Source of the DNA: Deltaproteobacteria bacterium
GTDB taxonomy: Bacteria; Desulfobacterota; Desulfobacteria; Desulfobacterales; Desulfatibacillaceae
Direction of reading: 5' to 3'
NCBI GenBank assembly: GCA_016235345.1
Contig: JACRLG010000028.1
Location: 126,001 to 190,000, forward strand
DNA length: 64,000 nt
Below are positions 1-64,000 of this stretch, piece after piece. The stretch's first letter is position 1, and each line of letters starts with the position of its first letter. A program made the translations under genes and the position numbers. The notes under the pieces are model-generated. The model was given only the letters and a program-made list of their open reading frames with translations, was not told the DNA's origin and did not search any database.

Positions 1-668
1 GCCACCATGTCGGCCACCGCCTTGGGAGCCACGTTGGAAATCACCGAAATGACGCCGGAAGCCTTGATTTCCGCGCTTTCCATCATGGAAAAGGTCTTGT
101 CGTCGTCGCCTGAGAGGATGACGAATTTATTGCCGCAAAGCTGGCGGGTGAGCTTCATGTTGTCGAAATCGCCCGTGGCTTCCTTCACCGCGCTCACGTT
201 GGGGTGGGATTCGTTGAGAAGCGCAAGGTCCTGGGGCAGAAGCTGGGCCCCGGTGCGCCCCGGAATCACGTACGGGATGACCGTGAGGTCGGGAAAGGCC
301 GCAGCCACGGGAGCGAGATACTCGCGCCGTATTTCCAGCGAGCTTGGGCCGTTGTAGTAGGGGTCCACCAGAAGCACCGCGCTTGCGCCGTTTTCAGCCG
401 CAAAACGGGTTGCCTCCAGGGCCTCGGTGGTGTTGTTGGAGCCGGTTCCGGCCACCACGTCCACCTTGTCCCTTGCCCTCAGGGACACCCGGCGGGTGAC
501 CTCGTGATGCTCCACCCACGAAAGCGTGGGGCTTTCGCCCGTTGTGCCCGCCGCCAGAACCCCGGAGACCCCGCAGGCCACCTGGAAATCCACCAGCGCG
601 TCGAGTCCTTTTGCATCCAATCCATTTGAAAACGGCGTGATGATCGCCGTATATACACCCGAAAGCAT
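1..668 (-). CDS. dapA: 4-hydroxy-tetrahydrodipicolinate synthase, partial (3' end outside window)
   Basis: Condenses pyruvate with aspartate semialdehyde in the lysine/diaminopimelate pathway; cytosolic (family knowledge). Reading the minus strand from the ATG at 668 gives about 222 residues in one open frame that runs off the window edge. It begins MLSGVYTAIITPF and shows the family signatures: GTTGE near residue 44, an IPY segment near 137, and VKEATGD carrying the Schiff-base lysine near 160. An AGGAGG ribosome site lies at 673-678. Only the N-terminal three quarters is visible. The modular repeat at 680-845 lies immediately upstream, so the promoter must be inside or beyond it. The lyase superfamily includes related aldolases, but the motifs favour DapA. 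Confidence 0.9.
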   Translation of the reverse strand, partial: MLSGVYTAIITPFSNGLDAKGLDALVDFQVACGVSGVLAAGTTGESPTLSWVEHHEVTRRVSLRARDKVDVVAGTGSNNTTEALEATRFAAENGASAVLLVDPYYNGPSSLEIRREYLAPVAAAFPDLTVIPYVIPGRTGAQLLPQDLALLNESHPNVSAVKEATGDFDNMKLTRQLCGNKFVILSGDDDKTFSMMESAEIKASGVISVISNVAPKAVADMV

Positions 669-679
669 AATCCCTCCTT

Positions 680-845
680 AAAGCCCGTCTAAAAACGCGA
701 ACTGCGGCGTCAGGCATCGCATCCCGGCTCGGTCACGTACGACCATCCTGATTTAGCCCAAGAACTCTGCGATTTCTTGGGCGGGTACGCTCCTCGCCGC
801 TCGCTCGCCAACCTTAGCATTTCATCGTTTTTATCCAGGCTTTAT
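680..845 (-). repeat. Modular palindromic repeat, copy A (with loop insert)
   Basis: The ends match the repeat family (GTCTAAAAACGCGAACTG at one end, CATCGTTTTTATCCAGGC at the other). The central ACGTAC region contains about 42 bp (roughly 732-773) that recurs in reverse complement inside copy H. It lies between dapA and the TPR lipoprotein gene. Confidence 0.8.
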
Positions 846-921
846 GTCCAGCCGGATTTAAGCGGCTTTATAATTTTACGTAAACCGGGGCCATTTTATC
901 CGGCCCCTGTTGATTCGACCT

Positions 922-1431
922 CTATTTGGCCTTAAGAAAATCCGCCTCCGCCTTCTCCAACTCATTCAGGGCCTTCCAGCACAGGCCCCGGTAGTAGTAG
1001 GCGGACTTCAGGTCGGGCTTTCTTGCTATCACCCTTTCAAAATCAGCCAGGGCGTCTTTTACGGACCCGGATTCGTGAAGGAATATCCCGCGCTGCATCA
1101 TGTACTGCCAGCGATTTTCGGCATCGGAAAGGTCCACCGCCTGGTTGTAGTCCGAAAGGGCGCGGTCCCGGTCCTTGATGGCCCGGTAAGCGGCGGCCCT
1201 GTTGTTGTAGGCCGGCGCCAACCGGGCTGGTTTTCCCTGATTTTCCTGGATGAAGCGGGTGTAATGGATTATGGCCGCATCGTACTGGCCGCGTTCCAGG
1301 GCGTCCGCCCCCTGTTTGAAGCTCCAGTCCGAGCGCGAAGCCAGGGACTCCATCTGCACTCCGCAGCCGTAGAGCGCAAACAGCGCAAAAAGGGCGAGAA
1401 CCGCGATACCTGCTTGAAGGCTTTGCCTCAT
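922..1431 (-). CDS. TPR-repeat lipoprotein
   Basis: A protein of 169 residues with a short Arg-containing N-terminus, a hydrophobic stretch and a lipobox-like LYGC near residue 22, so it is probably exported and lipid-anchored. The rest is helical with tetratricopeptide features (for example NRAAAYRAIKDRDRALSDYN and YYRGLCWKALNELEKAEADF), about three to four repeats; such domains bind protein partners. I chose the ATG at 1431 because it gives a clean signal peptide and has AAAGGG about 9 nt upstream; a GTG at 1449 would add six residues. It lies downstream of the receiver-like gene, separated by repeat copy B. The specific function is unknown. Confidence 0.75.
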   Translation of the reverse strand: MRQSLQAGIAVLALFALFALYGCGVQMESLASRSDWSFKQGADALERGQYDAAIIHYTRFIQENQGKPARLAPAYNNRAAAYRAIKDRDRALSDYNQAVDLSDAENRWQYMMQRGIFLHESGSVKDALADFERVIARKPDLKSAYYYRGLCWKALNELEKAEADFLKAK

Positions 1432-1477
1432 GACGACGGACCCTTTCACAACCCGTTCCGGTGCGTTAACCCTTTCC

Positions 1478-1642
1478 AGCCCGTTATAAAAGGCTGGATA
1501 CGAAGCCTGGATGCCAGTTTAAATATCGGCGATGAAGTGCAAGGAGTGCGAAAAGCCAATGAGCAAAGCGTACTAAATGTACGTGGCGGAATTGGCTTTG
1601 ATGCGCGGGCACTGTCAATTCGCGTTTTTAGACAGGCTGTTA
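1478..1642 (+). repeat. Modular palindromic repeat, copy B
   Basis: Type-1 centre: AAGCCAAT and ATTGGCTT arms flank an AGCGTACTAAATGTACGT core, with CGCGTTTTTAGACAGGCTGT at the right end. The stop codon of the neighbouring minus-strand gene (TTA at 1640-1642) is formed by the end of the repeat. Confidence 0.85.
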
Positions 1643-2317
1643 CAGGCGTCCCATTTTTTTCAACGTATCGTTGAACGTGCGGTAAAAACCGTTGTTTTCC
1701 GAAACCCCGGTGCTGATGATGCTGCCAATCTCGTCGATGTTCTTCAAGTTGATGATTATATTGACGCTTTTGGTGAAGGATGCCATGTTGTCCATGGTGC
1801 GGTGTTCGGAGCATAAAAGCACCAGGAAAATCTGCCTTCGCGTGGAAATGGTGAGCCTTCCCAAAAATTTCAGCACGTGGTTGTTTTCCGCGTTGTCCGT
1901 GTCGAACATCTCGTTTAGGACAACCATGTCGAAAATGTGAAAACGCATGGCTTTCAGGGCCTCGCGGGCGGTGGACGCCTCGGTGACCCGGTAGTGCATG
2001 TTTTCCAGGGCCGCCCTCACCCGCGCCTTGTTGCCGGAATCCGCATCGCAGACCAGGGCCGTGAGGGTTCCCTCGTCAATGTAATCAAAGGGCTTGTCCG
2101 AAGCGTCGTACTGGCCGGAAATCACCTCGTCCGCCAGGTTTTTTCCAGTCTTGCCGTTTGCCGGAGCCGGGGGCTTGCCGTTGTGGTTTTTGGCCCGCGT
2201 GTCAACGGTGATCTTTTCCTTGCACTTGGGGCAGGGAACAGCCACCAGCTTGTCCTTGGGCAGTTTCTCGTCCGGAATCTTGAACTGGGCCCGGCAGTTT
2301 TCGCAGGTTATTTCCAT
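1640..2317 (-). CDS. Zinc-ribbon protein with degenerate receiver-like domain
   Basis: 225 residues. Residues 1-40 form an MJ0042-type zinc ribbon with CENC (C5, C8) and CPKC (C29, C32). A charged linker follows, then a response-regulator-like fold from about residue 85: LTALVCDADS supplies the acidic pair (D91, D93), but the segment DMVVLNEMF has Asn135 where receivers carry the phosphorylated Asp. It is therefore probably a pseudo-receiver that binds partners without phosphotransfer (inference). I chose the ATG at 2317 because the zinc ribbon starts there; an upstream in-frame start at 2374 only adds basic sequence unlike the family. It follows pilU by 63 bp on the same strand, which hints at a role in pilus motility regulation. 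Confidence 0.7.
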   Translation of the reverse strand: MEITCENCRAQFKIPDEKLPKDKLVAVPCPKCKEKITVDTRAKNHNGKPPAPANGKTGKNLADEVISGQYDASDKPFDYIDEGTLTALVCDADSGNKARVRAALENMHYRVTEASTAREALKAMRFHIFDMVVLNEMFDTDNAENNHVLKFLGRLTISTRRQIFLVLLCSEHRTMDNMASFTKSVNIIINLKNIDEIGSIISTGVSENNGFYRTFNDTLKKMGRL

Positions 2318-2380
2318 TTTTATAAGCCTTCGCGTCCGGCGGTTGTGGAAAAACCGGCCTCTCCAGGAGGCCATGCCGCT

Positions 2381-3550
2381 CTATTTTATGTTTCTGCCGT
2401 AGGCGTTGTCCACTTCCAGGTGGTCTATGTCGCTGGTGGCCTCGCCGCGCGCGCTCTTCACCGAGTCGATGCCCCTGCCCACCACTGCCTTGTGGGACGC
2501 GTAGGCCGCGCCCGTGGCCTCGGTGATGAAGCCGCGCTCGTAAAGGGAGATGATGTAATCATCGAAGGTGGTCATGCCGAAGGCCGTGCCCTGCTGGATG
2601 ATCTCGTAAAAGGTCTTGCCCTCGCTTTCGCCGTGAAGGATGGTGTCCTTTACGCGGATGTTGGAGCCCATGACCTCGAAGGCCGCCACGCGCCCTCCGC
2701 CCACCTTGGGAAGGAGCCTCTGGCACACGATCCACCGCATTGTGTCGGCGAGCCTTATGCGTATCTGGTTTTCCTCCTCGGTGTTAAACATGCCGAGAAT
2801 TCGGTTGATGGTCTGGCCGGAGTCGATGGTGTGCAGGGTGCTCATGACCAGATGCCCTGTTTCCGCCGCCGAAAGCGCGATTTCCACGGTTTCGCGGTCC
2901 CGCATTTCGCCCACCAGGATCACCTTGGGGGCCTGGCGCATGGCGGCCCGAAGGCCCCGCGAAAAGCTGTCGAAATCCGCGCCCAGCTCGCGCTGGTTGA
3001 AGGTGGCCTTCTTGTGCGGATGCTGGTATTCCACAGGGTCTTCCAGGGTTATGATGTGGAAGCTCTCGGCCTCGTTGATCTCGTTCAGAAGGGCCGCAAG
3101 GCTGGTGGATTTACCCGAACCCGTCGCGCCCGTCACCAGGATGATACCGTTCTTCTCCTTGGCCATCTTGTGAAAGGCCTGGGGAAGGGCCAAATCCTGG
3201 ATGGTGGGAATCTTGGTTTCCAGTTTTCGCAGAACCACCGAGTAGGTGCCGCGCTGGGAGAAGATGTTCACGCGGAAGCGGGCCTTGCCAGGAAGCTCGT
3301 AGGAAAGGTCGCAGGAGCCCTCGTTCAGAAGGATGTCCGTGAGACGCCTGTCCTTGTTTATGAGATTCAGGGCGAATATCTCGGTCTGAAAGGGCGTCAG
3401 CTCCTTCACCGGCGGGGTCATTTCCACCGGGTACAGGACGCCGGAGCTTTCAACCTGGAAGGGCTTGCCGGCAGTGATGTTCAAATCCGAGACGTTGTCG
3501 TAGGAATCCAGCATCTTTGTAAGGATGTGGTCGATTTCCTGCTTGCGCAT
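2381..3550 (-). CDS. pilU: Type IV pilus retraction ATPase, PilU/PilT-like
   Basis: A hexameric cytoplasmic ATPase of the PilT/PilU secretion ATPase group, 389 residues. Walker A is GATGSGKS near residue 140, the Asp-box region is ITLEDPVEY, Walker B is VILVGEMRDRET, and the His box is GHLVMSTLHT. It starts 1 nt after the stop of pilT, so the two are translationally coupled. Differences from its neighbour (a longer C-terminal tail after the ATPase core, divergent N-domain) suggest the accessory PilU role rather than a copy of PilT; this split is an inference. No pilin or pilus assembly genes are in the window. Confidence 0.85.
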   Translation of the reverse strand: MRKQEIDHILTKMLDSYDNVSDLNITAGKPFQVESSGVLYPVEMTPPVKELTPFQTEIFALNLINKDRRLTDILLNEGSCDLSYELPGKARFRVNIFSQRGTYSVVLRKLETKIPTIQDLALPQAFHKMAKEKNGIILVTGATGSGKSTSLAALLNEINEAESFHIITLEDPVEYQHPHKKATFNQRELGADFDSFSRGLRAAMRQAPKVILVGEMRDRETVEIALSAAETGHLVMSTLHTIDSGQTINRILGMFNTEEENQIRIRLADTMRWIVCQRLLPKVGGGRVAAFEVMGSNIRVKDTILHGESEGKTFYEIIQQGTAFGMTTFDDYIISLYERGFITEATGAAYASHKAVVGRGIDSVKSARGEATSDIDHLEVDNAYGRNIK

Positions 3551-3551
3551 G

Positions 3552-4634
3552 TCACGCCTCCGTGAAGTCCGTGGGCGGGTTTTTCAGAAGCGGCCTGAAC
3601 CGGGCCTTGTCGTTGGCCTTCATGTAGGCGTCTTCAACGTCTATCCGACCCCTGTGCACCAGATCCATGATGGCGTCGTCCAGAAGCTGCATTCCATATT
3701 TCTTTCCGGTCTGGACCGCAGAAGGAATCTGGAAGGTCTTGTTTTCACGGATCAGGTTTCGCACGGCCGGGGTGGCGATTAGAATCTCCAGGGCCGCGCA
3801 GCGCCCCTTCTTGTCTATGCGCTTGAAAAGGGTCTGGCTTATGACGCAGCGTATGCCGTCGGCGAGCGTCGAGCGTATCTGCTCCTGCTGGCTCGCAGGG
3901 AAGACTTCGATGATGCGGTCCACCGTCTTGGCCGCGCTTGTGGTGTGAAGGGTGGCGAAGACAAGATGGCCCGTGGAGGCGGCCTCCACCGCAAGGCTTA
4001 TGGTTTCAAGGTCGCGCATTTCGCCCACGAGGATTATGTCCGGGTCCTCGCGGAGCGCCCCCCTAAGCGCGTTGGTGAAGTTCTTGGTGTGGGTTCCCAC
4101 CTCCCGGTGGTTCACTATGCAGCTTTTGGACTCATGGACGAATTCTATGGGGTCCTCGATGGTTATGATGTGGTCCTTGCGGCTGCGGTTGGCCACGTCG
4201 ATGATGGACGCCAGTGTGGTTGACTTGCCGCTTCCGGTGGGGCCCGTAACAATGACAAGCCCGCGCGGGAGGGAGGCGAGCTTGGACACCACCGGGGGAA
4301 GGCCCAGCTGCTCGGCGGTCTGTATCACCTGGGGAATTTCGCGGAAAACCGCAGCAACCCCGTATTTCTGCATGAAAAAGTTGGCCCTGTAGCGGGCCAC
4401 GCCCGGAAGCTCGTAGCCGAAATCGAGATCGCCCGTTTCCTCGAAGATCTTGATGCGGTCTTCGGGTGTGATCTCGTAGAGCATTCCGCGCAATTCGTCG
4501 GATTCCAGGACCTTGTACTTGATGCGCTCTATTTCGCCGCGTATGCGCAGGGCGGGCTGCTGGCCGGAGACAAGGTGAAGGTCCGACGCCCCCTGCTCGT
4601 GCATGAGTTTGAAAAATGCATCAATCTTGGCCAT
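3552..4634 (-). CDS. pilT: Type IV pilus twitching motility ATPase PilT
   Basis: 360 residues, the usual PilT length. ATP hydrolysis drives pilus retraction (family knowledge). Walker A is GPTGSGKSTT near residue 130, with ITIEDPIEF, DIILVGEMRDLET and GHLVFATLHT following in the expected order. AAAGGAG lies upstream of the ATG at 4634. It is in line with yggT upstream (47 bp gap) and pilU downstream (1 bp gap), so yggT-pilT-pilU probably form one transcript. Confidence 0.9.
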   Translation of the reverse strand: MAKIDAFFKLMHEQGASDLHLVSGQQPALRIRGEIERIKYKVLESDELRGMLYEITPEDRIKIFEETGDLDFGYELPGVARYRANFFMQKYGVAAVFREIPQVIQTAEQLGLPPVVSKLASLPRGLVIVTGPTGSGKSTTLASIIDVANRSRKDHIITIEDPIEFVHESKSCIVNHREVGTHTKNFTNALRGALREDPDIILVGEMRDLETISLAVEAASTGHLVFATLHTTSAAKTVDRIIEVFPASQQEQIRSTLADGIRCVISQTLFKRIDKKGRCAALEILIATPAVRNLIRENKTFQIPSAVQTGKKYGMQLLDDAIMDLVHRGRIDVEDAYMKANDKARFRPLLKNPPTDFTEA

Positions 4635-4681
4635 GAAACAGCTCCTTTGGAGTCAACGAATGCGTTTGAAGTCAAACTGAT

Positions 4682-5005
4682 TCAATAAGCAAATGAACCG
4701 GCGCCGGGCGCCATGGTGTGAGCCAGGGTGAAAAGGGTTCTCACCAGGAAGTATTTCAGAAAATAGATGGCCAGAATGAGGACAAAGGGGGAAAAATCGA
4801 TCCCTCCGCCGCTGACAGGGAGCCTCTTCCTGATCTGGTACAACACGGGCTCGGTGGCCCGGTGGATGAAACGCACGATGGGGTTGTAGGGGTCGGGGCT
4901 GACCCAGGACAGGAGCGCGGCAACTATCACCAGCATCATGTAGGCCGAAAGGCCCATGTTTAAAACATAGGCCAACGCCTCGAAAAAAAAGCGGAATACG
5001 AACAT
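4682..5005 (-). CDS. YggT family integral membrane protein
   Basis: 107 residues with two hydrophobic YGGT segments (about 12-33 and 70-95). The diagnostic LLSWVSPDPYNPIVRFI run after the first helix and the VLYQIRKRLP-GGGIDFSPFV stretch identify the family. YggT proteins are linked to division-plane organisation and osmotic responses in some bacteria, but the biochemical role is unsettled. It precedes pilT on the same strand. Upstream lies repeat copy C and then a divergent gene. Confidence 0.85.
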   Translation of the reverse strand: MFVFRFFFEALAYVLNMGLSAYMMLVIVAALLSWVSPDPYNPIVRFIHRATEPVLYQIRKRLPVSGGGIDFSPFVLILAIYFLKYFLVRTLFTLAHTMAPGAGSFAY

Positions 5006-5041
5006 CGCAACGCCTCGTTATTGGCTTGTTTGAATTTTACC

Positions 5042-5196
5042 TAACAGCCCGTTGGAAAAGGCTGTATGAAAAGCCTGGATAAAAACGATGAAGTTCAAGG
5101 AGTGCGAAAAGCCAATGAGTAAGCGTACTTTTTCGTACGTGACGGAATTGGCTTTGATGCACGACACAGCAATTCGCGTTTTTAGACAGGCTGCTA
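5042..5196 (+). repeat. Modular palindromic repeat, copy C
   Basis: Full-length type-1 copy: AACAGCCCGTTGGAAAAGGC at the left, AAGCCAATGAGTAAGCGTAC and CGTACGTGACGGAATTGGCT forming the central hairpin, TTTTTAGACAGGCTGCTAA at the right. It sits between divergent genes. Confidence 0.9.
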
Positions 5197-5497
5197 AGGG
5201 CCTTTTACGAAGAATCGGAAAACCCAACCTTGTTGACGAAAGCCGGTCTGCGGCGCTCCTGAAAGACCCGTGTGCAGGATTGTTCCAGGATTGCACGGCA
5301 ACAAGTCCATTTGGCCAGAACTATCATGCCGGGGCCTGTAAAGTCAAGGACCGCAATGCCGCCCTATGGCCGGGCGCATTAGATTGACGGCGGATGGGAT
5401 TTCCGCTATTGCCCGTTACATACATATTCGTTTCATGATCAGGCTGCGCGCCCTTGGGCGCGGAAACTTCAAATACAAACCGGGCGGATTTTTCGGG
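5197..5497. other. Upstream region of the SGNH hydrolase gene, no gene seen
   Basis: About 300 bp after repeat C. It contains in-frame upstream codons of the hydrolase but no convincing ribosome site and no recognised element. Confidence 0.5.
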
Positions 5498-6757
5498 ATG
5501 ACGAAAGCCAAGGCCGCGACAACGATCAGAAATCATCTTTCGCCCGGAAGGTTTGCGGCTTTCACGGCAAAAGCCGTATTTTGCGCTTATGTCGCTTACA
5601 AGCTCATACTGGCCGCAATAGGCATATATTCTTTTGCCACATTCTGCATTATTACGGCGTTTCTGCTGTATCCCGCCTGTTCCGCCGTTTCATTTTTCGT
5701 AAAAGACGCAGAGCGGAGAAAAATACAATTTGCTTTTCTTGTGTTTTTCCTTGCCCTTGTCTCCGCAGAATCATATTTGAGATGCTTTGACAGAAGATTC
5801 GCAAGCTACGGCGAAAGAAACGGCTCTCATGAATATACTTCGATATACAGTTACAACATATATAAATATGTCACTGAAATTTTTTTTGACGAGCGTGAGA
5901 TCAGGGAAAAAATGAGCCGCACAGTGAATAAGGAATTCCATTACGAGTCCTCGTTCAATTTCATCAACATGCGGGATATCGAGCATCCCTTGCGAAAAGC
6001 CCCGTACGAATACAGAATCGCGGCCCTGGGGGATTCCTTCACGGAAGGCGTGGGAGTCGCGCAGGACCAGACCTGGCCGCGCCTTCTTCAAAAGATGCTT
6101 CCCTCAGTCAATGGCCTTCGCACGAGGGTGATGAACTGCGGCATCGTCAGTCACGACACCGTGGACGAACTTCAGGTGCTCCGTGAAAGGGTTCTGGCTT
6201 TCCGGCCCGACATGGTGATCGTTGCTGTGAACAGCTCGGACATAACGGACATCGCCACAAAAGGCGGCCAGGAAAGAATCGGCAGGCCCTTTTACAGGCC
6301 GCCCGGAAGCCCCTGGTGGGAATTTCTCTTCGGTTCGAGCTTTCTGGTGAGGCATTTTGTCCAGGGCATCTTAGGCTATGACTGGACCCTGAAAAGCAGC
6401 GCCGAATTAAAGGCGGGCGACGCGAGGGCTCTTGACGCCATATACCAGACCATCATGGATTTCGCGCACCTGTCCGGGGAGCGCGGTTTTGCGCTGGTGG
6501 CGGTTTTTCATCCCATGAAACACGAGCTTGAAAAAGGCGGCTGGCCCCTTGACGGCCTTATCGGAAGACTGGCGGGTGAAAAGGATATTCTCGTGGTGAA
6601 CCTTCTGGAGTATTACAAGGCCGAGTGCGCGAAATCAGGCGTACCGGCTTCGGACATCTACTGGCCCGTCGATCTGCACCACAACGCCCGGGGCTACGAA
6701 CTTTTCGCCCGGGGCGTTGCGGAGGCCATCTCAAAAACACCCGGAATAAAAAATTGA
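5498..6757 (+). CDS. Membrane-anchored SGNH/GDSL-type hydrolase
   Basis: About 419 residues. Two or three hydrophobic segments lie in residues 20-85, followed by an extracytoplasmic SGNH fold: block I ALGDSFTEGVG holds the nucleophile Ser, a NSSD segment fits block III, and DLHHNARGYELF holds the Asp-His pair of block V. Such enzymes remove or transfer acyl groups on glycans or lipids; the substrate is unknown. The start is uncertain: the ATG at 5498 lacks a clear ribosome site, and in-frame ATGs exist at 5435 and 5366. The 5' third (5560-5960) is visibly more AT-rich than its neighbours, which may indicate transfer. Confidence 0.7.
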   Translation: MTKAKAATTIRNHLSPGRFAAFTAKAVFCAYVAYKLILAAIGIYSFATFCIITAFLLYPACSAVSFFVKDAERRKIQFAFLVFFLALVSAESYLRCFDRRFASYGERNGSHEYTSIYSYNIYKYVTEIFFDEREIREKMSRTVNKEFHYESSFNFINMRDIEHPLRKAPYEYRIAALGDSFTEGVGVAQDQTWPRLLQKMLPSVNGLRTRVMNCGIVSHDTVDELQVLRERVLAFRPDMVIVAVNSSDITDIATKGGQERIGRPFYRPPGSPWWEFLFGSSFLVRHFVQGILGYDWTLKSSAELKAGDARALDAIYQTIMDFAHLSGERGFALVAVFHPMKHELEKGGWPLDGLIGRLAGEKDILVVNLLEYYKAECAKSGVPASDIYWPVDLHHNARGYELFARGVAEAISKTPGIKN

Positions 6758-6784
6758 GGTCGGCGTAACGGGTTCCGAACCACC

Positions 6785-7273
6785 TCACCCGCAGCACCGC
6801 TTGTACTTCTTGCCGCTTCCGCAGGGGCAGGGGTCGTTCCTGCCCACCTTGGGGCCTTCGCGCCTTATGGTCTCCACGGGCACCGGGTTTCCGTCGAAAA
6901 AATACCAGGCCCCGTCCTTTTTCTTAAACTCCGCAAGCTCGTGATGCCTCACCCGGTTGCCCTTCTGGCTGTAAACCGCGACGAATTCAACCAGCCCGGT
7001 TTCGTCGTCAGGCCCGCCCTTTTCCGCCTTTTCGATGGATAGCCCGTGCCACTGGCTTTTTTTGGACCAGGAAAGTGAGCTTGACTCGTCGAACTCACCG
7101 GTTTTTTCCGGGTGGGTGGTGTTTTTGAGAAAATCGATCTTTCCGGTGGCGTAGGCCGTGTAGCGGCTCCTCATAAGCTCTTCAGCCGTTGCGGCGGGCC
7201 TTTGGCCCTCGATCAGCGGTTCGCAGCACTCGGAGTATTCACGGCCTGATGTGCAGGGGCATGGGTTTTCCAT
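6785..7273 (-). CDS. YchJ family protein (UPF0225) with two SEC-C motifs
   Basis: 162 residues, typical for the family. There is a SEC-C zinc-binding motif at each end (N-terminal [14 protein letters not shown]-terminal [16 protein letters not shown]) around an NTF2-like core containing RYTAY and FVAVY. SEC-C motifs bind zinc and often contact the SecB/ribosome machinery; the function of YchJ is not established. It is convergent with the SGNH gene (27 bp gap). No terminator is evident. Confidence 0.88.
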
Positions 7274-7371
7274 TTAATTTTTCCTTTTCGCGCCTTGCGG
7301 GTCGCAGAGCATGATCTGTTGTTATAATTTGATCCGTCGGATATCCTTGTTAATTTTTCCGTTCCCGCCTG

Positions 7372-9219
7372 TCAAGCCGAATCCCCAGTCTCGGCCAAAC
7401 GGGCTTTCACAAGCCCCCTTACGGAGTTGGCCAGAAAGAGGGCGTCGGCGCTTTCGATAAAGCCCCGGTCCATAACCCGCTCCCTGATTTTCCCCTCTGC
7501 AAGAAGCCTCGCCCGCAAAGTTCCCGGAAGAAGCCCGCTTGAGACGGGCGGAGTGTACAGATTTCCGTCCTTTTCCGCGACAAGGTTGGCGATGGCGGTT
7601 TCGGTGACCTCACCGCGCTCGTTTACAATGATGGCGTCGAAAATATCCGGCGCGGACCTCCTGGCTTCCGAAAGGGCCTTTTCGTAGATTTCCCGCCTGG
7701 TTGTCTTGTGCCGGAGCATGGGGTCGGTGGAATCGACCGCAAGGGGCGAAAAGGCCACGGAAACGGCCTCGGTGAAAGCCTGGGGAGCCGGGCCGTGGGT
7801 CGCCTCCACCAGTCCGTCCTCGTTTAGCAGAAGCCTCACCCGGCGAGGCTCCGGGCCGAATCCTGCCGTGAGGTCGTCCAGGGCGTCGGCCACCGCTTTT
7901 TGGTCGAAGGGAAAGCCGAAAAAGGCCGCCGAATCTGCGAGACGGGCCAGATGCTCGGAAAGGAGCGCCCAGCCAACTTCGGGGGTCCACAAAAGGGTTT
8001 CCAGGAGGGAGAACCCGTGCCTGCGCCTCGTGAGCACGGCGGCCTTGATGTTGCACTCCTCGTATTCCTCGGCGGGCTCCGAATCCCAGACTATGCCTCC
8101 GCCCACGCCGTAGAGGGCCTGCCGGGCCAAGCGGTTCACCACCACCGTCCTTATGGCCACGTTGAAACGGGCGTAATTGCCAGGACCCAGGAAGCCGCAG
8201 GCCCCGGTGTAGACCCCGCGCGGAGTGGTTTCCAGCTCCGCGATTATGTTCATGGTGTTGACCTTGGGGGCTCCGGTGATGGAGGCGCAGGGGAAAAGGG
8301 CGGAGAAAAGCTCCCGGAACCCGGCGCGGGTCCTGGCCGTGACGGTGGAGGTCATCTGGAGAACCGTGGGGTAGCGCTCCACGGAAAAAAGATGCGGGAC
8401 CTCAACCGTGCCTGTTTCGGCCACCCGGCCCAGGTCGTTTCGGATCATGTCCACTATCATCACGTTTTCGGCGCGGTTTTTCTCCGAGTTGTAAAGCCAG
8501 GCGGCGGACGCCTCGTCCTCGGAGGCCGTGCCCCCGCGCGGGGCCGTGCCTTTCATGGGGCGGCAGGTCACGTTTTCACCCTGGCGCAGAAAAAAGACCT
8601 CCGGAGAGGCCGAGCAGACAGCGAAATCGCCGGTGTCGAAATACGCCGCGTAAAGGCATTGCTGGGAGGAGACAAGGAGCCGGAACCACTCGAAATCGCA
8701 GCCTTCAAAAGGGGCGGACAGGCGAAGGGTGTAGTTCACCTGGTAGGTGTCGCCGTTTGCAATGTGGTCCTTCACCCTTCTGACGGCGGCCTCGTACTCA
8801 GCGCGGGTGACGGAAGAAGCGAAGGCGCCGGGCGGCGAAAAACCGGGGCCGGGCGGCGGAAGCTCCACCACTTCCGGCGCGTCGTAGATGCCGAACCACA
8901 GTAGCGGCGGGGCGTCGGAACCGGGCGTAACGGCGCGAAAGGCGGGGTCGAAGGCCGGGGATGCCTCGTAGGAAACAAAGCCTGCGGCGAAGCGGCCCTT
9001 ACCCTCCACCTGGGCCTCGACTTCCGCCAGGGCAGGGAGAACCTCGGAAAGCCCGTGGGCGCGGAGAATCCCAAGGGGGCGCGAAAACTTCAGCCAACCG
9101 CCTTTTTCCGGGTCGAAAATTATTGATGTGCCCGCAAAGGGGGCATCGATTTTGTCTGTAAAAACCACGCGGCCAAATTCCATCGGTAACGTAAAAAACA
9201 CGGACTTGCGCCGGAACAT
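7372..9219 (-). CDS. pabB: Aminodeoxychorismate synthase component I / aminodeoxychorismate lyase fusion
   Basis: Bifunctional enzyme for 4-aminobenzoate, the folate precursor: the first part aminates chorismate (PabB), the second releases pyruvate (PabC). 615 residues. Residues 1-390 are the chorismate-binding domain, with PMKGTAPRG, IVDMIRNDLGRV and CASITGAPK. Residues 400-610 are a fold-type IV PLP domain, with the candidate PLP lysine in RHKTTRR and an EVTETAIAN segment. A second ATG at 9183 is an alternative start. This PabB-PabC fusion is known in several phyla. The PabA glutaminase is not in the window. folK at 42566 belongs to the same pathway. Confidence 0.9.
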   Translation of the reverse strand: MFRRKSVFFTLPMEFGRVVFTDKIDAPFAGTSIIFDPEKGGWLKFSRPLGILRAHGLSEVLPALAEVEAQVEGKGRFAAGFVSYEASPAFDPAFRAVTPGSDAPPLLWFGIYDAPEVVELPPPGPGFSPPGAFASSVTRAEYEAAVRRVKDHIANGDTYQVNYTLRLSAPFEGCDFEWFRLLVSSQQCLYAAYFDTGDFAVCSASPEVFFLRQGENVTCRPMKGTAPRGGTASEDEASAAWLYNSEKNRAENVMIVDMIRNDLGRVAETGTVEVPHLFSVERYPTVLQMTSTVTARTRAGFRELFSALFPCASITGAPKVNTMNIIAELETTPRGVYTGACGFLGPGNYARFNVAIRTVVVNRLARQALYGVGGGIVWDSEPAEEYEECNIKAAVLTRRRHGFSLLETLLWTPEVGWALLSEHLARLADSAAFFGFPFDQKAVADALDDLTAGFGPEPRRVRLLLNEDGLVEATHGPAPQAFTEAVSVAFSPLAVDSTDPMLRHKTTRREIYEKALSEARRSAPDIFDAIIVNERGEVTETAIANLVAEKDGNLYTPPVSSGLLPGTLRARLLAEGKIRERVMDRGFIESADALFLANSVRGLVKARLAETGDSA

Positions 9220-9316
9220 TTCCCGGCCCGCCTGTTAGCCTCTTTACCTCACGATTTCAAGAGCCGCGATAAAATTCCTCCGCCCGGTCACGGAAAAGGC
9301 AATATGGTAAATCGTG

Positions 9317-9346
9317 TTGAAACTATATCCCCCTTGTGATTAGATA
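9317..9346 (+). promoter_or_regulatory. Possible sigma-70 promoter of the acyl-CoA synthetase gene
   Basis: TTGAAA at 9317-9322, 18 bp spacer, TAGATA at 9341-9346. It stands about 120 bp before the start codon in the divergent intergenic region. Confidence 0.4.
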
Positions 9347-9464
9347 GGGAGATTCGATCCTTTTCAAGCGCATCTTTTCCTTTTGAATCACGTTTCGGAA
9401 AACGACACCAATCGGTTCGGCGGCATCCCCTTTCCATAACCATTTGAGGGTAAAGGAGTGCATC

Positions 9465-11342
9465 ATGGAGCTTGGGCAATTTGTCATCAGGAATCTGGCC
9501 GACATAGCGGAAATCGAGAAGGTCCCCTACAGGCAACGGGTTCCCGAAAACAGCACATTCGAGATTCTGGAAAAGGGCGCGGCCATAAACCCCGACGCCA
9601 CGGCGATTAGCTTTCTTTTCAACGGCGACGCCTACGAAACCCCCATAACGGTGCCCTACCGGCAACTTATCGGAAGAATCCGCCAAGCCGCCAACATGTT
9701 CCACGATCTCGGAATAGGCCCCACGGACGTTGTGACCTACCTTCTGCCCTCCATTCCCCCCACCCATTACACCCTCTGGGGGGCCGAGGCCGCAGGAATC
9801 GCCAACCCCATAAACCCGCTCCTGGAAGCCGGAACCATCAAGGACATCTGCCTTGCGGCAAAAACCAAGGTCCTGGTCTGCCTGGGCGATCTTCCGGGAA
9901 CCGAAATCTGGAAAAAGGTGGATTCCATTCGAAAGGAAATCTCCACCTTGAAGGCCGTTATAAGGGTGATGGGGCCGGGGGACGAGGCGGAAGGAATCTA
10001 CGGATTTGACGAGACCATCGCAAAATACCCGGACGACAGGCTCACCTTTTCAAGAAACATCGCGCCTGACGACATAGCCTCCCTGTACCACACGGGCGGA
10101 ACCACCGGCACCCCCAAGCTCGCCCGGCGCACCCATTACAACGAAGTCATAATGGCCTACGACATCATGCTCATGGGCGGATTTCAGCCAAGCGACACGG
10201 TGATGTGCGGCCTGCCGCTTTTCCACTGCAACGGAACCATTGTCACGGGGCTCGCGCCTTTTTCCGTGGGCGGCCATGTGGTGCTGCTCTCGCCCCTGGG
10301 CTACCGCGACCCCACCATCATGAAGAACTTCTACAAGATAGTGGAAAAGTACAGACCCTCGCTTTTCTCGGCGGTTCCCACTGTCCTGTCCGTTCTCCTT
10401 GACCTTCCGGTTGGCGGGGCGGACATTTCAAGCCTCCGCTACGTGGTGTGCGGGGCCGCGCCGCTATCCGTCGAGCTTTTCAAGCGCTTCGAGGCCCACA
10501 CCGGCATGAAGATTCTGGAAGGCTACGGCCTCACCGAAGGCGCGGTGGCCTCGGCCATCAACCCCAAGGAGGGCGAGCGCAAGGTGGGCTCGGTGGGAAT
10601 AAGGATGCCCTACCAGAACGTGAAGATCATAAGCGTGGACGAAAACGGCAAGCTGGCAAGGGAGCTGCCCACGGGCGAAATCGGCTGCGTTTGCATCACC
10701 GGCCCCAACATCTTCAAAGGCTACGTGGAGGAGCGCCACAACGCAACCATATGGCCGGAGGAAGGCTGGTTCAACACGGGCGACCTTGGGCGGCTGGACG
10801 AGGACGGCTACCTCTGGCTTACGGGACGCAAGAAGGAGCTCATCATTCGCGGAGGCCATAACATCGACCCGGCGGCGATCGAGGAGCCCCTCTACAGGAT
10901 GCCTTCGGTGAAGATGGTTGCGGCCGTGCCCAGGCCCGACCCCCACGCGGGCGAGGTCCCGGTGGCCTACGTGGAGATCGCGGCGGGCTCAGGGCTCACC
11001 ACCGAGCAGATAATGGAATGGGCCAGGGCCAACGTGGGCGAAAAGGCCGCCATACCCAAGGAGATCATCATCACCCCCCAGATTCCCCTTACGCCGGTGG
11101 GAAAAATCTTCAAGCCCGCCCTTCGCTGGGACGCCACAAAGCGGGTCTACGACGAGGAACTGGCGGGTCTTGGCGACGCGGCGGAATCAGTAACCGTAAC
11201 GGTGGGCGAGCACAAGGTTTACGGCACCGCCGCGAAAATCACCGTGAAGGCGTCGAAGGGCGTTTCCGCCGATTCAATCAAGGCGAAGGTGGCGGAGATT
11301 CTGGCTCGCTACACAGTTTATTATGAATTGACCGTGGAGTAG
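9465..11342 (+). CDS. Acyl-CoA synthetase (AMP-forming)
   Basis: Activates a carboxylic acid to its CoA thioester with ATP, via an acyl-adenylate. 625 residues. The P-loop-like YHTGGTTGTPK is near residue 210, followed by GYGLTEGAVAS, then NTGDLGRLDEDGYLWLTGR, the hinge KKELIIRGGHNIDP, and TPVGKIFKPALR with the C-terminal catalytic lysine. AAAGGAG at 9452-9458 supports the ATG at 9465. The length and an extra C-terminal tail of about 60 residues resemble long-chain or AMP-binding proteins of syntrophic and sulfate-reducing bacteria. Substrate chain length cannot be told from the sequence. Confidence 0.85.
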   Translation: MELGQFVIRNLADIAEIEKVPYRQRVPENSTFEILEKGAAINPDATAISFLFNGDAYETPITVPYRQLIGRIRQAANMFHDLGIGPTDVVTYLLPSIPPTHYTLWGAEAAGIANPINPLLEAGTIKDICLAAKTKVLVCLGDLPGTEIWKKVDSIRKEISTLKAVIRVMGPGDEAEGIYGFDETIAKYPDDRLTFSRNIAPDDIASLYHTGGTTGTPKLARRTHYNEVIMAYDIMLMGGFQPSDTVMCGLPLFHCNGTIVTGLAPFSVGGHVVLLSPLGYRDPTIMKNFYKIVEKYRPSLFSAVPTVLSVLLDLPVGGADISSLRYVVCGAAPLSVELFKRFEAHTGMKILEGYGLTEGAVASAINPKEGERKVGSVGIRMPYQNVKIISVDENGKLARELPTGEIGCVCITGPNIFKGYVEERHNATIWPEEGWFNTGDLGRLDEDGYLWLTGRKKELIIRGGHNIDPAAIEEPLYRMPSVKMVAAVPRPDPHAGEVPVAYVEIAAGSGLTTEQIMEWARANVGEKAAIPKEIIITPQIPLTPVGKIFKPALRWDATKRVYDEELAGLGDAAESVTVTVGEHKVYGTAAKITVKASKGVSADSIKAKVAEILARYTVYYELTVE

Positions 11343-11440
11343 CAGCCTTCCTGAAAATGTGAACTCAAGAAATGAACAGGTTCCGCTATTGCCTGGTGTA
11401 TATTCGGTTCCTTTTTTTCGGGAAGGCGATTCGTTGATTT

Positions 11441-11521
11441 CGTCATTCCGGCGAAAGCCGGAATCCAGTCTTTTGACGCTTGCAGGGTTTTTTCTGGACC
11501 CCGGCTTCCGCCGGGGTGACG
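11441..11521. repeat. REP-like inverted pair
   Basis: Two short hairpins, CGTCATTCCGGCGAAAGCCG and (reversed) CCCCGGCTTCCGCCGGGGTG, face each other. The same arrangement, inverted, occurs at 60791-60869. This is a common proteobacterial REP-type sequence. Confidence 0.75.
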
Positions 11522-11638
11522 AATGTTCTCTCTCCATCGAACTTGGCGACTTTTCAAACAAATGGCACTATACATTTCTCCCGGAAGGGGTAGGCGACCT
11601 GCCGTCCCCCTTCCGGGGTCAGTCAAACGGCGGATTCA

Positions 11639-12568
11639 ATGATCCCTCTCATAATCGTGGCCGGTCCGACGGGCGTGGGCAAGACGGCGGCGGCGATTGA
11701 GATTGCCAGGGCGCTTTCCGCCGAAATCGTATCGGCTGACGCAATGGCAGTTTACCGTTACATGGACATAGGCACCGCCAAGCCCACCAAGGCCGAACGC
11801 GAGGCGGCGCCGCATCACCTGATCGACGTGGCCGACCCGGACGAAGATTACGACGCGGCCCGTTTCGCGGCAGAGGCGGCGCGGGCCATCGGCGATATTT
11901 CCGCAAAGGGCCGCCCGGTGGTGGTGGCGGGCGGTACGGGGCTCTATCTCAAGGCCCTCCTGTACGGGCTTTTCGACGAGGGGGCGAAGGACCCGGCGGT
12001 GCGGGAAAATCTGAAGCAGGAGCTTGCCGAACTGGGGCCGGAGGCTCTTCACGCGAGGCTCGAATCACTCGATCCCGCCACCGCCGCGAAAATTCACGTG
12101 AACGACTCCTATCGCACGGTACGCGCCCTGGAGGTAATAAGCGCCACGGGAAGGCCGGTTTCCGAGTCCCGCGCCTCCCACGGCTTTTCACGGCCCCTGT
12201 ACCGGCATCTTTTTTTCTGCATCAACGATGACCGGGAGGCGCTTTACGAACGGATCGAAAGGCGCGTCGCCGCCATGATGGAGGCCGGGCTCCTGGACGA
12301 GGTTCGGGGCCTTCTTGCGCGCGGCTGCGGGCCGGAGCTTAAGTCCATGCGCTCCATCGGCTACAGGCACATGGTGGAGGCGCTCACGGGCGTTTCGAGC
12401 CTCACCGACGCCGTAACAAGGCTTTGCACCGACACCCGCCGCCTTGCCAAAAGGCAGCTTACCTGGTTCAAGGCGGTTCCGGGCCTCGTGTGGGTTTCGC
12501 CGGGCGACACGGCCCTTATGATTGAAATGGCGGCCCGGCACATCGGGCTTGGGGAGAAGTCCGTCTGA
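11639..12568 (+). CDS. miaA: tRNA dimethylallyltransferase
   Basis: Adds a dimethylallyl group to N6 of A37 in tRNAs that read UNN codons. 309 residues, standard length. The P-loop GPTGVGKTAAA is at residues 9-19, with SADAMAVYRYMDIGTAKPT, DVADPDEDYDAARF, VVVAGGTGLYLKALLYG and the C-terminal RLAKRQLTWFK in family order. The SADAM segment replaces the more usual SADSRQ/SADSMQ. The next gene starts 46 bp downstream on the same strand. Confidence 0.95.
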   Translation: MIPLIIVAGPTGVGKTAAAIEIARALSAEIVSADAMAVYRYMDIGTAKPTKAEREAAPHHLIDVADPDEDYDAARFAAEAARAIGDISAKGRPVVVAGGTGLYLKALLYGLFDEGAKDPAVRENLKQELAELGPEALHARLESLDPATAAKIHVNDSYRTVRALEVISATGRPVSESRASHGFSRPLYRHLFFCINDDREALYERIERRVAAMMEAGLLDEVRGLLARGCGPELKSMRSIGYRHMVEALTGVSSLTDAVTRLCTDTRRLAKRQLTWFKAVPGLVWVSPGDTALMIEMAARHIGLGEKSV

Positions 12569-12614
12569 TCCGGTTTTCCGAAAAATCGCACCACCTTGTC
12601 GAGAGGAAAATTCC

Positions 12615-13628
12615 ATGCAGCGACCATCGGGGATTCTGACCGGCCTTGCCGTAATGGTCACCCTCCTGGCTTTTTGCCCGGCGCTCTCCCAGGCTGCGAA
12701 AAAGGCCCGGCCAGCCCCGGAAAAGCCTGTCGCCAGGGAGGTTTCCTTTGATCTGGGCGGCGGCGTTTCGCTCGACATGGTAAAAGTGGCTGGCGGCGCG
12801 TTCAAAATGGGCTCCCCCCTCTCCCCCCGCCAGACTGCCAAACAGTACAAGGGCGACCCTGAAACCTACCTCGACCACGGCCCGGTTCATCAGGTTTCGC
12901 TCAAGGGCTTTCTGATGGGGAAATTCGAGGTAACCCGCGCCCAGTTCGGGGCCTTTGTAAGAGCCACGGGTTACGTGACAGAGGCGTGGGACGCGGGCTT
13001 TATGGAGGGCCTCGACTGGAGCGGGGACGCCTGGTCGCCCAAGGAGGGGCTTTACTGGAAAATGCCCGGCTTTCTCCAGTCCAATTCCCACCCGGTGACG
13101 GGAATCAGCCACAACGACGCCGTGGCCTTCTGCAAGTGGCTTTCCGAAAAGACCGGAAAAAAATTCCGGCTTCCCACCGAGGCCGAGTGGGAGTGCACGG
13201 CCAGGGCCGGAACTTCCACGGAATTTTTCTGGGGCGACGAAATAGCCGGCGGCAAAGGCTTCGGCAACTTCTGCGACGAGACGGCCCAGGCCGAGGCCGA
13301 AACCCAGGGCACCCGCTTTTCGGTGAACTTCCCCTTTGAGGACGGCTACGTGTTCACTTCCCCAGTGGGAAAATTCAAACCCAACGCCTGGGGCTTTTAC
13401 GACATGCTGGGAAACGTCGAGGAATGGTGCTCCGACTGGTACGAGGCCTATTATTACGACGTCTCCCCCAAGGCGGACCCGAAAGGCCCCGAAACCGGGG
13501 AGGCGCGGGTGGTTCGCGGCGGCAACTGGTACCTGGCCCCGGCCCTGGCCCGAAGCGCCTACCGTTCGGGCTACCCGCCCGAAAAGGCCTGCGATCAAGT
13601 AGGCTTCAGGGTGGCCTGCGACATATAA
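12615..13628 (+). CDS. Secreted FGE/SUMF1-domain protein
   Basis: 337 residues with a signal peptide (basic start, hydrophobic core, cleavage near SQA at about 28). The rest is a formylglycine-generating-enzyme-like fold: VAGGAFKMGS, FEVTRAQFGAFV, FRLPTEAEWECTARAG, NAWGFYDMLGNVEEWCSDWY, RVVRGGNWY and GFRVAC. The C-terminal stretch RSAYRSGYPPEKACD lacks the paired cysteines that hold copper in true sulfatase-activating FGE, so I expect a structural or other non-FGE role (inference). GAGAGGA upstream supports the ATG at 12615. No sulfatase gene is nearby. Repeat copy D begins directly at its stop codon. Confidence 0.8.
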   Translation: MQRPSGILTGLAVMVTLLAFCPALSQAAKKARPAPEKPVAREVSFDLGGGVSLDMVKVAGGAFKMGSPLSPRQTAKQYKGDPETYLDHGPVHQVSLKGFLMGKFEVTRAQFGAFVRATGYVTEAWDAGFMEGLDWSGDAWSPKEGLYWKMPGFLQSNSHPVTGISHNDAVAFCKWLSEKTGKKFRLPTEAEWECTARAGTSTEFFWGDEIAGGKGFGNFCDETAQAEAETQGTRFSVNFPFEDGYVFTSPVGKFKPNAWGFYDMLGNVEEWCSDWYEAYYYDVSPKADPKGPETGEARVVRGGNWYLAPALARSAYRSGYPPEKACDQVGFRVACDI

Positions 13629-13755
13629 AGGCTGTCGAAAAACGCGATCCGCTGTGTTGTGCGTCAAAGCCAATTCCGTCACGTACTTTAGTACGCTTGA
13701 CTCATTGGCTTTTCGCACGCCTTGCGGCTCATCGTTTTTCATCAGCCTTTTTATA
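13627..13755 (-). repeat. Modular palindromic repeat, copy D
   Basis: Type-1 copy in reverse orientation: CTGTCGAAAAACGCGATCCG, then AAGCCAATTCCGTCACGTAC and GTACGCTTGACTCATTGGCT. It begins at the stop codon of the FGE-like gene. Confidence 0.88.
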
Positions 13756-13779
13756 GCAGTTTTCATAATTCCGTTCCGT

Positions 13780-13904
13780 TTCGATGGACGCCATGATGTG
13801 GGTGGCGCAGGCTTTCTCGTTGCCGGGGGGCTTCGCACAAGAGGTCAATCGGCGCGGATTTATGAAAAACGCTATAGTTGGAGTTTTTCAACAGGCTGAT
13901 AAGG
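13780..13904 (+). repeat. 25-bp-arm repeat copy plus modular-repeat end fragment
   Basis: 13799-13844 matches the arm element also seen at 24840-24888 and 45861-45989 (core GGCGCAGGCTTTCTCGTTGC). It is followed at 13861-13904 by a lone modular-repeat end (GTTTTTCAACAGGCTGATAA). Confidence 0.7.
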
Positions 13905-14066
13905 CCCTCGGAATCCCTGATCGAATATCCGCAGCAGTTTTCGCCATACCCATGCCGGTCATCCTCCGCCACAAAAAATGCGCCGACGCAAGCCGCACAG
14001 GCCTTCACCGCCCTCCCACAATCAGACACGCTCCCGAAGCCCTTCTCTCATACCCTCAATACTTTC

Positions 14067-14094
14067 TTGACAAAGAGTCAACCAACCGTATAGT
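14067..14094 (+). promoter_or_regulatory. Sigma-70 promoter of tetR
   Basis: A consensus TTGACA at 14067-14072, 16 bp spacer, TATAGT at 14089-14094. It lies about 110 bp before the tetR start. Confidence 0.7.
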
Positions 14095-14111
14095 TTAACC
14101 GATCAGTTGAC
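14077..14111. promoter_or_regulatory. Operator-like inverted repeat over the tetR -10 box
   Basis: Arms GTCAACCAACCG (14077-14088) and CGATCAGTTGAC (14100-14111) are imperfect inverted copies (9 of 12) around the -10 element. This is the position expected for autorepression by a TetR protein. Confidence 0.5.
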
Positions 14112-14204
14112 ATTTGCTTTCAGCTTCAAGCCAGCCGCCCTTTCCCATCCCTGAATCACGCCGGGCAGGCCCGTGAAGCCGGACCTTTGTGGAGGAACCC
14201 GCCA

Positions 14205-14861
14205 ATGCCGCCCAAAAACGGGGTATCGAAACAGGAAGACACCGTGCGCCGGATCATCTCCGGGGCCACCAGGGTTTTTGCGGCGTCGGGCTTTTCCGGG
14301 GCCAGCGTGGATGAAATCGCCGCCGCAGCCGGAGTCAACAAGGCCACCATCTACTATCACGTGGGCGACAAGGAGGCCCTCTACGGCGCGGTTCTCCACG
14401 ACGTGATAGGCAACACCGTGGCCAGGGTGGCCGCAGGGCTCTCAGACGACCAGAGCCCCCAGGAAAAGCTCGCAACCTACATAAGGGGCATAGCGGCGAC
14501 GGTGGAGGACTACCCGCCTCTACCGCCCGTCATGATGCGGGCCGTGGAATCCGGGGGCCGCAACCTCCCACAGGAGGTGGCCACCGACCTTGTGCTCATC
14601 TTCGGAATGCTCATGGCCATCCTTGAGGAAGGCGAGGAAAAGGGGGTCTTTGCCGGGGCCAACCCCTTCGTGGTTTATCTCATGATCCTGGGGGCCCTTG
14701 CCTTTCACCGGAACGTGGAAGCAACCTGGGACGAGCAGAAGAAACTTTTCGCCATGCTGAAGGAACTGGACTCCGGGCTTTACGACAAGCTGGAGCAGAT
14801 GGTGAAGGGCAACGTGGCGGATGAGGTAGTGCGGATGGTGTCAAAAAGCGTGGGAGCATAA
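14205..14861 (+). CDS. TetR/AcrR family transcriptional regulator
   Basis: 218 residues. The N-terminal DNA-binding helix-turn-helix is clear: IISGATRVFAASGFSGASVD, then EIAAAAGVNKATIYYHVGDK with the YYH recognition segment. The C-terminal ligand domain is helical and not assignable to a ligand. GGAGG at 14190-14194 picks the ATG at 14205. The promoter at 14067 carries an inverted repeat, suggesting autoregulation. The flanking 2-hydroxyacyl-CoA dehydratase and TRAP receptor genes suggest control of an organic-acid uptake or degradation pathway, but this is inferred from position only. Repeat copy E follows the stop codon within 2 bp. Confidence 0.88.
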   Translation: MPPKNGVSKQEDTVRRIISGATRVFAASGFSGASVDEIAAAAGVNKATIYYHVGDKEALYGAVLHDVIGNTVARVAAGLSDDQSPQEKLATYIRGIAATVEDYPPLPPVMMRAVESGGRNLPQEVATDLVLIFGMLMAILEEGEEKGVFAGANPFVVYLMILGALAFHRNVEATWDEQKKLFAMLKELDSGLYDKLEQMVKGNVADEVVRMVSKSVGA

Positions 14862-14862
14862 C

Positions 14863-14990
14863 ATCAGCCTGTCTAAAAGCGCGAACTGCTGTGTCACGCA
14901 TCGCGGCGCGGGTCGTCATGTACGACAAGTACTATTCCTTCCCGCGCCGCTCGCGTTCCTTGCATTTCATCGCTTTTAGACAGGCTGATT
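14863..14990 (-). repeat. Modular palindromic repeat, copy E (type-2 centre)
   Basis: The ends are as in the family (CAGCCTGTCTAAAAGCGCGA and CATCGCTTTTAGACAGGCTG, almost perfect inverted copies), but the centre is GTCGTCATGTACGACAAGTA, shared only with copy I. It lies directly after the tetR stop. Confidence 0.88.
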
Positions 14991-15048
14991 TCAGGCTTCA
15001 TATCAATGCTTTTTCAAGGCCGGTTACAATCATTCCGGGGAACGACCC

Positions 15049-16440
15049 ATGAAGAACAGTAAATTGAAGCCCCTCTCGGTATGGCGCTACCAGCGGAACC
15101 AGTTGAAGCTGCTCCTTTTTCTGATGCGCTATCCCAGGATTTTCAGCGCAATGCTGAAGGCGGGCGCGCGTTTCATGCCGGAGCGGGAAAACGGGTGGAA
15201 TTCAGGCCCACGCCACAGCTTCTCCATGCTGGGGGGCGGCCTCGTGAGCCCTGAGGACCTTTCGGCCATGAGGCTGGTCTACCTGGATTACCTGGACCAC
15301 ATGAACGCCATCCTGGATTCTGCCGAGAATGGGGAAAAGGTGGTCTGGAGCGAGTTCAACCTTTCCAACGAGCTTTTGAGGGTCATGGGCGCGGTCACCT
15401 ACGTGCCGGAGGCCCTTTCCATAATGGGCCACCACATGGGAACCGACGTTGTGGTGGACTTCATCGAGGCGGCGGAAAAGGAGGGGCTCCCGGCAGAGTA
15501 TTGCTCCGCCGGAAAGGCCGCCATCGGCGCACATCTTCTGGGCCAGGCCCCGCCCCCGGACCTCATCGTTTCAAGCTCCCACCCCTGCGACTCGGTGGTT
15601 TCCAGCTACCAGGTTTTGCAGTACCTTACAAAGGCCCCCCTGTTCACCCTTGACACCCCCTACTGGGACAACGAGGAGAGCTACGCCTATTACGCCAAAA
15701 ACATTCTGGAGCTCATAGGCGTTCTTGAGGAGAAGCTGGAAAAGAAGCTGGACTGGGACAAGCTGGCCGAAACCTGCGAAACCATGAACGAAACCAACCG
15801 CTTTCTTTCCGAATACACCGAAATGGCCAAGCTGCGCCCTTCCCCGGCGAACCTGACCTGCCTTCTTTTGGGATGGCAGCACGGGGTATGCACAATGGGC
15901 TCCCCCAGGGCTGCGGCCTACGCCAAAATCATAAGGGACAACGCCAAAAAGCGCCTGGACGAAGGCCGCGGCTTCATTGCCGATCAGAAGATCCGCATCA
16001 TCTGGTACGACATCCCCATAGCTTTTCATTTCCTGGAGCCCTGGCTCAACAGGACCTTCGGGGCCGTCACCGTGGCGGATTTCATGGGCCGGGTGTCCCA
16101 GGGGGAGATCGACACGCAAAGCCGGGACACCATTCTTCACGGACTGGCAAAGGCGCACTTGAACATCGCCATGGCCCGCCAATGCCGTGGACCTGCGGAG
16201 TTCTTCACGGGCGAGCTTTCAAGGATTATAGAGGAATACAACGGCGACTGTTTCATCTTCACCCGTCACCAGGGCTGCAAGACGAGCTACGCCATGGGAA
16301 AGCTGGTGAGCGACGTGTGCCGAAAGGCCGGGCTTCCGGCTCTTTTTCTGGCTACGGATTCCTTTGACAAGCGGTGCGTCAACGAGGAGCAGGTGAAGCA
16401 GCAGTTAAGCGATTTCTTCCGGGAAAACGGGCTGGCGTGA
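15049..16440 (+). CDS. 2-hydroxyacyl-CoA dehydratase family subunit (HgdB/BcrC-like)
   Basis: 463 residues of the HGD-D/benzoyl-CoA reductase subunit family, whose members carry a [4Fe-4S] cluster and dehydrate 2-hydroxyacyl-CoA or reduce aromatic CoA esters after ATP-driven activation. Family features are the VVSSYQVLQ region after SSSHPCDS, HQGCKTSYAMGK near residue 405, and a C-terminal LFLATDSFDKR that matches the usual L-x-D-xD-R motif. Candidate cluster cysteines include those in SHPCD and HQGCK. The partner subunit and the activator ATPase are absent from the window, so its partners lie elsewhere or it acts alone. It sits between tetR and a convergent TRAP receptor gene. Confidence 0.85.
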   Translation: MKNSKLKPLSVWRYQRNQLKLLLFLMRYPRIFSAMLKAGARFMPERENGWNSGPRHSFSMLGGGLVSPEDLSAMRLVYLDYLDHMNAILDSAENGEKVVWSEFNLSNELLRVMGAVTYVPEALSIMGHHMGTDVVVDFIEAAEKEGLPAEYCSAGKAAIGAHLLGQAPPPDLIVSSSHPCDSVVSSYQVLQYLTKAPLFTLDTPYWDNEESYAYYAKNILELIGVLEEKLEKKLDWDKLAETCETMNETNRFLSEYTEMAKLRPSPANLTCLLLGWQHGVCTMGSPRAAAYAKIIRDNAKKRLDEGRGFIADQKIRIIWYDIPIAFHFLEPWLNRTFGAVTVADFMGRVSQGEIDTQSRDTILHGLAKAHLNIAMARQCRGPAEFFTGELSRIIEEYNGDCFIFTRHQGCKTSYAMGKLVSDVCRKAGLPALFLATDSFDKRCVNEEQVKQQLSDFFRENGLA

Positions 16441-16443
16441 AAA

Positions 16444-16479
16444 ATGGGGGCAGGCCCGCATTGCCGGGCCGACCCCCAT
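16444..16479. terminator. Strong hairpin between convergent genes
   Basis: ATGGGGG-ca-GGCCCG, loop, CGGGCC-ga-CCCCCAT: a near-perfect 13-bp stem between the dehydratase and dctP stop codons. No T-run, so termination is likely but not typical. Confidence 0.5.
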
Positions 16480-16489
16480 CGAACCTTCC

Positions 16490-17656
16490 TCATTTCCTCT
16501 TAACCGTTATTATGTCGCCGTCCTTAAGGCCGAATTCGGACATGGTCTTTATGACCTGTTCCTCCAGCCCGGCCCTCTGGCCCGGCTCCATGTTGTAGGT
16601 TCCGGGCAGGTAGCTCATGGCCAGTACGTCGTCCAAGGTCAGGCGCTTTCCGGCCCTGAACTCCTCCAGGAGCTTTACGATTTCATCCAGAAAGTCCTTG
16701 TGGTAGAGCTTGCCCTGGGTCTTGCCCCAGACCTCGCGGGTTTTTGCCATAAGGGCCTTCACCTCGCCCGGGGCCATGTCGGTCCTTCTTACCCCGTATT
16801 TTATCATGGACTGCAAAAAGCGCTCGTTGTCCTTCCTTATCAGGTTGCAGTAGCGGAAGCCTATCACCATGCGCTTGGTGTAGAAGTCGCTGCGGTAGCT
16901 GTCGGGAAGAGACTCCCAGGTCTTTAAGTTGAGTATTATGGTGGCGGGCGAATACCGTATTTTCACCGGGTTCACGTACTTGATGCTGGAATAGAGCTGT
17001 GCGCCGACCACCCAGACCGCAGGGCCTATGGACGCCTCGGCCACGCCGGAGCGCACCGCCGCCGGAAGCTCCGGCACGTTGACCGGAATGGGCTCCGCTC
17101 CAAGGACCTTCAGCATCTCCACCTCCATGGGCCCGTACCACGTTACGAACTTGGTGCCCCTGAAGGACTCCACGGTGTTCAGGGGGCGGTGGCTGGAGTA
17201 TATCTGGTCGAAATCCTGGTCTATCCAGCCGATCAGAAAATAGCCGTTCCGGGCCATGAGCTTATCAAAGCTCCTGGCCATCTTCACCCTCACGTAATCG
17301 GTTTCCAGGTAGTTGCGGAAAAGAAAAGGCAGTTCCAGCGCCGCCATGTCCGGGCAGGCCATCACCGTGCCCTGGGCCGAAAGCCCGGCTCCCTGGAGCT
17401 GGCCTATCTTCATCTTCTGAAGATACTGCTCCTCGTCGCCCATCACCCCGCCCCAGTAAATCTTGACCTTGAGGTCGCCCTTGGTGGTTTTTTCCATTTC
17501 CGGAAAAACCAGCTCCTTCATGTGCTTGGACCAGCCGATTCCGTCCGGGGCCAGGGTGGCGGTTTTCCAGTTGTACTTGGGCGGCTCCTTGCCAAAAGCC
17601 GCAGACGCCGCAAAAACCAGCAACAGCATCAGAATTGAAGCGATGGATCGTTTCAT
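16490..17656 (-). CDS. dctP: TRAP transporter solute receptor, DctP family
   Basis: A periplasmic protein that binds a carboxylate or similar solute and delivers it to a TRAP membrane complex. 388 residues: signal peptide (MKRSIASILMLLLVFAASA), then the DctP fold with KIYWGGVMGDEEQYLQKM, FLFRNYLETD, GTKFVTWYGPMEVEMLKVLG and EASIGPAVWVVGAQLYSSIK. It is longer than the usual 330 residues because of a C-terminal extension. The membrane subunits DctQ and DctM are not in the window, so it is an orphan receptor here. Its promoter region holds a perfect 16-bp palindrome, suggesting repression. Confidence 0.88.
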   Translation of the reverse strand: MKRSIASILMLLLVFAASAAFGKEPPKYNWKTATLAPDGIGWSKHMKELVFPEMEKTTKGDLKVKIYWGGVMGDEEQYLQKMKIGQLQGAGLSAQGTVMACPDMAALELPFLFRNYLETDYVRVKMARSFDKLMARNGYFLIGWIDQDFDQIYSSHRPLNTVESFRGTKFVTWYGPMEVEMLKVLGAEPIPVNVPELPAAVRSGVAEASIGPAVWVVGAQLYSSIKYVNPVKIRYSPATIILNLKTWESLPDSYRSDFYTKRMVIGFRYCNLIRKDNERFLQSMIKYGVRRTDMAPGEVKALMAKTREVWGKTQGKLYHKDFLDEIVKLLEEFRAGKRLTLDDVLAMSYLPGTYNMEPGQRAGLEEQVIKTMSEFGLKDGDIITVKRK

Positions 17657-17688
17657 GAGTCCCCCCTGTGGATTGCCGGACGGAAATT

Positions 17689-17704
17689 GACTGACATGTC
17701 AGTC
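17689..17704. promoter_or_regulatory. Perfect 16-bp palindromic operator upstream of dctP
   Basis: GACTGACATGTCAGTC is fully palindromic. It lies just downstream of the proposed -10 box and 33 bp before the dctP start, a typical repressor site. Its GACTGA/TCAGTC half-sites resemble the CGATCAGTTGAC arm at the tetR promoter. Confidence 0.6.
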
Positions 17705-17710
17705 TAGTGA

Positions 17711-17739
17711 TTGATATATTAAAACCCGGAATCCGTCAA
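17711..17739 (-). promoter_or_regulatory. Probable promoter of dctP
   Basis: On the minus strand, TTGACG (17734-17739), 17 bp spacer, TATCAA (17711-17716). Confidence 0.5.
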
Positions 17740-17900
17740 CAGAATTATTTTTATGGGATTTGACGGAATCGACCGGAAGGAGATGAAAGGTCAGACGCCT
17801 TGGACTGCGCTTTTTTCATGCGCCGGGTGCGCCGGGCGCAGTCGGCCAACACCCTTCTGACAAAAATTTTACGCTGAGGGGTCGGGCGGTCTCCCCTGCT

Positions 17901-18419
17901 CTATTTTTCTATCCCCACCCTGGCCATCACGCCCCGGTCGTAGTAGTGCTTCACGGCCTTCATTTCGGTCACCAGATCGGCGGCCTCGATGAGCCGGGGA
18001 TGGGCGTTTCTGCCCGTGAGCACAAGCTCCACCCCAAGGGGCTTTTTGGCCATCAGGGCCAGAAGCTCGTCCACGGAAAAAAGCCCTATGGCCGAGGCCA
18101 CGTTGGCCTCCTCCAGAATCACCACGTCGAAAAGGCCTGATTCGACGGCCTCGGAGACCTCCTTCAGGCCCTTGCGGGCGGCCCGGATTTCCTCGTCCGT
18201 GGGCAGGCCCTTCACGAAGCGGCCAAGGCCGTACTGCCTCACCGTTATCAGGTCGGAAAAACGCGAAAGGGCCTTTATTTCAGAATACTCCCCGGATTTC
18301 ATGAATTGGCCGAGAAAGACCTTGAATCCCGCCCCGCAGGCCCTCAGGCACAGGCCCAGGGCCGCAGTGGTCTTGCCTTTGCCGTCGCCGGTGTATATCT
18401 GGATGTATCCTCTTTCCAT
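17901..18419 (-). CDS. cobO: Cob(I)yrinic acid a,c-diamide adenosyltransferase (CobA/CobO/BtuR type)
   Basis: Transfers the adenosyl group of ATP to cobalt(I) corrinoids, giving the coenzyme B12 form. 172 residues, full length. The P-loop TGDGKGKTTAALG is at residues 10-22, followed by GQFMKSGEYSEIKAL, DVVILEEANVASAIGL and the LVLTGRNAHPRLIEAADLVT signature. It starts 7 bp after the apbE stop, so it is co-transcribed with the flx-apbE genes. A B12-binding radical SAM protein is encoded at 59051. Confidence 0.93.
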   Translation of the reverse strand: MERGYIQIYTGDGKGKTTAALGLCLRACGAGFKVFLGQFMKSGEYSEIKALSRFSDLITVRQYGLGRFVKGLPTDEEIRAARKGLKEVSEAVESGLFDVVILEEANVASAIGLFSVDELLALMAKKPLGVELVLTGRNAHPRLIEAADLVTEMKAVKHYYDRGVMARVGIEK

Positions 18420-18426
18420 ACGGAAT

Positions 18427-19470
18427 TCAGCCTCTATGAAGATCGTTCCAGCCCTTTGACGCCTCCCTGCCCCCGGTGCGGGTTATGACGAAGCACCGGG
18501 CGTCCTTCACGCCTTCGATGAATTTTCTGCCTCGATCCGGCCCCATGACGAAAACCGAGGTGGAAAGGGCGTCGGCGGCGGTGACCGTGGGGGCCGCCAC
18601 GGACACGCTGGCGCTGGTTGCGGGGCAAGCGCCGGTCTTGGGGTTGACTATGTGGTGATAGAGCTTTTCCCGGTCGAAATAGACCTCGTAATTGCCGGAG
18701 GTGGCCACCGCGCCGTCGTTTATGCTGATGGCGTCGGCGTTCTTGGTGGATTCGGGGTCGCGCACCGCTATGGTCCAGGACGCGTTTCCGCCCTTTCCGC
18801 CCACGGCCCTTATGTCTCCGCCCGCGTTCACCAGAAAATGCGCCGCGCCGCTCTTTTTGAGGCTTTCGGCCCCGGCGTCGATTATGTAGCCCTTGGCGAT
18901 GCCGTCGAAGGTGACGCTCATTCCGGGTTTCGCTAGGCTTATTGTGCGCCCGGAAACCGCGAGGCCGCCGCCGTCCACAAGGGCCAGGGCGCGGGAAAGC
19001 GCGGCGGGCGTCGGCGGAAGGCCGGTGGCGGTGAAGGAATCCTTGTACAGGTCAACCACCGGGGCTACCGTCACGTCAAAGGCTCCGCCGGTGGATGCGT
19101 GGAAATGGCGGGAGGCTTCCGCCACGTCCAGAAGCTCCTTCGGGGCGTCATTGATTCTGCCGTCGCGGTTCAGGGCCGAAACCGCCGAAGACGTATCGAA
19201 GCGGTCCATTATGCGGGTCAGCCGCCTCATCTCGTCAAAGGCTTTCCCCATGGCGTCGTCGGCGCGGCTCCGGCTTTCGTCCATCACCGTGATGACCGCG
19301 TAGGTGCCCATGACGCTTATGTTACGGGTCACCTTGTAAAGCCCGCCTCCGAAGGCCACGGCCTCGGACACGGGGATAACCGCCGCCGCCGTTGCGGCAA
19401 GTCCCAGAAGGCCCGACATCTTGAGAAACTCCCGCCGGGTGTAATCATTCGTCTTTTTCCGTGAATCCAT
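18427..19470 (-). CDS. apbE: FAD:protein FMN transferase, ApbE family
   Basis: Transfers FMN from FAD to a Thr/Ser of target flavoproteins outside the cytoplasm. 347 residues. A twin-arginine signal (TRREFLKMSG, then a hydrophobic run) precedes the ApbE fold: VMGTYAVITVMDES, VDLYKDS, GIAKGYIIDAG, FLVNAGGDIRAVGGKG, VATSGNYEVYF and HHIVNPKTGACPATSASVSV. It is 140 bp downstream of flxA and directly upstream of cobO. The target is unknown; ApbE usually modifies Rnf/Nqr or FMN-binding-domain proteins, and none is visible in the window. Confidence 0.93.
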   Translation of the reverse strand: MDSRKKTNDYTRREFLKMSGLLGLAATAAAVIPVSEAVAFGGGLYKVTRNISVMGTYAVITVMDESRSRADDAMGKAFDEMRRLTRIMDRFDTSSAVSALNRDGRINDAPKELLDVAEASRHFHASTGGAFDVTVAPVVDLYKDSFTATGLPPTPAALSRALALVDGGGLAVSGRTISLAKPGMSVTFDGIAKGYIIDAGAESLKKSGAAHFLVNAGGDIRAVGGKGGNASWTIAVRDPESTKNADAISINDGAVATSGNYEVYFDREKLYHHIVNPKTGACPATSASVSVAAPTVTAADALSTSVFVMGPDRGRKFIEGVKDARCFVITRTGGREASKGWNDLHRG

Positions 19471-19611
19471 GCAAGACCTCTTTCCGTAACAGCAAATACT
19501 TTGAGAGTGAATTTAGAACCTCTCGAAACGGCAAATCTGACCTATGTTGGGTGGTTCTGCCCGAACTAAACCTTGCCCCCCATAATTACATCACCTCGCA
19601 CAGGCCGCCTG

Positions 19612-20460
19612 TTAATACTCTTTGGGCATGGTGTTCAACTGCTCCAGCGTAAACACCGGGCCGTCCTTGCACACGAAGTCATTGCCGATGTTGCACCTGC
19701 CGCACATGCCTATACCGCATTTCATGCGGTTTTCAAGGCTCATTATTATGTGGTCGCGGGCGTAGCCGAGCTTATCCAGAACCGGCTGGGTGAACTTTAT
19801 CATAACGGGCGGCCCGCACACTATGGCGTAGGTGTCCGGGTCCCCCTTGGGGGCCTTGGCCTCGGTTATGGCCGGGACGAAACCCGTGTTGTACTTCCAG
19901 TCCGGGTGGCCCGCCGCCGAATCCACGGTGATGTGCATTTTGATGTCGTCCCGCGCCTCCCATGCGGCCAGCTCGTCGCGGTATAAAAGCATCCCCGGAG
20001 TGCGCGCGCCGTAAACCACGTGGATGTCCCTGAATTTCTTACGGTTGGCCGGGTCCAGCATCATCACGATGCTTGACCGGAGGGTGGTGAAGGCGAAGCC
20101 GCCGCCGATTATCACCACGTTTTTGCCTTCCAGCACCTCCCATGGGTACCAGTTGCCCAGAGGCCCCCGGATGCCCATGACGTCGCCCTCCACCATGTCG
20201 TGAAGGGCCGAGGACACCAGGCCCACCTTGTTCACGGTGAACATGACGAAGCCCTTTTCGGTGGGGGAGCTTGCGATTCCTATGGGGATTTCGCCCTTTC
20301 CGGTCACCGAAAGCTCGGCGAACTGGCCGGCCTTGTACTGAAAACGGTTTTCGTCCTCGGGGTTCACGTAAACGAAGCGGAAGGTTTTCTGGTTCCGGTC
20401 TTCGGTTTCCACCGTGACCCTGTCGATTTTAACCGGAATCGGAAGATATGGATTTTCCAC
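19612..20460 (-). CDS. flxA: FAD/NAD(P)-binding oxidoreductase, FlxA / hydrogenase gamma-subunit type
   Basis: 282 residues with a ferredoxin-NADP reductase fold: an FAD-binding barrel (AGQFAELSV, PIGIASSPTEKG), an NAD domain (VIIGGGFAFTTLRS, IVCGPPVMI) and a C-terminal [2Fe-2S] motif CGIGMCGRCNIGNDFVC. It would exchange electrons between NAD(P)H and the iron-sulfur chain of partner subunits. The gene follows flxB with repeat copy F between them. With flxD-C-B it matches the FlxABCD set described for sulfate reducers. Sulfhydrogenase gamma subunits are close relatives, but no hydrogenase catalytic subunit is present. Confidence 0.85.
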   Translation of the reverse strand: MENPYLPIPVKIDRVTVETEDRNQKTFRFVYVNPEDENRFQYKAGQFAELSVTGKGEIPIGIASSPTEKGFVMFTVNKVGLVSSALHDMVEGDVMGIRGPLGNWYPWEVLEGKNVVIIGGGFAFTTLRSSIVMMLDPANRKKFRDIHVVYGARTPGMLLYRDELAAWEARDDIKMHITVDSAAGHPDWKYNTGFVPAITEAKAPKGDPDTYAIVCGPPVMIKFTQPVLDKLGYARDHIIMSLENRMKCGIGMCGRCNIGNDFVCKDGPVFTLEQLNTMPKEY

Positions 20461-20500
20461 CGTCGTTAGCCTCGAACTGTCTGTTAAAAAATGAGGTTAC

Positions 20501-20628
20501 TTAAGGCCGACTAAAAACGATGAAATGCAAGGAATGCGAAAAGCCAATGAGTAAGCGTACTTTTCGTACGTGACGGAATTGGCTTTGAAGCATGACACAG
20601 CAGTTCGCGTTTTTGGGCGGCCGGTTAA
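20501..20628 (+). repeat. Modular palindromic repeat, copy F
   Basis: Type-1 copy with AAGCCAATGAGTAAGCGTAC and CGTACGTGACGGAATTGGCT arms. It sits inside the flx operon, and its right edge overlaps the flxB stop codon (TTA at 20625-20627). Confidence 0.88.
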
Positions 20629-21707
20629 AGACTGCAAGCGTTATCCGGTTCGTATTCATTCATCAAGGATGCTATCCGGCGGATGTCTATGTTCACCGGG
20701 CAATGGATCACGCACCTGCCGCAGCCGGTGCAGTGGACGCCGTTCCCGTACCTGTCGCCGTAATATTTCAGCTTGTGCATGAACCTCTGGCGCACCCTGC
20801 CGGTCTTTTCGGGGCGCGGGTTGTGGCCCGACCCGTGCAGGGTGAAGAGCGGAAACATGCACGAGTCCCAGTTTCGCAAGCGCACGCAGTCTGTTCCGTG
20901 CGTTTCGTCCTGAATGTCGAAGCACCAGCAGGTGGGACAAAGATAGGTGCAGGTTCCGCAGTTGATGCAGGCAAAGGCCGCGTCCGCCCAGAACGGGGCG
21001 TCGTATAGGGCGAGGATGGTCTTTTTGCCAATCTTATCCGTATTGATTACGGAGGAGATTTTCCCCTCGGCCTCGCGCCGGGCGTCGGACAGGGCGGCTT
21101 CGGCATCGGCCCCTGCTTCGGTTGTCCAGCCTGCGGCCAGCGCCAGGGCCTCGCCCTTTTCCGTCAGCACCTGGGTCAGGAAGCCGTCTTCATGATCCGT
21201 GAGAAGGATGTCCAGGCCCGTTGTGTCGCAGGGGCCGCCCCCAGTGGAGGTGCAGAAACAGGTGGAGCGCGGATCATTGCAGGAGTGGCCCACGAAGGTC
21301 GTGGCCCCGTAGCCTTTTGTCCACCAGGGGTCCTTGTACTCCGCGTTGTCGAAGTTGGGCGCAACCAGGGTATAGGCCCGCGCGTCGCAGGGCCTTATTC
21401 CGAAAACCGCCCTTGGGGAAAAGTCCTTTTCTATCTCCTTGTAAACGTGGTGATCTTCCCTGGCGGGGTCGAGGCAAGCCCTGAACATCTTTTCCGAGGG
21501 CGGGTAGACCACGCCCTTGGCCGAAAGCCGGGTGTTGGCCACCGACATCTCCGGCATGACCCCAGGCGGAAGAAGGCCCATGACGTGATGAAAGCGCTCC
21601 TGGACGGGCCCGTAGACGCGGTATGAACCGGCAAGGGCCGCAACGCCGTCGGCAAAATTTTCGCGCGAAACAAAAAGGTGTCGCATGGGCATACCTTGCG
21701 AAGTCAC
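20625..21707 (-). CDS. flxB: 4Fe-4S dicluster protein, FlxB / hydrogenase beta-subunit type
   Basis: 360 residues. The C-terminal part has two ferredoxin-type motifs, CINCGTCTYLCPTCWCFD and CTGCGRCVIHCPVNID, and the middle holds GIRPCDARAYTL and GHSCNDPRSTCFC, as in the beta subunits of sulfhydrogenases and in Flx-type complexes. It carries electrons between FlxA and other subunits (inference from family). The start codon overlaps the flxC stop by 4 nt (ATGA type), so the two are translationally coupled. Confidence 0.85.
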   Translation of the reverse strand: MTSQGMPMRHLFVSRENFADGVAALAGSYRVYGPVQERFHHVMGLLPPGVMPEMSVANTRLSAKGVVYPPSEKMFRACLDPAREDHHVYKEIEKDFSPRAVFGIRPCDARAYTLVAPNFDNAEYKDPWWTKGYGATTFVGHSCNDPRSTCFCTSTGGGPCDTTGLDILLTDHEDGFLTQVLTEKGEALALAAGWTTEAGADAEAALSDARREAEGKISSVINTDKIGKKTILALYDAPFWADAAFACINCGTCTYLCPTCWCFDIQDETHGTDCVRLRNWDSCMFPLFTLHGSGHNPRPEKTGRVRQRFMHKLKYYGDRYGNGVHCTGCGRCVIHCPVNIDIRRIASLMNEYEPDNACSL

Positions 21708-22651
21708 TTTATGAATTCCTGGGGGTCATCCGGCCTGAAGGTGTCCAAAGGAGGCCTTACGCCCGGCAGCACCCCGGCCTCAAAGCCGTAAAGCTCCTCG
21801 CAGTCCTTGACGAGCTTTTTGGTGAACTGCCGCACCGGGATTCCCAGGGGGCAGGCCCGCTCGCAGGCCCCGCAGTCCGTGCACCGGCCCGCGCAGTGAA
21901 AGGCCCTTAGAAAATGAAAGGTGCGGGTGTCGGTTTTGTCCAGGCTTTTGCCCACCCACTGGGGCCTGGAATCGTCAACAAAACAGGTGGGGCAGTAGCA
22001 AAGGGGGCAGGCGTTGCGGCAGGCGTAACACCTTATGCAGCCCGCGATCAGTTCCTCGAAGTGGGTCCAGCGCTCGGCGGCGCTCATGGCCTCCACCGCG
22101 TTCACGTCCGAAAAGCGGTCCGCGTTCTCCTGCTCCGGCACGGGGGGGGTGGCCATCTCGTCGAAAATCACCGGGTTCCTGTGAGTGCAGGTGACGCAGT
22201 TGTCCTGAAGCACGTTTTTCTTGGGTATGGACATCTCGCCGGAGGCGGTGGATACCCCAAGGGTCTTGCCCTGATCCAGGGCGTCGATGACGTCCCTGCC
22301 CGCCTTGGAGCGAAGCTTTCTGCGATCCGCCATGCCGGTGCACGGGACCCCTATGATGTAGAGGTTTTCCCGTTTGACCTGGTTTTCCAGGAGGTGATTG
22401 ACGATGTTTCTGCTGTCGCAGCCCTTGGCGGTGATGCCGATCCTTCCGGAAAGGCCCGGAAGGTAATTGGCGAGGTTCGCGCCGCAGAAGCCGTTGAAGA
22501 CCAGGAGGTGCGCGTCATCCGCACTGCGGATGAGGCAGGGCTCGGCCATGAGGGGAATGGTCCCCTCCCGGAAACCGATAACGCAGTCCACCACGTTTTC
22601 CGACAGGAGCCGGGCGGCGATGGCCTGGATTTTCTCGCTCACGTCTTCCAT
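21704..22651 (-). CDS. flxC: 4Fe-4S protein, FlxC-like
   Basis: 315 residues. The N-terminal part (CVIGFREGTIPLMAEPCLI, GITAKGCDSRNIVNHLLEN) resembles F420-hydrogenase beta-like modules. The C-terminal part has cysteine clusters GCIRCYACRNACPLCYCPTC and CAGRCTDCGACERACPLGIP for two [4Fe-4S] centres; a further CVTCTHRNP is near residue 151. The gene starts 1 nt after the flxD stop and overlaps flxB, which places it firmly in the operon. The assignment as FlxC rests on order and content. Confidence 0.78.
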   Translation of the reverse strand: MEDVSEKIQAIAARLLSENVVDCVIGFREGTIPLMAEPCLIRSADDAHLLVFNGFCGANLANYLPGLSGRIGITAKGCDSRNIVNHLLENQVKRENLYIIGVPCTGMADRRKLRSKAGRDVIDALDQGKTLGVSTASGEMSIPKKNVLQDNCVTCTHRNPVIFDEMATPPVPEQENADRFSDVNAVEAMSAAERWTHFEELIAGCIRCYACRNACPLCYCPTCFVDDSRPQWVGKSLDKTDTRTFHFLRAFHCAGRCTDCGACERACPLGIPVRQFTKKLVKDCEELYGFEAGVLPGVRPPLDTFRPDDPQEFIK

Positions 22652-22652
22652 G

Positions 22653-23084
22653 TCAGGGTATCTCGGCCTCGGTTTTTATGAAATGCTTTGCTGGCCCAAG
22701 GGCCTTCACCTCTTCGGTGATCCTTGTGACGACGTCCTGGAACTTGGTGGACTCGGCTGAGGATATCCACGAAAAATGGAGCCGTCCGGGCTCGATTCCC
22801 ATGTGTTCGAGAAGATTCTTGAAAAGGGCGAATTTCCGTCGTGCGTAGTAATTACCTTCCAGGTAATGGCAGTCACCGGGATGTCACCCGGAGACCCACA
22901 CGCCGTCGGCCCCTTTCCGGAAGGCCGCCAGAAGGAAGTCGGGCCTCACCCTGCCGGAGCAGGGAACCCGTATCACCCGGACGTTTGAGGGGTACTGGAG
23001 CCGCCCCACCCCCGCAAGGTCAGCCGCACCGTAGGTGCACCAGTTGCACAGAAACGCCACTATCTTGGGTTCCCACTCGGACAT
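22653..23084 (-). CDS. flxD: MvhD/FlxD family iron-sulfur subunit, selenoprotein by in-frame UGA
   Basis: 143 residues if the TGA at 22884-22886 is read as selenocysteine (Sec67). Without read-through the product would stop after 66 residues at GVWVSG. Beyond the TGA the same frame continues [20 protein letters not shown] and runs to IP and a normal stop 1 nt before flxC. The Sec position aligns with Cys in both other MvhD proteins of this window (GVFVFGCDGTHC and GVYVTGCMEGDC). The N-terminus has [14 protein letters not shown] and VPCSGRV. MvhD subunits pass electrons between a dehydrogenase or hydrogenase and HdrA; VhuD of methanogens is a known selenoprotein. Nonsense mutation is the alternative, but frame and conservation argue against it. 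GGGAG precedes the ATG. Confidence 0.85.
22851..22867 (-). promoter_or_regulatory. SECIS-like hairpin downstream of the flxD UGA
   Basis: On the mRNA, AUUACC-UGGAA-GGUAAU forms a perfect 6-bp stem with a G-containing 5-nt loop, beginning 16 nt after the UGA. Position and size fit a bacterial SECIS, which lies inside the coding region. Confidence 0.6.
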
Positions 23085-23158
23085 GGCCGCCGTCTCCCTT
23101 TCAGGACTTGTAGCTTGAGCCGGGCCGCCGGAATTTCCATCCGATGGCCCCCTACTTC

Positions 23159-23186
23159 TTTATAGCCAAAATGCACATGGTGTCAA
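23159..23186 (-). promoter_or_regulatory. Sigma-70 promoter of the flx operon
   Basis: On the minus strand, TTGACA (23181-23186), 16 bp spacer, TATAAA (23159-23164): one of the best promoter matches in the window, 75 bp before the flxD start. Confidence 0.75.
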
Positions 23187-23289
23187 AGACTTTAGGGCCG
23201 CTTGGGCGACAAGCCAGTCTTGACAAGGCGGCCATGCCGGAATTACTCATGAATTCGGCATGGAGCAAACCAGGAATTTTTTTCTTATA

Positions 23290-23333
23290 TTTCGGGGAGC
23301 AGGGTTTGGTTCCATTTTTCGGGCTCCCCGAAA
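23290..23333. repeat. 11-bp perfect inverted repeat upstream of flx promoter
   Basis: TTTCGGGGAGC (23290-23300) and GCTCCCCGAAA (23323-23333) with a 22-bp loop, about 100 bp upstream of the flx -35 box. It may be an operator or a hairpin; nothing else is recognised in 23187-23413. Confidence 0.55.
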
Positions 23334-23413
23334 CGTTGGATGTGGTGGATTGTAGTATTTCTCCCTTCGGCCAGATTCCCTTAAAAACGGAAAAGAACCA
23401 TGCTCCGCTTAAT

Positions 23414-23568
23414 AACAGCCTGTTGAAAAACACCAATCATACAGGATGATGAAAAACGATGAGCCGCAAGGCGTGCGAAAAGCCAATGAGTCAAGCGTAC
23501 TAAAAGTACGTGACGGAATTGGCTTTGACGCACAACACAGCGGATCGCGTTTTTCGACAGCCTGATAA
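23414..23568 (+). repeat. Modular palindromic repeat, copy G
   Basis: Full-length type-1 copy with AACAGCCTGTTGAAAAAC at the left and CGCGTTTTTCGACAGCCTGA at the right. The right end runs up to the ribosome site (AAGGA at 23566-23570) of the DegT-family gene. Confidence 0.9.
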
Positions 23569-23576
23569 GGACGGAC

Positions 23577-24803
23577 ATGAAGGTTCCCTTCGGCACCCTG
23601 ACCATAACGGAAAGCGCCAAAAGGCGCATAAACGAGGCCCTGGATTCGGGCCGCCTGACCCAGGGGCGATACGTGCAGGAGCTGGAGGAGCGCTTCGCCC
23701 TCCTTGCCGGAACCCGGCACGCGGTGGCGGTGTCCTCCGGGGCCGACGCCTTAACCCTCGCCCTAGCGGCCCTCCACGACAGGGGCGCGAAACCGGGCGA
23801 TCACGTCATAGTCCCCGCCCTATCGTTTGCCGCCACCGGAAACGCTGTGCTGGCCGCCCGTCTCACCCCGGTTTTCGTTGACGTTTCGCGGGACACCTTA
23901 AACATCGACCCGGAGAAAATCGAGGAGGCCGTAACAGCCCGCACCCGCGCCATTGTGGCGGTGCACCTCATGGGTAAACCCGCCGAAATGGACCGGATAA
24001 ACGAAATCGCCCGAAAGCGCGGCTTAGCCGTAATCGAGGACGCAGCCGAAGCCCACGGAGCCTTCTACCGGGGCCGCCCGGCGGGGTCCTTAGGAGCCAT
24101 GGCGGCCTTTTCCCTCTACGCGGCCCACGCGATAAGCTGCGTTGAAGGGGGCATGATCACCACGGACGACCCGCAAGTGGCCGAAATACTTCGCTCTCTT
24201 CGCGCCCACGGCAGGGCCTGCGCCTGCGAGACATGCGCGCTTTCCTCGGAAGGGACGCCCTGCCCCAAAAGGTTCGACCGCAAAACAGGCCGGGACATCC
24301 GCTTCCATTTCCCGCGCATTGGCTATTCCTCCAAGATGAACGAGCTGGAGGCCGCCGTGGGCCTTGGCTGCCTGGACGTTTACGCCGATATCTCCGCCCT
24401 CCGCAGGGCCAGCCTTCTAAGGCTCATGGAGGGCCTCTCCCGTTTCGCGCCGCTTCTTCGCACCATCCGGGAGGAAGCCTGGGAGATCATCGGCCCCCAC
24501 GCCTTTCCCATCATGATCTCCGAAAATGCCCCCTTCACCCGCGAGGACTTCACCCGCCACCTGGAGGAAAACGGAATCGAGACCCGCACCCTGTTCGATT
24601 CCATGCCCACCCGCTGCCCCGGCTTCGCCTTTTTGGGGCACAAATACGGCGACTTTCCCGAAGCAGAGTACCTGGGCCGCATGGGCCTTCACATCGGCGT
24701 TCATCAGGACCTGGACCTGCGCCACACGGACCACGTTTTATCCGTCATTGCCGGGTTCCTCGAAGCCGGGCCGGGCAGGCCGAAGTTACAGCAGATGCCA
24801 TAA
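23577..24803 (+). CDS. DegT/DnrJ/EryC1/StrS family protein with His at the PLP-lysine position (E1/ColD-like)
   Basis: 408 residues with the aspartate-aminotransferase fold: SSGADALTLAL, IEDAAEAHGAFYRG (Asp155 to the cofactor ring) and the active-site segment FSLYAAHAISCVEGG, where His184 stands where aminotransferases have the PLP lysine. That replacement is known in the sugar 3-dehydratases ColD and E1 (RfbH/AscC). A cysteine group C215-A-C217-ET-C220-x8-C229 followed by PKRF resembles the [2Fe-2S] region of E1 (C-x-C...C..KRF), but the first E1 ligand position (in EDNCDA) is Ala here. I infer a PMP/PLP-dependent dehydratase, possibly with an iron-sulfur cluster; the substrate is unknown. 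It is a lone gene bracketed by repeats G and M/H, not in a sugar cluster. Confidence 0.75.
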   Translation: MKVPFGTLTITESAKRRINEALDSGRLTQGRYVQELEERFALLAGTRHAVAVSSGADALTLALAALHDRGAKPGDHVIVPALSFAATGNAVLAARLTPVFVDVSRDTLNIDPEKIEEAVTARTRAIVAVHLMGKPAEMDRINEIARKRGLAVIEDAAEAHGAFYRGRPAGSLGAMAAFSLYAAHAISCVEGGMITTDDPQVAEILRSLRAHGRACACETCALSSEGTPCPKRFDRKTGRDIRFHFPRIGYSSKMNELEAAVGLGCLDVYADISALRRASLLRLMEGLSRFAPLLRTIREEAWEIIGPHAFPIMISENAPFTREDFTRHLEENGIETRTLFDSMPTRCPGFAFLGHKYGDFPEAEYLGRMGLHIGVHQDLDLRHTDHVLSVIAGFLEAGPGRPKLQQMP

Positions 24804-24839
24804 TTCCCTTTCCCTGGTCCTGTAGAAGGCTCTTTACGC

Positions 24840-24920
24840 CAATCCTCTTGTGCTGCGCACCCCGGCAACCAGAAAGCCTGCGCCACCCAATGAGTGGCGG
24901 CCATCGAATCGGCATGGGTC
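24840..24920 (-). repeat. 25-bp-arm repeat, copy M
   Basis: Reverse complement of the element at 13780-13844, including the flanking ATGGMCGCC-type sequence beyond the arm. Core GCAACCAGAAAGCCTGCGCC. Confidence 0.7.
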
Positions 24921-25082
24921 ATAAGCCACGTATTCTAATGAAGCGGATGTGTCGCAAAGCCTTCTTCAACAGTATGACTTTATTTTTTAAAATTACTTCA
25001 TTTTTACTCATCATCGGCCCCAGGACAGTTCTACTTAATACCGATAGCAAATTATAAGTATTTCTTATCATTGAAAATTCTG

Positions 25083-25204
25083 TTGACATCCCCCCGATCT
25101 CTCCGTTAAGCATCCCCCTTGGTGGTTTCAAACGTGTCCGTGCGTTAAGTCATTCGGATGGACTTGGGGGGTCTTTCCCGTTTCGGGGCGGACACCCTTT
25201 TTTT
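25083..25204 (+). ncRNA. Candidate structured RNA with terminator-like end
   Basis: TTGACA at 25083-25088 with a weak -10 (TTAAGC after 17 bp), then a predicted three-way fold: outer stem GTGTCCG (25134-25140) with CGGACAC (25189-25195), enclosing AAGTCAT-TCGG-ATGGACTT and CCCG-TTT-CGGG hairpins, followed by seven T's (25198-25204). It matches no class I recognise. It could be a small RNA, or a leader/attenuator of the downstream operon, which begins 255 bp later. Confidence 0.4.
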
Positions 25205-25249
25205 ACGGATCAAATTACTGCCTCTTGCGGACGCCTTAAAGGGCGTTAA

Positions 25250-25444
25250 GCAGCCTGTTGGAAAAGGCTGGAAGCAAAGCCTGATGAAAAACGAGAAGTT
25301 GCAAGGCCAAACTGCAAGCCAATGAGTAAGCGTACCCGCCCAAGAAATCGCAGAGTTCTTGGGCTAAATCAGGATGTTCGTACGTGACGGAATTGGCTTT
25401 GAAGTGCGAACACTGCCAAATCGCGTTTTTCGACAGGCTGTTAG
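25250..25444 (+). repeat. Modular palindromic repeat, copy H (with loop insert)
   Basis: The longest copy. Normal ends and ATTGGCTT arm, but the central GCGTAC...CGTACG hairpin is opened by about 42 bp (CCGCCCAAGAAATCGCAGAG onward) that is the reverse complement of the insert in copy A. It ends 14 bp before the mvhD start. Confidence 0.88.
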
Positions 25445-25458
25445 CTCAAAGGAGTTTC

Positions 25459-25860
25459 ATGGACGACAACATCCCCCACGTGGTGGGCTTCTGCTGCCAG
25501 AACGCCATAATCGACGACCCGACGCTAAAGGCCGCCGAACGGCTTGATTACGAGCCGGAAGTGCGGGTGGTCTTCGTGCCCTGCTCCAGCAAGGTGGAGA
25601 CCCTTTCCATAATAAAGGCCTTCGAGGCCGGTGCTGAAGGCGTCTTCGTGTTCGGCTGCGACGGAACCCATTGCCGCATGACGGACGGCAACAAGAGGGC
25701 GCAGCGCACCGTCAACTACGCCAAAAGCCTTCTTACCCAGGCCGGAATCGATGAAGCGCGCCTTTCCATGTTCACCATCGAGAGCGGCGAGTGGAAAAAC
25801 TTCCGGGAAGCGGCGGGCCACATGGCCCAAAGAATCGCCTCCCTTCCGCAAGGTCAGTGA
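25459..25860 (+). CDS. MvhD-like iron-sulfur subunit, divergent
   Basis: 133 residues of the MvhD/FlpD family, the [2Fe-2S] subunit that passes electrons to or from HdrA. It has VPCSSKVETLSIIKAFEAGA and GVFVFGCDGTHC, but the N-terminal CxxC of the family is reduced to FCCQNA (second Cys missing), so its cluster may be altered or absent. AAAGGAG supports the ATG at 25459. First gene of the ten-gene operon, 9 bp before the gltB-like gene; this position points to a link between Hdr-type electron flow and the glutamate-synthase-like proteins. Confidence 0.82.
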   Translation: MDDNIPHVVGFCCQNAIIDDPTLKAAERLDYEPEVRVVFVPCSSKVETLSIIKAFEAGAEGVFVFGCDGTHCRMTDGNKRAQRTVNYAKSLLTQAGIDEARLSMFTIESGEWKNFREAAGHMAQRIASLPQGQ

Positions 25861-25869
25861 AACAAGCCC

Positions 25870-27291
25870 ATGCCGAAAAAATACCATATAGATATCAAGG
25901 AAGCCCCTGCCCGTTTCGTGCCGGTGGGAAGAAGCACCATCCTCGACTGGGAGGGCGGGTGCCTTCGCTGCTTCAAGTGCGTGAAGCGCCTGTGCATCTA
26001 CGACGCTTACAACAAGCGTGATTTCGACGCCACGCGCCTTGCCGACACCATAGACTCGGTGTGCAAGAACTGCCTTCGGTGCGTCCAGATGTGTCCGGGC
26101 CGGGTGATCTCGAAAAAGGAAAACCCGGAATACAAGCTTCTGGGCGACTCCTACTGGACCGCCGACATTATCGTGAAACAAAGCGAAATGGCGGCCACCG
26201 GCAAGATTCCAGTTTCCGGCGCGGGCTACAGAGGCCCATTCACCGGCCCCGGATTCGACTCGATGTGGACGGACATGTCCGAAATCGTGCGCCCCACCCG
26301 GGACGGCATCCACGGACGCGAGTACATAAACACCTCGGTTTCCCTTGGCCGCAAGCGCCAAAACCTTTCCTTCGACGAAAGCGGAGCGCCCGTCATAGCC
26401 CCCCTTTGTGAGCACGAAATTCCCGTTCCCATGATCTTCGCGGCGCCGCCTTTGAACATCCTGAGCGAAAACGTGCTTAAAACCTTTGCGCTTGCTGCGG
26501 AAAACCTGGGAATGCTCACCGAGATACCGGTGAAAAACTGGGGGGACTTCCTTACGCCCCACCTGAAAAGTCTGGTCCCGGTAATGGGGATTAACGACGT
26601 TGACGCCTGGGCCGATCTCATAGCCAAGGTTCCCATGGCGGGGTTCGTCGCCAACGAGGTGGTTCCGGACGACTTCGTGGAAAAATTCAAGGCCCGTTTT
26701 CCGGGCACCCTTTTAATGGTGAAGATTCCCGCCGATGAGCGGGCCCCGCGCCGGGTTCCCGCCTTTGCCGAGGAGGGCACCGACGTCATGTGCCTTGTGG
26801 CGGACGTCAACGGAAAGGGCATGGGGGAAAACTCCGGGAAATTCATCAGCCAGATCACGCGTGAGGTCCACGGCAGGATGGTGGACCTTGGCGTGAGGGA
26901 CTCCGTCACCCTTCTCCTGCAGGGAGGCGTGGCCCTGGCCGAGCACGTGGCCAAGGCTGTGATCTGCGGCGCGGACGCTGTGATGGTGGACCTTCCGGTG
27001 CTGCTGGCCCTGGAATGCACTTACTGCGGGCGCTGCAACAAGGGGCTGGCCTGCCCGGTCCAACTGGAAAACGTGAACCCCGAATGGGGCAAAAAGCGCG
27101 TGGGCAACTTCATGGCGGCCTGGCGCAACCAGATAATAGAGGTTCTGGGCGCAATGGGCATACGCGAAATAAGGCGTCTGCGAGGGGAAGTGGGCAGGGC
27201 CATGTTTTTCGATGATCTGGAGCGCGACACCTTCGGGCGTCTTTTCGGCAAGAAAAAGGCGGTGCCTGCCAGCGAAGGAGCCAATCCATGA
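25870..27291 (+). CDS. Degenerate glutamate-synthase-like iron-sulfur flavoprotein
   Basis: 473 residues. Two ferredoxin-type motifs lie at the N-terminus (CLRCFKCVKRLCIY near 34 and CKNCLRCVQMCPGRVI near 65), then a TIM-barrel region alignable to the FMN domain of its neighbour: LLLQGGVALAEHVAKAVICG corresponds to the barrel strand that carries GGIRTPADVAKAIMLG there, and CTYCGRCNKGLACPVQL to the 3Fe-4S loop. The hallmark GAKPGxGG and TGEGG motifs are missing, so it has probably lost glutamate synthase chemistry and serves as an electron-transfer or structural paralogue (inference). It overlaps the next gene by 4 nt, implying a fixed-ratio complex. Confidence 0.72.
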   Translation: MPKKYHIDIKEAPARFVPVGRSTILDWEGGCLRCFKCVKRLCIYDAYNKRDFDATRLADTIDSVCKNCLRCVQMCPGRVISKKENPEYKLLGDSYWTADIIVKQSEMAATGKIPVSGAGYRGPFTGPGFDSMWTDMSEIVRPTRDGIHGREYINTSVSLGRKRQNLSFDESGAPVIAPLCEHEIPVPMIFAAPPLNILSENVLKTFALAAENLGMLTEIPVKNWGDFLTPHLKSLVPVMGINDVDAWADLIAKVPMAGFVANEVVPDDFVEKFKARFPGTLLMVKIPADERAPRRVPAFAEEGTDVMCLVADVNGKGMGENSGKFISQITREVHGRMVDLGVRDSVTLLLQGGVALAEHVAKAVICGADAVMVDLPVLLALECTYCGRCNKGLACPVQLENVNPEWGKKRVGNFMAAWRNQIIEVLGAMGIREIRRLRGEVGRAMFFDDLERDTFGRLFGKKKAVPASEGANP

Positions 27292-28766
27292 ATTTTCAGC
27301 CATCCCCCTTCGTCGCGCCCCCGGAAGTCATAACCACCAAGAGCCGCTTCCGCAACGCCATAGGCAAGTACCGCATCCGCCGCTCCAACGCCTGCATCGC
27401 CTGCGGCCGCTGTATTGAAGCCTGCCCCCACGGCGTGCATCATATCAGAAACCACAAGCTCGCCCCGCCCGACGACTACCTTTGCGTGGGTTTCGAGTGC
27501 AAAAAATGCGTGGACGAGTGCCCCCAGAAGGCCCTTAGCCTCGACGTCAACCCGCTCATGGAGGTGATCGGCGACAGGCGCTGGACGCCCGATCTTCTCG
27601 TTTCCACCTGGTACATGGCCGAAACCGGCGAGATGCCCAAGGGAGGGGTGGAGACCGAAACCGGCGGCTCCGACGGCGGCTTCGACAAGCTCCGGTTCGT
27701 CTACAAGAACGAGCTTCCTGCGGACTTCAACCCGGCGGATTTCAACACGTCCATAAAGCTCAACCGCAAGGACGACGGCAGGGACGAAGGCGTAATCGGG
27801 CTTCCCATCTACGGCGGCGGCATGAGCTACGGCTCCATCAATCTCATGGCCATCATCGCCCGCGCGCGGGCCTGGAAGGAGTGGAACTCCTTCACCTGCA
27901 CCGGAGAGGGCGGATACCCCGAAGAGCTTTTCCCCTACGACGACCATGTCATCACCCAGGTGGCCACCGGGCTTTTCGGCGTGCGGGAGGAGACCATCCA
28001 GCGGGTGCGCATGGTGGAATTCAAATACGCCCAGGGCGCGAAACCCGGCCTTGGCGGGCATCTGTTAGGCGACAAGGTGACCCCAAAGGTGGCCCGGATG
28101 CGGGAGGCGGTGCCGGGCAACCCGCTCTTTTCGCCCTTCCCGTTCCACTCGGTCTATTCGGTGGAAGACCACAAGAAGCACATCGACTGGATCAAGGAAA
28201 TCAACCCCCGCGCCATGGTGTCGGTGAAGGTTTCCACCCCCTCGGACGTGGACATGGTGGCCGTGGGCTCCTACTTCGCAGGCGCGCACATCGTGCATCT
28301 GGACGGCTCATACGGCGGAACCGGGGCCGCTCCCGACATCGCCAAGAAAAACATCGCCATGCCCATCGAGTACGGCATCATAAAGGTCCACAATTTCCTC
28401 AAAGACGAGGGAATCCGTGACGCTATAACCGTCATCGCTTCGGGCGGAATCCGCACCCCGGCTGATGTGGCGAAAGCCATAATGCTTGGGGCCGACGGCG
28501 TGGTGATAGGCACAAGCGAGATGGTGGCATTGGAGTGCATCCGCTGCTCCTACTGCGAGTCGGGCCGGGGCTGCGCGCGTGGTATAGCCTCCACCGACCC
28601 TGAGCTTTCCACCATGATAGACGTTGAGTGGGCCACAAAGCGCCTTGTGAACATGCTGGCCGCATGGCGCACGGAGCTTTGCAGGATCATGGCCAGAATG
28701 GGGATGAAGGATATACGCGAAATGGTGGGACGAACGGACTGTCTGAGGCATTTAGATTATGAATAG
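27288..28766 (+). CDS. Glutamate synthase core subunit (ferredoxin plus FMN synthase domain)
   Basis: 492 residues. The N-terminus has two [4Fe-4S] motifs (CIACGRCIEACPHGVH near 37 and CKKCVDECPQKA near 72). The rest is the glutamate synthase FMN barrel: GGGMSYGSINLMA, CTGEGGYPEEL, GAKPGLGGHLLG, VSVKVSTPSD, HLDGSYGGTGAAP, VIASGGIRTPADVAKAIMLG, and the 3Fe-4S loop CIRCSYCESGRGCARGIAST. This is the archaeal-type split subunit that reductively aminates 2-oxoglutarate with ammonia channelled from the amidotransferase. The amidotransferase subunit follows 15 bp downstream. No NADPH-dependent small subunit is present in the window. Confidence 0.88.
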   Translation: MNFQPSPFVAPPEVITTKSRFRNAIGKYRIRRSNACIACGRCIEACPHGVHHIRNHKLAPPDDYLCVGFECKKCVDECPQKALSLDVNPLMEVIGDRRWTPDLLVSTWYMAETGEMPKGGVETETGGSDGGFDKLRFVYKNELPADFNPADFNTSIKLNRKDDGRDEGVIGLPIYGGGMSYGSINLMAIIARARAWKEWNSFTCTGEGGYPEELFPYDDHVITQVATGLFGVREETIQRVRMVEFKYAQGAKPGLGGHLLGDKVTPKVARMREAVPGNPLFSPFPFHSVYSVEDHKKHIDWIKEINPRAMVSVKVSTPSDVDMVAVGSYFAGAHIVHLDGSYGGTGAAPDIAKKNIAMPIEYGIIKVHNFLKDEGIRDAITVIASGGIRTPADVAKAIMLGADGVVIGTSEMVALECIRCSYCESGRGCARGIASTDPELSTMIDVEWATKRLVNMLAAWRTELCRIMARMGMKDIREMVGRTDCLRHLDYE

Positions 28767-28781
28767 GGACCGAACCTTATC

Positions 28782-31409
28782 ATGAATACACCTTCTTTCG
28801 CCGATCTTATAAGCCGCTCCCGGCGACGCCTTTATAATGATGTCATGCCCCCAATGCGCTCCAAGGACGCAGAGGAAGGCGGCTGCGGAGTCACCGGCTT
28901 CGCCTGCTCGGTCCCGGTTGGCGGAAAGCACATATTCGAGCCGAGCCGTCTCATGCACAACCGGGGAAACGGCAAGGGCGGCGGCATAGCGGCGGCGGGG
29001 CTGGTGGCCGAAGACCTTGGGGTCACCCGCGAAATCCTGGACAATTCCTTCCTGGTCCAGGTGGCCTACCTCGATCTTGACGCCCGCAAAAAGGCCGAGG
29101 AGGAGGGGATTTTCCCCTGCTGCGAGGTTCTGGCGGCAAGCCAGATTCCAACCCTGGATGATTACCGGGAAATCCCCGGCCTTGAGGTGCGCCCTCCCGA
29201 CGTGTGGCGGTATTTCGTGCGGGTCAAGCCCGACGTGCTCTCCCGTTTCGCGCAGGAAAACGGCCTGGAAAACCAGGACCCGGACAAGGTTGAAAACGAG
29301 TGCCTGTGGCAAAACACCATAAGATTCAACAAGGCGTTCTACGACCCCCACGGCGACAAGCTGGCCTTCATCGTGAGCCAGGGCCGCAACATAATGATTT
29401 TGAAGATAGTGGGCTACGCCGAGGAGGTCGCCAAATACTACCGCCTGGACGACGTGCGCGCCCACATCTGGATAGCCCACCAGCGCTACCCCACCAAGGG
29501 CCGGGTGTGGCACCCCGCCGGGGCTCACCCCTTCATGGGGCCTGACATAGCCCTGGTCCACAACGGCGACTTCGCCAATTATCATTCGGTGTGCGAGTAT
29601 TTGCGCCAGAAAAACATCCACCCCAACTTCCTTACGGACACGGAAGTCGCGGTTCTGATGTTCGACCAGTTGAGCCGCACCTACGGCTATCCGCTTGAGT
29701 ACGTGATAGAGGCGCTCGCCCCCACCACGGAAATGGACTTCGACCAGCTTCCCGAAGACAAGCAGCGGGTCTACCGCGAACTTGGCCACATGCACATCCA
29801 CGGCTCGCCGGACGGCCCCTGGTTTTTCATCATCGCAAGAAACAACCTTGCAAAAAAGCAGTTCCAGCTTATCGGCATAACCGACACCGCAATGTTGCGG
29901 CCCCAGGTTTTCGCCCTTCACGACGGCGCGGTCCAGGTGGGGCTGGTGTGCTCGGAAAAGCAGGCTCTCGACGCCACCCTTGCAAGCCTTGCCGCCGAAG
30001 ACCCAAGGGTCTGCCCGGTTGCGGACAAATACTGGAACGCGCGCGGCGGAAGCCACACAGACGGCGGGGCCTTCATCTTCACGGTGGCGGACGACCCGGA
30101 AAAGCCCGGCGAAAAAAGGCTCTCCTGCGCCGACAAGTTCGGGGCCGCCGTCCCCCTTCCCCAGGGCCAGGAGGAATGCGACGTAACCGTCGCTCCCAAG
30201 CCGCTGGCCGATTCGGCGGCGGTTTCGGCAAGCCTCGAAGCGCTTGCGAAAACCGGCGACGCGACCGGGATTTTCAGGGCGGTTACGGAAAAAATCGCCA
30301 CCGGCACCTTTGACGATCTTCGGGGCACTGCCTCGATTCTGGCCGAGATCGCCAAGAAGGGCGATGCGGAAAAGTCGGCGGTCATCGAGGCCCTCACGCT
30401 TCTGAACGACCGCCGTTACCCCACGGGAAAACTGAAGCGCCGCTCGGTTCTGGACATAATCCACAACACCCTGACCGATGTTTTCGACGCGGTGGCTCCC
30501 ATCGGCTCAGAAAGCGAAAGCCGCTTTCGGCTCATCACCCTTCAGACAGTCAATAACCTTGTCGCCCCGCACTGCGCCGACGCTGTGCTTGTTCTGAACG
30601 CGGCGGGTTTCGAGCCGGAGGGCGATGACTGCGACGCGCGCCTGCAGGTGGCGGCCTTTAAACTCGGCTGGCGCAAATTCATCTGCTGCGGATACCGGGG
30701 ACAACGCTTCCTTGGCTGCGGCATGGGGCCGAACACCGATGACGTTGAATTCGACGTTTACGATTCCTCCGGCGACTACATGGCAAGCGGCATAGACGGC
30801 ATGACCATCAGGGTCCACGGAAACGCACAGGACCAGTTGGGCCAGATCATAAAGCGCGGAAAATTCGTGGTTTTCGGCGACGTGGGCCAGACCTTTTTGT
30901 ACGGGGCCAAGGGCGGCGAAATCTACGTCATGGGCAACGCCGCAGGACGGCCCCTCATCAACGGCGTGGGACGGCCAAGGGTGGTCATCAACGGCACGGC
31001 GCTTGATTATCTGGCCGAATCCTTCATGGCGGGCGACCCCCACAAGGGGGGAGGCTTCGTTGTGCTGAACGGCGTCACATTCGACAACGACGGAAAAGTG
31101 GTGCCGCTTTCCAACCCTTATCCGGGCAGCAATCTCTTTTCGCTGGCGTCCGGCGGGGCCATCTACATCCGGGACCCTCACCGCTCGCTGGTTGACGAGC
31201 AGCTTAACGAGGGCGCTTTCATGGAACTCGATAAGGCCGACTGGCGGCTCATCGCTCCTTATCTGGCGGAGAACGAGCGGCTTTTCGGAATCGAGGTGGA
31301 ACGCGACCTTCTTTCCGTGGACGGCGTCGTCAGGGAGCCTGCCCAGGTTTACCGCAAGGTGGTGCCGAAGAAGGTCTACATGTTGGCAAGAGAGTCTGTG
31401 GAAGAGTAG
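28782..31409 (+). CDS. Glutamate synthase amidotransferase and GXGXG-domain subunit
   Basis: 875 residues. An N-terminal class II glutaminase domain: the nucleophile is Cys35 in EEGGCGVTGF, so about 34 residues would have to be removed to free it, as in bacterial GltB. Further motifs are HNRGNGKGGG, HQRYPTKGRVWHPAGAHPF and LVHNGDFANYHS. A middle linker of about 150 residues is followed by a C-terminal GXGXG beta-helix domain (GKFVVFGDVGQTFLYGAKGG, GNAAGRPLINGVG, DPHKGGGFVVLNG). It thus fuses two of the three archaeal-type glutamate synthase pieces; the third is the upstream gene. The ribosome site is weak; the ATG at 28845 is an alternative. Confidence 0.87.
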   Translation: MNTPSFADLISRSRRRLYNDVMPPMRSKDAEEGGCGVTGFACSVPVGGKHIFEPSRLMHNRGNGKGGGIAAAGLVAEDLGVTREILDNSFLVQVAYLDLDARKKAEEEGIFPCCEVLAASQIPTLDDYREIPGLEVRPPDVWRYFVRVKPDVLSRFAQENGLENQDPDKVENECLWQNTIRFNKAFYDPHGDKLAFIVSQGRNIMILKIVGYAEEVAKYYRLDDVRAHIWIAHQRYPTKGRVWHPAGAHPFMGPDIALVHNGDFANYHSVCEYLRQKNIHPNFLTDTEVAVLMFDQLSRTYGYPLEYVIEALAPTTEMDFDQLPEDKQRVYRELGHMHIHGSPDGPWFFIIARNNLAKKQFQLIGITDTAMLRPQVFALHDGAVQVGLVCSEKQALDATLASLAAEDPRVCPVADKYWNARGGSHTDGGAFIFTVADDPEKPGEKRLSCADKFGAAVPLPQGQEECDVTVAPKPLADSAAVSASLEALAKTGDATGIFRAVTEKIATGTFDDLRGTASILAEIAKKGDAEKSAVIEALTLLNDRRYPTGKLKRRSVLDIIHNTLTDVFDAVAPIGSESESRFRLITLQTVNNLVAPHCADAVLVLNAAGFEPEGDDCDARLQVAAFKLGWRKFICCGYRGQRFLGCGMGPNTDDVEFDVYDSSGDYMASGIDGMTIRVHGNAQDQLGQIIKRGKFVVFGDVGQTFLYGAKGGEIYVMGNAAGRPLINGVGRPRVVINGTALDYLAESFMAGDPHKGGGFVVLNGVTFDNDGKVVPLSNPYPGSNLFSLASGGAIYIRDPHRSLVDEQLNEGAFMELDKADWRLIAPYLAENERLFGIEVERDLLSVDGVVREPAQVYRKVVPKKVYMLARESVEE

Positions 31410-31456
31410 GCGGTTGCCAAAAACATAAGCTGATGCAAGGGCTTCAAGGAATAAAT

Positions 31457-32020
31457 ATGAACCTCGAAAACGAAGCAGTCGCTTTCGATACATCTTACGC
31501 GGCAGGCTGCGCCGAAAAAAGCGGCGTGGACATCTTCGCCTGCTACCAGTGCGAAAAATGCACCAACGGCTGCCCGCTTGCCTTCGCCATGGACGTTATG
31601 CCCCACGCCATTATCCGCATGATGCAGGCGGGGCTTATGGATGAGGTGGAAGATGCCGTGACTCCCTGGGTGTGCGCGTCCTGCGAGACCTGCGTCACCC
31701 GCTGCCCGAACAATATCGACGTGCCGCGCCTGATGGATTTTCTGAAGCAGGAGGCCATCAAAAAGGACATCGAACCAAAGGTTCCAGAAGTGGCGGCTTT
31801 CCATAAAACATTCATGGACAACATCCGGCTTTTCGGGCGGGTCCAGGAAACGGCCCTCATGGGGGCTTATCAACTTAAAGGCATCCGGCAGGCCGCCGAC
31901 CTCATTAGCGCCCCGGTCATCGAAAACGTCAAGCTGGGCCTCAAAATGGTGGCCAAGGGCAGGATGTCGCTTATTCCCAAGTTCGCCAAGGGGAAGAGCC
32001 GCATAAAGAAGTTGTTCTAA
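31457..32020 (+). CDS. hdrC: Heterodisulfide reductase subunit C-like protein
   Basis: 187 residues with two classical [4Fe-4S] motifs, CYQCEKCTNGCPL near residue 29 and CASCETCVTRCPN near 73, plus the VMPHAIIRMMQAG helix typical of HdrC. It relays electrons between HdrA and HdrB; cytoplasmic. AAGGA upstream sets the ATG at 31457. hdrB follows after 12 bp. Confidence 0.9.
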   Translation: MNLENEAVAFDTSYAAGCAEKSGVDIFACYQCEKCTNGCPLAFAMDVMPHAIIRMMQAGLMDEVEDAVTPWVCASCETCVTRCPNNIDVPRLMDFLKQEAIKKDIEPKVPEVAAFHKTFMDNIRLFGRVQETALMGAYQLKGIRQAADLISAPVIENVKLGLKMVAKGRMSLIPKFAKGKSRIKKLF

Positions 32021-32032
32021 GGAGAAATCTTG

Positions 32033-32857
32033 ATGGACTTGACCTATTATCCCGGCTGCTCCCTCGAAGCCACGGCCAGGGATTACGACGAGAGCATAAG
32101 GGCGGTGTGCGAGGCCCTGGGGATACGGCTCCACGAGCTTATAGACTGGACCTGCTGCGGCGCGACTTCCGCGCATGTGACGAGCGACAGGCTTTCGGTC
32201 CTGCTTCCGGCCTCGAACCTTCCGGCGGCGGAAAAGGCGGGCTACGACGTTCTGGCTCCATGCCCACTGTGCTTCAACCGCTTGAAGCGCGCACAGAAGC
32301 CGGTAGGCTCGAACGTTTTGGTGACCGACCTCAACTCGCTCCTTTCGCGGAATGAAGTTCTTGCCTCCATAAAAAGCGCCAAAAAGGCCGATCTTTCGGG
32401 CATCAAGGCTGTATGCTATTACGGATGCATGGCCAACCGGCCCCCCAAGGCGCTTGAAAGCGGCGACTGCGAAAACCCGGTCGGCATGGACAGGGTGGCC
32501 GAAGCCTGCGGAGTCACCGTGATCGACTGGTCCTACAAGACCGACTGCTGCGGCGCGAGCTTCGCGGTGTCCCGCCCAGACATCATGACCACACTGGTGC
32601 GCAAGCTCTACGACAGGGCCCTGGAAGCCGGGGCCGGGTGCATTCTGGTATCATGCCAAATGTGCCAGGCCAACCTCGACATGTACCAGGACCGCATGAA
32701 TAGGGACTTGGGAACGTGCTACGACATTCCCATCATCTACATAAGCGAGATAGCGGGAATGGCCCTGGGCCTTGAAAAGCCGGAAGGATGGTTCAAGCGG
32801 CACCTCACGGACCCGATGAATTTTTTGAGGTCCAAGGGCGTGATCAAAGCTGCATAA
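32033..32857 (+). CDS. hdrB: Heterodisulfide reductase subunit B-like protein
   Basis: 274 residues with two cysteine-rich CCG domains. The first runs from YYPGCSLEATARDYDES to WTCCGATSAH and CPLCFNRLKRA; the second has CYYGCMANRPP, DCCGASFAVSRPDIM and CQMCQANLDMYQ. In methanogens these bind two non-cubane [4Fe-4S] clusters that split the heterodisulfide CoM-S-S-CoB. Bacterial homologues must use another disulfide or electron acceptor, which is not known for most. AAGGAG lies before the ATG at 32033. It overlaps neither neighbour but keeps operon spacing. Confidence 0.9.
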   Translation: MDLTYYPGCSLEATARDYDESIRAVCEALGIRLHELIDWTCCGATSAHVTSDRLSVLLPASNLPAAEKAGYDVLAPCPLCFNRLKRAQKPVGSNVLVTDLNSLLSRNEVLASIKSAKKADLSGIKAVCYYGCMANRPPKALESGDCENPVGMDRVAEACGVTVIDWSYKTDCCGASFAVSRPDIMTTLVRKLYDRALEAGAGCILVSCQMCQANLDMYQDRMNRDLGTCYDIPIIYISEIAGMALGLEKPEGWFKRHLTDPMNFLRSKGVIKAA

Positions 32858-32896
32858 GGCGCTTTTGTCTTTTAGTCTGTCAGGACGGCGGAGCAA

Positions 32897-35800
32897 ATGA
32901 GCGAGACGATAAAAAAAGACCCCACGGGCGCGGTAATGGTGGTGGGCGGCGGCATCGCGGGGATACAGGCGAGCCTTGATCTGGCCGATTCCGGCTACCT
33001 TGTATATCTGGTGGAGCGTAAAAGCTCCATCGGCGGGCGCATGAGCCAGCTGGACAAGACCTTTCCCACCAACGACTGCGCCATGTGCATGGTCTCGCCC
33101 AAGCTCATAGGCGTGGCGGGCCATCCCAACATCCGCATCCTTACGCTTTCGGAGCTTGTGGGCGTTACCGGGACACCCGGTTATTTCACGGCAACAGTGA
33201 AAAAGCATCCCCGTTACGTGGACGAGAGCCGTTGCGTGGGCTGCGGGCTGTGCGCGGAAAAATGCCCCTCAAAGGTTTCCGACCCATACAACCAGGGGCT
33301 AACGAAGCGCCGCGCCATTCACTTACGGTATCCCCAGGCCGTGCCCCTTGTCTACTCCATTGACGCCGAACACTGCCTTCATCTCACAAAGGGCAAGTGC
33401 GGCAACTGCGAAAAGGTTTGCAAGCAAAACGCCATCAATTTCGACCAGAAGGAAGAAGTGGTCGATATTCCCGTGGGCAGCGTGATCCTGGCTCCGGGCT
33501 TCGATCTTTTCGAGGCTGAAAAGGCAGGAGAGTACGGCTACGGGCGGTATGAAAACGTCATAACCACCATGGAGTTCGAGCGCTGCCTTTCCGCCACCGG
33601 CCCCACGGACGGCCACATCACACGTCCTTCCGACAAGACCGTGCCCAAGAAAATCGCGTGGATACAGTGCGTGGGCTCACGCGAGCGCCTGCGTGAGGGC
33701 CGGGCCTTCTGTTCTTCGGTCTGCTGCATGGCCTCTGCCAAGGAGGCCGTGGTGGCGAAAAGCCATCATCCCGAAATCGAACCCACCATTTTCTACATGG
33801 ACCTGCGCGCCCAGGGAAAGGGCTTCGACGCCTACTGCGAGAGGGCCAGGGAAACCAACGGCGTAAAGTACGTGCGGAGCATGATCTCCCGGGTGGCGCA
33901 AAATCCGGTCACCAAGGATTTGATTTTAACGCACCTTGACCCCGCCACCGGAAAGCCCGTGGATGAGAGCTTCAACATGGTGGTGCTGGCGGTGGGCATG
34001 AAGCCTTCGGCTGAGTCGGCGGAACTCGCGTCGCGCCTTGGAATCGAGGTCAACGAGTTCGGTTTCGCCAAGACCAAGCCGGAAGCGCCCCTCGTGACTT
34101 CCAAGGAAGGCGTTTACGTGTGCGGCGCTTTTGCGGGCCCCAAGGACATTCCGGAGACCGTGGCCGAGGCGTCCGGTGCTGCGGTGCGGGCCATGGAGCC
34201 AATAGCGGGGGTGAAGGGCTACGAAATTTCCACTCCGGCAAAGCCCGCCGAACGCTCCCTTTTCGGCAAGAAAACCCGGGTGGGCGTTGTGGTGTGCTGC
34301 TGCGGAACCAACATTGCCGGGGTGGTGGACGTTGAGGCCGCCGCAGCCTACGCCCGGACCCTCCCGGAAGTGGAAGCGGCGGAAGTGATGCTTTTCGCCT
34401 GCTCCACTGATTCCAAGGCCGCCATCAAGGACATGATCGTAAAGAACCAGTTGAACCGAATGGTCGTGGCGTCATGTTCCCCCAAGACCCACGAGGAGCT
34501 TTTCCGCTCCACCCTGGTGGAGGCTGGCCTCAATCCGTATCTGATAGAGATGGCCAACATAAGGAACCAGTGCTCCTGGGTCCATGCAAAAGACGGCGCG
34601 GCTGCGACTGAAAAGTCGAAAGAGCTTATCCGCATGTCCGTGGGGAGAGTCAAGCAGCTCACCCCCATCGAGGCCAAATCCGTGCCGGTTGTTCACACGG
34701 CGCTGGTGGTGGGAGGCGGATTGAGCGGTATGACTGCGGCCCTAACTCTTGCGGGCCAGGGCTACGTTACCCACCTTGTGGAAAAGGACGAGGCCCTTGG
34801 CGGTCGCTACAAGAACTCCGAGCCACTGGCTGACTGGGACCAGGCAAGGCACGTCGAGGACCTCATCAGCCGGGTGAACGCCCACCAGAAGGTTCGGGTA
34901 CATACCGGCTCGGTGGTGGAGAAGTCAACCGGGCAGGTGGGCAACTTCGTAAGCCGGATAAAGACGGCAGACGGAGCGGAAGTGATTGTGAAGCACGGAG
35001 CCGGGGTCATCGCCACGGGAGCGGTGGAGGCGGCCACAACCGAATATCTTTTCGGCAAAAGCGACAGGGTTCTGACCCAGACGGCGCTTTCCGGACGGAT
35101 CAAGGCGGGCAGGGCTTCCAAGGGAAAGGGCCTCACCGTCATGATCCAGTGCGTGGGAAGCAGGAACGCGGAGCGCCCCTACTGCTCGCGCACCTGCTGC
35201 ACCCAGGCGGTGGTGAACGCCATCAAACTCAAGGAATCAAACCCCGCAGGCGACGTCATTGTCCTTTACCGGGACATAAGAACCTTCGGCTTCATGGAGC
35301 TTTTGTACGAAAAGGCCCGGAAACTGGGAGTGGTGTTCATCCGGCACGAGGCTGAAAATCCGCCCGAGGCATTCATGGAAGGCGGGGCGCTCAAGGTCCG
35401 TTTCACGGAACCGGCATTGGGGCGCAGGATGACGGTGGCCCCGGATCAACTGGTGCTTTCCACGGGCCTTGACCCGAACCCGGCCTCGAAGCAGATTTCA
35501 TCAGTTTTCAAGCTGACGGTGGACCCACAGGGATTTTTCCTTGAGGCCCACCCCAAGCTCCGGCCCCTAGATTTCACATCCGACGGACTCTTCCTCTGCG
35601 GCGACGCCCACGGACCCAAGTTCCCGGAAGAATCCATCGCGCAGGCTCTTGGAGCGGCGGGGCGGGCGGTGACCATACTTTCACGCGACGCCATAACCGT
35701 GGGGCCGGTTTCCGAGGTTGACCCGGAGCTTTGTGCGGCCTGCCTCACCTGCGTGCGCACCTGCCCCTATTCCATACCGGCCATCAACGAAAAGGGCGTC

Positions 35801-35935
35801 AGCTACATAGACCCGGCCCGTTGCAAGGGCTGCGGCATGTGCGCCGCCGAATGCCCTGTTGGGGCCATCTCGGTGCAGAATTGCAGCACAGGGCAGATTG
35901 AGGCGAAAATGTCCGCACTTTTCAGAACCCCTTAA
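32897..35935 (+). CDS. hdrA: Tandem HdrA-like flavoprotein (two FAD modules)
   Basis: 1012 residues against about 650 in the methanogen protein. Module 1 (1-455): FAD fold VVGGGIAGIQASLDLADSG, NDCAMCMVSPKL, ferredoxin CVGCGLCAEKCP near 112, CGNCEKVC near 166, and FCSSVCCMASAKEA. Module 2 (460-1012) restarts with the HdrA N-terminal domain VGVVVCCCGTNIAGVVDVE, a second FAD fold LVVGGGLSGMTAALTLAGQG near 600, a second YCSRTCCTQAV, and a C-terminal two-cluster ferredoxin (CAACLTCVRTCP near 945, CKGCGMCAAECP near 975). HdrA is the flavin-based electron-bifurcating subunit; two flavin sites in one chain suggest a built-in HdrA pair. Neighbours hdrC, hdrB and mvhD complete the complex. Confidence 0.9.
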   Translation: MSETIKKDPTGAVMVVGGGIAGIQASLDLADSGYLVYLVERKSSIGGRMSQLDKTFPTNDCAMCMVSPKLIGVAGHPNIRILTLSELVGVTGTPGYFTATVKKHPRYVDESRCVGCGLCAEKCPSKVSDPYNQGLTKRRAIHLRYPQAVPLVYSIDAEHCLHLTKGKCGNCEKVCKQNAINFDQKEEVVDIPVGSVILAPGFDLFEAEKAGEYGYGRYENVITTMEFERCLSATGPTDGHITRPSDKTVPKKIAWIQCVGSRERLREGRAFCSSVCCMASAKEAVVAKSHHPEIEPTIFYMDLRAQGKGFDAYCERARETNGVKYVRSMISRVAQNPVTKDLILTHLDPATGKPVDESFNMVVLAVGMKPSAESAELASRLGIEVNEFGFAKTKPEAPLVTSKEGVYVCGAFAGPKDIPETVAEASGAAVRAMEPIAGVKGYEISTPAKPAERSLFGKKTRVGVVVCCCGTNIAGVVDVEAAAAYARTLPEVEAAEVMLFACSTDSKAAIKDMIVKNQLNRMVVASCSPKTHEELFRSTLVEAGLNPYLIEMANIRNQCSWVHAKDGAAATEKSKELIRMSVGRVKQLTPIEAKSVPVVHTALVVGGGLSGMTAALTLAGQGYVTHLVEKDEALGGRYKNSEPLADWDQARHVEDLISRVNAHQKVRVHTGSVVEKSTGQVGNFVSRIKTADGAEVIVKHGAGVIATGAVEAATTEYLFGKSDRVLTQTALSGRIKAGRASKGKGLTVMIQCVGSRNAERPYCSRTCCTQAVVNAIKLKESNPAGDVIVLYRDIRTFGFMELLYEKARKLGVVFIRHEAENPPEAFMEGGALKVRFTEPALGRRMTVAPDQLVLSTGLDPNPASKQISSVFKLTVDPQGFFLEAHPKLRPLDFTSDGLFLCGDAHGPKFPEESIAQALGAAGRAVTILSRDAITVGPVSEVDPELCAACLTCVRTCPYSIPAINEKGVSYIDPARCKGCGMCAAECPVGAISVQNCSTGQIEAKMSALFRTP

Positions 35936-35958
35936 AAACTCAGGGGAAAGTTTTTATC

Positions 35959-36405
35959 ATGACTGAACAGTTTGAACCGGAAATCGTGGTCTTCTGCTGC
36001 AACTACTGCTCCTACGCGGCGGCGGACCTTGCGGGATCCATAAGAATGGATTACCCGCCCAACATAAAGATAATCCACGTGCCATGTTCGGGCCGGGTGG
36101 ACGCCATAACGCTTCTGCACACCCTGGAGGCCGGAGCCGACGGAGTGTACGTAACCGGCTGCATGGAGGGCGACTGCCACTTCACCACCGGCAATTACAA
36201 GGCCAAAAAGCGCGTGGCATACGTGAAAAAGATAATCGCGGATGCCGGGATCGAGCCCGAACGCGTGCAGATGTTCAACATATCGGCCTCCGACGCGCCG
36301 CTTTTCGCCCAGGTGGCCAATGACATGACGGAAATCATCCGCAAGCTGGGGCCAAACCCGCTCAAGGCGGACAAGAAGAATAACCCGGCTGAAAAAGCCG
36401 CCTAG
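35959..36405 (+). CDS. mvhD: MvhD family iron-sulfur subunit
   Basis: 148 residues with all expected motifs: FCCNYCSYAAADLAG, VPCSGRVDAIT and GVYVTGCMEGDCHFTTGNYK. It is the normal Cys form of the subunit that links HdrA to an electron donor or acceptor; the corresponding residue is Sec in flxD. Placed 23 bp after hdrA and 15 bp before metV, which matches the HdrABC-MvhD-MetVF arrangement of acetogens. Confidence 0.92.
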   Translation: MTEQFEPEIVVFCCNYCSYAAADLAGSIRMDYPPNIKIIHVPCSGRVDAITLLHTLEAGADGVYVTGCMEGDCHFTTGNYKAKKRVAYVKKIIADAGIEPERVQMFNISASDAPLFAQVANDMTEIIRKLGPNPLKADKKNNPAEKAA

Positions 36406-36420
36406 GAAGGGAGCCATTTC

Positions 36421-37095
36421 ATGATAGTGGCGGAACACAAGCCCATCAGGGAGCTTCTGGCCCTTGTGGAGGGCTGCGACAAAATACTGATGGCGGGCTG
36501 CAAGGGCTGCGTTTCGGTCTGTAACGCCGGCGGCCAGAAGGAAGTGGCTATTTTGGCCTCTGCCCTTCGCATCGCGCGGAAAAAAGCGGGCAGGCCCATC
36601 GAGATCACCGAGCTTACCCTTGACCGCCAGTGCGAGCCGGAATTCATCGAGTGGCTGGAGGAGCCCATAAAGAAAAGCGGCGCGCAGGCTGTGATGTCCC
36701 TGGCGTGCAGCATCGGCCCCCAGTACATCGCGGAAGCCTATCCGGGGCTTATGGTGGTTCCCGGCCTCAACACCACCTTCATGGGCGGCACCGAAAAGCA
36801 CGGAATATGGGCCGAGTACTGCTCCTCCTGCGGAAACTGCGGGCTGGTCAATTTCGGCGGCCTCTGCCCCGTCACCCGCTGCGCCAAGGGCCTTTTGAAC
36901 GGCCCCTGCGGCGGCTCGGTGGATGGCACCTGCGAGGCCAACCCTGACACGCCCTGCATCTGGGACATGATCTACGAGCGCTTAAAGGGCCTTGGGCAGC
37001 TTGACCGCCTGGAAAAAGCAATCGGCCCCAAGGACTGGTCAACAAGCCTTTCGGGCGGCCCCCGGAAGATCGTGAGGGAGGACCTTACCCTGTGA
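36421..37095 (+). CDS. metV: Methylenetetrahydrofolate reductase-associated zinc protein MetV
   Basis: 224 residues. The N-terminal part (KILMAGCKGCVSVCNAGGQKE written in two pieces: GCKGCVSVC and AGGQKE) resembles MTHFR C-terminal-domain proteins, and the C-terminal cysteine array CSSCGNCGLVNFGGLCPVTR, AKGLLNGPCGG and CIWDMIYERL is diagnostic for MetV. It partners with MetF and connects it to Hdr/MvhD or ferredoxin in the reductive acetyl-CoA pathway or its reverse. Its stop overlaps the metF start by 4 nt. Confidence 0.88.
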   Translation: MIVAEHKPIRELLALVEGCDKILMAGCKGCVSVCNAGGQKEVAILASALRIARKKAGRPIEITELTLDRQCEPEFIEWLEEPIKKSGAQAVMSLACSIGPQYIAEAYPGLMVVPGLNTTFMGGTEKHGIWAEYCSSCGNCGLVNFGGLCPVTRCAKGLLNGPCGGSVDGTCEANPDTPCIWDMIYERLKGLGQLDRLEKAIGPKDWSTSLSGGPRKIVREDLTL

Positions 37096-37892
37096 GCACA
37101 TCAAGCCGTCTGAATGATACCCTGGCGGGCGGAGGCTTCGCTGTCCTTGCCTTGGCCCCTTCCGTGTGCGGAGTCGATCTTGCGCCCGTGAAAAACTTCG
37201 CCGCCTCGGTAAAAGGCAAGGTCACCGCCGTAATCGCCCCGGATAACGCGGGGGCTGCGGTTTCCGCCTCGGCCCTGGCGGTTTCCCGCACCCTTTTGTA
37301 CGCCGACGTGGAGCCGGTGATGTGCATGGCAACCCGCGACCGCAACCGCATGGCCCTGTGCGCCGATCTTCTGGGAGCCGGAGCCCTTGGAATCGTGAAC
37401 ATCTTCGTGACCAACGGCGTTCACCCGAACATCGGTTCCATGCCGCAGTCGATGCGGGTTTACGATGTGGACGCAGTGCTGATGCTTGCCATAGCCAACA
37501 AAATAATGGCCGAAAAGGCCCTGCCCAACGGAGAGGCCGTGACCGGTGAGCCCAATTTTTTCCTGGGCGCGACCGCCAACCCCTTTGTTAAATCGGCGGA
37601 GCTTCATCTTTCGGTGCTAAAAAAGAAGGCTGCGGCGGGTGCCAAGTATTTCATCACCTCGCCTGTTTACGATGTCGCGGCTTTTTCCTCCTGGATGGAC
37701 GGCATCAAAAAGGCGGGAATCGCCGACAAGTGCGCCGTAATCGCGGGCGTTCCCCTTTCCAAAGAAAAGTACGGGGACGAGGCCGTGGCCAAATGCCGCG
37801 AAACCATCGCCGCCGTCAAAAACGTGCCCGGTTGCCGTGGAGTGGCCATAATGGCCCCTGGCTATGAGGAAATGACTGCCCAGGTTTTATAG
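37092..37892 (+). CDS. metF: Methylenetetrahydrofolate reductase
   Basis: 266 residues, the short bacterial MetF barrel. It interconverts 5,10-methylene- and 5-methyl-tetrahydrofolate. Visible features: MCMATRDRNRMALCADLLGA, IVNIFVTNGVHP, FFLGATANPF, KYFITSPVYDVAAFSSWMD and GVAIMAPGYEEM. It starts at a GTG overlapping metV, so translation is coupled. As the last gene of the operon it is followed by a terminator-like hairpin. With HdrABC and MvhD upstream, NAD(P)H is probably not the only redox partner (inference). Confidence 0.9.
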   Translation: MSTSSRLNDTLAGGGFAVLALAPSVCGVDLAPVKNFAASVKGKVTAVIAPDNAGAAVSASALAVSRTLLYADVEPVMCMATRDRNRMALCADLLGAGALGIVNIFVTNGVHPNIGSMPQSMRVYDVDAVLMLAIANKIMAEKALPNGEAVTGEPNFFLGATANPFVKSAELHLSVLKKKAAAGAKYFITSPVYDVAAFSSWMDGIKKAGIADKCAVIAGVPLSKEKYGDEAVAKCRETIAAVKNVPGCRGVAIMAPGYEEMTAQVL

Positions 37893-37919
37893 TACGCTGA
37901 TTCAAGGATGACCGGCAGG

Positions 37920-37951
37920 GGGGAGCGGGGCTGAGGCCTTTCTCCCCTTTT
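37920..37951 (+). terminator. Possible intrinsic terminator after metF
   Basis: GGGGAG (37920-37925) pairs with CTCCCC (37942-37947), followed by four T's. It lies between convergent genes. Confidence 0.45.
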
Positions 37952-37964
37952 CCGTTCCAAGCCT

Positions 37965-39281
37965 TCAGGATGGCCCCAAAAGCCTTTCCAGGAGCACCAG
38001 GGGATGCAGCACACCTGTCTTTCCGGCCCTTTTCAGCCTGTAAACCCCCTCGGTGAATTGCAAAAGGCAGCCGGTGCAGCCGGTGACGACAAAATCCGGG
38101 GCCGCATCCATCACCTTTTTTCCGTAGGGTTCAAAAATCTCCATGGAAAGATCGTGGTGCTTCGCGTTGAAGCTCCCCCCGTGGCCGCAGCAGGAGGCGG
38201 GGACGCCCTCGCTCACCAGCTCGATGGAAGGCATCCCGGCAAGGAGCCTTCGGGGGCTGTCGTCCGCCCCGGCTCCGAAGCGCAGGTGGCAGGGCGCGTG
38301 ATAGTGGACCCTTAACTGCGGCCCCTTGGTGGCCGAAAGCCGGGCGGCGATGTCGGTTTCGGAGTGGAGGAAGCGGAGGGCGTCCCGGTGGAGCCGGGCG
38401 AGCTCCAGCGCTTTGCCGTAAAGGGGATCGTCCGGGCCGATGAGGTCGGGCCAGGAAAGCACCTGGTGGCCGCAGGAGGCGCACACCGTCAACAGGGCCT
38501 TTATGTCCATGCCGGAAAAGGCCTCCACGTTCTGGCGTGCAAGAAGGCGCGCGGTCTCGTAATCCCCGGAGGCCAGGGCCGGAAGCCCGCAGCAGCCCTG
38601 GGTGCGGGGGGCCAGGATATTGTGGCCCGTAAGCCCCCCCAGGCGTGACAGGGCAAAGGAGGCGTCAGTAAATATGTGGTTGGCCCCGCATCCCACAAAA
38701 AAGCCGACGTTTTTCGCATCGGGCGAAAAAACCGCCCCCACGGGCGGCGAATCCAGAAAGGAGCGGGCGGCCAGGGCGGGTATCACGTCCCGGCCCGCAA
38801 GGACCGAGGCCGGAAAGCGGAGGAAAAGCCCGCTGGTGTCTGCTATCCTGCCTGAAACCAGGGCTGCGGCCAGCCTGCCGCCCTTTCGGAGGATTTCGCC
38901 CGCAAGGTCGCCCCTGGTGAGCGCCGCAAGCTCCAGCCTGGCCTTTAGCGAGGCCCCGCCTTCGGCGAATTTTCGCCTGCGAGCCCCGATGAACTCTCCC
39001 ACAGTGTCGACCCTGGCCGCGCACACATCCGAGCATGCCCCGCACAAAAGGCACCTGTAAAGCGCATCGCCCGGCACTTCAACCGGGCTTTCGCCGTGAT
39101 CCTTCGCCCAGCGCAGAAGGGCCAGCCTGCCGCGCGCCACATCGGCCTCCCGAAGCGTTGCGCCGTAAACCGGGCACACGCTCATGCACTGGCCGCAGCG
39201 CACGCATCCGGGCGAGCCCGGCGAGTCCCCGCCGTCTTTTTCGGTTTCCGTCATTTTTTTGATCATGCCTTTTTCGAGCAT
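37965..39281 (-). CDS. GlcF/LutA-like (Fe-S)-binding oxidoreductase subunit
   Basis: 438 residues. N-terminal ferredoxin pair CVRCGQCMSVCPVYG and CLLCGACSDVCAARVDT, then two CCG domains (GCGANHIFTDA to TQGCCGLPALASGDYETA; HYHAPCHLRF to ASCCGHGGSFNAKHHD and GCTGCLLQF). This is the glycolate oxidase iron-sulfur subunit type, which feeds electrons from a partner flavoprotein to the quinone pool or to an Hdr-like carrier. No FAD-linked oxidase (GlcD type) is adjacent, so the substrate is unknown. AAGGA upstream supports the ATG at 39281; a start at 39320 would lack a ribosome site. Confidence 0.85.
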   Translation of the reverse strand: MLEKGMIKKMTETEKDGGDSPGSPGCVRCGQCMSVCPVYGATLREADVARGRLALLRWAKDHGESPVEVPGDALYRCLLCGACSDVCAARVDTVGEFIGARRRKFAEGGASLKARLELAALTRGDLAGEILRKGGRLAAALVSGRIADTSGLFLRFPASVLAGRDVIPALAARSFLDSPPVGAVFSPDAKNVGFFVGCGANHIFTDASFALSRLGGLTGHNILAPRTQGCCGLPALASGDYETARLLARQNVEAFSGMDIKALLTVCASCGHQVLSWPDLIGPDDPLYGKALELARLHRDALRFLHSETDIAARLSATKGPQLRVHYHAPCHLRFGAGADDSPRRLLAGMPSIELVSEGVPASCCGHGGSFNAKHHDLSMEIFEPYGKKVMDAAPDFVVTGCTGCLLQFTEGVYRLKRAGKTGVLHPLVLLERLLGPS

Positions 39282-39411
39282 CACGAAATCCTTGTAATCC
39301 CATCCACAAGCGAAAGGCAAGGACCACGGCCCGGAAAACCGGCGGGCATGAAATTTCGGAAGCCTTCAATCGGTCAATTCATCCCGATCTCTTATAAAAT
39401 GATGTTCTTTC

Positions 39412-39440
39412 TTGACAAGGCAGCCCTTTATGGAATATCA
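39412..39440 (+). promoter_or_regulatory. Possible promoter of rpmF
   Basis: TTGACA at 39412-39417, 17 bp spacer, ATATCA at 39435-39440. The -10 match is modest. Confidence 0.4.
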
Positions 39441-39577
39441 AATTTCGCTTGCAGGGCCTTCGGCCTGCTTTGACAAAAAAACTTACGGAACCATAAAACA
39501 AGTCCGGCAAACATCCGATAACGGCCAGCGCGGCCCTTTTACGGGTTTTAAGGCCGGGCCGCACAAGGAGTATTGAA

Positions 39578-39757
39578 ATGCCTCTTCCAAAGCACCGGCA
39601 CTCCCGGCAGAGACGCGACAAAAGGCGCACCCACGACAAGCTCGAAGCGCCCATGATCGTAGTGTGCCCCCAGTGCAAGGCACCCAAGCTGCCCCATCAC
39701 ATCTGCCCCAACTGCGGAACCTACAAGGGCAGAAGCGTGGTTGAGACAAAGGAATGA
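39578..39757 (+). CDS. rpmF: Large ribosomal subunit protein bL32
   Basis: 59 residues: the start MPLPKHRHSRQRRDKRRTHD, then two zinc-binding CxxC pairs, CPQC and CPNC, in the VCPQCKAPKLPHHICPNCG core. It is therefore the zinc-binding form of L32. AAGGAG at 39565-39570 lies well placed before the ATG. rpmF usually opens the plsX-fabH-fabG-acpP fatty acid cluster; here it is followed by a hairpin and a gene-free stretch before fabG. Confidence 0.95.
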   Translation: MPLPKHRHSRQRRDKRRTHDKLEAPMIVVCPQCKAPKLPHHICPNCGTYKGRSVVETKE

Positions 39758-40139
39758 TCTCCGGGCCGGACCCCGGCATGGGGTCCGGCCCTCATTCTTG
39801 CGGCGCATCCTCTTTCGTCCGGGGCTGCGCCGAAAATTTCAGGCCCCACCCGCCGCCCCACCAAGCGCGGGGACTCAGGGGGCGTCAGCGAAAACCGGCA
39901 GGTTCCGACGCCCTCGGCCACGGCCCTTTCCCGGCCCCCACTTTACCCGGCCATGGCCGCGCACCCGCCCCGTGAGGCTTAAAACCGCCGGACGGAGATA
40001 ACGGCATGTCGGTCCCCCAATCCCCAGGTTTTCCGCTTACCCAAGAATCCGAAACAAGCCCCGAAGCCCCGGCCTTTCCTTGCGAACGTGGCGCGGCAAA
40101 GGCCCTTTTGCGCCCTGTCGCCGAAAGCGGGGCCGCCTG
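39758..40139. other. Gene-free stretch between rpmF and fabG
   Basis: About 380 bp, GC-rich, beginning with the hairpin at 39763-39791. I see no convincing coding sequence on either strand. plsX, fabH and fabD, often found here, are absent. Confidence 0.6.
39763..39791 (+). terminator. Perfect 12-bp hairpin after rpmF
   Basis: GGGCCGGACCCC and GGGGTCCGGCCC with a 5-nt loop, 5 bp after the rpmF stop codon. No clear T-run, so it may protect the mRNA end or act with Rho. Confidence 0.55.
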
Positions 40140-40871
40140 ATGGAAGAAACCCCCACGGCGGTGGTGTCCGGCGGATCGCGCGGAATCGGAAGGGCCATCG
40201 TCATCCGGCTCGCATCCCAGGGATACAGGGTCTTTTTCAACCACTTCGACCCGGACGACGGATTCTGCCGCCAGACCGAGGAGGCCGCCCCCGGCTCCAG
40301 GGGCTTTAGGGTCAACGTGGCGGATTCCGCAAAGGTTGCGGAATTCTTCGACACGGTGGTAAAAGAAGCCGGACGCTGCGACGTGTGCGTGAATAACGCC
40401 GGTATCACCCGCGACGGCTTTCTGCTCCGCATGAAGGAAGCCGACTGGGACGATGTGATTGCAGTGAACCTGAAAGGCGTTTTCAACTGCCTGAAACACG
40501 TCGGCAAAATAATGATGAAGCAGAAATCCGGCTCCATCGTTAACATCGCCTCGGTGGTGGGCCTTACGGGCAACGCGGGCCAGGCCAACTACTCGGCCTC
40601 CAAGGCGGGCGTCATCGGCCTCACCAAGAGCGCGGCCAGGGAGCTTGCCGGATGGAACATAAGGGTCAACGCCGTGGCCCCCGGCTTCATCGAAACCGAC
40701 ATGACGGCGGTGCTTCCGGACAAGGTGAAGGACCAGTTCATCTCCCAGACCCCGGCAAAACGCATGGGGACGGCGGAGGAAGTGGCCGACGCGGTGATGT
40801 TCCTGGCAGGCGATCAGGCGTCCTTCATCACGGGCCACATTTTGAGTGTCAACGGCGGCCTTTATATGTGA
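40140..40871 (+). CDS. fabG: 3-oxoacyl-[acyl-carrier-protein] reductase (SDR family)
   Basis: NADPH-dependent reduction step of fatty acid elongation. 243 residues. Cofactor motif SGGSRGIGRAI near residue 10, NNAGITRDGFLLRM, catalytic Ser in IVNIASVVG, YSASKAG with the Tyr-Lys pair, and PGFIETDMT. The ATG at 40140 gives the standard FabG N-terminus but has a poor ribosome site. acpP follows 68 bp downstream, which supports the fatty-acid role over other SDR enzymes. Confidence 0.9.
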   Translation: MEETPTAVVSGGSRGIGRAIVIRLASQGYRVFFNHFDPDDGFCRQTEEAAPGSRGFRVNVADSAKVAEFFDTVVKEAGRCDVCVNNAGITRDGFLLRMKEADWDDVIAVNLKGVFNCLKHVGKIMMKQKSGSIVNIASVVGLTGNAGQANYSASKAGVIGLTKSAARELAGWNIRVNAVAPGFIETDMTAVLPDKVKDQFISQTPAKRMGTAEEVADAVMFLAGDQASFITGHILSVNGGLYM

Positions 40872-40939
40872 ATGACAACGGAGGCTTTCACCGGGCGGGA
40901 AGAAGCCGGGAAGCGCTCCGACAAAAGAGAGGAAAGTAA

Positions 40940-41170
40940 ATGTCCATCGAGGAAAGAGTCAAAAAAATCATCGTCGAAAAACTCAAGGTGGAGCCCGACG
41001 AGGTGGTGCCCCACGCCAAGTTCATCGAAGATTTGAAGCTGGATTCCCTGCATTTGATCGAGCTCATCATGACCATGGAGGAGGAGTTCGAGATGGAGAT
41101 ATCCGATTCCGACGCGGAAAAAATCAAGTGCGTCCAGGACGCCGTGGATTACATAAGAAATCACGCCTAA
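40940..41170 (+). CDS. acpP: Acyl carrier protein
   Basis: 76 residues, acidic. Carries acyl chains on a 4'-phosphopantetheine attached to the Ser of [19 protein letters not shown] (Ser36). The usual motif is GADSLD; here it is LKLDSLH, an unusual variant, and the sequence ends with a typical VQDAVDYI helix. AGAGGAAAG lies upstream. It sits directly after fabG. Because of the variant motif it may be a specialised ACP, but its position suits the housekeeping one. Confidence 0.9.
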
Positions 41171-41302
41171 AACCGTTCGGCCCTCCAAGCGGAATCATGC
41201 CCGAAAGGCTGTGCAAGGCCACAAGGCTTTTCCCGTATGCGGTCCGAGCCGTTGAACAATGATCACTGGGGCCTCTCGCCCCGCCCGAAAAGGAAGAAAC
41301 CC

Positions 41303-42553
41303 GTGGACCTGGAAATCATCGGAAAGGCCGATCCCGAAATCGCAAAAGCCTTGGCTCTTGAGCTTGACCGCCAGAAATACACCCTGGAGCTCATCGCCTC
41401 GGAAAACATAGCGTCCCGCGCGGTCATGGAAGCCCAGGGAAGCGTGATGACCAACAAGTACGCCGAAGGCTACCCGGAAAAACGGTACTACGGCGGCTGC
41501 GAATACGTGGACGTGGCGGAAAAGCTCGCCATCGAACGGGCTTGCAGGCTTTTTTCGGTGGATTTCGCCAACGTGCAGCCCCATTCGGGCTCCCAGGCCA
41601 ACATGGCTGTGTATTTCGCCATGCTTGAGCCCGGAGACACGGTTCTCGGAATGAACCTCGCCCACGGAGGCCACCTCACCCACGGAAGCCCGGTGTCCTT
41701 TTCTGGCCGGATATACAATTTCGCCCACTACGGGGTGAAAAAGGAAACCGGGACCATAGATTTCGACCAGTTGGAAGCCCTGGCAAAAGAGCACAGGCCC
41801 AAGCTCATCGTGGCCGGAGCCAGCGCCTACCCGCGCACCCTCAATTTTCCCGAATTTTCCCGCATCGCAAAAAGCGTGGGCGCGAAATTCATGGTGGACA
41901 TGGCCCACATAGCCGGGCTCGTGGCCGCCGGGGTCCACCCTTCCCCCTTCCCCCACGCCGACGTGGTGACATCCACCACCCACAAGACCCTTCGCGGGCC
42001 TCGCGGCGGGCTCATCCTAACCCAGGATGCGGCCCTTGCCAAGAAGCTCGACAGCCAGATCTTCCCCGGAATCCAGGGCGGGCCCCTCATGCATGTCATC
42101 GCCGCCAAGGCCGTGGCCTTTGCCGAGGCGCTCACCCCCGAATTCAACCGCTACCAACAGCAGGTGGTGAAAAACGCCGCAACCCTGGCGGCCCGGCTTT
42201 CCTCCCACGGCCTTGCCCTGGTTTCGGGCGGCACGGACAACCACATGATGCTGGTTGACTTAAGAAGCATAGGCGTCACAGGGAAAACCGCCCAGGCGGC
42301 CCTTGAGCTTGCCGGAATCACCGTGAACAAGAACGCGGTGCCCTTTGACACCGAAAAGCCCACCATAACGTCGGGCATCCGGGTGGGAAGCCCTGCTGTG
42401 ACCAGCAGGGGAATGAAGGAGCCCGAAATGGAGATCATCGCCGATCTCATAGTAAGGGTCCTCAAGAGCCCCGAAGACGCGGAGCTCGCGGCAACCGTGC
42501 GGGCCAGGGTGAAGGAGCTGTGCACGGCCTTTCCCATCTACCAGGGCATGTGA
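41303..42553 (+). CDS. glyA: Serine hydroxymethyltransferase
   Basis: PLP enzyme that interconverts serine plus tetrahydrofolate with glycine plus methylene-tetrahydrofolate, the substrate of MetF. 416 residues from the GTG at 41303 (AAGGAAG 7 nt upstream); an in-frame ATG at 41237 would add 22 residues not typical of the family. Motifs: [59 protein letters not shown] and the PLP lysine in [14 protein letters not shown]. Confidence 0.94.
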
Positions 42554-42565
42554 CGGGCGGCCTTT

Positions 42566-43069
42566 ATGGTTAAAGCGGCCCTGGGATACGGCTCCAAGAT
42601 CGGGGAGCGCGAGGAGAACCTGAAAAGGGGCCTGGCCCTTCTGGAAGAGGGCGGCCTTGTCAGGGTGCTTGCGGTGTCCCCCCTTTATTTCACCAAGCCC
42701 GTGGATTACGAGGACCAGGACTGGTTCGTGAACGGCGCGGCGGTGGTTGAGACTTCTCTTTCCCCACGCGAGCTTCTGGGGCTTCTGAAATCCGTGGAAA
42801 CAAGGGTGGGGCGCACTAAAGGCGGGGTGCGTTTCGGCCCAAGGGTGCTCGACATGGACATCCTTCTGTACGGGGATGAAACGGTGAGGGAGGACGACCT
42901 TGAAATCCCCCACCCGCGCATGGACAAAAGGCGTTTCGTTCTGGCCCCCCTTTGTGATATAGTGCCGGACTGGGTTCATCCCCTAAGGGGCATCACGGTT
43001 CGCGGCCTTCTGGACGCCCTTGGAGAAAACCCGGGCGACGTGGTCCCCTTGGGAAATGGTCCATCTTAG
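42566..43069 (+). CDS. folK: 2-amino-4-hydroxy-6-hydroxymethyldihydropteridine diphosphokinase
   Basis: Transfers pyrophosphate to the pterin alcohol in folate synthesis. 167 residues. ALGYGSKIGEREENL at the N-terminus, SPLYFTKPVDYEDQDWFVNG, and the signature GPRVLDMDILLYGD with the magnesium-binding Asp pair, then IPHPRMDKRRFVLAPL. It lies 12 bp after glyA, also a folate enzyme. A 162-bp palindromic element begins at its stop codon. Confidence 0.94.
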   Translation: MVKAALGYGSKIGEREENLKRGLALLEEGGLVRVLAVSPLYFTKPVDYEDQDWFVNGAAVVETSLSPRELLGLLKSVETRVGRTKGGVRFGPRVLDMDILLYGDETVREDDLEIPHPRMDKRRFVLAPLCDIVPDWVHPLRGITVRGLLDALGENPGDVVPLGNGPS

Positions 43070-43230
43070 GGGCTGTTTCCAAAAAAACTTTTACAGCCGG
43101 TTGCGTCTTCATCCCTTCCGACTGTGTTGCGCTCCTTGCGGAATAGCTGGCTATTACTCAGTCGCGCGCCTTGTCGGAAGGGCGAATAAGCAACCTTACG
43201 TGTGACAAATTTTTTTCGGAAACAGCCCCT
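43069..43230. repeat. 162-bp MITE-like palindromic element (copy K)
   Basis: Terminal inverted repeats AGGGGCTGTTTCCAAAAAAA and its near-perfect complement, and inner arms CCCTTCCGAC/GTCGGAAGGG. It lies snugly between the folK stop and the next start codon. Different in sequence from the modular repeats. Confidence 0.8.
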
Positions 43231-43232
43231 AA

Positions 43233-43490
43233 ATGATAAGACTTCTTCTTGTCGGAGCCGCCTTCTACTTTCTGTACAAGCTCTTGAAGGAGGCGGTGAA
43301 TCCGGGCCCCGGCCCATCCATTCCCCGCACCCGTAACCAGCCGGACGCCATTGACGACGTTATGGTGAAGGACCCTCAGTGCCAGGTCTATTTCCCCCTA
43401 AGGGAAGGGGTCCCGGCCACGGTGGACGGGAAGACCGAGTATTTCTGTTCAACGGAGTGCCGGGACAAGTACCTTTCCGGTCGCGGCTGA
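43233..43490 (+). CDS. Small PP0621-like / YHS-type cysteine protein
   Basis: 85 residues. An N-terminal membrane helix (IRLLLVGAAFYFLYKLL), a linker rich in Pro, and a C-terminal metal-binding-like motif DPQCQVYFP...EYFCSTECRDKYLS, as in PP0621 and YHS-related proteins. Likely a small membrane-anchored metal-binding protein; function not known. The ATG lies only 2 bp after the palindromic element, which must supply its ribosome site. Confidence 0.75.
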   Translation: MIRLLLVGAAFYFLYKLLKEAVNPGPGPSIPRTRNQPDAIDDVMVKDPQCQVYFPLREGVPATVDGKTEYFCSTECRDKYLSGRG

Positions 43491-43539
43491 TTCGGAGCTT
43501 ATCCGTAACTAAGCTCTTACTTTCCCCCCCCTTGCGGCC

Positions 43540-43965
43540 ATGCCCACCATGCCCCTGTATCGACGCCTGATTTCCAGCCGAAAGCGAGCCCCATCAGGGT
43601 TCACCCTCATGGAGGTCATGGTGGCCGTCACCATTCTGGCCATCGCCCTCTCCGCCGTTTTCAGGCTCCAGAGCCAGTCGGTGTTCATGGCCTCCAGGGT
43701 GCGCTTCGACACGGTGGCCCCGCTTCTGGCGCAGAAGGTGATGGCCCGCATCATGACGGCCAAGGCCGACCAGGTGGTTTCCGATTCCGGGGATTTCGGC
43801 GCGGATTATCCCGGTTACACCTTCAAAACCGAGGTCACCGAAACCAGCGCCCTGCTTCTGGGGGACACCTCGAAAAACCTGAAACGCCTCTCGGTGACGG
43901 TCATTTACGACAACGGTGTCTATCGCTACAAGGCGGAGGGCTTCCGGCTTGTATCCGCATCCTGA
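43540..43965 (+). CDS. gspI: Type II secretion minor pseudopilin GspI
   Basis: 141 residues. The prepilin peptidase site GFTLMEVMVAV (cleavage after Gly, Glu at +5) follows a basic leader; the hydrophobic helix continues to FRLQSQSVFMASRVR, and the rest fits the small GspI fold. It forms part of the pseudopilus tip in the inner membrane. First visible gene of the secretion cluster, overlapping gspJ. A start at 43549 is also possible. Confidence 0.85.
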   Translation: MPTMPLYRRLISSRKRAPSGFTLMEVMVAVTILAIALSAVFRLQSQSVFMASRVRFDTVAPLLAQKVMARIMTAKADQVVSDSGDFGADYPGYTFKTEVTETSALLLGDTSKNLKRLSVTVIYDNGVYRYKAEGFRLVSAS

Positions 43966-44695
43966 CCACCCCCGCCGCCCCTCGTTCCCAAGGCCGCCAA
44001 GCCCGGCTTCCGGCTTCACCCTTGTTGAAATCCTTCTGGCCATCACCGTGTTCGGCCTGGTTTCCGGCCTCATTTTCGGCTCCTACTCCAAGACCCTGGA
44101 CAACATCGAGCACACCGACCGCTCCATTCACGGCTACTCCCAGGCCAAGACCTGCCTGGAGCGCATGACCGCAGACCTTGAGGCCATACGGGTCAAGAGC
44201 CTCGCCGATTACAAGCCGCCCGAAACGAGCTTTTCCGACAACGACCCCTGGCGGGTGGAAGGCACGGAGCGGGAGGGCGGCGGGGATTTCCCAAGGCTTT
44301 CCTTCGCGTCCCTGGCCCACGTGGACTTGGGCGGAGACGGCAGGGAGGGGACGGCCTCCATCACCTATTACGTCACCAAGGAGGCGGAGGGCCGCACGGG
44401 CTGGGTGTTGCGCCGCAAGGACGCATTCATGGCCGAGCTTTTCGGGGAAGGGCCAGGGTCCGCCCCCATCCTTTGCGACAACGTGAAGGCCCTGAAATTC
44501 ATCTATTACAGCGCGGAAGGCGACGAGAGCACTTCCTGGGACTCCGACTCCGACACATCCTCCTTCACCACCCCAAGGTCCGTGGGGGTGATTCTGGACA
44601 TCGTGGGGCCGAACGGCGCGGACGGCGCTCCGGTGCGTTTCACCACCACCATCAACCTGCCCTCGTGGCGGGACAAGCCCCCGGAGGCATCATGA
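43949..44695 (+). CDS. gspJ: Type II secretion minor pseudopilin GspJ
   Basis: About 248 residues. A leader rich in Arg and Pro leads to the cleavage site GFTLVEILLAITVFGLVSG (Glu at +5), then a soluble domain with VWDSDSDTSS-like acidic loops (actual segment TSWDSDSDTSSF) near the C-terminus that may bind calcium, as in GspJ/GspK tips. I prefer the TTG at 43949, preceded by GGAGGG, over a GTG at 43916. Either start lies inside gspI. The stop overlaps gspK. Confidence 0.85.
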   Translation: MYPHPDHPRRPSFPRPPSPASGFTLVEILLAITVFGLVSGLIFGSYSKTLDNIEHTDRSIHGYSQAKTCLERMTADLEAIRVKSLADYKPPETSFSDNDPWRVEGTEREGGGDFPRLSFASLAHVDLGGDGREGTASITYYVTKEAEGRTGWVLRRKDAFMAELFGEGPGSAPILCDNVKALKFIYYSAEGDESTSWDSDSDTSSFTTPRSVGVILDIVGPNGADGAPVRFTTTINLPSWRDKPPEAS

Positions 44696-45780
44696 AGGCC
44701 GCCGCCCTGCGCGGGCTTATTCGCAAAAGCCAGCACGGCATGGCCCTTTTGCTGGCCCTCACGGTCATCACCATACTGATAGGGGTGACGGTGGAGGCCC
44801 ACCGCAGGGTGCGCAACGTGATGACCAAAACCGCCGCGTCGGGCGAGCGCCAGCGCCTGAACTTTCTGGCAAGCTCCGGCATCCAGGTCGGAATGGCCAT
44901 GCTTTTAAAGGACAAGGCCGCAGGCGAGACAGACTCGATTCAGGAAGACTGGGCAAGGCCCGAAAAACGGGACGAGCTTCTGGCCCAGCTTGGGGTGACG
45001 CCCGGAAGCCTTACGCTTGAGATCACAGATCTTTCGGGCCTCATCCAGGTCAACGCCCTGGTGGTGCAGCCGGACGGCAAGGACTTCGTGAAGGCCCAGG
45101 CCGAGCTTTGGGACCGGTTTTTAAGGCCCGTCGTCTCCCTCCAGGAAACCGCCGATCTGAACCTCACCACAGACATCATAAACTGCCTGAAAGACTGGCT
45201 GGACAAAAACGACGACGACGCCCTGACAGGCCTGAACGGGGCCGAATCGGACCACTACGAGGGCCTCGATCCCTCCTACAAGGCCCGGAACGGCCCCATG
45301 CGCGACGTTTACGAGCTACTCATGGTAAAGGGCATGACGCCGGAAATCTTTTACGGCACGGAGAAACTTCCGGGCATAGCACCCTACCTAACGGCCTTCG
45401 GCGCCCTCACCACGGGAACCGGGGACAGCAAGACCCTGGAATATCCGGGCCACATCAACATCTCCACCGCCCCCCTGCCGGTCTTAAAGGCCCTTCTGCC
45501 GGTGGAGAACGCCGATCTGGCCGAGTCCCTGATCGCCTACCGGGAAATGAAGGAGAGCGAGACCTACGTCAACGACGTGACCCAGCTCACCTGGTACAAA
45601 AACGCGCCCGGATGCGCGGACTTGGCCATCGACCAGAGCCTGGTTTCGGTGTCCTCGGACCTTTTCGAAATCACGGCCACGGGGCGCAGCGAGGCCATGA
45701 TCACCAGAGTCAGCGCGGTGGTGTCCAGGGAAAAGGACGCCGAGGGCAACTATTCCTGCCGGGTCCTGGCCTGGAAGTGA
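44692..45780 (+). CDS. gspK: Type II secretion minor pseudopilin GspK
   Basis: 362 residues. The leader ends SQHG, followed by MALLLALTVITILIG: no Glu at +5, which is normal for GspK. The large periplasmic domain has DLSGLIQVNAL, DWLDKNDDD, INISTAPLPVLKALLP and FEITATGRSE, all typical. It caps the pseudopilus with I and J. The ATGA overlap with gspJ shows coupling. After it comes a repeat-bearing gap of 400 bp. Confidence 0.9.
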   Translation: MKAAALRGLIRKSQHGMALLLALTVITILIGVTVEAHRRVRNVMTKTAASGERQRLNFLASSGIQVGMAMLLKDKAAGETDSIQEDWARPEKRDELLAQLGVTPGSLTLEITDLSGLIQVNALVVQPDGKDFVKAQAELWDRFLRPVVSLQETADLNLTTDIINCLKDWLDKNDDDALTGLNGAESDHYEGLDPSYKARNGPMRDVYELLMVKGMTPEIFYGTEKLPGIAPYLTAFGALTTGTGDSKTLEYPGHINISTAPLPVLKALLPVENADLAESLIAYREMKESETYVNDVTQLTWYKNAPGCADLAIDQSLVSVSSDLFEITATGRSEAMITRVSAVVSREKDAEGNYSCRVLAWK

Positions 45781-45800
45781 GGGTCGCGGCGGGCGGCTTT

Positions 45801-46043
45801 CCTGTTTATCTAAGCAGGGCCACCGCATATGGAAATTTTTCGTGAAGGACTTGGAAACGCGGGTGGCGCAGGCTTTCTCGTTGCCAGGGGCCGAAGGCCA
45901 AGAGGGCTTTTTCTGGGCGCTTTGACTATTTTTTGAGCGCTGTTCTTCTTGTGCTGCGCACCCAGGCAACGAGAAAGCCTGCGCCACCCCTGTCCGAGTC
46001 TCCCCTGCATCTTTCCAAATGCGGTCGCCCTGTTTATCTAAGC
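45801..46043. repeat. Insertion-like segment flanked by 15-bp direct repeats
   Basis: CCTGTTTATCTAAGC occurs at 45801-45815 and again at 46029-46043. Between them, 213 bp hold two perfect 25-bp inverted arms (45861-45885 and 45965-45989, core GGCGCAGGCTTTCTCGTTGC). It separates gspK from gspL; no gene is visible in 45781-46180. Confidence 0.75.
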
Positions 46044-46050
46044 GAATTGG

Positions 46051-46079
46051 TTGATTAAAAAAAATCAGTCTGTTATAAA
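46051..46079 (+). promoter_or_regulatory. Probable sigma-70 promoter of gspL
   Basis: TTGATT at 46051-46056, 17 bp spacer, TATAAA at 46074-46079, about 100 bp before gspL and just beyond the inserted element. Confidence 0.6.
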
Positions 46080-46180
46080 GACGAGACCGCCCTTAAAAAG
46101 ACCGGCCTTCAGGCAGGGCGGCTGACGGATGGCGGGAACGCTTCTATAAATCCTTCTAATATTCATCCCAAGGCTTGACG

Positions 46181-47671
46181 ATGCCCGAAAAGCGGCTTGG
46201 TCTTGAAATCCGGAAAGACGGCGTAAGCGCCGTGGCGGTGAAGCGCGGGCTGTCGGCAAGCCACGTGGCCGCATGTGTCAACGTGGCCACCGGAAAGGAT
46301 ATGGGGATTTCGGACGCCCTCGCCGAAGCCCTCACCCTGGTGGCGGCGCGCACCGATCTGAACGGCGCGAGCGTAAGCGCTGGGTTTTCAGACAGCCCGG
46401 TCAATTTCAGAAACCTCGCCCTTCCCTTTTCGGAAATAAAGAAGGTCCGGCAGATTCTTGGGGTGGAGCTGGAAACCCAGGTTCCGCTCCGGGCCGAAGA
46501 CATGGTGGCCGACCTTCACGTGCTGGAAAGGGACGAAGGCGTAAGGGGCATAGCCGCCTACCTCGCCTGCGAGTCGGTGGCGGAGGAGTTGAACATCCTC
46601 GAAGCCCAGGAACTGGCCGTGGATCACCTAAGCTCGGCCCCCTTTGCCGCAGCCTTGGGCCTTTTGGCCAGCGCGGACAACCTGCCGGAACAGGGAATCT
46701 TTCTCTGGGCCTCTTCGCACAGCGCGGTGATGGTGTGTTTCGCGGGCGAGCGCCCCATTTACGCAAGGCGGGTGGAGGGCCCCTTCGGCCAGGGCCTTGT
46801 AAGGCTTTCGGCCCAGGTGGAAATGACCATAAGGGCCGTGGCCGAAACCGTGGAGCAAAATTTTTCGCCGGGCCAGATATACGTCACCGGAAGCGCCCTT
46901 TCCCGCCCGGATTTTGCCCGGACCCTGGCCGACCGCACCGGGCTCACGGTCACGGCGACGGACCTTCTGGCCGAAACCGGCATAGCGGTTTCAAGCGACG
47001 AGGCTGAGGACTACGACCCCCTGGTCATGGATCCGGCCCTTGCCCTGGCCCTTTTCCCCCCCACCGACACCACGGGCTTCAACTTAAGGCAGGGGCCCTT
47101 CGCCGTCACCCACCAGTGGGAGCGCTACCGGGGGGAGCTGTCCCACGTGGGCGTCCTTGTCCTGTGCCTCTTTCTCGTAATCAGTTTCAATTTCCTGGCC
47201 CAGACAAGGCTATTGGCCATGGACGCCCGGAGGATAGCCTACGGCAACGCCGCCCTGGCGGCCTCGGTGTTGGAAGGTGAGCCGCCTGGGGAGAACCCGG
47301 TAAAGACCCTTGAAGACAAGGTGGCGGCCCTTGGAAAGAGCCTGGACCTTCCCGCAGAGGAAGGGCAGGCGGTGAGGGTAATGGACATTTTGAAGGCAGC
47401 CAGCGAGAGAATAGCCTCTGACACCGACTTCCGCCTTTCCCAGCTCACCATAAGCGGCGAGGGGGTGCAGATGTCCGGGGAGGCTGATTCCATAACATCC
47501 GTGGACACTGTCCAGTCGAGGCTGGAAAAAACGCCGCCCTTCGACAAGGTGACCATCGTGTCCACCGACATAGACAAGCGCACCGGAAGGGTGAACTTCC
47601 GCCTTCGCTGCCAGTTTCCCTCCCAGGAAACCGGGCGCAAGGAAGGCGCGACGGAGGGTGAAGCCCCATGA
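46181..47671 (+). CDS. gspL: Type II secretion inner membrane protein GspL
   Basis: 496 residues. The N-terminal cytoplasmic actin-like fold (RLGLEIRKDGVSAVAVKRG; VLGLL-type segments) docks the ATPase GspE. One membrane helix, VGVLVLCLFLVISFNFLA near residue 330, is followed by a periplasmic ferredoxin-like domain (DFRLSQLTISGEGVQMSG). It fits the GspL/PilM-PilN arrangement. I chose the ATG at 46181 over the TTG at 46175. It overlaps gspM by 4 nt. Confidence 0.85.
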   Translation: MPEKRLGLEIRKDGVSAVAVKRGLSASHVAACVNVATGKDMGISDALAEALTLVAARTDLNGASVSAGFSDSPVNFRNLALPFSEIKKVRQILGVELETQVPLRAEDMVADLHVLERDEGVRGIAAYLACESVAEELNILEAQELAVDHLSSAPFAAALGLLASADNLPEQGIFLWASSHSAVMVCFAGERPIYARRVEGPFGQGLVRLSAQVEMTIRAVAETVEQNFSPGQIYVTGSALSRPDFARTLADRTGLTVTATDLLAETGIAVSSDEAEDYDPLVMDPALALALFPPTDTTGFNLRQGPFAVTHQWERYRGELSHVGVLVLCLFLVISFNFLAQTRLLAMDARRIAYGNAALAASVLEGEPPGENPVKTLEDKVAALGKSLDLPAEEGQAVRVMDILKAASERIASDTDFRLSQLTISGEGVQMSGEADSITSVDTVQSRLEKTPPFDKVTIVSTDIDKRTGRVNFRLRCQFPSQETGRKEGATEGEAP

Positions 47672-48195
47672 CCCTAGCTCTGGCCAAGAGGGAAAAATAC
47701 GTGCTGGCCTTCGGGGCGGCCTTCGTGTTCCTCTTCCTGTTCAACGAGGTGGGGGTGAGCCGGGCCGTCGCCTACCGGGAAAAGCTGGAGAGGCAGGTGG
47801 TTAAGGAAAGGGCGGCCAGGGAAAAGGTGGCGGAACTCGCCGCCGACTATCGAAGGCTCTCCGACAGGCAGAAGGGGGCTGCGGCCCGTCTGGCCGGGCG
47901 TCAGGCCGATTTCAGGCTCTTCGCCTTTCTGGACCTTCTGGCCGGGCAGGCCGGCTTAAAGAGCGCGGTCCAGTACATGAAGCCCGCAGTCTCGCCCATA
48001 GAGGGCAGCCCCTACAAGTCGTCCACGGTGGAGATGAAACTTTCGGGAATCTCCATGGAGCAGCTCGCCGGTTTCATCCACATGATAGAAAGCTCGCCCA
48101 ACGGGGTGAGCATAAGGCGAATGTCCGTCACCGCCACCGGAAAGGAAGAACGCTTCCTGGACGCGGTGTTTCTGGCCTCAACGCTCGAAAAATAA
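47668..48195 (+). CDS. gspM: Type II secretion protein GspM
   Basis: 175 residues. A short cytoplasmic start, one membrane helix (VLAFGAAFVFLFLFNEV), a coiled-coil segment (EKLERQVVKERAAREKVAEL) and a PilO-like periplasmic domain (VEMKLSGISMEQLAGFIHMI). It stabilises GspL in the inner-membrane platform. Assigned from topology and its place between gspL and gspN. Confidence 0.82.
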   Translation: MTLALAKREKYVLAFGAAFVFLFLFNEVGVSRAVAYREKLERQVVKERAAREKVAELAADYRRLSDRQKGAAARLAGRQADFRLFAFLDLLAGQAGLKSAVQYMKPAVSPIEGSPYKSSTVEMKLSGISMEQLAGFIHMIESSPNGVSIRRMSVTATGKEERFLDAVFLASTLEK

Positions 48196-48211
48196 AGGGT
48201 CAACGGGGTCA

Positions 48212-49078
48212 ATGAAAAAAGCGGTGCTCTACAGCCTGTTCTTCCTCCTGGCCTGCGGGGTCTTCCTGTACGCCCTTTTTCCCGGAAAGGCGGTCAAGGA
48301 CCTCCTGGAATCCGCCGTGGCCCGCAAGGCCCCCGGAGTTGAATTCATGGTGGAAAAGGTGAAGCCCTCCCTGCCCTTCGGCCTTCGCCTCACGGGCGTT
48401 CGGGCGGCCCGCCGGGGCGAGAAGCTGTTCGAGGCGGAAAGCGTAAGGGTGGCCCCGGCCATTTTCCGGTTCATTACCGGCGGCTGGGGTTTCACGGCGA
48501 AGTTTCCGTCCCACGGGGGAAAGATAACCCTCAAGGCCTCCGGAAAAAAGAGGCTCGCCACGGAGCCTTTTTCCGCAAAAATCCGGCTTGATGACGTGGA
48601 AGCCAAGGACATGGGGGTGCTGGAGCACATTTTCGGCTTTCCGTTTTCCGGCTCGCTTTCGGCGGATGTCTCCTTTTTCGGCCCCGCCGCCGACTGGACC
48701 AGGGGCGAGGGGGAGGCGAAACTGACCCTTTCCGCAGGAAAGCTCTTTTTCATGCCCGAAATGGTGGGTACGGGCGGTCTTGGCGTATCGGCCCTCACCG
48801 CCGAGTTTTTGATGCAGAAGGGCGAAATCGCATTCAAGCGCTTCGAGCTTTCCGGCCCGGAGGCGGGGGCCACCCTCAGCGGCAGCATCGCCATAAGAAG
48901 GCCGTTCAACGAAAGCCGCCTCAACCTGGAAGGCCGCCTCACTCCCACCCCGGCCTTTTTCCGCAGGCTGGGGAGCCGCTCGGCAGCGGCTCAGTTCCTT
49001 CGCACCAAGGAAGGCGCGGGCGGGCTTGGCTTCACCCTTTCCGGCACTGCGGCTGACAGCCAGATCGGTTTCAAGTAG
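48212..49078 (+). CDS. gspN: Type II secretion protein GspN
   Basis: 288 residues. An N-terminal membrane anchor (VLYSLFFLLACGVFLYALF) and a beta-rich periplasmic domain of the GspN/AsmA-like type (FMVEKVKPSLPFGLRLTGVR, LEGRLTPTPAFFRRLG). The role of GspN is poorly defined; it occurs in a subset of systems including those of Desulfobacterota. 16 bp after gspM, 18 bp before gspC. Confidence 0.8.
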   Translation: MKKAVLYSLFFLLACGVFLYALFPGKAVKDLLESAVARKAPGVEFMVEKVKPSLPFGLRLTGVRAARRGEKLFEAESVRVAPAIFRFITGGWGFTAKFPSHGGKITLKASGKKRLATEPFSAKIRLDDVEAKDMGVLEHIFGFPFSGSLSADVSFFGPAADWTRGEGEAKLTLSAGKLFFMPEMVGTGGLGVSALTAEFLMQKGEIAFKRFELSGPEAGATLSGSIAIRRPFNESRLNLEGRLTPTPAFFRRLGSRSAAAQFLRTKEGAGGLGFTLSGTAADSQIGFK

Positions 49079-49096
49079 TCTTCGGGGGAGAGCCTC

Positions 49097-49948
49097 GTGG
49101 TAAAAAGAATCCTCGTATTGCTCGACATTCTTGTGCTCACCGTAACGGCCTACACCGTGGTGAACACCTTTTACGGGTACGTGCATTCCGCAGTGCCCGA
49201 CGCCCCGCCCCCAAGGGTCGCCGGAACGCCCGGAGGCGGCCCGGAGCGCGCCCTGGCAATGGGCCCCTACGACGCTTACAGCATTATCGGCATCCGCGAC
49301 CTTTTCCAGACGGCCAAGCCCAAGGTCATGGCCTCGTCTTCCACTGTTGCGGCCAACCCGGACGAGCTTCCGGCTACGGCCATGAACCTGAAACTCCTGG
49401 GAACCCTCACCGCACCCAGGGGCAACAGCAGGGCCATCATCGAAGACGCCCAGGCCCAGAAGCAGGGCCTATACAAAACAGGCGACACGGTCCAGAACGC
49501 GGTCATCAAGTCCATCGAACGCAACCAGGTGGTGGTTACAATCGAGGGAAGGGATGAAATCCTTCTGCCGGAGGAAGAGCAGAAAAAGCGCATGGCCGCC
49601 AAAAAGCCCGCCGGGCCAACGGGTGCGCCCGGAATAAAGCTCTCCAGGGCCGAGGTGGAGCAGTCCATGCGCAACATCGGCCTTCTCATGACCCAGGCCC
49701 GCTGGCAGCCGTCCTTCGACGCTTCTGGAAACCCGGAGGGGATCGCCGTGAACCGCATCCGGCCCGGCTCCCTTCTTTCCAAGATGGGCATAGCCAACGG
49801 CGATGTTCTCCAGTCGGTCAACGGCAGGGACATCCGCAGCATGGATGACATCATGACGGCCTACACCCAGTTCAGGTCAGCGGAAAACGTGCAGTTCGAT
49901 GTGAAGCGCGGCGACAACCGCGAAACGCTTGCTTACTCCTTCGAGTGA
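49097..49948 (+). CDS. gspC: Type II secretion protein GspC with PDZ domain
   Basis: 283 residues from a GTG. One N-terminal membrane helix, the homology region (YSIIGIRDLFQT, MNLKLLGTLTAPRGNSRAII) that contacts the secretin N0 domain, and a C-terminal PDZ domain (GIAVNRIRPGSLLSKMGIAN, GDVLQSVNGRDI). It links the inner-membrane platform to GspD. Next gene starts 6 bp downstream. Confidence 0.9.
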   Translation: MVKRILVLLDILVLTVTAYTVVNTFYGYVHSAVPDAPPPRVAGTPGGGPERALAMGPYDAYSIIGIRDLFQTAKPKVMASSSTVAANPDELPATAMNLKLLGTLTAPRGNSRAIIEDAQAQKQGLYKTGDTVQNAVIKSIERNQVVVTIEGRDEILLPEEEQKKRMAAKKPAGPTGAPGIKLSRAEVEQSMRNIGLLMTQARWQPSFDASGNPEGIAVNRIRPGSLLSKMGIANGDVLQSVNGRDIRSMDDIMTAYTQFRSAENVQFDVKRGDNRETLAYSFE

Positions 49949-49954
49949 CGAAAA

Positions 49955-51574
49955 GTGTATTATTCCCGTTTCGGATTGAGCGAGAACCCCTTCGGCGCAA
50001 CGCCCAACCCCCGCTATCTCTACTTCAGCAGGGGCCACAGGGAGGCCATGGATCACCTGATCTACGGCATAAGGGAGCGCAAGGGATTCATCATGATCAC
50101 CGGCGGCGTTGGAACCGGCAAGACCACCCTTCTGCGTTCGCTTTTAAGCGACGCGGACGACACCATGAAAACCGCCCTCATTCTGAACCCCTTCCTGGCC
50201 GAGGACGACCTTCTGCCTGCGGTGTGCGCGGAGTTCGGGATTCCCGCGCCGGAAGACGGATCAAGGCGAGCGTGGCTTTCGGCCCTGAACGATTTTCTGA
50301 TCACGACCCACGCCGGGGGCCGCACTGCGGTCCTTTTGCTGGACGAGGCCCAGAACCTTTCGAGGGAGGTGCTGGAGGAGGCCCGGATACTCTCCAACCT
50401 GGAAACGGACCGGGAGAAGCTGCTCCAGATAGTGCTCACGGGCCAGGAGGAGCTGGTTCACCTTCTTGCCCGCCCCGAACTTCGGCAGTTGAACGAGCGG
50501 GTGGTGGTGCGCTACCACTTGGGCCCCCTGGACAGCGAGGACCTAAGGGCCTATGTGCAACACCGCATGGCGGTGGCCGGAAACCGGGGGGGCGTGCCCT
50601 TTTCCCGCGATGCCTGGAAGGCCCTGCACTCCGTTTCGGCGGGGATTCCCAGGCGCATAAACGCGGTGTGCGACCGGGCCTTTCTGGCCGCCTATTCCAG
50701 GAACCGCGACAAGGTGAACGGGGGCCTCATAAGGGAGGCCGCCCGCGAGGTTGGGGCGACCGGAGTTTCATCCGCCCCTGCAGCGGGCTGGCGTTTTTCA
50801 TTCACCCTGGCGGCGGCCCTGGTTCTGGCCCTGGCCCTGAGCTTCGGCCTGGGCATCTGGGCCAGGGGGCGGACTGACGGGCAGGCGATTCCGGCCCCTT
50901 CCGCAAGGGCTGCGGCTCCCGCCCTGCAAGCTCCGTCACCTTCGGCAGGGGCGCTTCCCGCGAGCCCTCAAGCAGCGAGTACGGCGAACGAAAGCGCAAC
51001 CGGGGCGGAAAAGCCAGCCAGCGCCCCTGCGCAGAAGGCTTCTGCCTCCTGGCTTTTGAACAACGCCCAAAGTCTGGACCTTCTCTACAAGGCGGATAGC
51101 GGCCCCCAGGCTGCATCAAAGGCCGGGCTTTTCTCATTCAACCTGGACATCTCCCGCGCCCGGAGGCTTAAAAGGCCCTTCCGGGCCGCCCTTTCTGGCA
51201 TGGAAGGGACTGGTGAGGGATTCGCCGTCGTAACCGGGGCCACGCCCACCGGCTTTTCGGTCCTTTCCGCCGACGGCAGCCCGACAGCGGCGGAAACCGC
51301 CGACCTTGCCCGGTACTGGACCGGGGCCCTGGTCTGGTTGGTTCCCGAAGGCCTGCCGGGCGCGCCTGTCCAGGCCGGAAGCAGGGGGCCGGAAGTCACG
51401 CGGCTGCAGCAATCCCTGGCCCTGGCCGGTTACGAGGTGGCTGCCGACGGCCTTTACGGAAGGCGCACCGGCGAGGCCGTCAGGCGTTTCCAGGCGGATT
51501 TCGGCATAAGCCCCGACGGAACCGCCGGTTACGACACCCTAAGGGTCCTTAGCAAGGTTTCGGGCGCGGAATAA
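49955..51574 (+). CDS. ExeA/GspA-type AAA ATPase with peptidoglycan-binding domain
   Basis: 539 residues from a GTG. The N-terminal AAA domain has Walker A TGGVGTGKTTLLRSL near 49, Walker B TAVLLLDEAQNLS near 124, and the start FGLSENPFGATPNPRYLY typical of ExeA. A membrane helix (FSFTLAAALVLALALSFGLG near 290), an Ala/Pro/Ser-rich linker, a small domain (SWLLNNAQSLDLLYKADSG), and a C-terminal PG_binding_1 domain (GSRGPEVTRLQQSLALAGYE) follow. ExeA helps insert the secretin through the cell wall. Position between gspC and the GspB-like gene supports this. Confidence 0.9.
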   Translation: MYYSRFGLSENPFGATPNPRYLYFSRGHREAMDHLIYGIRERKGFIMITGGVGTGKTTLLRSLLSDADDTMKTALILNPFLAEDDLLPAVCAEFGIPAPEDGSRRAWLSALNDFLITTHAGGRTAVLLLDEAQNLSREVLEEARILSNLETDREKLLQIVLTGQEELVHLLARPELRQLNERVVVRYHLGPLDSEDLRAYVQHRMAVAGNRGGVPFSRDAWKALHSVSAGIPRRINAVCDRAFLAAYSRNRDKVNGGLIREAAREVGATGVSSAPAAGWRFSFTLAAALVLALALSFGLGIWARGRTDGQAIPAPSARAAAPALQAPSPSAGALPASPQAASTANESATGAEKPASAPAQKASASWLLNNAQSLDLLYKADSGPQAASKAGLFSFNLDISRARRLKRPFRAALSGMEGTGEGFAVVTGATPTGFSVLSADGSPTAAETADLARYWTGALVWLVPEGLPGAPVQAGSRGPEVTRLQQSLALAGYEVAADGLYGRRTGEAVRRFQADFGISPDGTAGYDTLRVLSKVSGAE

Positions 51575-51599
51575 AAACGGGCATGGGAGTAGCGCACCA

Positions 51600-51887
51600 A
51601 TGAAAACGATAACAGTCTCAAGCCTCAGAAAAGACCCGGCTGGCCAACTTGCCCAGGTAGGCATAGGTGAGGAGGTGCTGTTGACCTTAAAAGGCAAAAT
51701 CATTGCCAAGCTCATCCCGTTATCGGAGAACAGACAGCCCGTGAAACCGTTGGCCGATGCAGGCCCTATGCCGGAAAACGCTGCTGACGCATGGCGTTTT
51801 CTCGGTGACCTGAGAAAAAAATGCGCCATCGGTGATGTCGTTTCGCCTCTTGATGAAATATGGGAGGCCAATGATGGTCATTCTTGA
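51600..51887 (+). CDS. Antitoxin, Phd/YefM-like (partner of PIN toxin)
   Basis: 95 residues. Starts MKTITVSSLRKDPAGQLAQV, the Phd-type DNA-binding N-terminus, followed by VLLTLKGKIIAKLIPLSEN, and a C-terminal region with DAWRFLGDLRKKCAIGDVVS likely to wrap the toxin. It overlaps the toxin gene by 14 nt. Base composition is more AT-rich than the secretion genes on either side, suggesting acquisition. Confidence 0.8.
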   Translation: MKTITVSSLRKDPAGQLAQVGIGEEVLLTLKGKIIAKLIPLSENRQPVKPLADAGPMPENAADAWRFLGDLRKKCAIGDVVSPLDEIWEANDGHS

Positions 51888-52269
51888 TACCTGTGCAATT
51901 ATTTTCATGGCTCTAGCGCCGGAACGCCTTGGCAAGAACGCTGAAAAAATAATCCATGAAAGTATCTTAGCGAATGGTATCAACTGCAGCGATATTTCGT
52001 TGTGGGAAATCGCAATGCTGATTGAAAAAAAGCGCCTTGATCCCGGATCGGACTACATGAGCTTCATCAACAATTTCATACTTGCAACCGACATGACAAT
52101 AATGCCGATAACGCCGGAAATCGCCTCTTTTGCGGCTTCAGCCGCCGTTTTTGAGCATGGAGACCCAGCTGACAGGATAATTGCATCAACGGCCATCTGT
52201 CATAACATGCCACTCATTACATGTGATGAAAAGTTGATGAGAACCGAGATGCTTCATACCATATGGTAG
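51874..52269 (+). CDS. PIN-domain toxin, VapC family
   Basis: 131 residues. PIN nuclease residues are visible: Asp in VILDTCAIIF (residue 5), Glu in SDISLWEIAML, and the Asp pair in GDPADRIIASTA. Members cut RNA, often tRNA or rRNA. The ATG at 51874 has GGAGG 6 nt upstream; an ATG at 51871 is too close. Paired with the antitoxin gene and inserted in the secretion cluster between exeA-like and gspB-like genes, same strand. Confidence 0.85.
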   Translation: MVILDTCAIIFMALAPERLGKNAEKIIHESILANGINCSDISLWEIAMLIEKKRLDPGSDYMSFINNFILATDMTIMPITPEIASFAASAAVFEHGDPADRIIASTAICHNMPLITCDEKLMRTEMLHTIW

Positions 52270-52301
52270 CCAAGCAGCAACGAGATTGAAAAGGTTGGAT
52301 A

Positions 52302-53099
52302 ATGAGCGCCATTCACGAAGCCCTGAAAAAGGCACAGGAGGAAAGGGACAACACCCCCGATTCCTACCAGTCCGTGGGGCAGTCGGGCGAAAGACGGAAA
52401 GCCCCGGTTCCGGGTGCCGCGAAGCTTGCGGCAGTGGCGGGAGCGGTGATTTTGCTTGCCGGAGCAGGGTATTTCTGGTTTAACATGGCGGGAAAAAAGG
52501 ATTTATCGCATAAGGCCGAAGCTATCGGGACGCCTTCTCCGGTAAAATTCCCCATTGCGGTCAAGGTCGCAGAACCGCCCCCCGCCCCCGCTGGGCAGGC
52601 GGGCGAGGTTTCCCCCCAACCCCCGGCCCAGGGCGGGCCTCCGGGCGGAATCCGGGCAGGGATGCCGGACATAAAAAACGCCCGGCTTTTTTTCGATCAG
52701 GCCGTAAAGCACCACCAGAGCGGCAGGACGGGCCTTGCCGTGGAATTTTATCAAAAAAGCCTTCAGTACGATCAGAATTTTGCGAAAAGCCTCAACAACC
52801 TTGCCGTGATCGCCATGGAGGAGGGACGCCTGGGCGCGGCCAAAGAGGGCTTCCAGAAAGCCCAGCGGGCCGACCCGCACTATGCCGACCCGTACTACAA
52901 CTTAGCCTGCTTAAGCGCCAGGGAAGGCAGCCCGGCCAAGGCCCTGCCCTATTTGCGGGAGGCCTTCGCCAAGGACCCGGAAACCCGCGCGGCGGCTAAT
53001 AGCGACCCCGATCTCGCCCCGGTGAGACAGCTTCCGGGTTTTGCTCAACTCATGAAAGAAACGGAGCAGAAGCCGCCCGGCCCCTCAAAGGGAAAGTGA
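52302..53099 (+). CDS. GspB-like TPR membrane protein
   Basis: 265 residues. The start MSAIHEALKKAQEERDN is the N-terminal signature of GspB/ExeB-type proteins. A membrane helix (AAVAGAVILLAGAGYFWF), a Pro-rich linker, then a TPR domain (VEFYQKSLQYDQNFAKSLNN, AKEGFQKAQRADPHYADPYY) follow. ExeB normally pairs with ExeA; here the C-terminal domain is replaced by TPRs, which is unusual. A hairpin with seven T's follows the stop. Confidence 0.75.
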   Translation: MSAIHEALKKAQEERDNTPDSYQSVGQSGERRKAPVPGAAKLAAVAGAVILLAGAGYFWFNMAGKKDLSHKAEAIGTPSPVKFPIAVKVAEPPPAPAGQAGEVSPQPPAQGGPPGGIRAGMPDIKNARLFFDQAVKHHQSGRTGLAVEFYQKSLQYDQNFAKSLNNLAVIAMEEGRLGAAKEGFQKAQRADPHYADPYYNLACLSAREGSPAKALPYLREAFAKDPETRAAANSDPDLAPVRQLPGFAQLMKETEQKPPGPSKGK

Positions 53100-53100
53100 T

Positions 53101-53128
53101 GCCGTTTCGGGACGGCGGGGCTTTTTTT
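53101..53128 (+). terminator. Possible intrinsic terminator before gspD
   Basis: GCCGT-TTCGGG-ACGGC (53101-53116), then GGGGC and seven T's (53122-53128), directly after the stop codon of the TPR gene. It may reduce read-through into gspD. Confidence 0.5.
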
Positions 53129-53209
53129 CCGTAGAGATTTCAAAAACGGTGTTTCATGCCTTTTTCAACAGGCGAACATTGCTCATAAAGAGAAAGCGGG
53201 TTTCCATCA

Positions 53210-55771
53210 ATGCGGCCTAAATCAAGATCATCATTCGCCCTGGGTTTCCTGGCGGCTCTTGCCCTCTTCACAGGCCTTGCCGTTGACCAGGGCCTGGCCG
53301 CCCGCGTGACCGGCTCATCCTCATCACAGTCGGGCGAGGGCGTGTCGGCTCCTCCCCCCTCTTCGATCCGGCAGCCCGCCCCGGCCCCGGTGAGCCAGGA
53401 GCCCCCGTCCAGGCGTCCGCCCGCTTCTTTAAGGCGTCCATCGGCCCCTGCCGACCCGGTCCCCCAGGCCGACAGCCCGGTTTCCGGGTATCAGGCAACG
53501 GACTCCGGGCAGGAGCCGGGTTCGCCTGTCGGCACAGAGGTCCGGGATGAGCCGAGGCCCGCGAGAAAAGCCAAAAAGTCGAGCGGCATCCGCCTGGATT
53601 TCAAGGACGCGGGCCTGGACGTGGTGGCCCAGCTCATAAGCGAGCTTTCGGGCAAAAATTTCATTTTGGACCCCTCCTTGAAGGGAAAGACCGTCACCAT
53701 CATCAGCCCCAAGCCCGTAACCGCAGCCGAGGCTTACAAGGTTTTCGAGTCCATACTGGAAATCCACGGACTGACCACCATAGCCGCCGGAAAGGTGATA
53801 AAGATAGTGCCTGCGGCGGACGCCAGGGGCAGGAGCGTTGAAACCCGGCTCGAACCCAAAAAGGGCGCAATGGAAGACAAGGTGGTGACCCAGGTCATAC
53901 CACTCAGATACGCGTCTTCCGCAGAGGTGGCCAAGGTCTTTCAGCAGCTCGTTTCCAAAAGCGCGGTGATCCTCTCATACGCCCCCACCAACACAGTCAT
54001 AGTCACCGATTACCTTTCCAACATCCAGCGGCTCTTGCGTATACTCAAGGTCATTGACGTGGCCGGGGCCGGCCAGGAGATTTCCATTGTTCCCTTAAAG
54101 CACGCGTCATCTGCGGACATGGTCAAGATTCTCGCCGCCTTTTTCACCCAAAAAAGGGTGCCCGCCGGGGTGGCCTCAGCCGAGGACATCCGTATAGTTC
54201 CTGACGAACGCACCAATAGCCTTGTGATAATGGCTTCCGAGGTGGACACCAAAACCGTCAAGGAAGTGGTGTCCATGCTGGATAAGCCCGTGCCCAAGGG
54301 CAAGGGGAAGATTCACATCTACCCGCTTCAGAACCATTCCGCCGAAGACGTGGCCAAGGTCCTGGAAAAGCTCGTAAGCGCCTCGGCCAAGCCCGCCGAC
54401 CCGGCCAAGAAATCGGGCGAGACACCCCTTTTGAGCCAGAACGTGCAGATTTCCCCGGACAAGGCCACCAACTCCCTGGTCATTATGGCCCAGCCGGAGG
54501 ATTACCCGGTGCTGGAAGCCGTCATAAGGAAGCTCGACATAACAAGGCCCATGGTCTACATCGAGGCCCTCATCATGGAGGTGTCCACCAGGAAGAACTT
54601 CGATCTGGGCGTCGAGTGGCGGATCGGCGACGACTTCACCATCGAGGGCGGCAAGGGCGTGGCTTTCGGCGGTTCGGGCGGAGCTGGCACGGGCGGCAAC
54701 TATTCCATCTTCCCGTCCCCCACGGTCACCACCGCCGGAGTGGCCACGGCCTTTCCCTCGGCCTTTTCCTTCGGCGTGCTGGGCGAGGCCATCAAGGTGG
54801 GCGACGTGGTGTTCCCCACCATCGGCGCGGTGGTCCGGGCCTACCAGAACGATTCCGACGTCCACATACTCTCGGCCCCCCAGGTGCTCACCACCAACAA
54901 CGAGGAAGCCAAGATGACCGTGGGCAAGAACGTGCCCTACGTCACCCGCAAGGAAACCTCCACGAGTTCGGTGGATTACTCCACCTACGAGTACAAGGAC
55001 GTGGGCGTGACTTTAAAGATCACCCCCCAGATCAGCCAGGCCCGCACGGTGAGATTGAAGGTCTTCCAGGAGGTTTCCAGGCTCATTGAAACCGGCGACG
55101 TGGACCGCCCCACCACCTTCAAGCGCTCCACCGAAACCACTGTGGTGGTGAAGGACGGCCAGACCATAGTGATCGGCGGCTTGATCGACCGCTCCACCGA
55201 GGGCACCACCTACAGGGTTCCCTGCCTGGCCGACATCCCGGTCATAGGCAAGGCCTTCCGCTCGACCTCCGAAACAAAGGAGCGCACCAACCTCTACGTT
55301 TTCCTCACTCCCCACATCATCGAGCAGCCGGGCGAGGCCAAGGGCATCACCGAGGAGAAAAAGGAGGAGATGGACAGGATAGAGGAGGAGGCGGTGAAAC
55401 TTTTCGGGCGCACCGGCGGAGACCTCACCGAGGCTCTCGAAGGAATGACCCTGGACGGCCCCGCCGAGGCGGCCTCCCCCACCCCGACGGGCGTCGGACC
55501 CGGAGCCCGCCAATCGGACGAATCCGAAGCCGACCAGCGTGACGAGCGGGTGTCCGGCACCGTGCATCTGAAGTCCAGGCCAAGCGGAGACCCATCCTCC
55601 ATGTCGGGATACCAGGATTCCCAGTCATCCGGCTCATCGGAGCCATCGGGCGGCTCCGGAGCGTCCGGCTATGGCGGAGGCTCATCGGGCTACGGGGGGA
55701 GCGGCTCGTTCCCGGTCCAGCCGCCTCCCGGTTCCAGCGCGGCCCAGGGCTACCAGCGCGGCGGACAGTGA
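53210..55771 (+). CDS. gspD: Type II secretion secretin GspD
   Basis: The outer-membrane channel, 853 residues. Signal peptide (FALGFLAALALFTGLAVDQG), a Pro/Ser-rich linker, N0 domain (IRLDFKDAGLDVVAQLISEL near 125), N1-N3 repeats (VTQVIPLRYASSAEVAKVF; VPLKHASSADMVKILAAFF; IYPLQNHSAEDVAKVLEKL), then the secretin domain (VYIEALIMEVSTRKNFDLGV, VHILSAPQVLTTNNEEAKMT, VGKNVPYVT, VVKDGQTIVIGGLID, FLTPHII). The last 130 residues are rich in Gly, Ser and Asp and are unusual for the family. No pilotin gene is seen nearby. Confidence 0.95.
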   Translation: MRPKSRSSFALGFLAALALFTGLAVDQGLAARVTGSSSSQSGEGVSAPPPSSIRQPAPAPVSQEPPSRRPPASLRRPSAPADPVPQADSPVSGYQATDSGQEPGSPVGTEVRDEPRPARKAKKSSGIRLDFKDAGLDVVAQLISELSGKNFILDPSLKGKTVTIISPKPVTAAEAYKVFESILEIHGLTTIAAGKVIKIVPAADARGRSVETRLEPKKGAMEDKVVTQVIPLRYASSAEVAKVFQQLVSKSAVILSYAPTNTVIVTDYLSNIQRLLRILKVIDVAGAGQEISIVPLKHASSADMVKILAAFFTQKRVPAGVASAEDIRIVPDERTNSLVIMASEVDTKTVKEVVSMLDKPVPKGKGKIHIYPLQNHSAEDVAKVLEKLVSASAKPADPAKKSGETPLLSQNVQISPDKATNSLVIMAQPEDYPVLEAVIRKLDITRPMVYIEALIMEVSTRKNFDLGVEWRIGDDFTIEGGKGVAFGGSGGAGTGGNYSIFPSPTVTTAGVATAFPSAFSFGVLGEAIKVGDVVFPTIGAVVRAYQNDSDVHILSAPQVLTTNNEEAKMTVGKNVPYVTRKETSTSSVDYSTYEYKDVGVTLKITPQISQARTVRLKVFQEVSRLIETGDVDRPTTFKRSTETTVVVKDGQTIVIGGLIDRSTEGTTYRVPCLADIPVIGKAFRSTSETKERTNLYVFLTPHIIEQPGEAKGITEEKKEEMDRIEEEAVKLFGRTGGDLTEALEGMTLDGPAEAASPTPTGVGPGARQSDESEADQRDERVSGTVHLKSRPSGDPSSMSGYQDSQSSGSSEPSGGSGASGYGGGSSGYGGSGSFPVQPPPGSSAAQGYQRGGQ

Positions 55772-55781
55772 GGGGCGGCGC

Positions 55782-57518
55782 ATGGAAAGATCCTTTGACG
55801 AAATTTTGCAGGCCGATTTCAAGGTGGCCCCTGACGTCCTTTCCGAGGCCCGAAGGCAGGCGGCTGACAAGGCCAGCCCTCTTGGCGACATCCTGGTTCA
55901 GAAAAGGGTCCTCACCGAGCTTGAGTACCTTGAGGCCCTTGGCCGCTATTACAAGGTCCAGGTTATGGAGCGCCTTCCAAGGGAGCCTTCGTCGCCCGAA
56001 TTCACCAGCCGGGTGCCCATTCAGTTTTTGAAGCGAAACCGCATGGTTCCGCTGTATCTGCCGCAGGAGCAGCCCCCTCACCGCGCCCAGAAGGCCGATG
56101 ACCAGGAAAACCGGCGTCTGGTGGTGGCGGTGAACGACCCCACCCGGCTCCAGGCCGTGGACGACCTGACCTCAGCCTTGGGCGTCGGCCCGGCGGGGAT
56201 GGTCATAGCCCCGGCCCAGGAGATACTTTCGGCCATCAACATGGCCTACGACCTTGCCAGGGACTCCGCCGAGCAGCTCGTCGCAGACATCAACGAGAGC
56301 ACGGACGCCATCATCTCGGAAATCGAGCAGACCGCCGACCTTCTGGACGACACCTCCGAAGCGCCCATAATCAAGCTCGTTAACCACATTCTTTCCGAGG
56401 GCGTCAAGGCGCGGGCTTCCGATATTCACATCGAGCCCTACCAGGGGGCCCTGAAGGTCCGCTACCGGGTGGACGGCATTCTCTACGACCTAATCTCGCC
56501 CCCCAAAAGCATCCAGAACGCCTTAACCAGCCGCATCAAGGTCATGGGCAACATGAACATAGCCGAAAAGCGGCTGCCCCAGGACGGGCGCATTGAAATC
56601 CGCATCGGCGACAAGAACGTGGACATCCGCGTTTCCACCATCCCCACCACCCACGGCGAACGGGTGGTTTTAAGGCTTCTGGACAAAAGCTCCACGGTGC
56701 TAATGATGTCCGACCTTGGCCTTTCCCCGGCCCGGCTTTCCACCATGAACAACCTGATCCAGACGCCCCACGGGATAATTCTCGTCACCGGCCCCACCGG
56801 AAGCGGCAAGACCACCACCCTCTACGCGGTCCTGTCCACCATCAACAAGCCCGGCATAAACATCATCACCATAGAAGACCCGGTTGAATACCAGATTCAG
56901 GGCATCGGCCAGATCCAGGTAAACCCCAAGATCGAGCTTACCTTCGCGCGGGGCCTTCGCTCCATAGTGCGCCAGGACCCGGACGTGATCCTTGTCGGCG
57001 AAATCCGCGACAAGGAAACCGCCGACATCGCCGTGCAGGCCTCCCTTACCGGCCACCTGGTTTTCTCGACCTTGCACACCAACGACTCGGCTTCCGCCAT
57101 AACGCGCCTCATAGACATTGGCGTGGAGCCCTTTCTCATCTCCTCCTCCGTGCTTGCGGTGGTGGCCCAGCGCCTGGTACGCATGCTCTGCGACAACTGC
57201 AAGGCCCCCTACATGCCCGATCAGGCGGCCCTGGCCCAGTTGGGCCTAAGCATCAACGACTTTCCCAGTCACGGCGTGTACCAGGCCAAGGGCTGTCCGG
57301 CCTGCCTCCAGACCGGCTACCGGGGCCGGATCGGCATTTTCGAGATCATGCCCATGGACAAGGACATAAAAAGCCTCATCCTTTCCACATCAGACTCCAA
57401 CCAGATCAAGGCCCAGGCCGTGCGCAACCGCATGGTGACCCTGCGCCAGGACGGGGTGCGGAAGGTGATGGATGGCATAACCACGATAGAAGAGGTGTTC
57501 CGCGTAACCCAGCTGTAG
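55782..57518 (+). CDS. gspE: Type II secretion ATPase GspE
   Basis: The cytoplasmic hexameric ATPase that powers pseudopilus growth. 578 residues. The N1E-like domain starts FDEILQADFKVAPDVLSEAR; the core has HIEPYQGALKVRYRVDG, LPQDGRIEI, Walker A GPTGSGKTTTLYAVL near 345, IEDPVEYQIQGIGQIQVN, VILVGEIRDKETADIA, HLVFSTLHTNDS and two zinc CxxC pairs (CDNC and CPAC). Starts 10 bp after the gspD stop. The close relative PilB is possible, but position makes GspE the better call. Repeat copy I follows directly. Confidence 0.93.
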   Translation: MERSFDEILQADFKVAPDVLSEARRQAADKASPLGDILVQKRVLTELEYLEALGRYYKVQVMERLPREPSSPEFTSRVPIQFLKRNRMVPLYLPQEQPPHRAQKADDQENRRLVVAVNDPTRLQAVDDLTSALGVGPAGMVIAPAQEILSAINMAYDLARDSAEQLVADINESTDAIISEIEQTADLLDDTSEAPIIKLVNHILSEGVKARASDIHIEPYQGALKVRYRVDGILYDLISPPKSIQNALTSRIKVMGNMNIAEKRLPQDGRIEIRIGDKNVDIRVSTIPTTHGERVVLRLLDKSSTVLMMSDLGLSPARLSTMNNLIQTPHGIILVTGPTGSGKTTTLYAVLSTINKPGINIITIEDPVEYQIQGIGQIQVNPKIELTFARGLRSIVRQDPDVILVGEIRDKETADIAVQASLTGHLVFSTLHTNDSASAITRLIDIGVEPFLISSSVLAVVAQRLVRMLCDNCKAPYMPDQAALAQLGLSINDFPSHGVYQAKGCPACLQTGYRGRIGIFEIMPMDKDIKSLILSTSDSNQIKAQAVRNRMVTLRQDGVRKVMDGITTIEEVFRVTQL

Positions 57519-57637
57519 GGCGCCCACAAGCGCGAACTGCTGTGTCAGAGCAAAGCGGGCGGGTCGTCATGTACGGCAAGTACTATTCCTCCCCGCCCGC
57601 TTCACTCTTCCTTGCATTTCATCGCTTGTGACCACCC
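57519..57637 (-). repeat. Modular palindromic repeat, copy I (type-2 centre)
   Basis: Ends CACAAGCGCGAACTGCTGTG and TTGCATTTCATCGCTTGTG; centre GTCGTCATGTACGGCAAGTA as in copy E. It begins at the gspE stop codon. Confidence 0.85.
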
Positions 57638-57651
57638 TACGGGAGACGGTA

Positions 57652-58626
57652 TTGATTTTATCAGCAACCTCAAAAACATCCTCGTTTCGCCATAAACTCA
57701 CGTATGCCTTGCGACGGGCTCCGGCGGTGATCCTTCTTTTCCTGCTGGCTCTTCTGGCCGGATGGGCCGGGGCGGCCAGGGCCGACGGGCCGTGCATAAC
57801 GGCGGGCGACCAGTTCTCGTTCGCCGAGGGGTACTTCGAGCGGGGGGAGTACTTCAGGGCCATAGGCGAGTACGAGAGGTTCCTCCATTTTTTTCCCGAT
57901 GCACCCCTGGCCGCGTCTGCCAGCCTTCGTATAGGCCAGGGCTATTTCAAGGGCGAAAAGTACGATTCGGCCAAAGACGCCCTGGAAACCTTCCTTTCCC
58001 GGTTCCCCGATGATCCCCGCGCCTTCGAGGCGAGAATGCTGGCCTGCGAGTGCGAGACAAAATCGGCGGGCGCGGAAAACGGCGAGGCCTGCTTGAAGGC
58101 CCTTCTCGCAAAAAGCCAGGCGGCAGGGATTACTTCCGATAAAGACCGGGCCTTGTTCCGCCTTGGACGCCTTTACATGGACAAGGGCGACTGGAAAAGC
58201 GCCGAAGCGGCGTTTTCGGCGGTCAGCCCCGAAGGCCCGGAATCCGGGGGGGCGAAAGCGGCCCTTGCGAGGCTGTCGTCAACATCCGAAATCCCCCGGA
58301 AAAGCCCGGCCCTTGCCGGAACCCTGTCTTTGGTTCCGGGCCTTGGCCAGCTTTACGTCGGGCGGAAAAAAGACGCCCTGGCGGCCTTCCTGGTGAACGG
58401 GGCCTTAATATGGGCGGCGGCGGAAGCCTTCGACAGGGGCGAAAACGGCCTTGGGGCCGCCATCACCCTTGTGGGCGCGGGCTTCTACGCGGGCAACATC
58501 AACGGGGCCGTGAACTCCGCCAAAAAATACAACAAGGACCAAAGGGAGGGCTTCGTAAAGAGCCTTCAACTGGGGTTCGCGCCGGTTTCCGGCGGGGCAT
58601 CGATTTTTGCGGTTGTAAAATTTTAA
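57652..58626 (+). CDS. Exported TPR protein with C-terminal membrane domain
   Basis: About 324 residues. A signal peptide (APAVILLFLLALLAGWAGAA), TPR-type repeats (FAEGYFERGEYFRAIGEYER, LRIGQGYFKGEKYDSAKDAL, LFRLGRLYMDKGDWKSAEAA), then a C-terminal domain with two short hydrophobic hairpins (LAGTLSLVPGLGQLYVGRKK, AAFLVNGALIWAAAEAF) like the DUF5683 type. The TTG at 57652 has GGGAG 6 nt upstream; a GTG at 57628 lies inside repeat I. It may be an accessory of the secretion system by position, but the function is unknown. Confidence 0.75.
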   Translation: MILSATSKTSSFRHKLTYALRRAPAVILLFLLALLAGWAGAARADGPCITAGDQFSFAEGYFERGEYFRAIGEYERFLHFFPDAPLAASASLRIGQGYFKGEKYDSAKDALETFLSRFPDDPRAFEARMLACECETKSAGAENGEACLKALLAKSQAAGITSDKDRALFRLGRLYMDKGDWKSAEAAFSAVSPEGPESGGAKAALARLSSTSEIPRKSPALAGTLSLVPGLGQLYVGRKKDALAAFLVNGALIWAAAEAFDRGENGLGAAITLVGAGFYAGNINGAVNSAKKYNKDQREGFVKSLQLGFAPVSGGASIFAVVKF

Positions 58627-59050
58627 TAAGCCGTGTTTAAAGGAATTGATCATTTTCAAGAAACGGGCATTCAGGCACTCGCCCGCAACAGCGAACCCAA
58701 GCGAAAACAGTCAAAATTACAGTTTGAGTCCAAGCCTGCCGCCAAGCCCGCCGCCCATCCCGCCGAGCGTTTTACACACTGACAGGCCAAGGAAATGTCT
58801 CGCTTTTGGCGAAAATCCCTTATAAGGTGACGCAGTTTTATCGGTATCGAACCCGAAAGCCCTTTCGAACCCATATGGAAAAGCTGGATGAGAAGACTGG
58901 ATAAAAACGATGAACACGGCGCGCGAAAAACCAATGAGCAAACGTACTAAAAGTACGTGGCGGAATTGGCTTTCTCGCGCAACACTAAAGTATCGCGTTT
59001 TTAGACAGTCCGGTCACCGGCTTTTTAGGTAACATCTAAGGAGCATCATC
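58627..59050. other. Intergenic region with repeat copy J, no gene seen
   Basis: 424 bp. The first 240 bp show nothing recognisable; the second half is repeat copy J. The GGAGG-type site of the radical SAM gene lies at its end. Confidence 0.6.
58875..59018 (+). repeat. Modular palindromic repeat, copy J
   Basis: Somewhat degenerate type-1 copy: AACCAATGAGCAAACGTACT and AAGTACGTGGCGGAATTGGC centre, right end CGCGTTTTTAGACAGTCCGG. Confidence 0.8.
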
Positions 59051-60649
59051 ATGCGCGTTGCAGTAATTGCCCCGCCCTACCCCCTGGAGGAGGCCCCGGC
59101 GCCGCCCCTGGGCGTTTGCTACGTGGCCGCAGCCTTCGAGGCCGCAGGCTGCGAGGTGGCCATCTTCGATTTCGTGGTTTCCGAGTATTCCAAGGCCAAG
59201 CTGGCGAAATTGATGGACGAGTTCAAACCAGACGTTGTGGGGTCAACCTCGGTCACGCTCAATTTCACGTCGGCGGCGCAGATAGTGTGCGACGCCAAGG
59301 ACATAAACCCGGCCATCCTCACCATGATGGGCGGCCCCCACGTCTCCTTTTACGCCAAGGAGACCCTTGCCCAGTATCCGGGCATAGACATGATAATTCG
59401 CGGCGAGGGCGAGCAGACCATAGCCGAGCTTGTTCCCGTGCTCAAAGACCCCGGCTCGTGGAGCGGAATAAAGGGGATCACCTATCGTGAAGGCGGCGGA
59501 GTGGCGGAAACCGGAACCCGCGACTTTATCAAGGACCTGGACACCCTTCCCTTTCCCTCCCGGCACCTTCTGCCCCTGTCCCGCTACAAGGCCCTGGGCT
59601 TTCCCATCTCCATAATCACCAGCCGAGGCTGCCCCCACCAGTGCATCTTCTGCCTGGGACGCCGCATGGTGGGCGCAAAGGTTCGCTACCGCGACCCGGT
59701 CCTTGTGGTGGACGAGATCGAGCATCTGCTCTCGCTTGGCTTTCCAAGGATCAACGTGGCGGACGACCTTTTCGCATCCAACAAGGAGCGCGTGGCTGCA
59801 GTCTGCGGGGAGATAAGACGCCGGAACCTCAATTTCGGCTGGAGCGCCTTCGCCAGGGTGAACACCGTTGACGAAGAGGTGGTCCGCACAATGAAGGAGG
59901 CCGGATGCGACTGCATCGCCTTCGGCATTGAAAGCGGAAACACCGAGATGCTCAAACGCGTGAAAAAGGGAATCACCAAGGAGCAGGTTTTAAAGGCCAA
60001 GGAAGTTTGCGAAAAGGTGGGGATGAGCGTTCACGGCTCCTTCATAGTGGGGCTTCCGGGCGAAACCGCCGAGACCCTGGCCGAAACCGAAAAGTTCGCC
60101 AACGGCTTAAAATTCCTCCACGGCTACCACTATCTAGCGCCCTTTCCCGGAACCACACTCTACGAAGACATAGACAAATACGAGATAGAGCTTCTCACCC
60201 GCGACTGGAGCCTCTATGACGCCAACCGGCCCGTCACCCGCACCCCGGGGGCAAGCCCAGAGGACGTTATAGCCTTTGTTCACCGCTTCGAGGCCGAATG
60301 CAACGAGGAATGGGCCAAGCTCGAAAAAGGCTACATCGACGGCACCAACACCCCCATGGAAAACCTTAGGGTGGAGGGAAACCGCAAGCTGCCCGTGTCG
60401 TTTAAGGTCATAGCGGGCGACATGATCGATTCCTGCGGAGCGCTTCCCAGCGCCGGGGCCGTTACAGACACGGAGGCCCTGGATATTCTCAGCGACAGGA
60501 TAAGCGCCGAAACGGGCTTTGATCCCATACTGGTCAAAAAGGTCCTTTCGGATTTCAAAAGGGGCGGCCACATCACCATAGTCGAAAAGCCCGACGGAAC
60601 CAGAACCTGGGCCTGGAGCCCCAACCCGGCCCATGCCAGGAAAAATTGA
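59051..60649 (+). CDS. B12-binding domain radical SAM protein
   Basis: 532 residues. An N-terminal Rossmann-type cobalamin domain (VIAPPYPLEEAPAPPLGVCY, VGSTSVTLNFTSAAQIVCDA, MMGGPHVSFYAKETL), then the radical SAM barrel with SRGCPHQCIFCLGRR (CxxxCxxC near residue 197), GIESGNTEMLKRVKKGI and GSFIVGLPGETAETL. A C-terminal extension of about 110 residues ends with a winged-helix-like segment (DPILVKKVLSDFKRGGHITI). Such enzymes methylate or rearrange carbon centres; the substrate is unknown. AAGGAG sets the ATG. A clear terminator follows. Confidence 0.88.
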   Translation: MRVAVIAPPYPLEEAPAPPLGVCYVAAAFEAAGCEVAIFDFVVSEYSKAKLAKLMDEFKPDVVGSTSVTLNFTSAAQIVCDAKDINPAILTMMGGPHVSFYAKETLAQYPGIDMIIRGEGEQTIAELVPVLKDPGSWSGIKGITYREGGGVAETGTRDFIKDLDTLPFPSRHLLPLSRYKALGFPISIITSRGCPHQCIFCLGRRMVGAKVRYRDPVLVVDEIEHLLSLGFPRINVADDLFASNKERVAAVCGEIRRRNLNFGWSAFARVNTVDEEVVRTMKEAGCDCIAFGIESGNTEMLKRVKKGITKEQVLKAKEVCEKVGMSVHGSFIVGLPGETAETLAETEKFANGLKFLHGYHYLAPFPGTTLYEDIDKYEIELLTRDWSLYDANRPVTRTPGASPEDVIAFVHRFEAECNEEWAKLEKGYIDGTNTPMENLRVEGNRKLPVSFKVIAGDMIDSCGALPSAGAVTDTEALDILSDRISAETGFDPILVKKVLSDFKRGGHITIVEKPDGTRTWAWSPNPAHARKN

Positions 60650-60666
60650 TTTGAGATGAGGACCAA

Positions 60667-60705
60667 GGCGTCCGGTGGAACCATATTTTACCGGACGCCT
60701 TTTTT
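60667..60705 (+). terminator. Intrinsic terminator after radical SAM gene
   Basis: GGCGTCCGGT (60667-60676) and ACCGGACGCC (60690-60699), perfect 10-bp stem, followed by six T's. Confidence 0.9.
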
Positions 60706-60790
60706 GCGCCCATATAAAATTATGTGGCTGCGAACTATTCTCAGCTTATGGCTCTATTTATGAAAAGAAAAGGCGAAGAGCGCCAAGGCC

Positions 60791-60869
60791 CGTCACCCCG
60801 GCGAAAGCCGGGGTCCAGAATGCCGCGTTTAATATAAAGAACTGGATTCCGGCCTACGCCGGAATGACG
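60791..60869. repeat. REP-like inverted pair
   Basis: CGTCACCCCGGCGAAAGCCG and (reversed) TTCCGGCCTACGCCGGAATG; inverted counterpart of 11441-11521. Confidence 0.75.
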
Positions 60870-61018
60870 GAGCGCGGGGCTTTACCGGTTTCGTTTTGCC
60901 TGCATTAAAAAGCTGCGAATAGTTCAGAGCCACATTACAGATTGACCGGCGCAAGGCCGATGGTTTAGGCTGTTGAAAAATGGGGTTTTCCTTGAACCAT
61001 GAAACAAGGGAGGTTTTC

Positions 61019-61714
61019 GTGCGCTTAAAGGCGCTTTTTTTTCCGGAGGTTCCTTACGGAGTTGCAAGAAAATGCCTGGCCCTGTCCGCCGTGGTGGCCT
61101 TCTACACCGTAGCTTACATGTATCTGAACGAGGCCACCTTTCACGGCGAAAAATTTTACACCGTGGCCCTTCCCTTCGAGAAAGACATCCCTTTCGTCCA
61201 GGAGCTTGTCCCCTCCTACATCTTCGTCTATTTTCTGGTCATAACGATGTTTCTTGCGCTCGACAGCGACGCTTTGCTTTCCGAGGCGGTGAAAACATTC
61301 CTCGTGTGCATGGGCATCCACCTGGCCTTTTTCTACTTCATGCCGGTGATGATGACCGAAAGGCCCCACCTTGTTCCCAACGGCAACCTGTGGCACGACT
61401 ACGCCGCCTTCTGGTACTGGGTGGACAAGCCCACGGCCCTCTTTCCCTCCGGGCACGTCTCCATGTCCTTCCTGTCGGCCTACTACACCCGGCGCATCCA
61501 TCCAAGGCTCGGGAATTTCTGCCTTGTATGCGCGGCTTACGTGGGGGTTTCGGTGGTGCTGATAAAGCAGCACTACATAGCGGACGTGGTGGCCGGATAT
61601 CTGCTGGCAACGGTCAGCTATCTGGTTTTCAAGAGGCTTGACGCGAAAAAGGAAGTGGGGCGGCCGGTGCGGTTTGAAACAGAAGAGATTGCCGAGGGCA
61701 GAAAAGCGGCATAA
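61019..61714 (+). CDS. PAP2 superfamily membrane phosphatase
   Basis: About 231 residues with five to six membrane helices. The PAP2 motifs are KPTALFPSGHVSMSF (PSGH motif) and LIKQHYIADVVAGYLLA (H-x3-D motif). It probably dephosphorylates a lipid phosphate or transfers a phospho-head group at the membrane; the arrangement resembles the inositol-phosphorylceramide-synthase-like branch. The GTG at 61019 has GGGAGG 5 nt upstream; an ATG at 60980 is in frame but follows a fragment of the modular repeat end (GGCTGTTGAAAAATGG). Confidence 0.8.
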   Translation: MRLKALFFPEVPYGVARKCLALSAVVAFYTVAYMYLNEATFHGEKFYTVALPFEKDIPFVQELVPSYIFVYFLVITMFLALDSDALLSEAVKTFLVCMGIHLAFFYFMPVMMTERPHLVPNGNLWHDYAAFWYWVDKPTALFPSGHVSMSFLSAYYTRRIHPRLGNFCLVCAAYVGVSVVLIKQHYIADVVAGYLLATVSYLVFKRLDAKKEVGRPVRFETEEIAEGRKAA

Positions 61715-61729
61715 TACCGGACCAAAAGT

Positions 61730-61770
61730 AAAAAGCGCCGAAGGCTCTTTGAGGGCCCTGGGCGCTTTTT
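61730..61770. terminator. Bidirectional intrinsic terminator
   Basis: AAAAAGCGCC (61730-61739) and GGCGCTTTTT (61761-61770) between convergent genes; T-runs in both directions. Confidence 0.85.
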
Positions 61771-61811
61771 CTTTTGTTTTGATTAATTTCCCGCTGGCAG
61801 GCCCCAAAGCC

Positions 61812-63944
61812 TCATGCCGGGGAGCCTGGTCCTTTTTCCGAAGTTCCGGAAGGCAGGGGGGCATCCAGCACGGCCCGCACTATATTGGCAAGATCCCTGT
61901 ATGAAAAGGGTTTTTCCAGGAAGTTGTAATTTCCGTCAGGCAATTCCATGCGGTCGGCGTGGCCGGACATGAAAATGACCCTCATTTCAGGCGAAAGCCC
62001 GCGAATTCTTTCGGCCAGAGCCCATCCGCCCATTTTCGGCATCACCACGTCCGTAAGCAGAAGCGAAACTCCGCCATCGCCGTCGCCATAGAGAAAGAGG
62101 GCCTGGGAGGCGTCGCAGGCCTCGATGACCTTGTATCCCAGGCTTTGAAGAATGCGGCTGGCCACCGCCCGCACCGCCTGCTCATCCTCCACCAGAAGTA
62201 TGGTCTCGCTTCCCCTTGGAAGGCTTTTGGTTTCGCTTCTTGCGCTTGCCGGGGTTTCTTCTCCCCTTGGAAGGAAGATTCTGAAGGTGGCTCCCTCCCC
62301 TGCCCGGCTTTCAGCCTTGATGGCGCCGCCGTGCTGCTTGATTATCCCGTGCACCGAAGCAAGCCCAAGCCCCTTGCCCTGGCCGATTTCCTTGGTGGTG
62401 AAAAAGGGCTCGAAAACCTGGCTCAGGATTGTTTCATCCATTCCGTAACCGGTGTCGACAAAGGAAATAACCACGTAATTTCCGGCCGGTATTTCAGGAT
62501 CGGTTCCGTCCGCCGTAACAAAGCCGGTTTCTATTGTTATGCCGCCGCCTTCGGGCATGGCGTCCTTGGAATTCATGGCAAGGCTTATGAGGACCTGCTC
62601 GAGCTGGCCCCGGTCGGCCTTCACCGTACCCAGTTCAGTAGTAAGGTTCAGCATGATGGTGATGCCCTCGCCCACAAGCCTGTCCAACATGGTGCTGAAA
62701 TTCCGTATCATGGAATTCAAATCCATGGGCCTCATGGAAAGAGTCTGCCTGCGGCCGTAGGCAAGAAGCTGCCGGGTAAGGTCGCTGGCCCTGCGGGCCG
62801 CCAGGCGCACCTGGTAAAGTGCTTCCCTTGTCTCGTGGGAAACGTCGCCCGGCCCTTCCAGGATGAGTTCCATGTGTCCCAGAATAACGGTCAGGAGGTT
62901 GTTGAAATCGTGAGCCACGCCGCCGGCCAGCCTTCCCACGGCCTCCATCTTGCGTGCCCTGGTCAGTTGTTCCGAAAGCCGCCTGTTTTCCTTTTCGGCC
63001 AGGATCTTTCCGGTAACTTCATTGAAAACGCAGGCGAACCGGCCCGAAGCCGGGCTGTAGGCATAGCCTGAAAAAAAGCGGCTGCCGCTTTCGGTGAAGT
63101 TCTCGAAATTCATGGGCTCGCCGGTTGTTGCTATCTTGCTGAATCTCTCTATCCAGCGGGGCTCGACCTCATGAAACACCCTTGCCACGCTCTGGCCCGC
63201 TATGTCCTGCCTTTTTACGCCGAAAAGCTTTTCAAATGCCGGGTTGACGTCCACGAAACGGCATTTTCCGCCTTCGCCCTCCTCACCGCTTCCGGCTTCC
63301 ATGAGGCAGAAGGCCGAAAGCATGGAATTGAACAGGGCGCGGTAATCCCTCTCCGCCTTGCGGTGGCTGGTGATGTCCCTGAAAATGCAAAGGACCGTGG
63401 TGAACCTGCCCTGTTCGTCCCGTTCGGGGATGAGCCTCATGTTGACGATTCGAAGGCCGTCATCAAGAGGGTAGGAGAATTCCGACTCAACACTCTGGCC
63501 CTTTTCAAAGACCATTTGTATTTTTTCACGGAAAAAAGACTTCGCGTCTTCCGGAATGCCGATTTCCGCGTGGGTCCTGCCTATGATCTCGGCCGGGGTT
63601 TTCCGGAAGAAGCTGTTGATGGCCGGGCTCACGTACAGGTGGCGGCCTTCGGAATCAATCCTCATGATGAGATCCGGGGTGTTTTCCACCAGCGCCCTGT
63701 ATTTTTCCCGGCTCCGGCGCAAGATGCTCTCGGCTTTTCTTCTTCTGAAAACGGCATACAAGAGGCCTGCGGATAGGGCCGAAAGAAGCATGATAACGGC
63801 AACCGTTACCGGCAGCAGTCTGGGGTAGGATGAAAAAAGGACGCCAAGCCTGTTATTGGCGGCGCAACCCGCCACCGGCAGAAGAAGCAGGATAAAAATG
63901 GCTGAGACAGACAGTATGCGCATCAAATTGAAGGTAAATGGCAC
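61812..63944 (-). CDS. PAS-domain hybrid histidine kinase with C-terminal receiver
   Basis: 710 residues. A hydrophobic N-terminus and second helix (LLPVTVAVIMLLSALSAGLL), two PAS domains (YRALVENTPDLIMRIDSEGR; FVDVNPAFEKLFGVKRQDIA), a dimerisation domain with phospho-His in GGVAHDFNNLLTVILGHM, ATPase boxes (SLAMNSKDAMPEGG, DTGYGMD, GKGLGLASVHGI) and a receiver with LLLTDVVMPKMGG holding the phospho-Asp. It senses an unknown signal. The start is a GTG at 63944 (GGAG upstream); the ATG at 63923 is a good alternative and gives a lipobox-like PVAGC. No response-regulator gene is adjacent in the window. Confidence 0.88.
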   Translation of the reverse strand: MPFTFNLMRILSVSAIFILLLLPVAGCAANNRLGVLFSSYPRLLPVTVAVIMLLSALSAGLLYAVFRRRKAESILRRSREKYRALVENTPDLIMRIDSEGRHLYVSPAINSFFRKTPAEIIGRTHAEIGIPEDAKSFFREKIQMVFEKGQSVESEFSYPLDDGLRIVNMRLIPERDEQGRFTTVLCIFRDITSHRKAERDYRALFNSMLSAFCLMEAGSGEEGEGGKCRFVDVNPAFEKLFGVKRQDIAGQSVARVFHEVEPRWIERFSKIATTGEPMNFENFTESGSRFFSGYAYSPASGRFACVFNEVTGKILAEKENRRLSEQLTRARKMEAVGRLAGGVAHDFNNLLTVILGHMELILEGPGDVSHETREALYQVRLAARRASDLTRQLLAYGRRQTLSMRPMDLNSMIRNFSTMLDRLVGEGITIMLNLTTELGTVKADRGQLEQVLISLAMNSKDAMPEGGGITIETGFVTADGTDPEIPAGNYVVISFVDTGYGMDETILSQVFEPFFTTKEIGQGKGLGLASVHGIIKQHGGAIKAESRAGEGATFRIFLPRGEETPASARSETKSLPRGSETILLVEDEQAVRAVASRILQSLGYKVIEACDASQALFLYGDGDGGVSLLLTDVVMPKMGGWALAERIRGLSPEMRVIFMSGHADRMELPDGNYNFLEKPFSYRDLANIVRAVLDAPLPSGTSEKGPGSPA

Positions 63945-64000
63945 TCTGACGGCTCCGAAATGGCTGGTGAACGTTTTGGCGAGAAGTGGCCGAGCCTGAT

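Follow-up and report, generated by a model that had tools for sequence, protein, structure and literature searches.

The open reading frame at positions 25870–27291 on the forward strand of the window (the whole 64,000-nucleotide stretch of DNA that was analysed) is real, its coordinates are correct, and it encodes a 473-residue protein that we name pGltB. In the reading that we consider fairly probable, pGltB, GltB and a GATase-GXGXG chain together make up a split glutamate synthase, of which pGltB would be an obligate subunit without catalysis of its own; it would occupy the position of the central domain and would usually be the site of electron entry as well. The pGltB operon would then encode a variant form of glutamate synthase in which one separate subunit is a pseudo-enzyme; no description of an MvhD-MetVF-pGltB-GltB cluster was found in the open-licence literature. 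The genes of the operon, listed below, all point the same way and together span 25384 to 37892.

25384–25860, forward: MvhD1, first copy of an MvhD/FlpD-family [2Fe-2S] protein (GTG start; Pfam FlpD, E = 3e-31)
25870–27291, forward: pGltB, non-catalytic GltB paralogue with a 2x[4Fe-4S] ferredoxin domain, a degenerate FMN-type TIM barrel and a C-terminal CxxCxxCx5C
27288–28766, forward: GltB, FMN synthase subunit with an N-terminal ferredoxin and intact TGEGG and GAKPGLGG (Pfam Glu_synthase, E = 7e-95; family alignment)
28782–31409, forward: GATase-GXGXG, class-II glutamine amidotransferase fused to a GXGXG beta-helix (Pfam GATase_6 and GXGXG; motifs in relatives)
31433–32020, forward: HdrC-like ferredoxin (Pfam Fer4_8; position)
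32030–32857, forward: HdrB-like CCG protein (TTG start; Pfam CCG, E = 7.5e-19)
32897–35935, forward: long-form HdrA2-like flavoprotein of 1012 aa (NCBIfam HdrA2, E = 8e-278, short of the curated cut-off)
35959–36405, forward: MvhD2, second copy of MvhD (Pfam FlpD, E = 7e-51)
36421–37095, forward: MetV-like protein, methylene-THF reductase C-terminal domain (Pfam PF12225, E = 2e-35)
37092–37892, forward: MetF-like protein without equivalents of the catalytic residues (Pfam MTHFR, E = 1.6e-10)

The initial annotation had recognised the upstream neighbour as MvhD, a 4-nt overlap with the gene at 27288 and a shared operon. All three are borne out (the overlap reads ATGA), and the operon extends beyond what had been described, to 37892, taking in MetV and the MetF-like gene. 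The 28782–31409 protein carries GltS domains 1 and 4 on a single chain: Cys35 within EEGGCGV and HNGDF at 260 identify the amidotransferase, and the GXGXG domain matches its Pfam model above the cut-off (E = 5e-12). The 27288 protein has both TGEGG and GAKPGxGG, as expected of an FMN synthase domain. At the far end of the operon, the MetV-like protein retains 13 of 13 invariant cysteines, while its MetF-like neighbour, a second 'dead' enzyme of the operon, has L, V and S in place of the catalytic E, D and Q of E. coli MetF, which we take to be E28, D120 and Q183. The catalytic E/D/Q are present in 33 of 39 aligned MetF sequences from relatives; in five relatives (L065, L066, L071, L072 and L074) the change is of D to H only.

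Genes flanking the operon were also inspected. Divergent from it, at 19612–22651 on the reverse strand, lie three genes for sulfhydrogenase/anaerobic sulfite reductase gamma- and beta-like proteins and a 4Fe-4S protein, possibly an NAD(P)H entry module. A CCG and Fer4_8 protein (GlcF/HdrD-like; 37965–39320, reverse strand) converges with the operon end, and a few kilobases downstream, at 41237–43069, ORFs judged by eye to be serine hydroxymethyltransferase- and folate pyrophosphokinase-like give a further hint of one-carbon metabolism.

The N-terminus of pGltB contains CxxCxxCx4C and CxxCxxCx3C motifs, and a C-terminal loop contains CxxCxxCx5C, which is absent from some members of the family. 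Profile alignment relates the pGltB family to the GltB family with a probability of 100 (E = 5e-54). In the 27288 protein the Pfam Glu_synthase model extends over residues 165–473 (E = 7e-95) and takes in almost all of the synthase region, but in pGltB it reaches only residues 329–431 (E = 3e-14), the last quarter of the barrel. In the profile alignment, a segment of about 44 residues bearing GAKPGLGG is deleted from pGltB and TGEGG is unconserved. Neither GAKPG nor [TS]GEGG occurs in any of 141 extracted pGltB sequences (which include one truncated copy of the window's own), so that by these motifs pGltB does not belong among the catalytic Glu_synthase FMN subunits. The initial annotation had described just this combination in pGltB, with ferredoxin motifs, barrel and cysteine loop kept and both synthase motifs lost, and the loss of the two motifs is shared by all of the ~140 relatives collected; no intact 2-oxoglutarate site was found in pGltB. 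The eight N-terminal cysteines are retained by all but two of the relatives among the 141 sequences. The most invariant stretch, unchanged in nearly all members, is PVSGxGYxGxF...WTDMSEIVRPTRDGIHGREYI, which lies outside the cluster sites. Conservation is lowest in the middle of the barrel, the part that holds the substrate loops, and the sequence there varies freely. An FMN-phosphate-type loop (GG...GAD) is still conserved, so that pGltB may yet bind FMN. No NCBIfam model matched the window's pGltB above cut-off and Pfam coverage is partial, and many genomes therefore probably carry a wrong annotation for this family. A PDB sequence search with pGltB gave weak matches only, to FMN enzymes.

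An AlphaFold model of pGltB alone, built from 33 family sequences, shows a confident eight-stranded barrel (pLDDT mostly >90), with the ferredoxin and motif regions at low confidence; its best fit is the GltS FMN domain (Z = 26, ~325 residues aligned). An intact barrel with a conserved phosphate-type loop is what might be expected if pGltB bound FMN and either catalysed another reaction or formed a second flavin site for bifurcation, but we regard this as very improbable given that the substrate-loop region in the barrel middle is the least conserved and that pGltB lacks the active-site insertion of ~44 residues.

The distribution of pGltB is that of a conserved subunit. Within the class, a full-length or long pGltB was found in 46 of 192 genomes (E < 1e-60), and the partner GltB clade is present in the same 46. 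A contig scan identified at least 558 relatives, and the best 80 of these, which were examined, come from Desulfobacterota, Chloroflexota, Nitrospiria, Latescibacterota, Poribacteria, Abyssobacteria and a Methanosarcinales MAG. Neighbourhoods were counted over 117 loci from the class and the contig-scan sample, a set biased towards closer relatives. GltB lies directly downstream of pGltB in 100 of the 100 loci with at least 900 bp of room, and in 13 of these the two are fused as one in-frame ORF; GATase-GXGXG is found downstream in 76 of 80 loci. Chance adjacency was rejected on the basis of the 100/100 neighbours and the 46/46 co-occurrence. Two archaeal loci (L207 and L216) with pGltB apart from GltB were considered as candidate orphans and rejected, since GltB is encoded elsewhere in both genomes (E < 1e-250). 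No genome with pGltB and without GltB was found among those examined; the two proteins are inherited strictly together. pGltB occurs in 17 of 58 genomes in the class to which the archaeal locus belongs, and in only 6 of 251 sampled genomes in the phylum of the Chloroflexota locus.

Phylogeny and selection agree with this picture. pGltB forms a single clade (SH-aLRT 100), and in an 82-row tree (quick search, midpoint root) pGltB, the partner GltBs and other GltBs fall on separate branches with support of 100, 99 and 94, respectively. The dN/dS values are 0.07–0.24 for pGltB and 0.075–0.17 for GltB; with the near-invariant motifs, the former led us to reject a decaying pseudogene. pGltB is thus one old clade and a conserved subunit rather than a decaying copy. 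The heteromeric partner lacking a synthase site proposed in the initial annotation is upheld by the single clade, the strict pairing, the fusions and the purifying selection. As to whether the clade always stands next to MvhD and GltB, GltB adjoins pGltB at all 100 sampled loci with room and lies apart from it in the two archaeal genomes, and MvhD is absent from the archaeal cassettes examined.

That absence bears on how electrons reach the enzyme. The initial annotation had cast pGltB as a conduit between MvhD and GltB, and, taken as its whole function, this would make pGltB a pure electron relay whose barrel is a leftover scaffold. The near-invariance of the eight ferredoxin cysteines is consistent with such a role, as is the closeness of MvhD: of the 84 loci with room in the class and contig-scan sample, 83 have it no more than 3.5 kb upstream, and in the window it is directly adjacent. 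The putative donor module, however, differs between lineages. Bacterial cassettes contain MvhD-MetV-MetF, with HdrABC added in some, but at 14 loci (archaeal and one Chloroflexota) a FAD_binding_4/FAD-oxidase_C/Fer4 protein lies directly upstream of pGltB in place of the MvhD module, usually after glutamine synthetase (examples are L206 2501–4348, L166 7107–8978 and L220 6229–8070, with 11 more loci). No MvhD was found in the cassettes of the archaeal relatives examined, which have this GlcD-like FAD/4Fe-4S dehydrogenase instead. Furthermore, in two Chloroflexota (L218 6758–9592, reverse strand, and L219 7651–10882) the ferredoxin cysteines have been lost from both pGltB and GltB, yet the pGltB barrel and its motif are kept; no donor gene was recognised beside either pair. 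The joint loss suggests that the two ferredoxins behave as a unit, and the retention of pGltB in their absence argues for a role that is independent of them. Since the most invariant part of the protein, the WTDMSEIVRPTRDGIHGREYI motif, holds no cluster site either, we think it unlikely that pGltB is purely a relay. The conduit proposal is partly borne out, by the proximity of MvhD, but as worded it is not supported, in view of the archaeal dehydrogenase swap and the cysteine-less Chloroflexota proteins. As a separate observation, a second and different GltB is encoded at L063 (2134–6127), just upstream of the cassette, beside a GXGXG + FAD/NAD oxidoreductase + ferredoxin fusion, and a GltB related to it is present in the window's own genome (G000:C23:281209–282189).

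The frequency of MetV (69/84) and MetF (59/84) at loci with room raises a different reading, namely that the complex is an energy-coupling methylene-THF reductase of the HdrABC-MvhD-MetVF type, a complex known from acetogens (PMC5736913), with borrowed GltS parts and with glutamate synthesis secondary. The retention of the MetF catalytic residues in 33 of 39 sequences fits this reading; the window's MetF-like protein, which is without them, does not. The GATase and synthase motifs are conserved, GlnA or GlnB adjoins the cassette in many loci, and pGltB-GltB stays where the donor module has been swapped or is absent, all of which make a primary reductase function quite improbable in our judgement. 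At 28 of the 75 loci with room, GlnA, the glutamine synthetase gene, shares the strand of the cassette, an indication of nitrogen assimilation. In the window itself, oxidation of methyl-THF by the MetF-like protein is improbable, which would make HdrABC-MvhD the likelier source of electrons there.

The proposed place of pGltB within a split glutamate synthase comes from structure prediction. In A. brasilense GltS the central domain comprises residues 423–780 and the FMN domain residues 781–1202; the central domain is a truncated barrel which lines the ammonia tunnel together with the FMN domain, and it has possibly arisen by duplication of the FMN barrel, although its origin is stated to be open (PMC8097209). 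A template-free AlphaFold (AF2) model of a naturally fused pGltB-GltB relative (986 aa, 40 sequences) has a pLDDT of 81.5 and a pTM of 0.84, the latter indicating a defined packing of the two halves. This model superposes onto residues 448–1184 of GltS (PDB: 1ea0) over ~595 residues (rmsd ~4, Z ~29), spanning the central and FMN domains together. Compared with the ~325 residues aligned for the single barrel, the ~595 imply that both halves must fit together. In Foldseek searches the fusion matches GltS with E values of 1e-25 to 1e-28 over 926–1000 columns and TMq of 0.47–0.50; any single barrel gives 1e-10, with TMq of 0.18–0.23. Taken with the A. brasilense domain boundaries, the superposition suggests the GltS central domain as the most likely counterpart of pGltB in position, a possibility that the initial annotation did not raise; the GltS-like packing of a barrel-like domain against the FMN domain is seen in the predicted model of this one fused relative. 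The AlphaFold pose may have been learnt from GltS training structures. Sequence comparison points only weakly to central-domain identity: the GltS central domain model (PF04898) scores the window's pGltB at E = 0.013, below cut-off, and one relative (G169) at 31 bits, above the cut-off of 22.8, and hhalign gives the central domain a probability of 76 for pGltB versus 46 for GltB. A match of the pGltB signature to a central-domain motif, good by eye, was rejected as non-significant (21 of 300 shuffles were equally good).

In the split glutamate synthase that we favour, pGltB would lie against GltB as the central domain lies against the FMN domain in canonical GltS, forming one wall of the ammonia tunnel and holding the GltB FMN barrel in its active pose. 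The GATase-GXGXG chain would hydrolyse glutamine, and the ammonia released would reach 2-oxoglutarate, at the FMN of GltB, through the tunnel that pGltB and GltB line. In most lineages electrons would enter via the 2[4Fe-4S] ferredoxin of pGltB and continue through the GltB clusters to the FMN, supplied by a swappable donor (MvhD-MetV-MetF, with or without HdrABC, in bacteria; the FAD/4Fe-4S dehydrogenase in archaea), and there 2-iminoglutarate would be reduced to glutamate.

Glutamate synthase is one of the main routes by which ammonia enters biomass. A recognisable, separate paralogue modelled at the central-domain position makes the duplication origin of that domain testable by phylogeny and structure. 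We put forward tentatively, as a possibility rather than an expectation, that pGltB is a living intermediate in this origin, in which a duplicated FMN barrel became a tunnel partner before truncation and fusion gave the form seen in canonical GltS, and that in these anaerobes the cassettes connect the enzyme directly to folate (MetVF), Hdr or FAD-dehydrogenase modules, bypassing NADPH and soluble ferredoxin. The swappable donors suggest that uncultivated anaerobes, sulfate reducers and an archaeal lineage among them, power nitrogen assimilation from one-carbon or Hdr electrons.

Several known systems share parts of this arrangement. Hdr, MvhD and 'glutamate synthase' are also linked in a sulfate reducer, Desulfobacterium autotrophicum, by HdrL, an HdrA/glutamate synthase fusion; in the part of that account relevant here, its annotation is that of an HdrA-type fusion protein that has an NADH site, and no pGltB-GltB pair is described (PMC2702500). 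The acetogen HdrABC-MvhD-MetVF complex (PMC5736913) has MvhD, MetV and MetF in common with these loci, and HdrABC too in the case of the window, but here they are in one operon with glutamate synthase and the window's MetF-like protein is without the catalytic residues. The single-domain GltS ORFs of Archaea (PMC8097209) likewise place GltS domains on separate chains, whereas the pGltB operon has GATase and GXGXG fused and an obligatory non-catalytic GltB paralogue. A further such system is the alpha chain of the canonical NADPH- or ferredoxin-dependent GltS (1ea0, 1ofd, 7mfm): the pGltB operon contains each of its GATase, FMN and GXGXG parts, and, like the pGltB set in its modelled pose, this chain has a degenerate FMN-type barrel beside the active one. 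In contrast to the canonical central domain (PF04898), pGltB is a separate gene with a full eight-stranded rather than truncated barrel and a ferredoxin of its own, its operon contains no GltD, and in sequence it can still readily be recognised as similar to its FMN sister.
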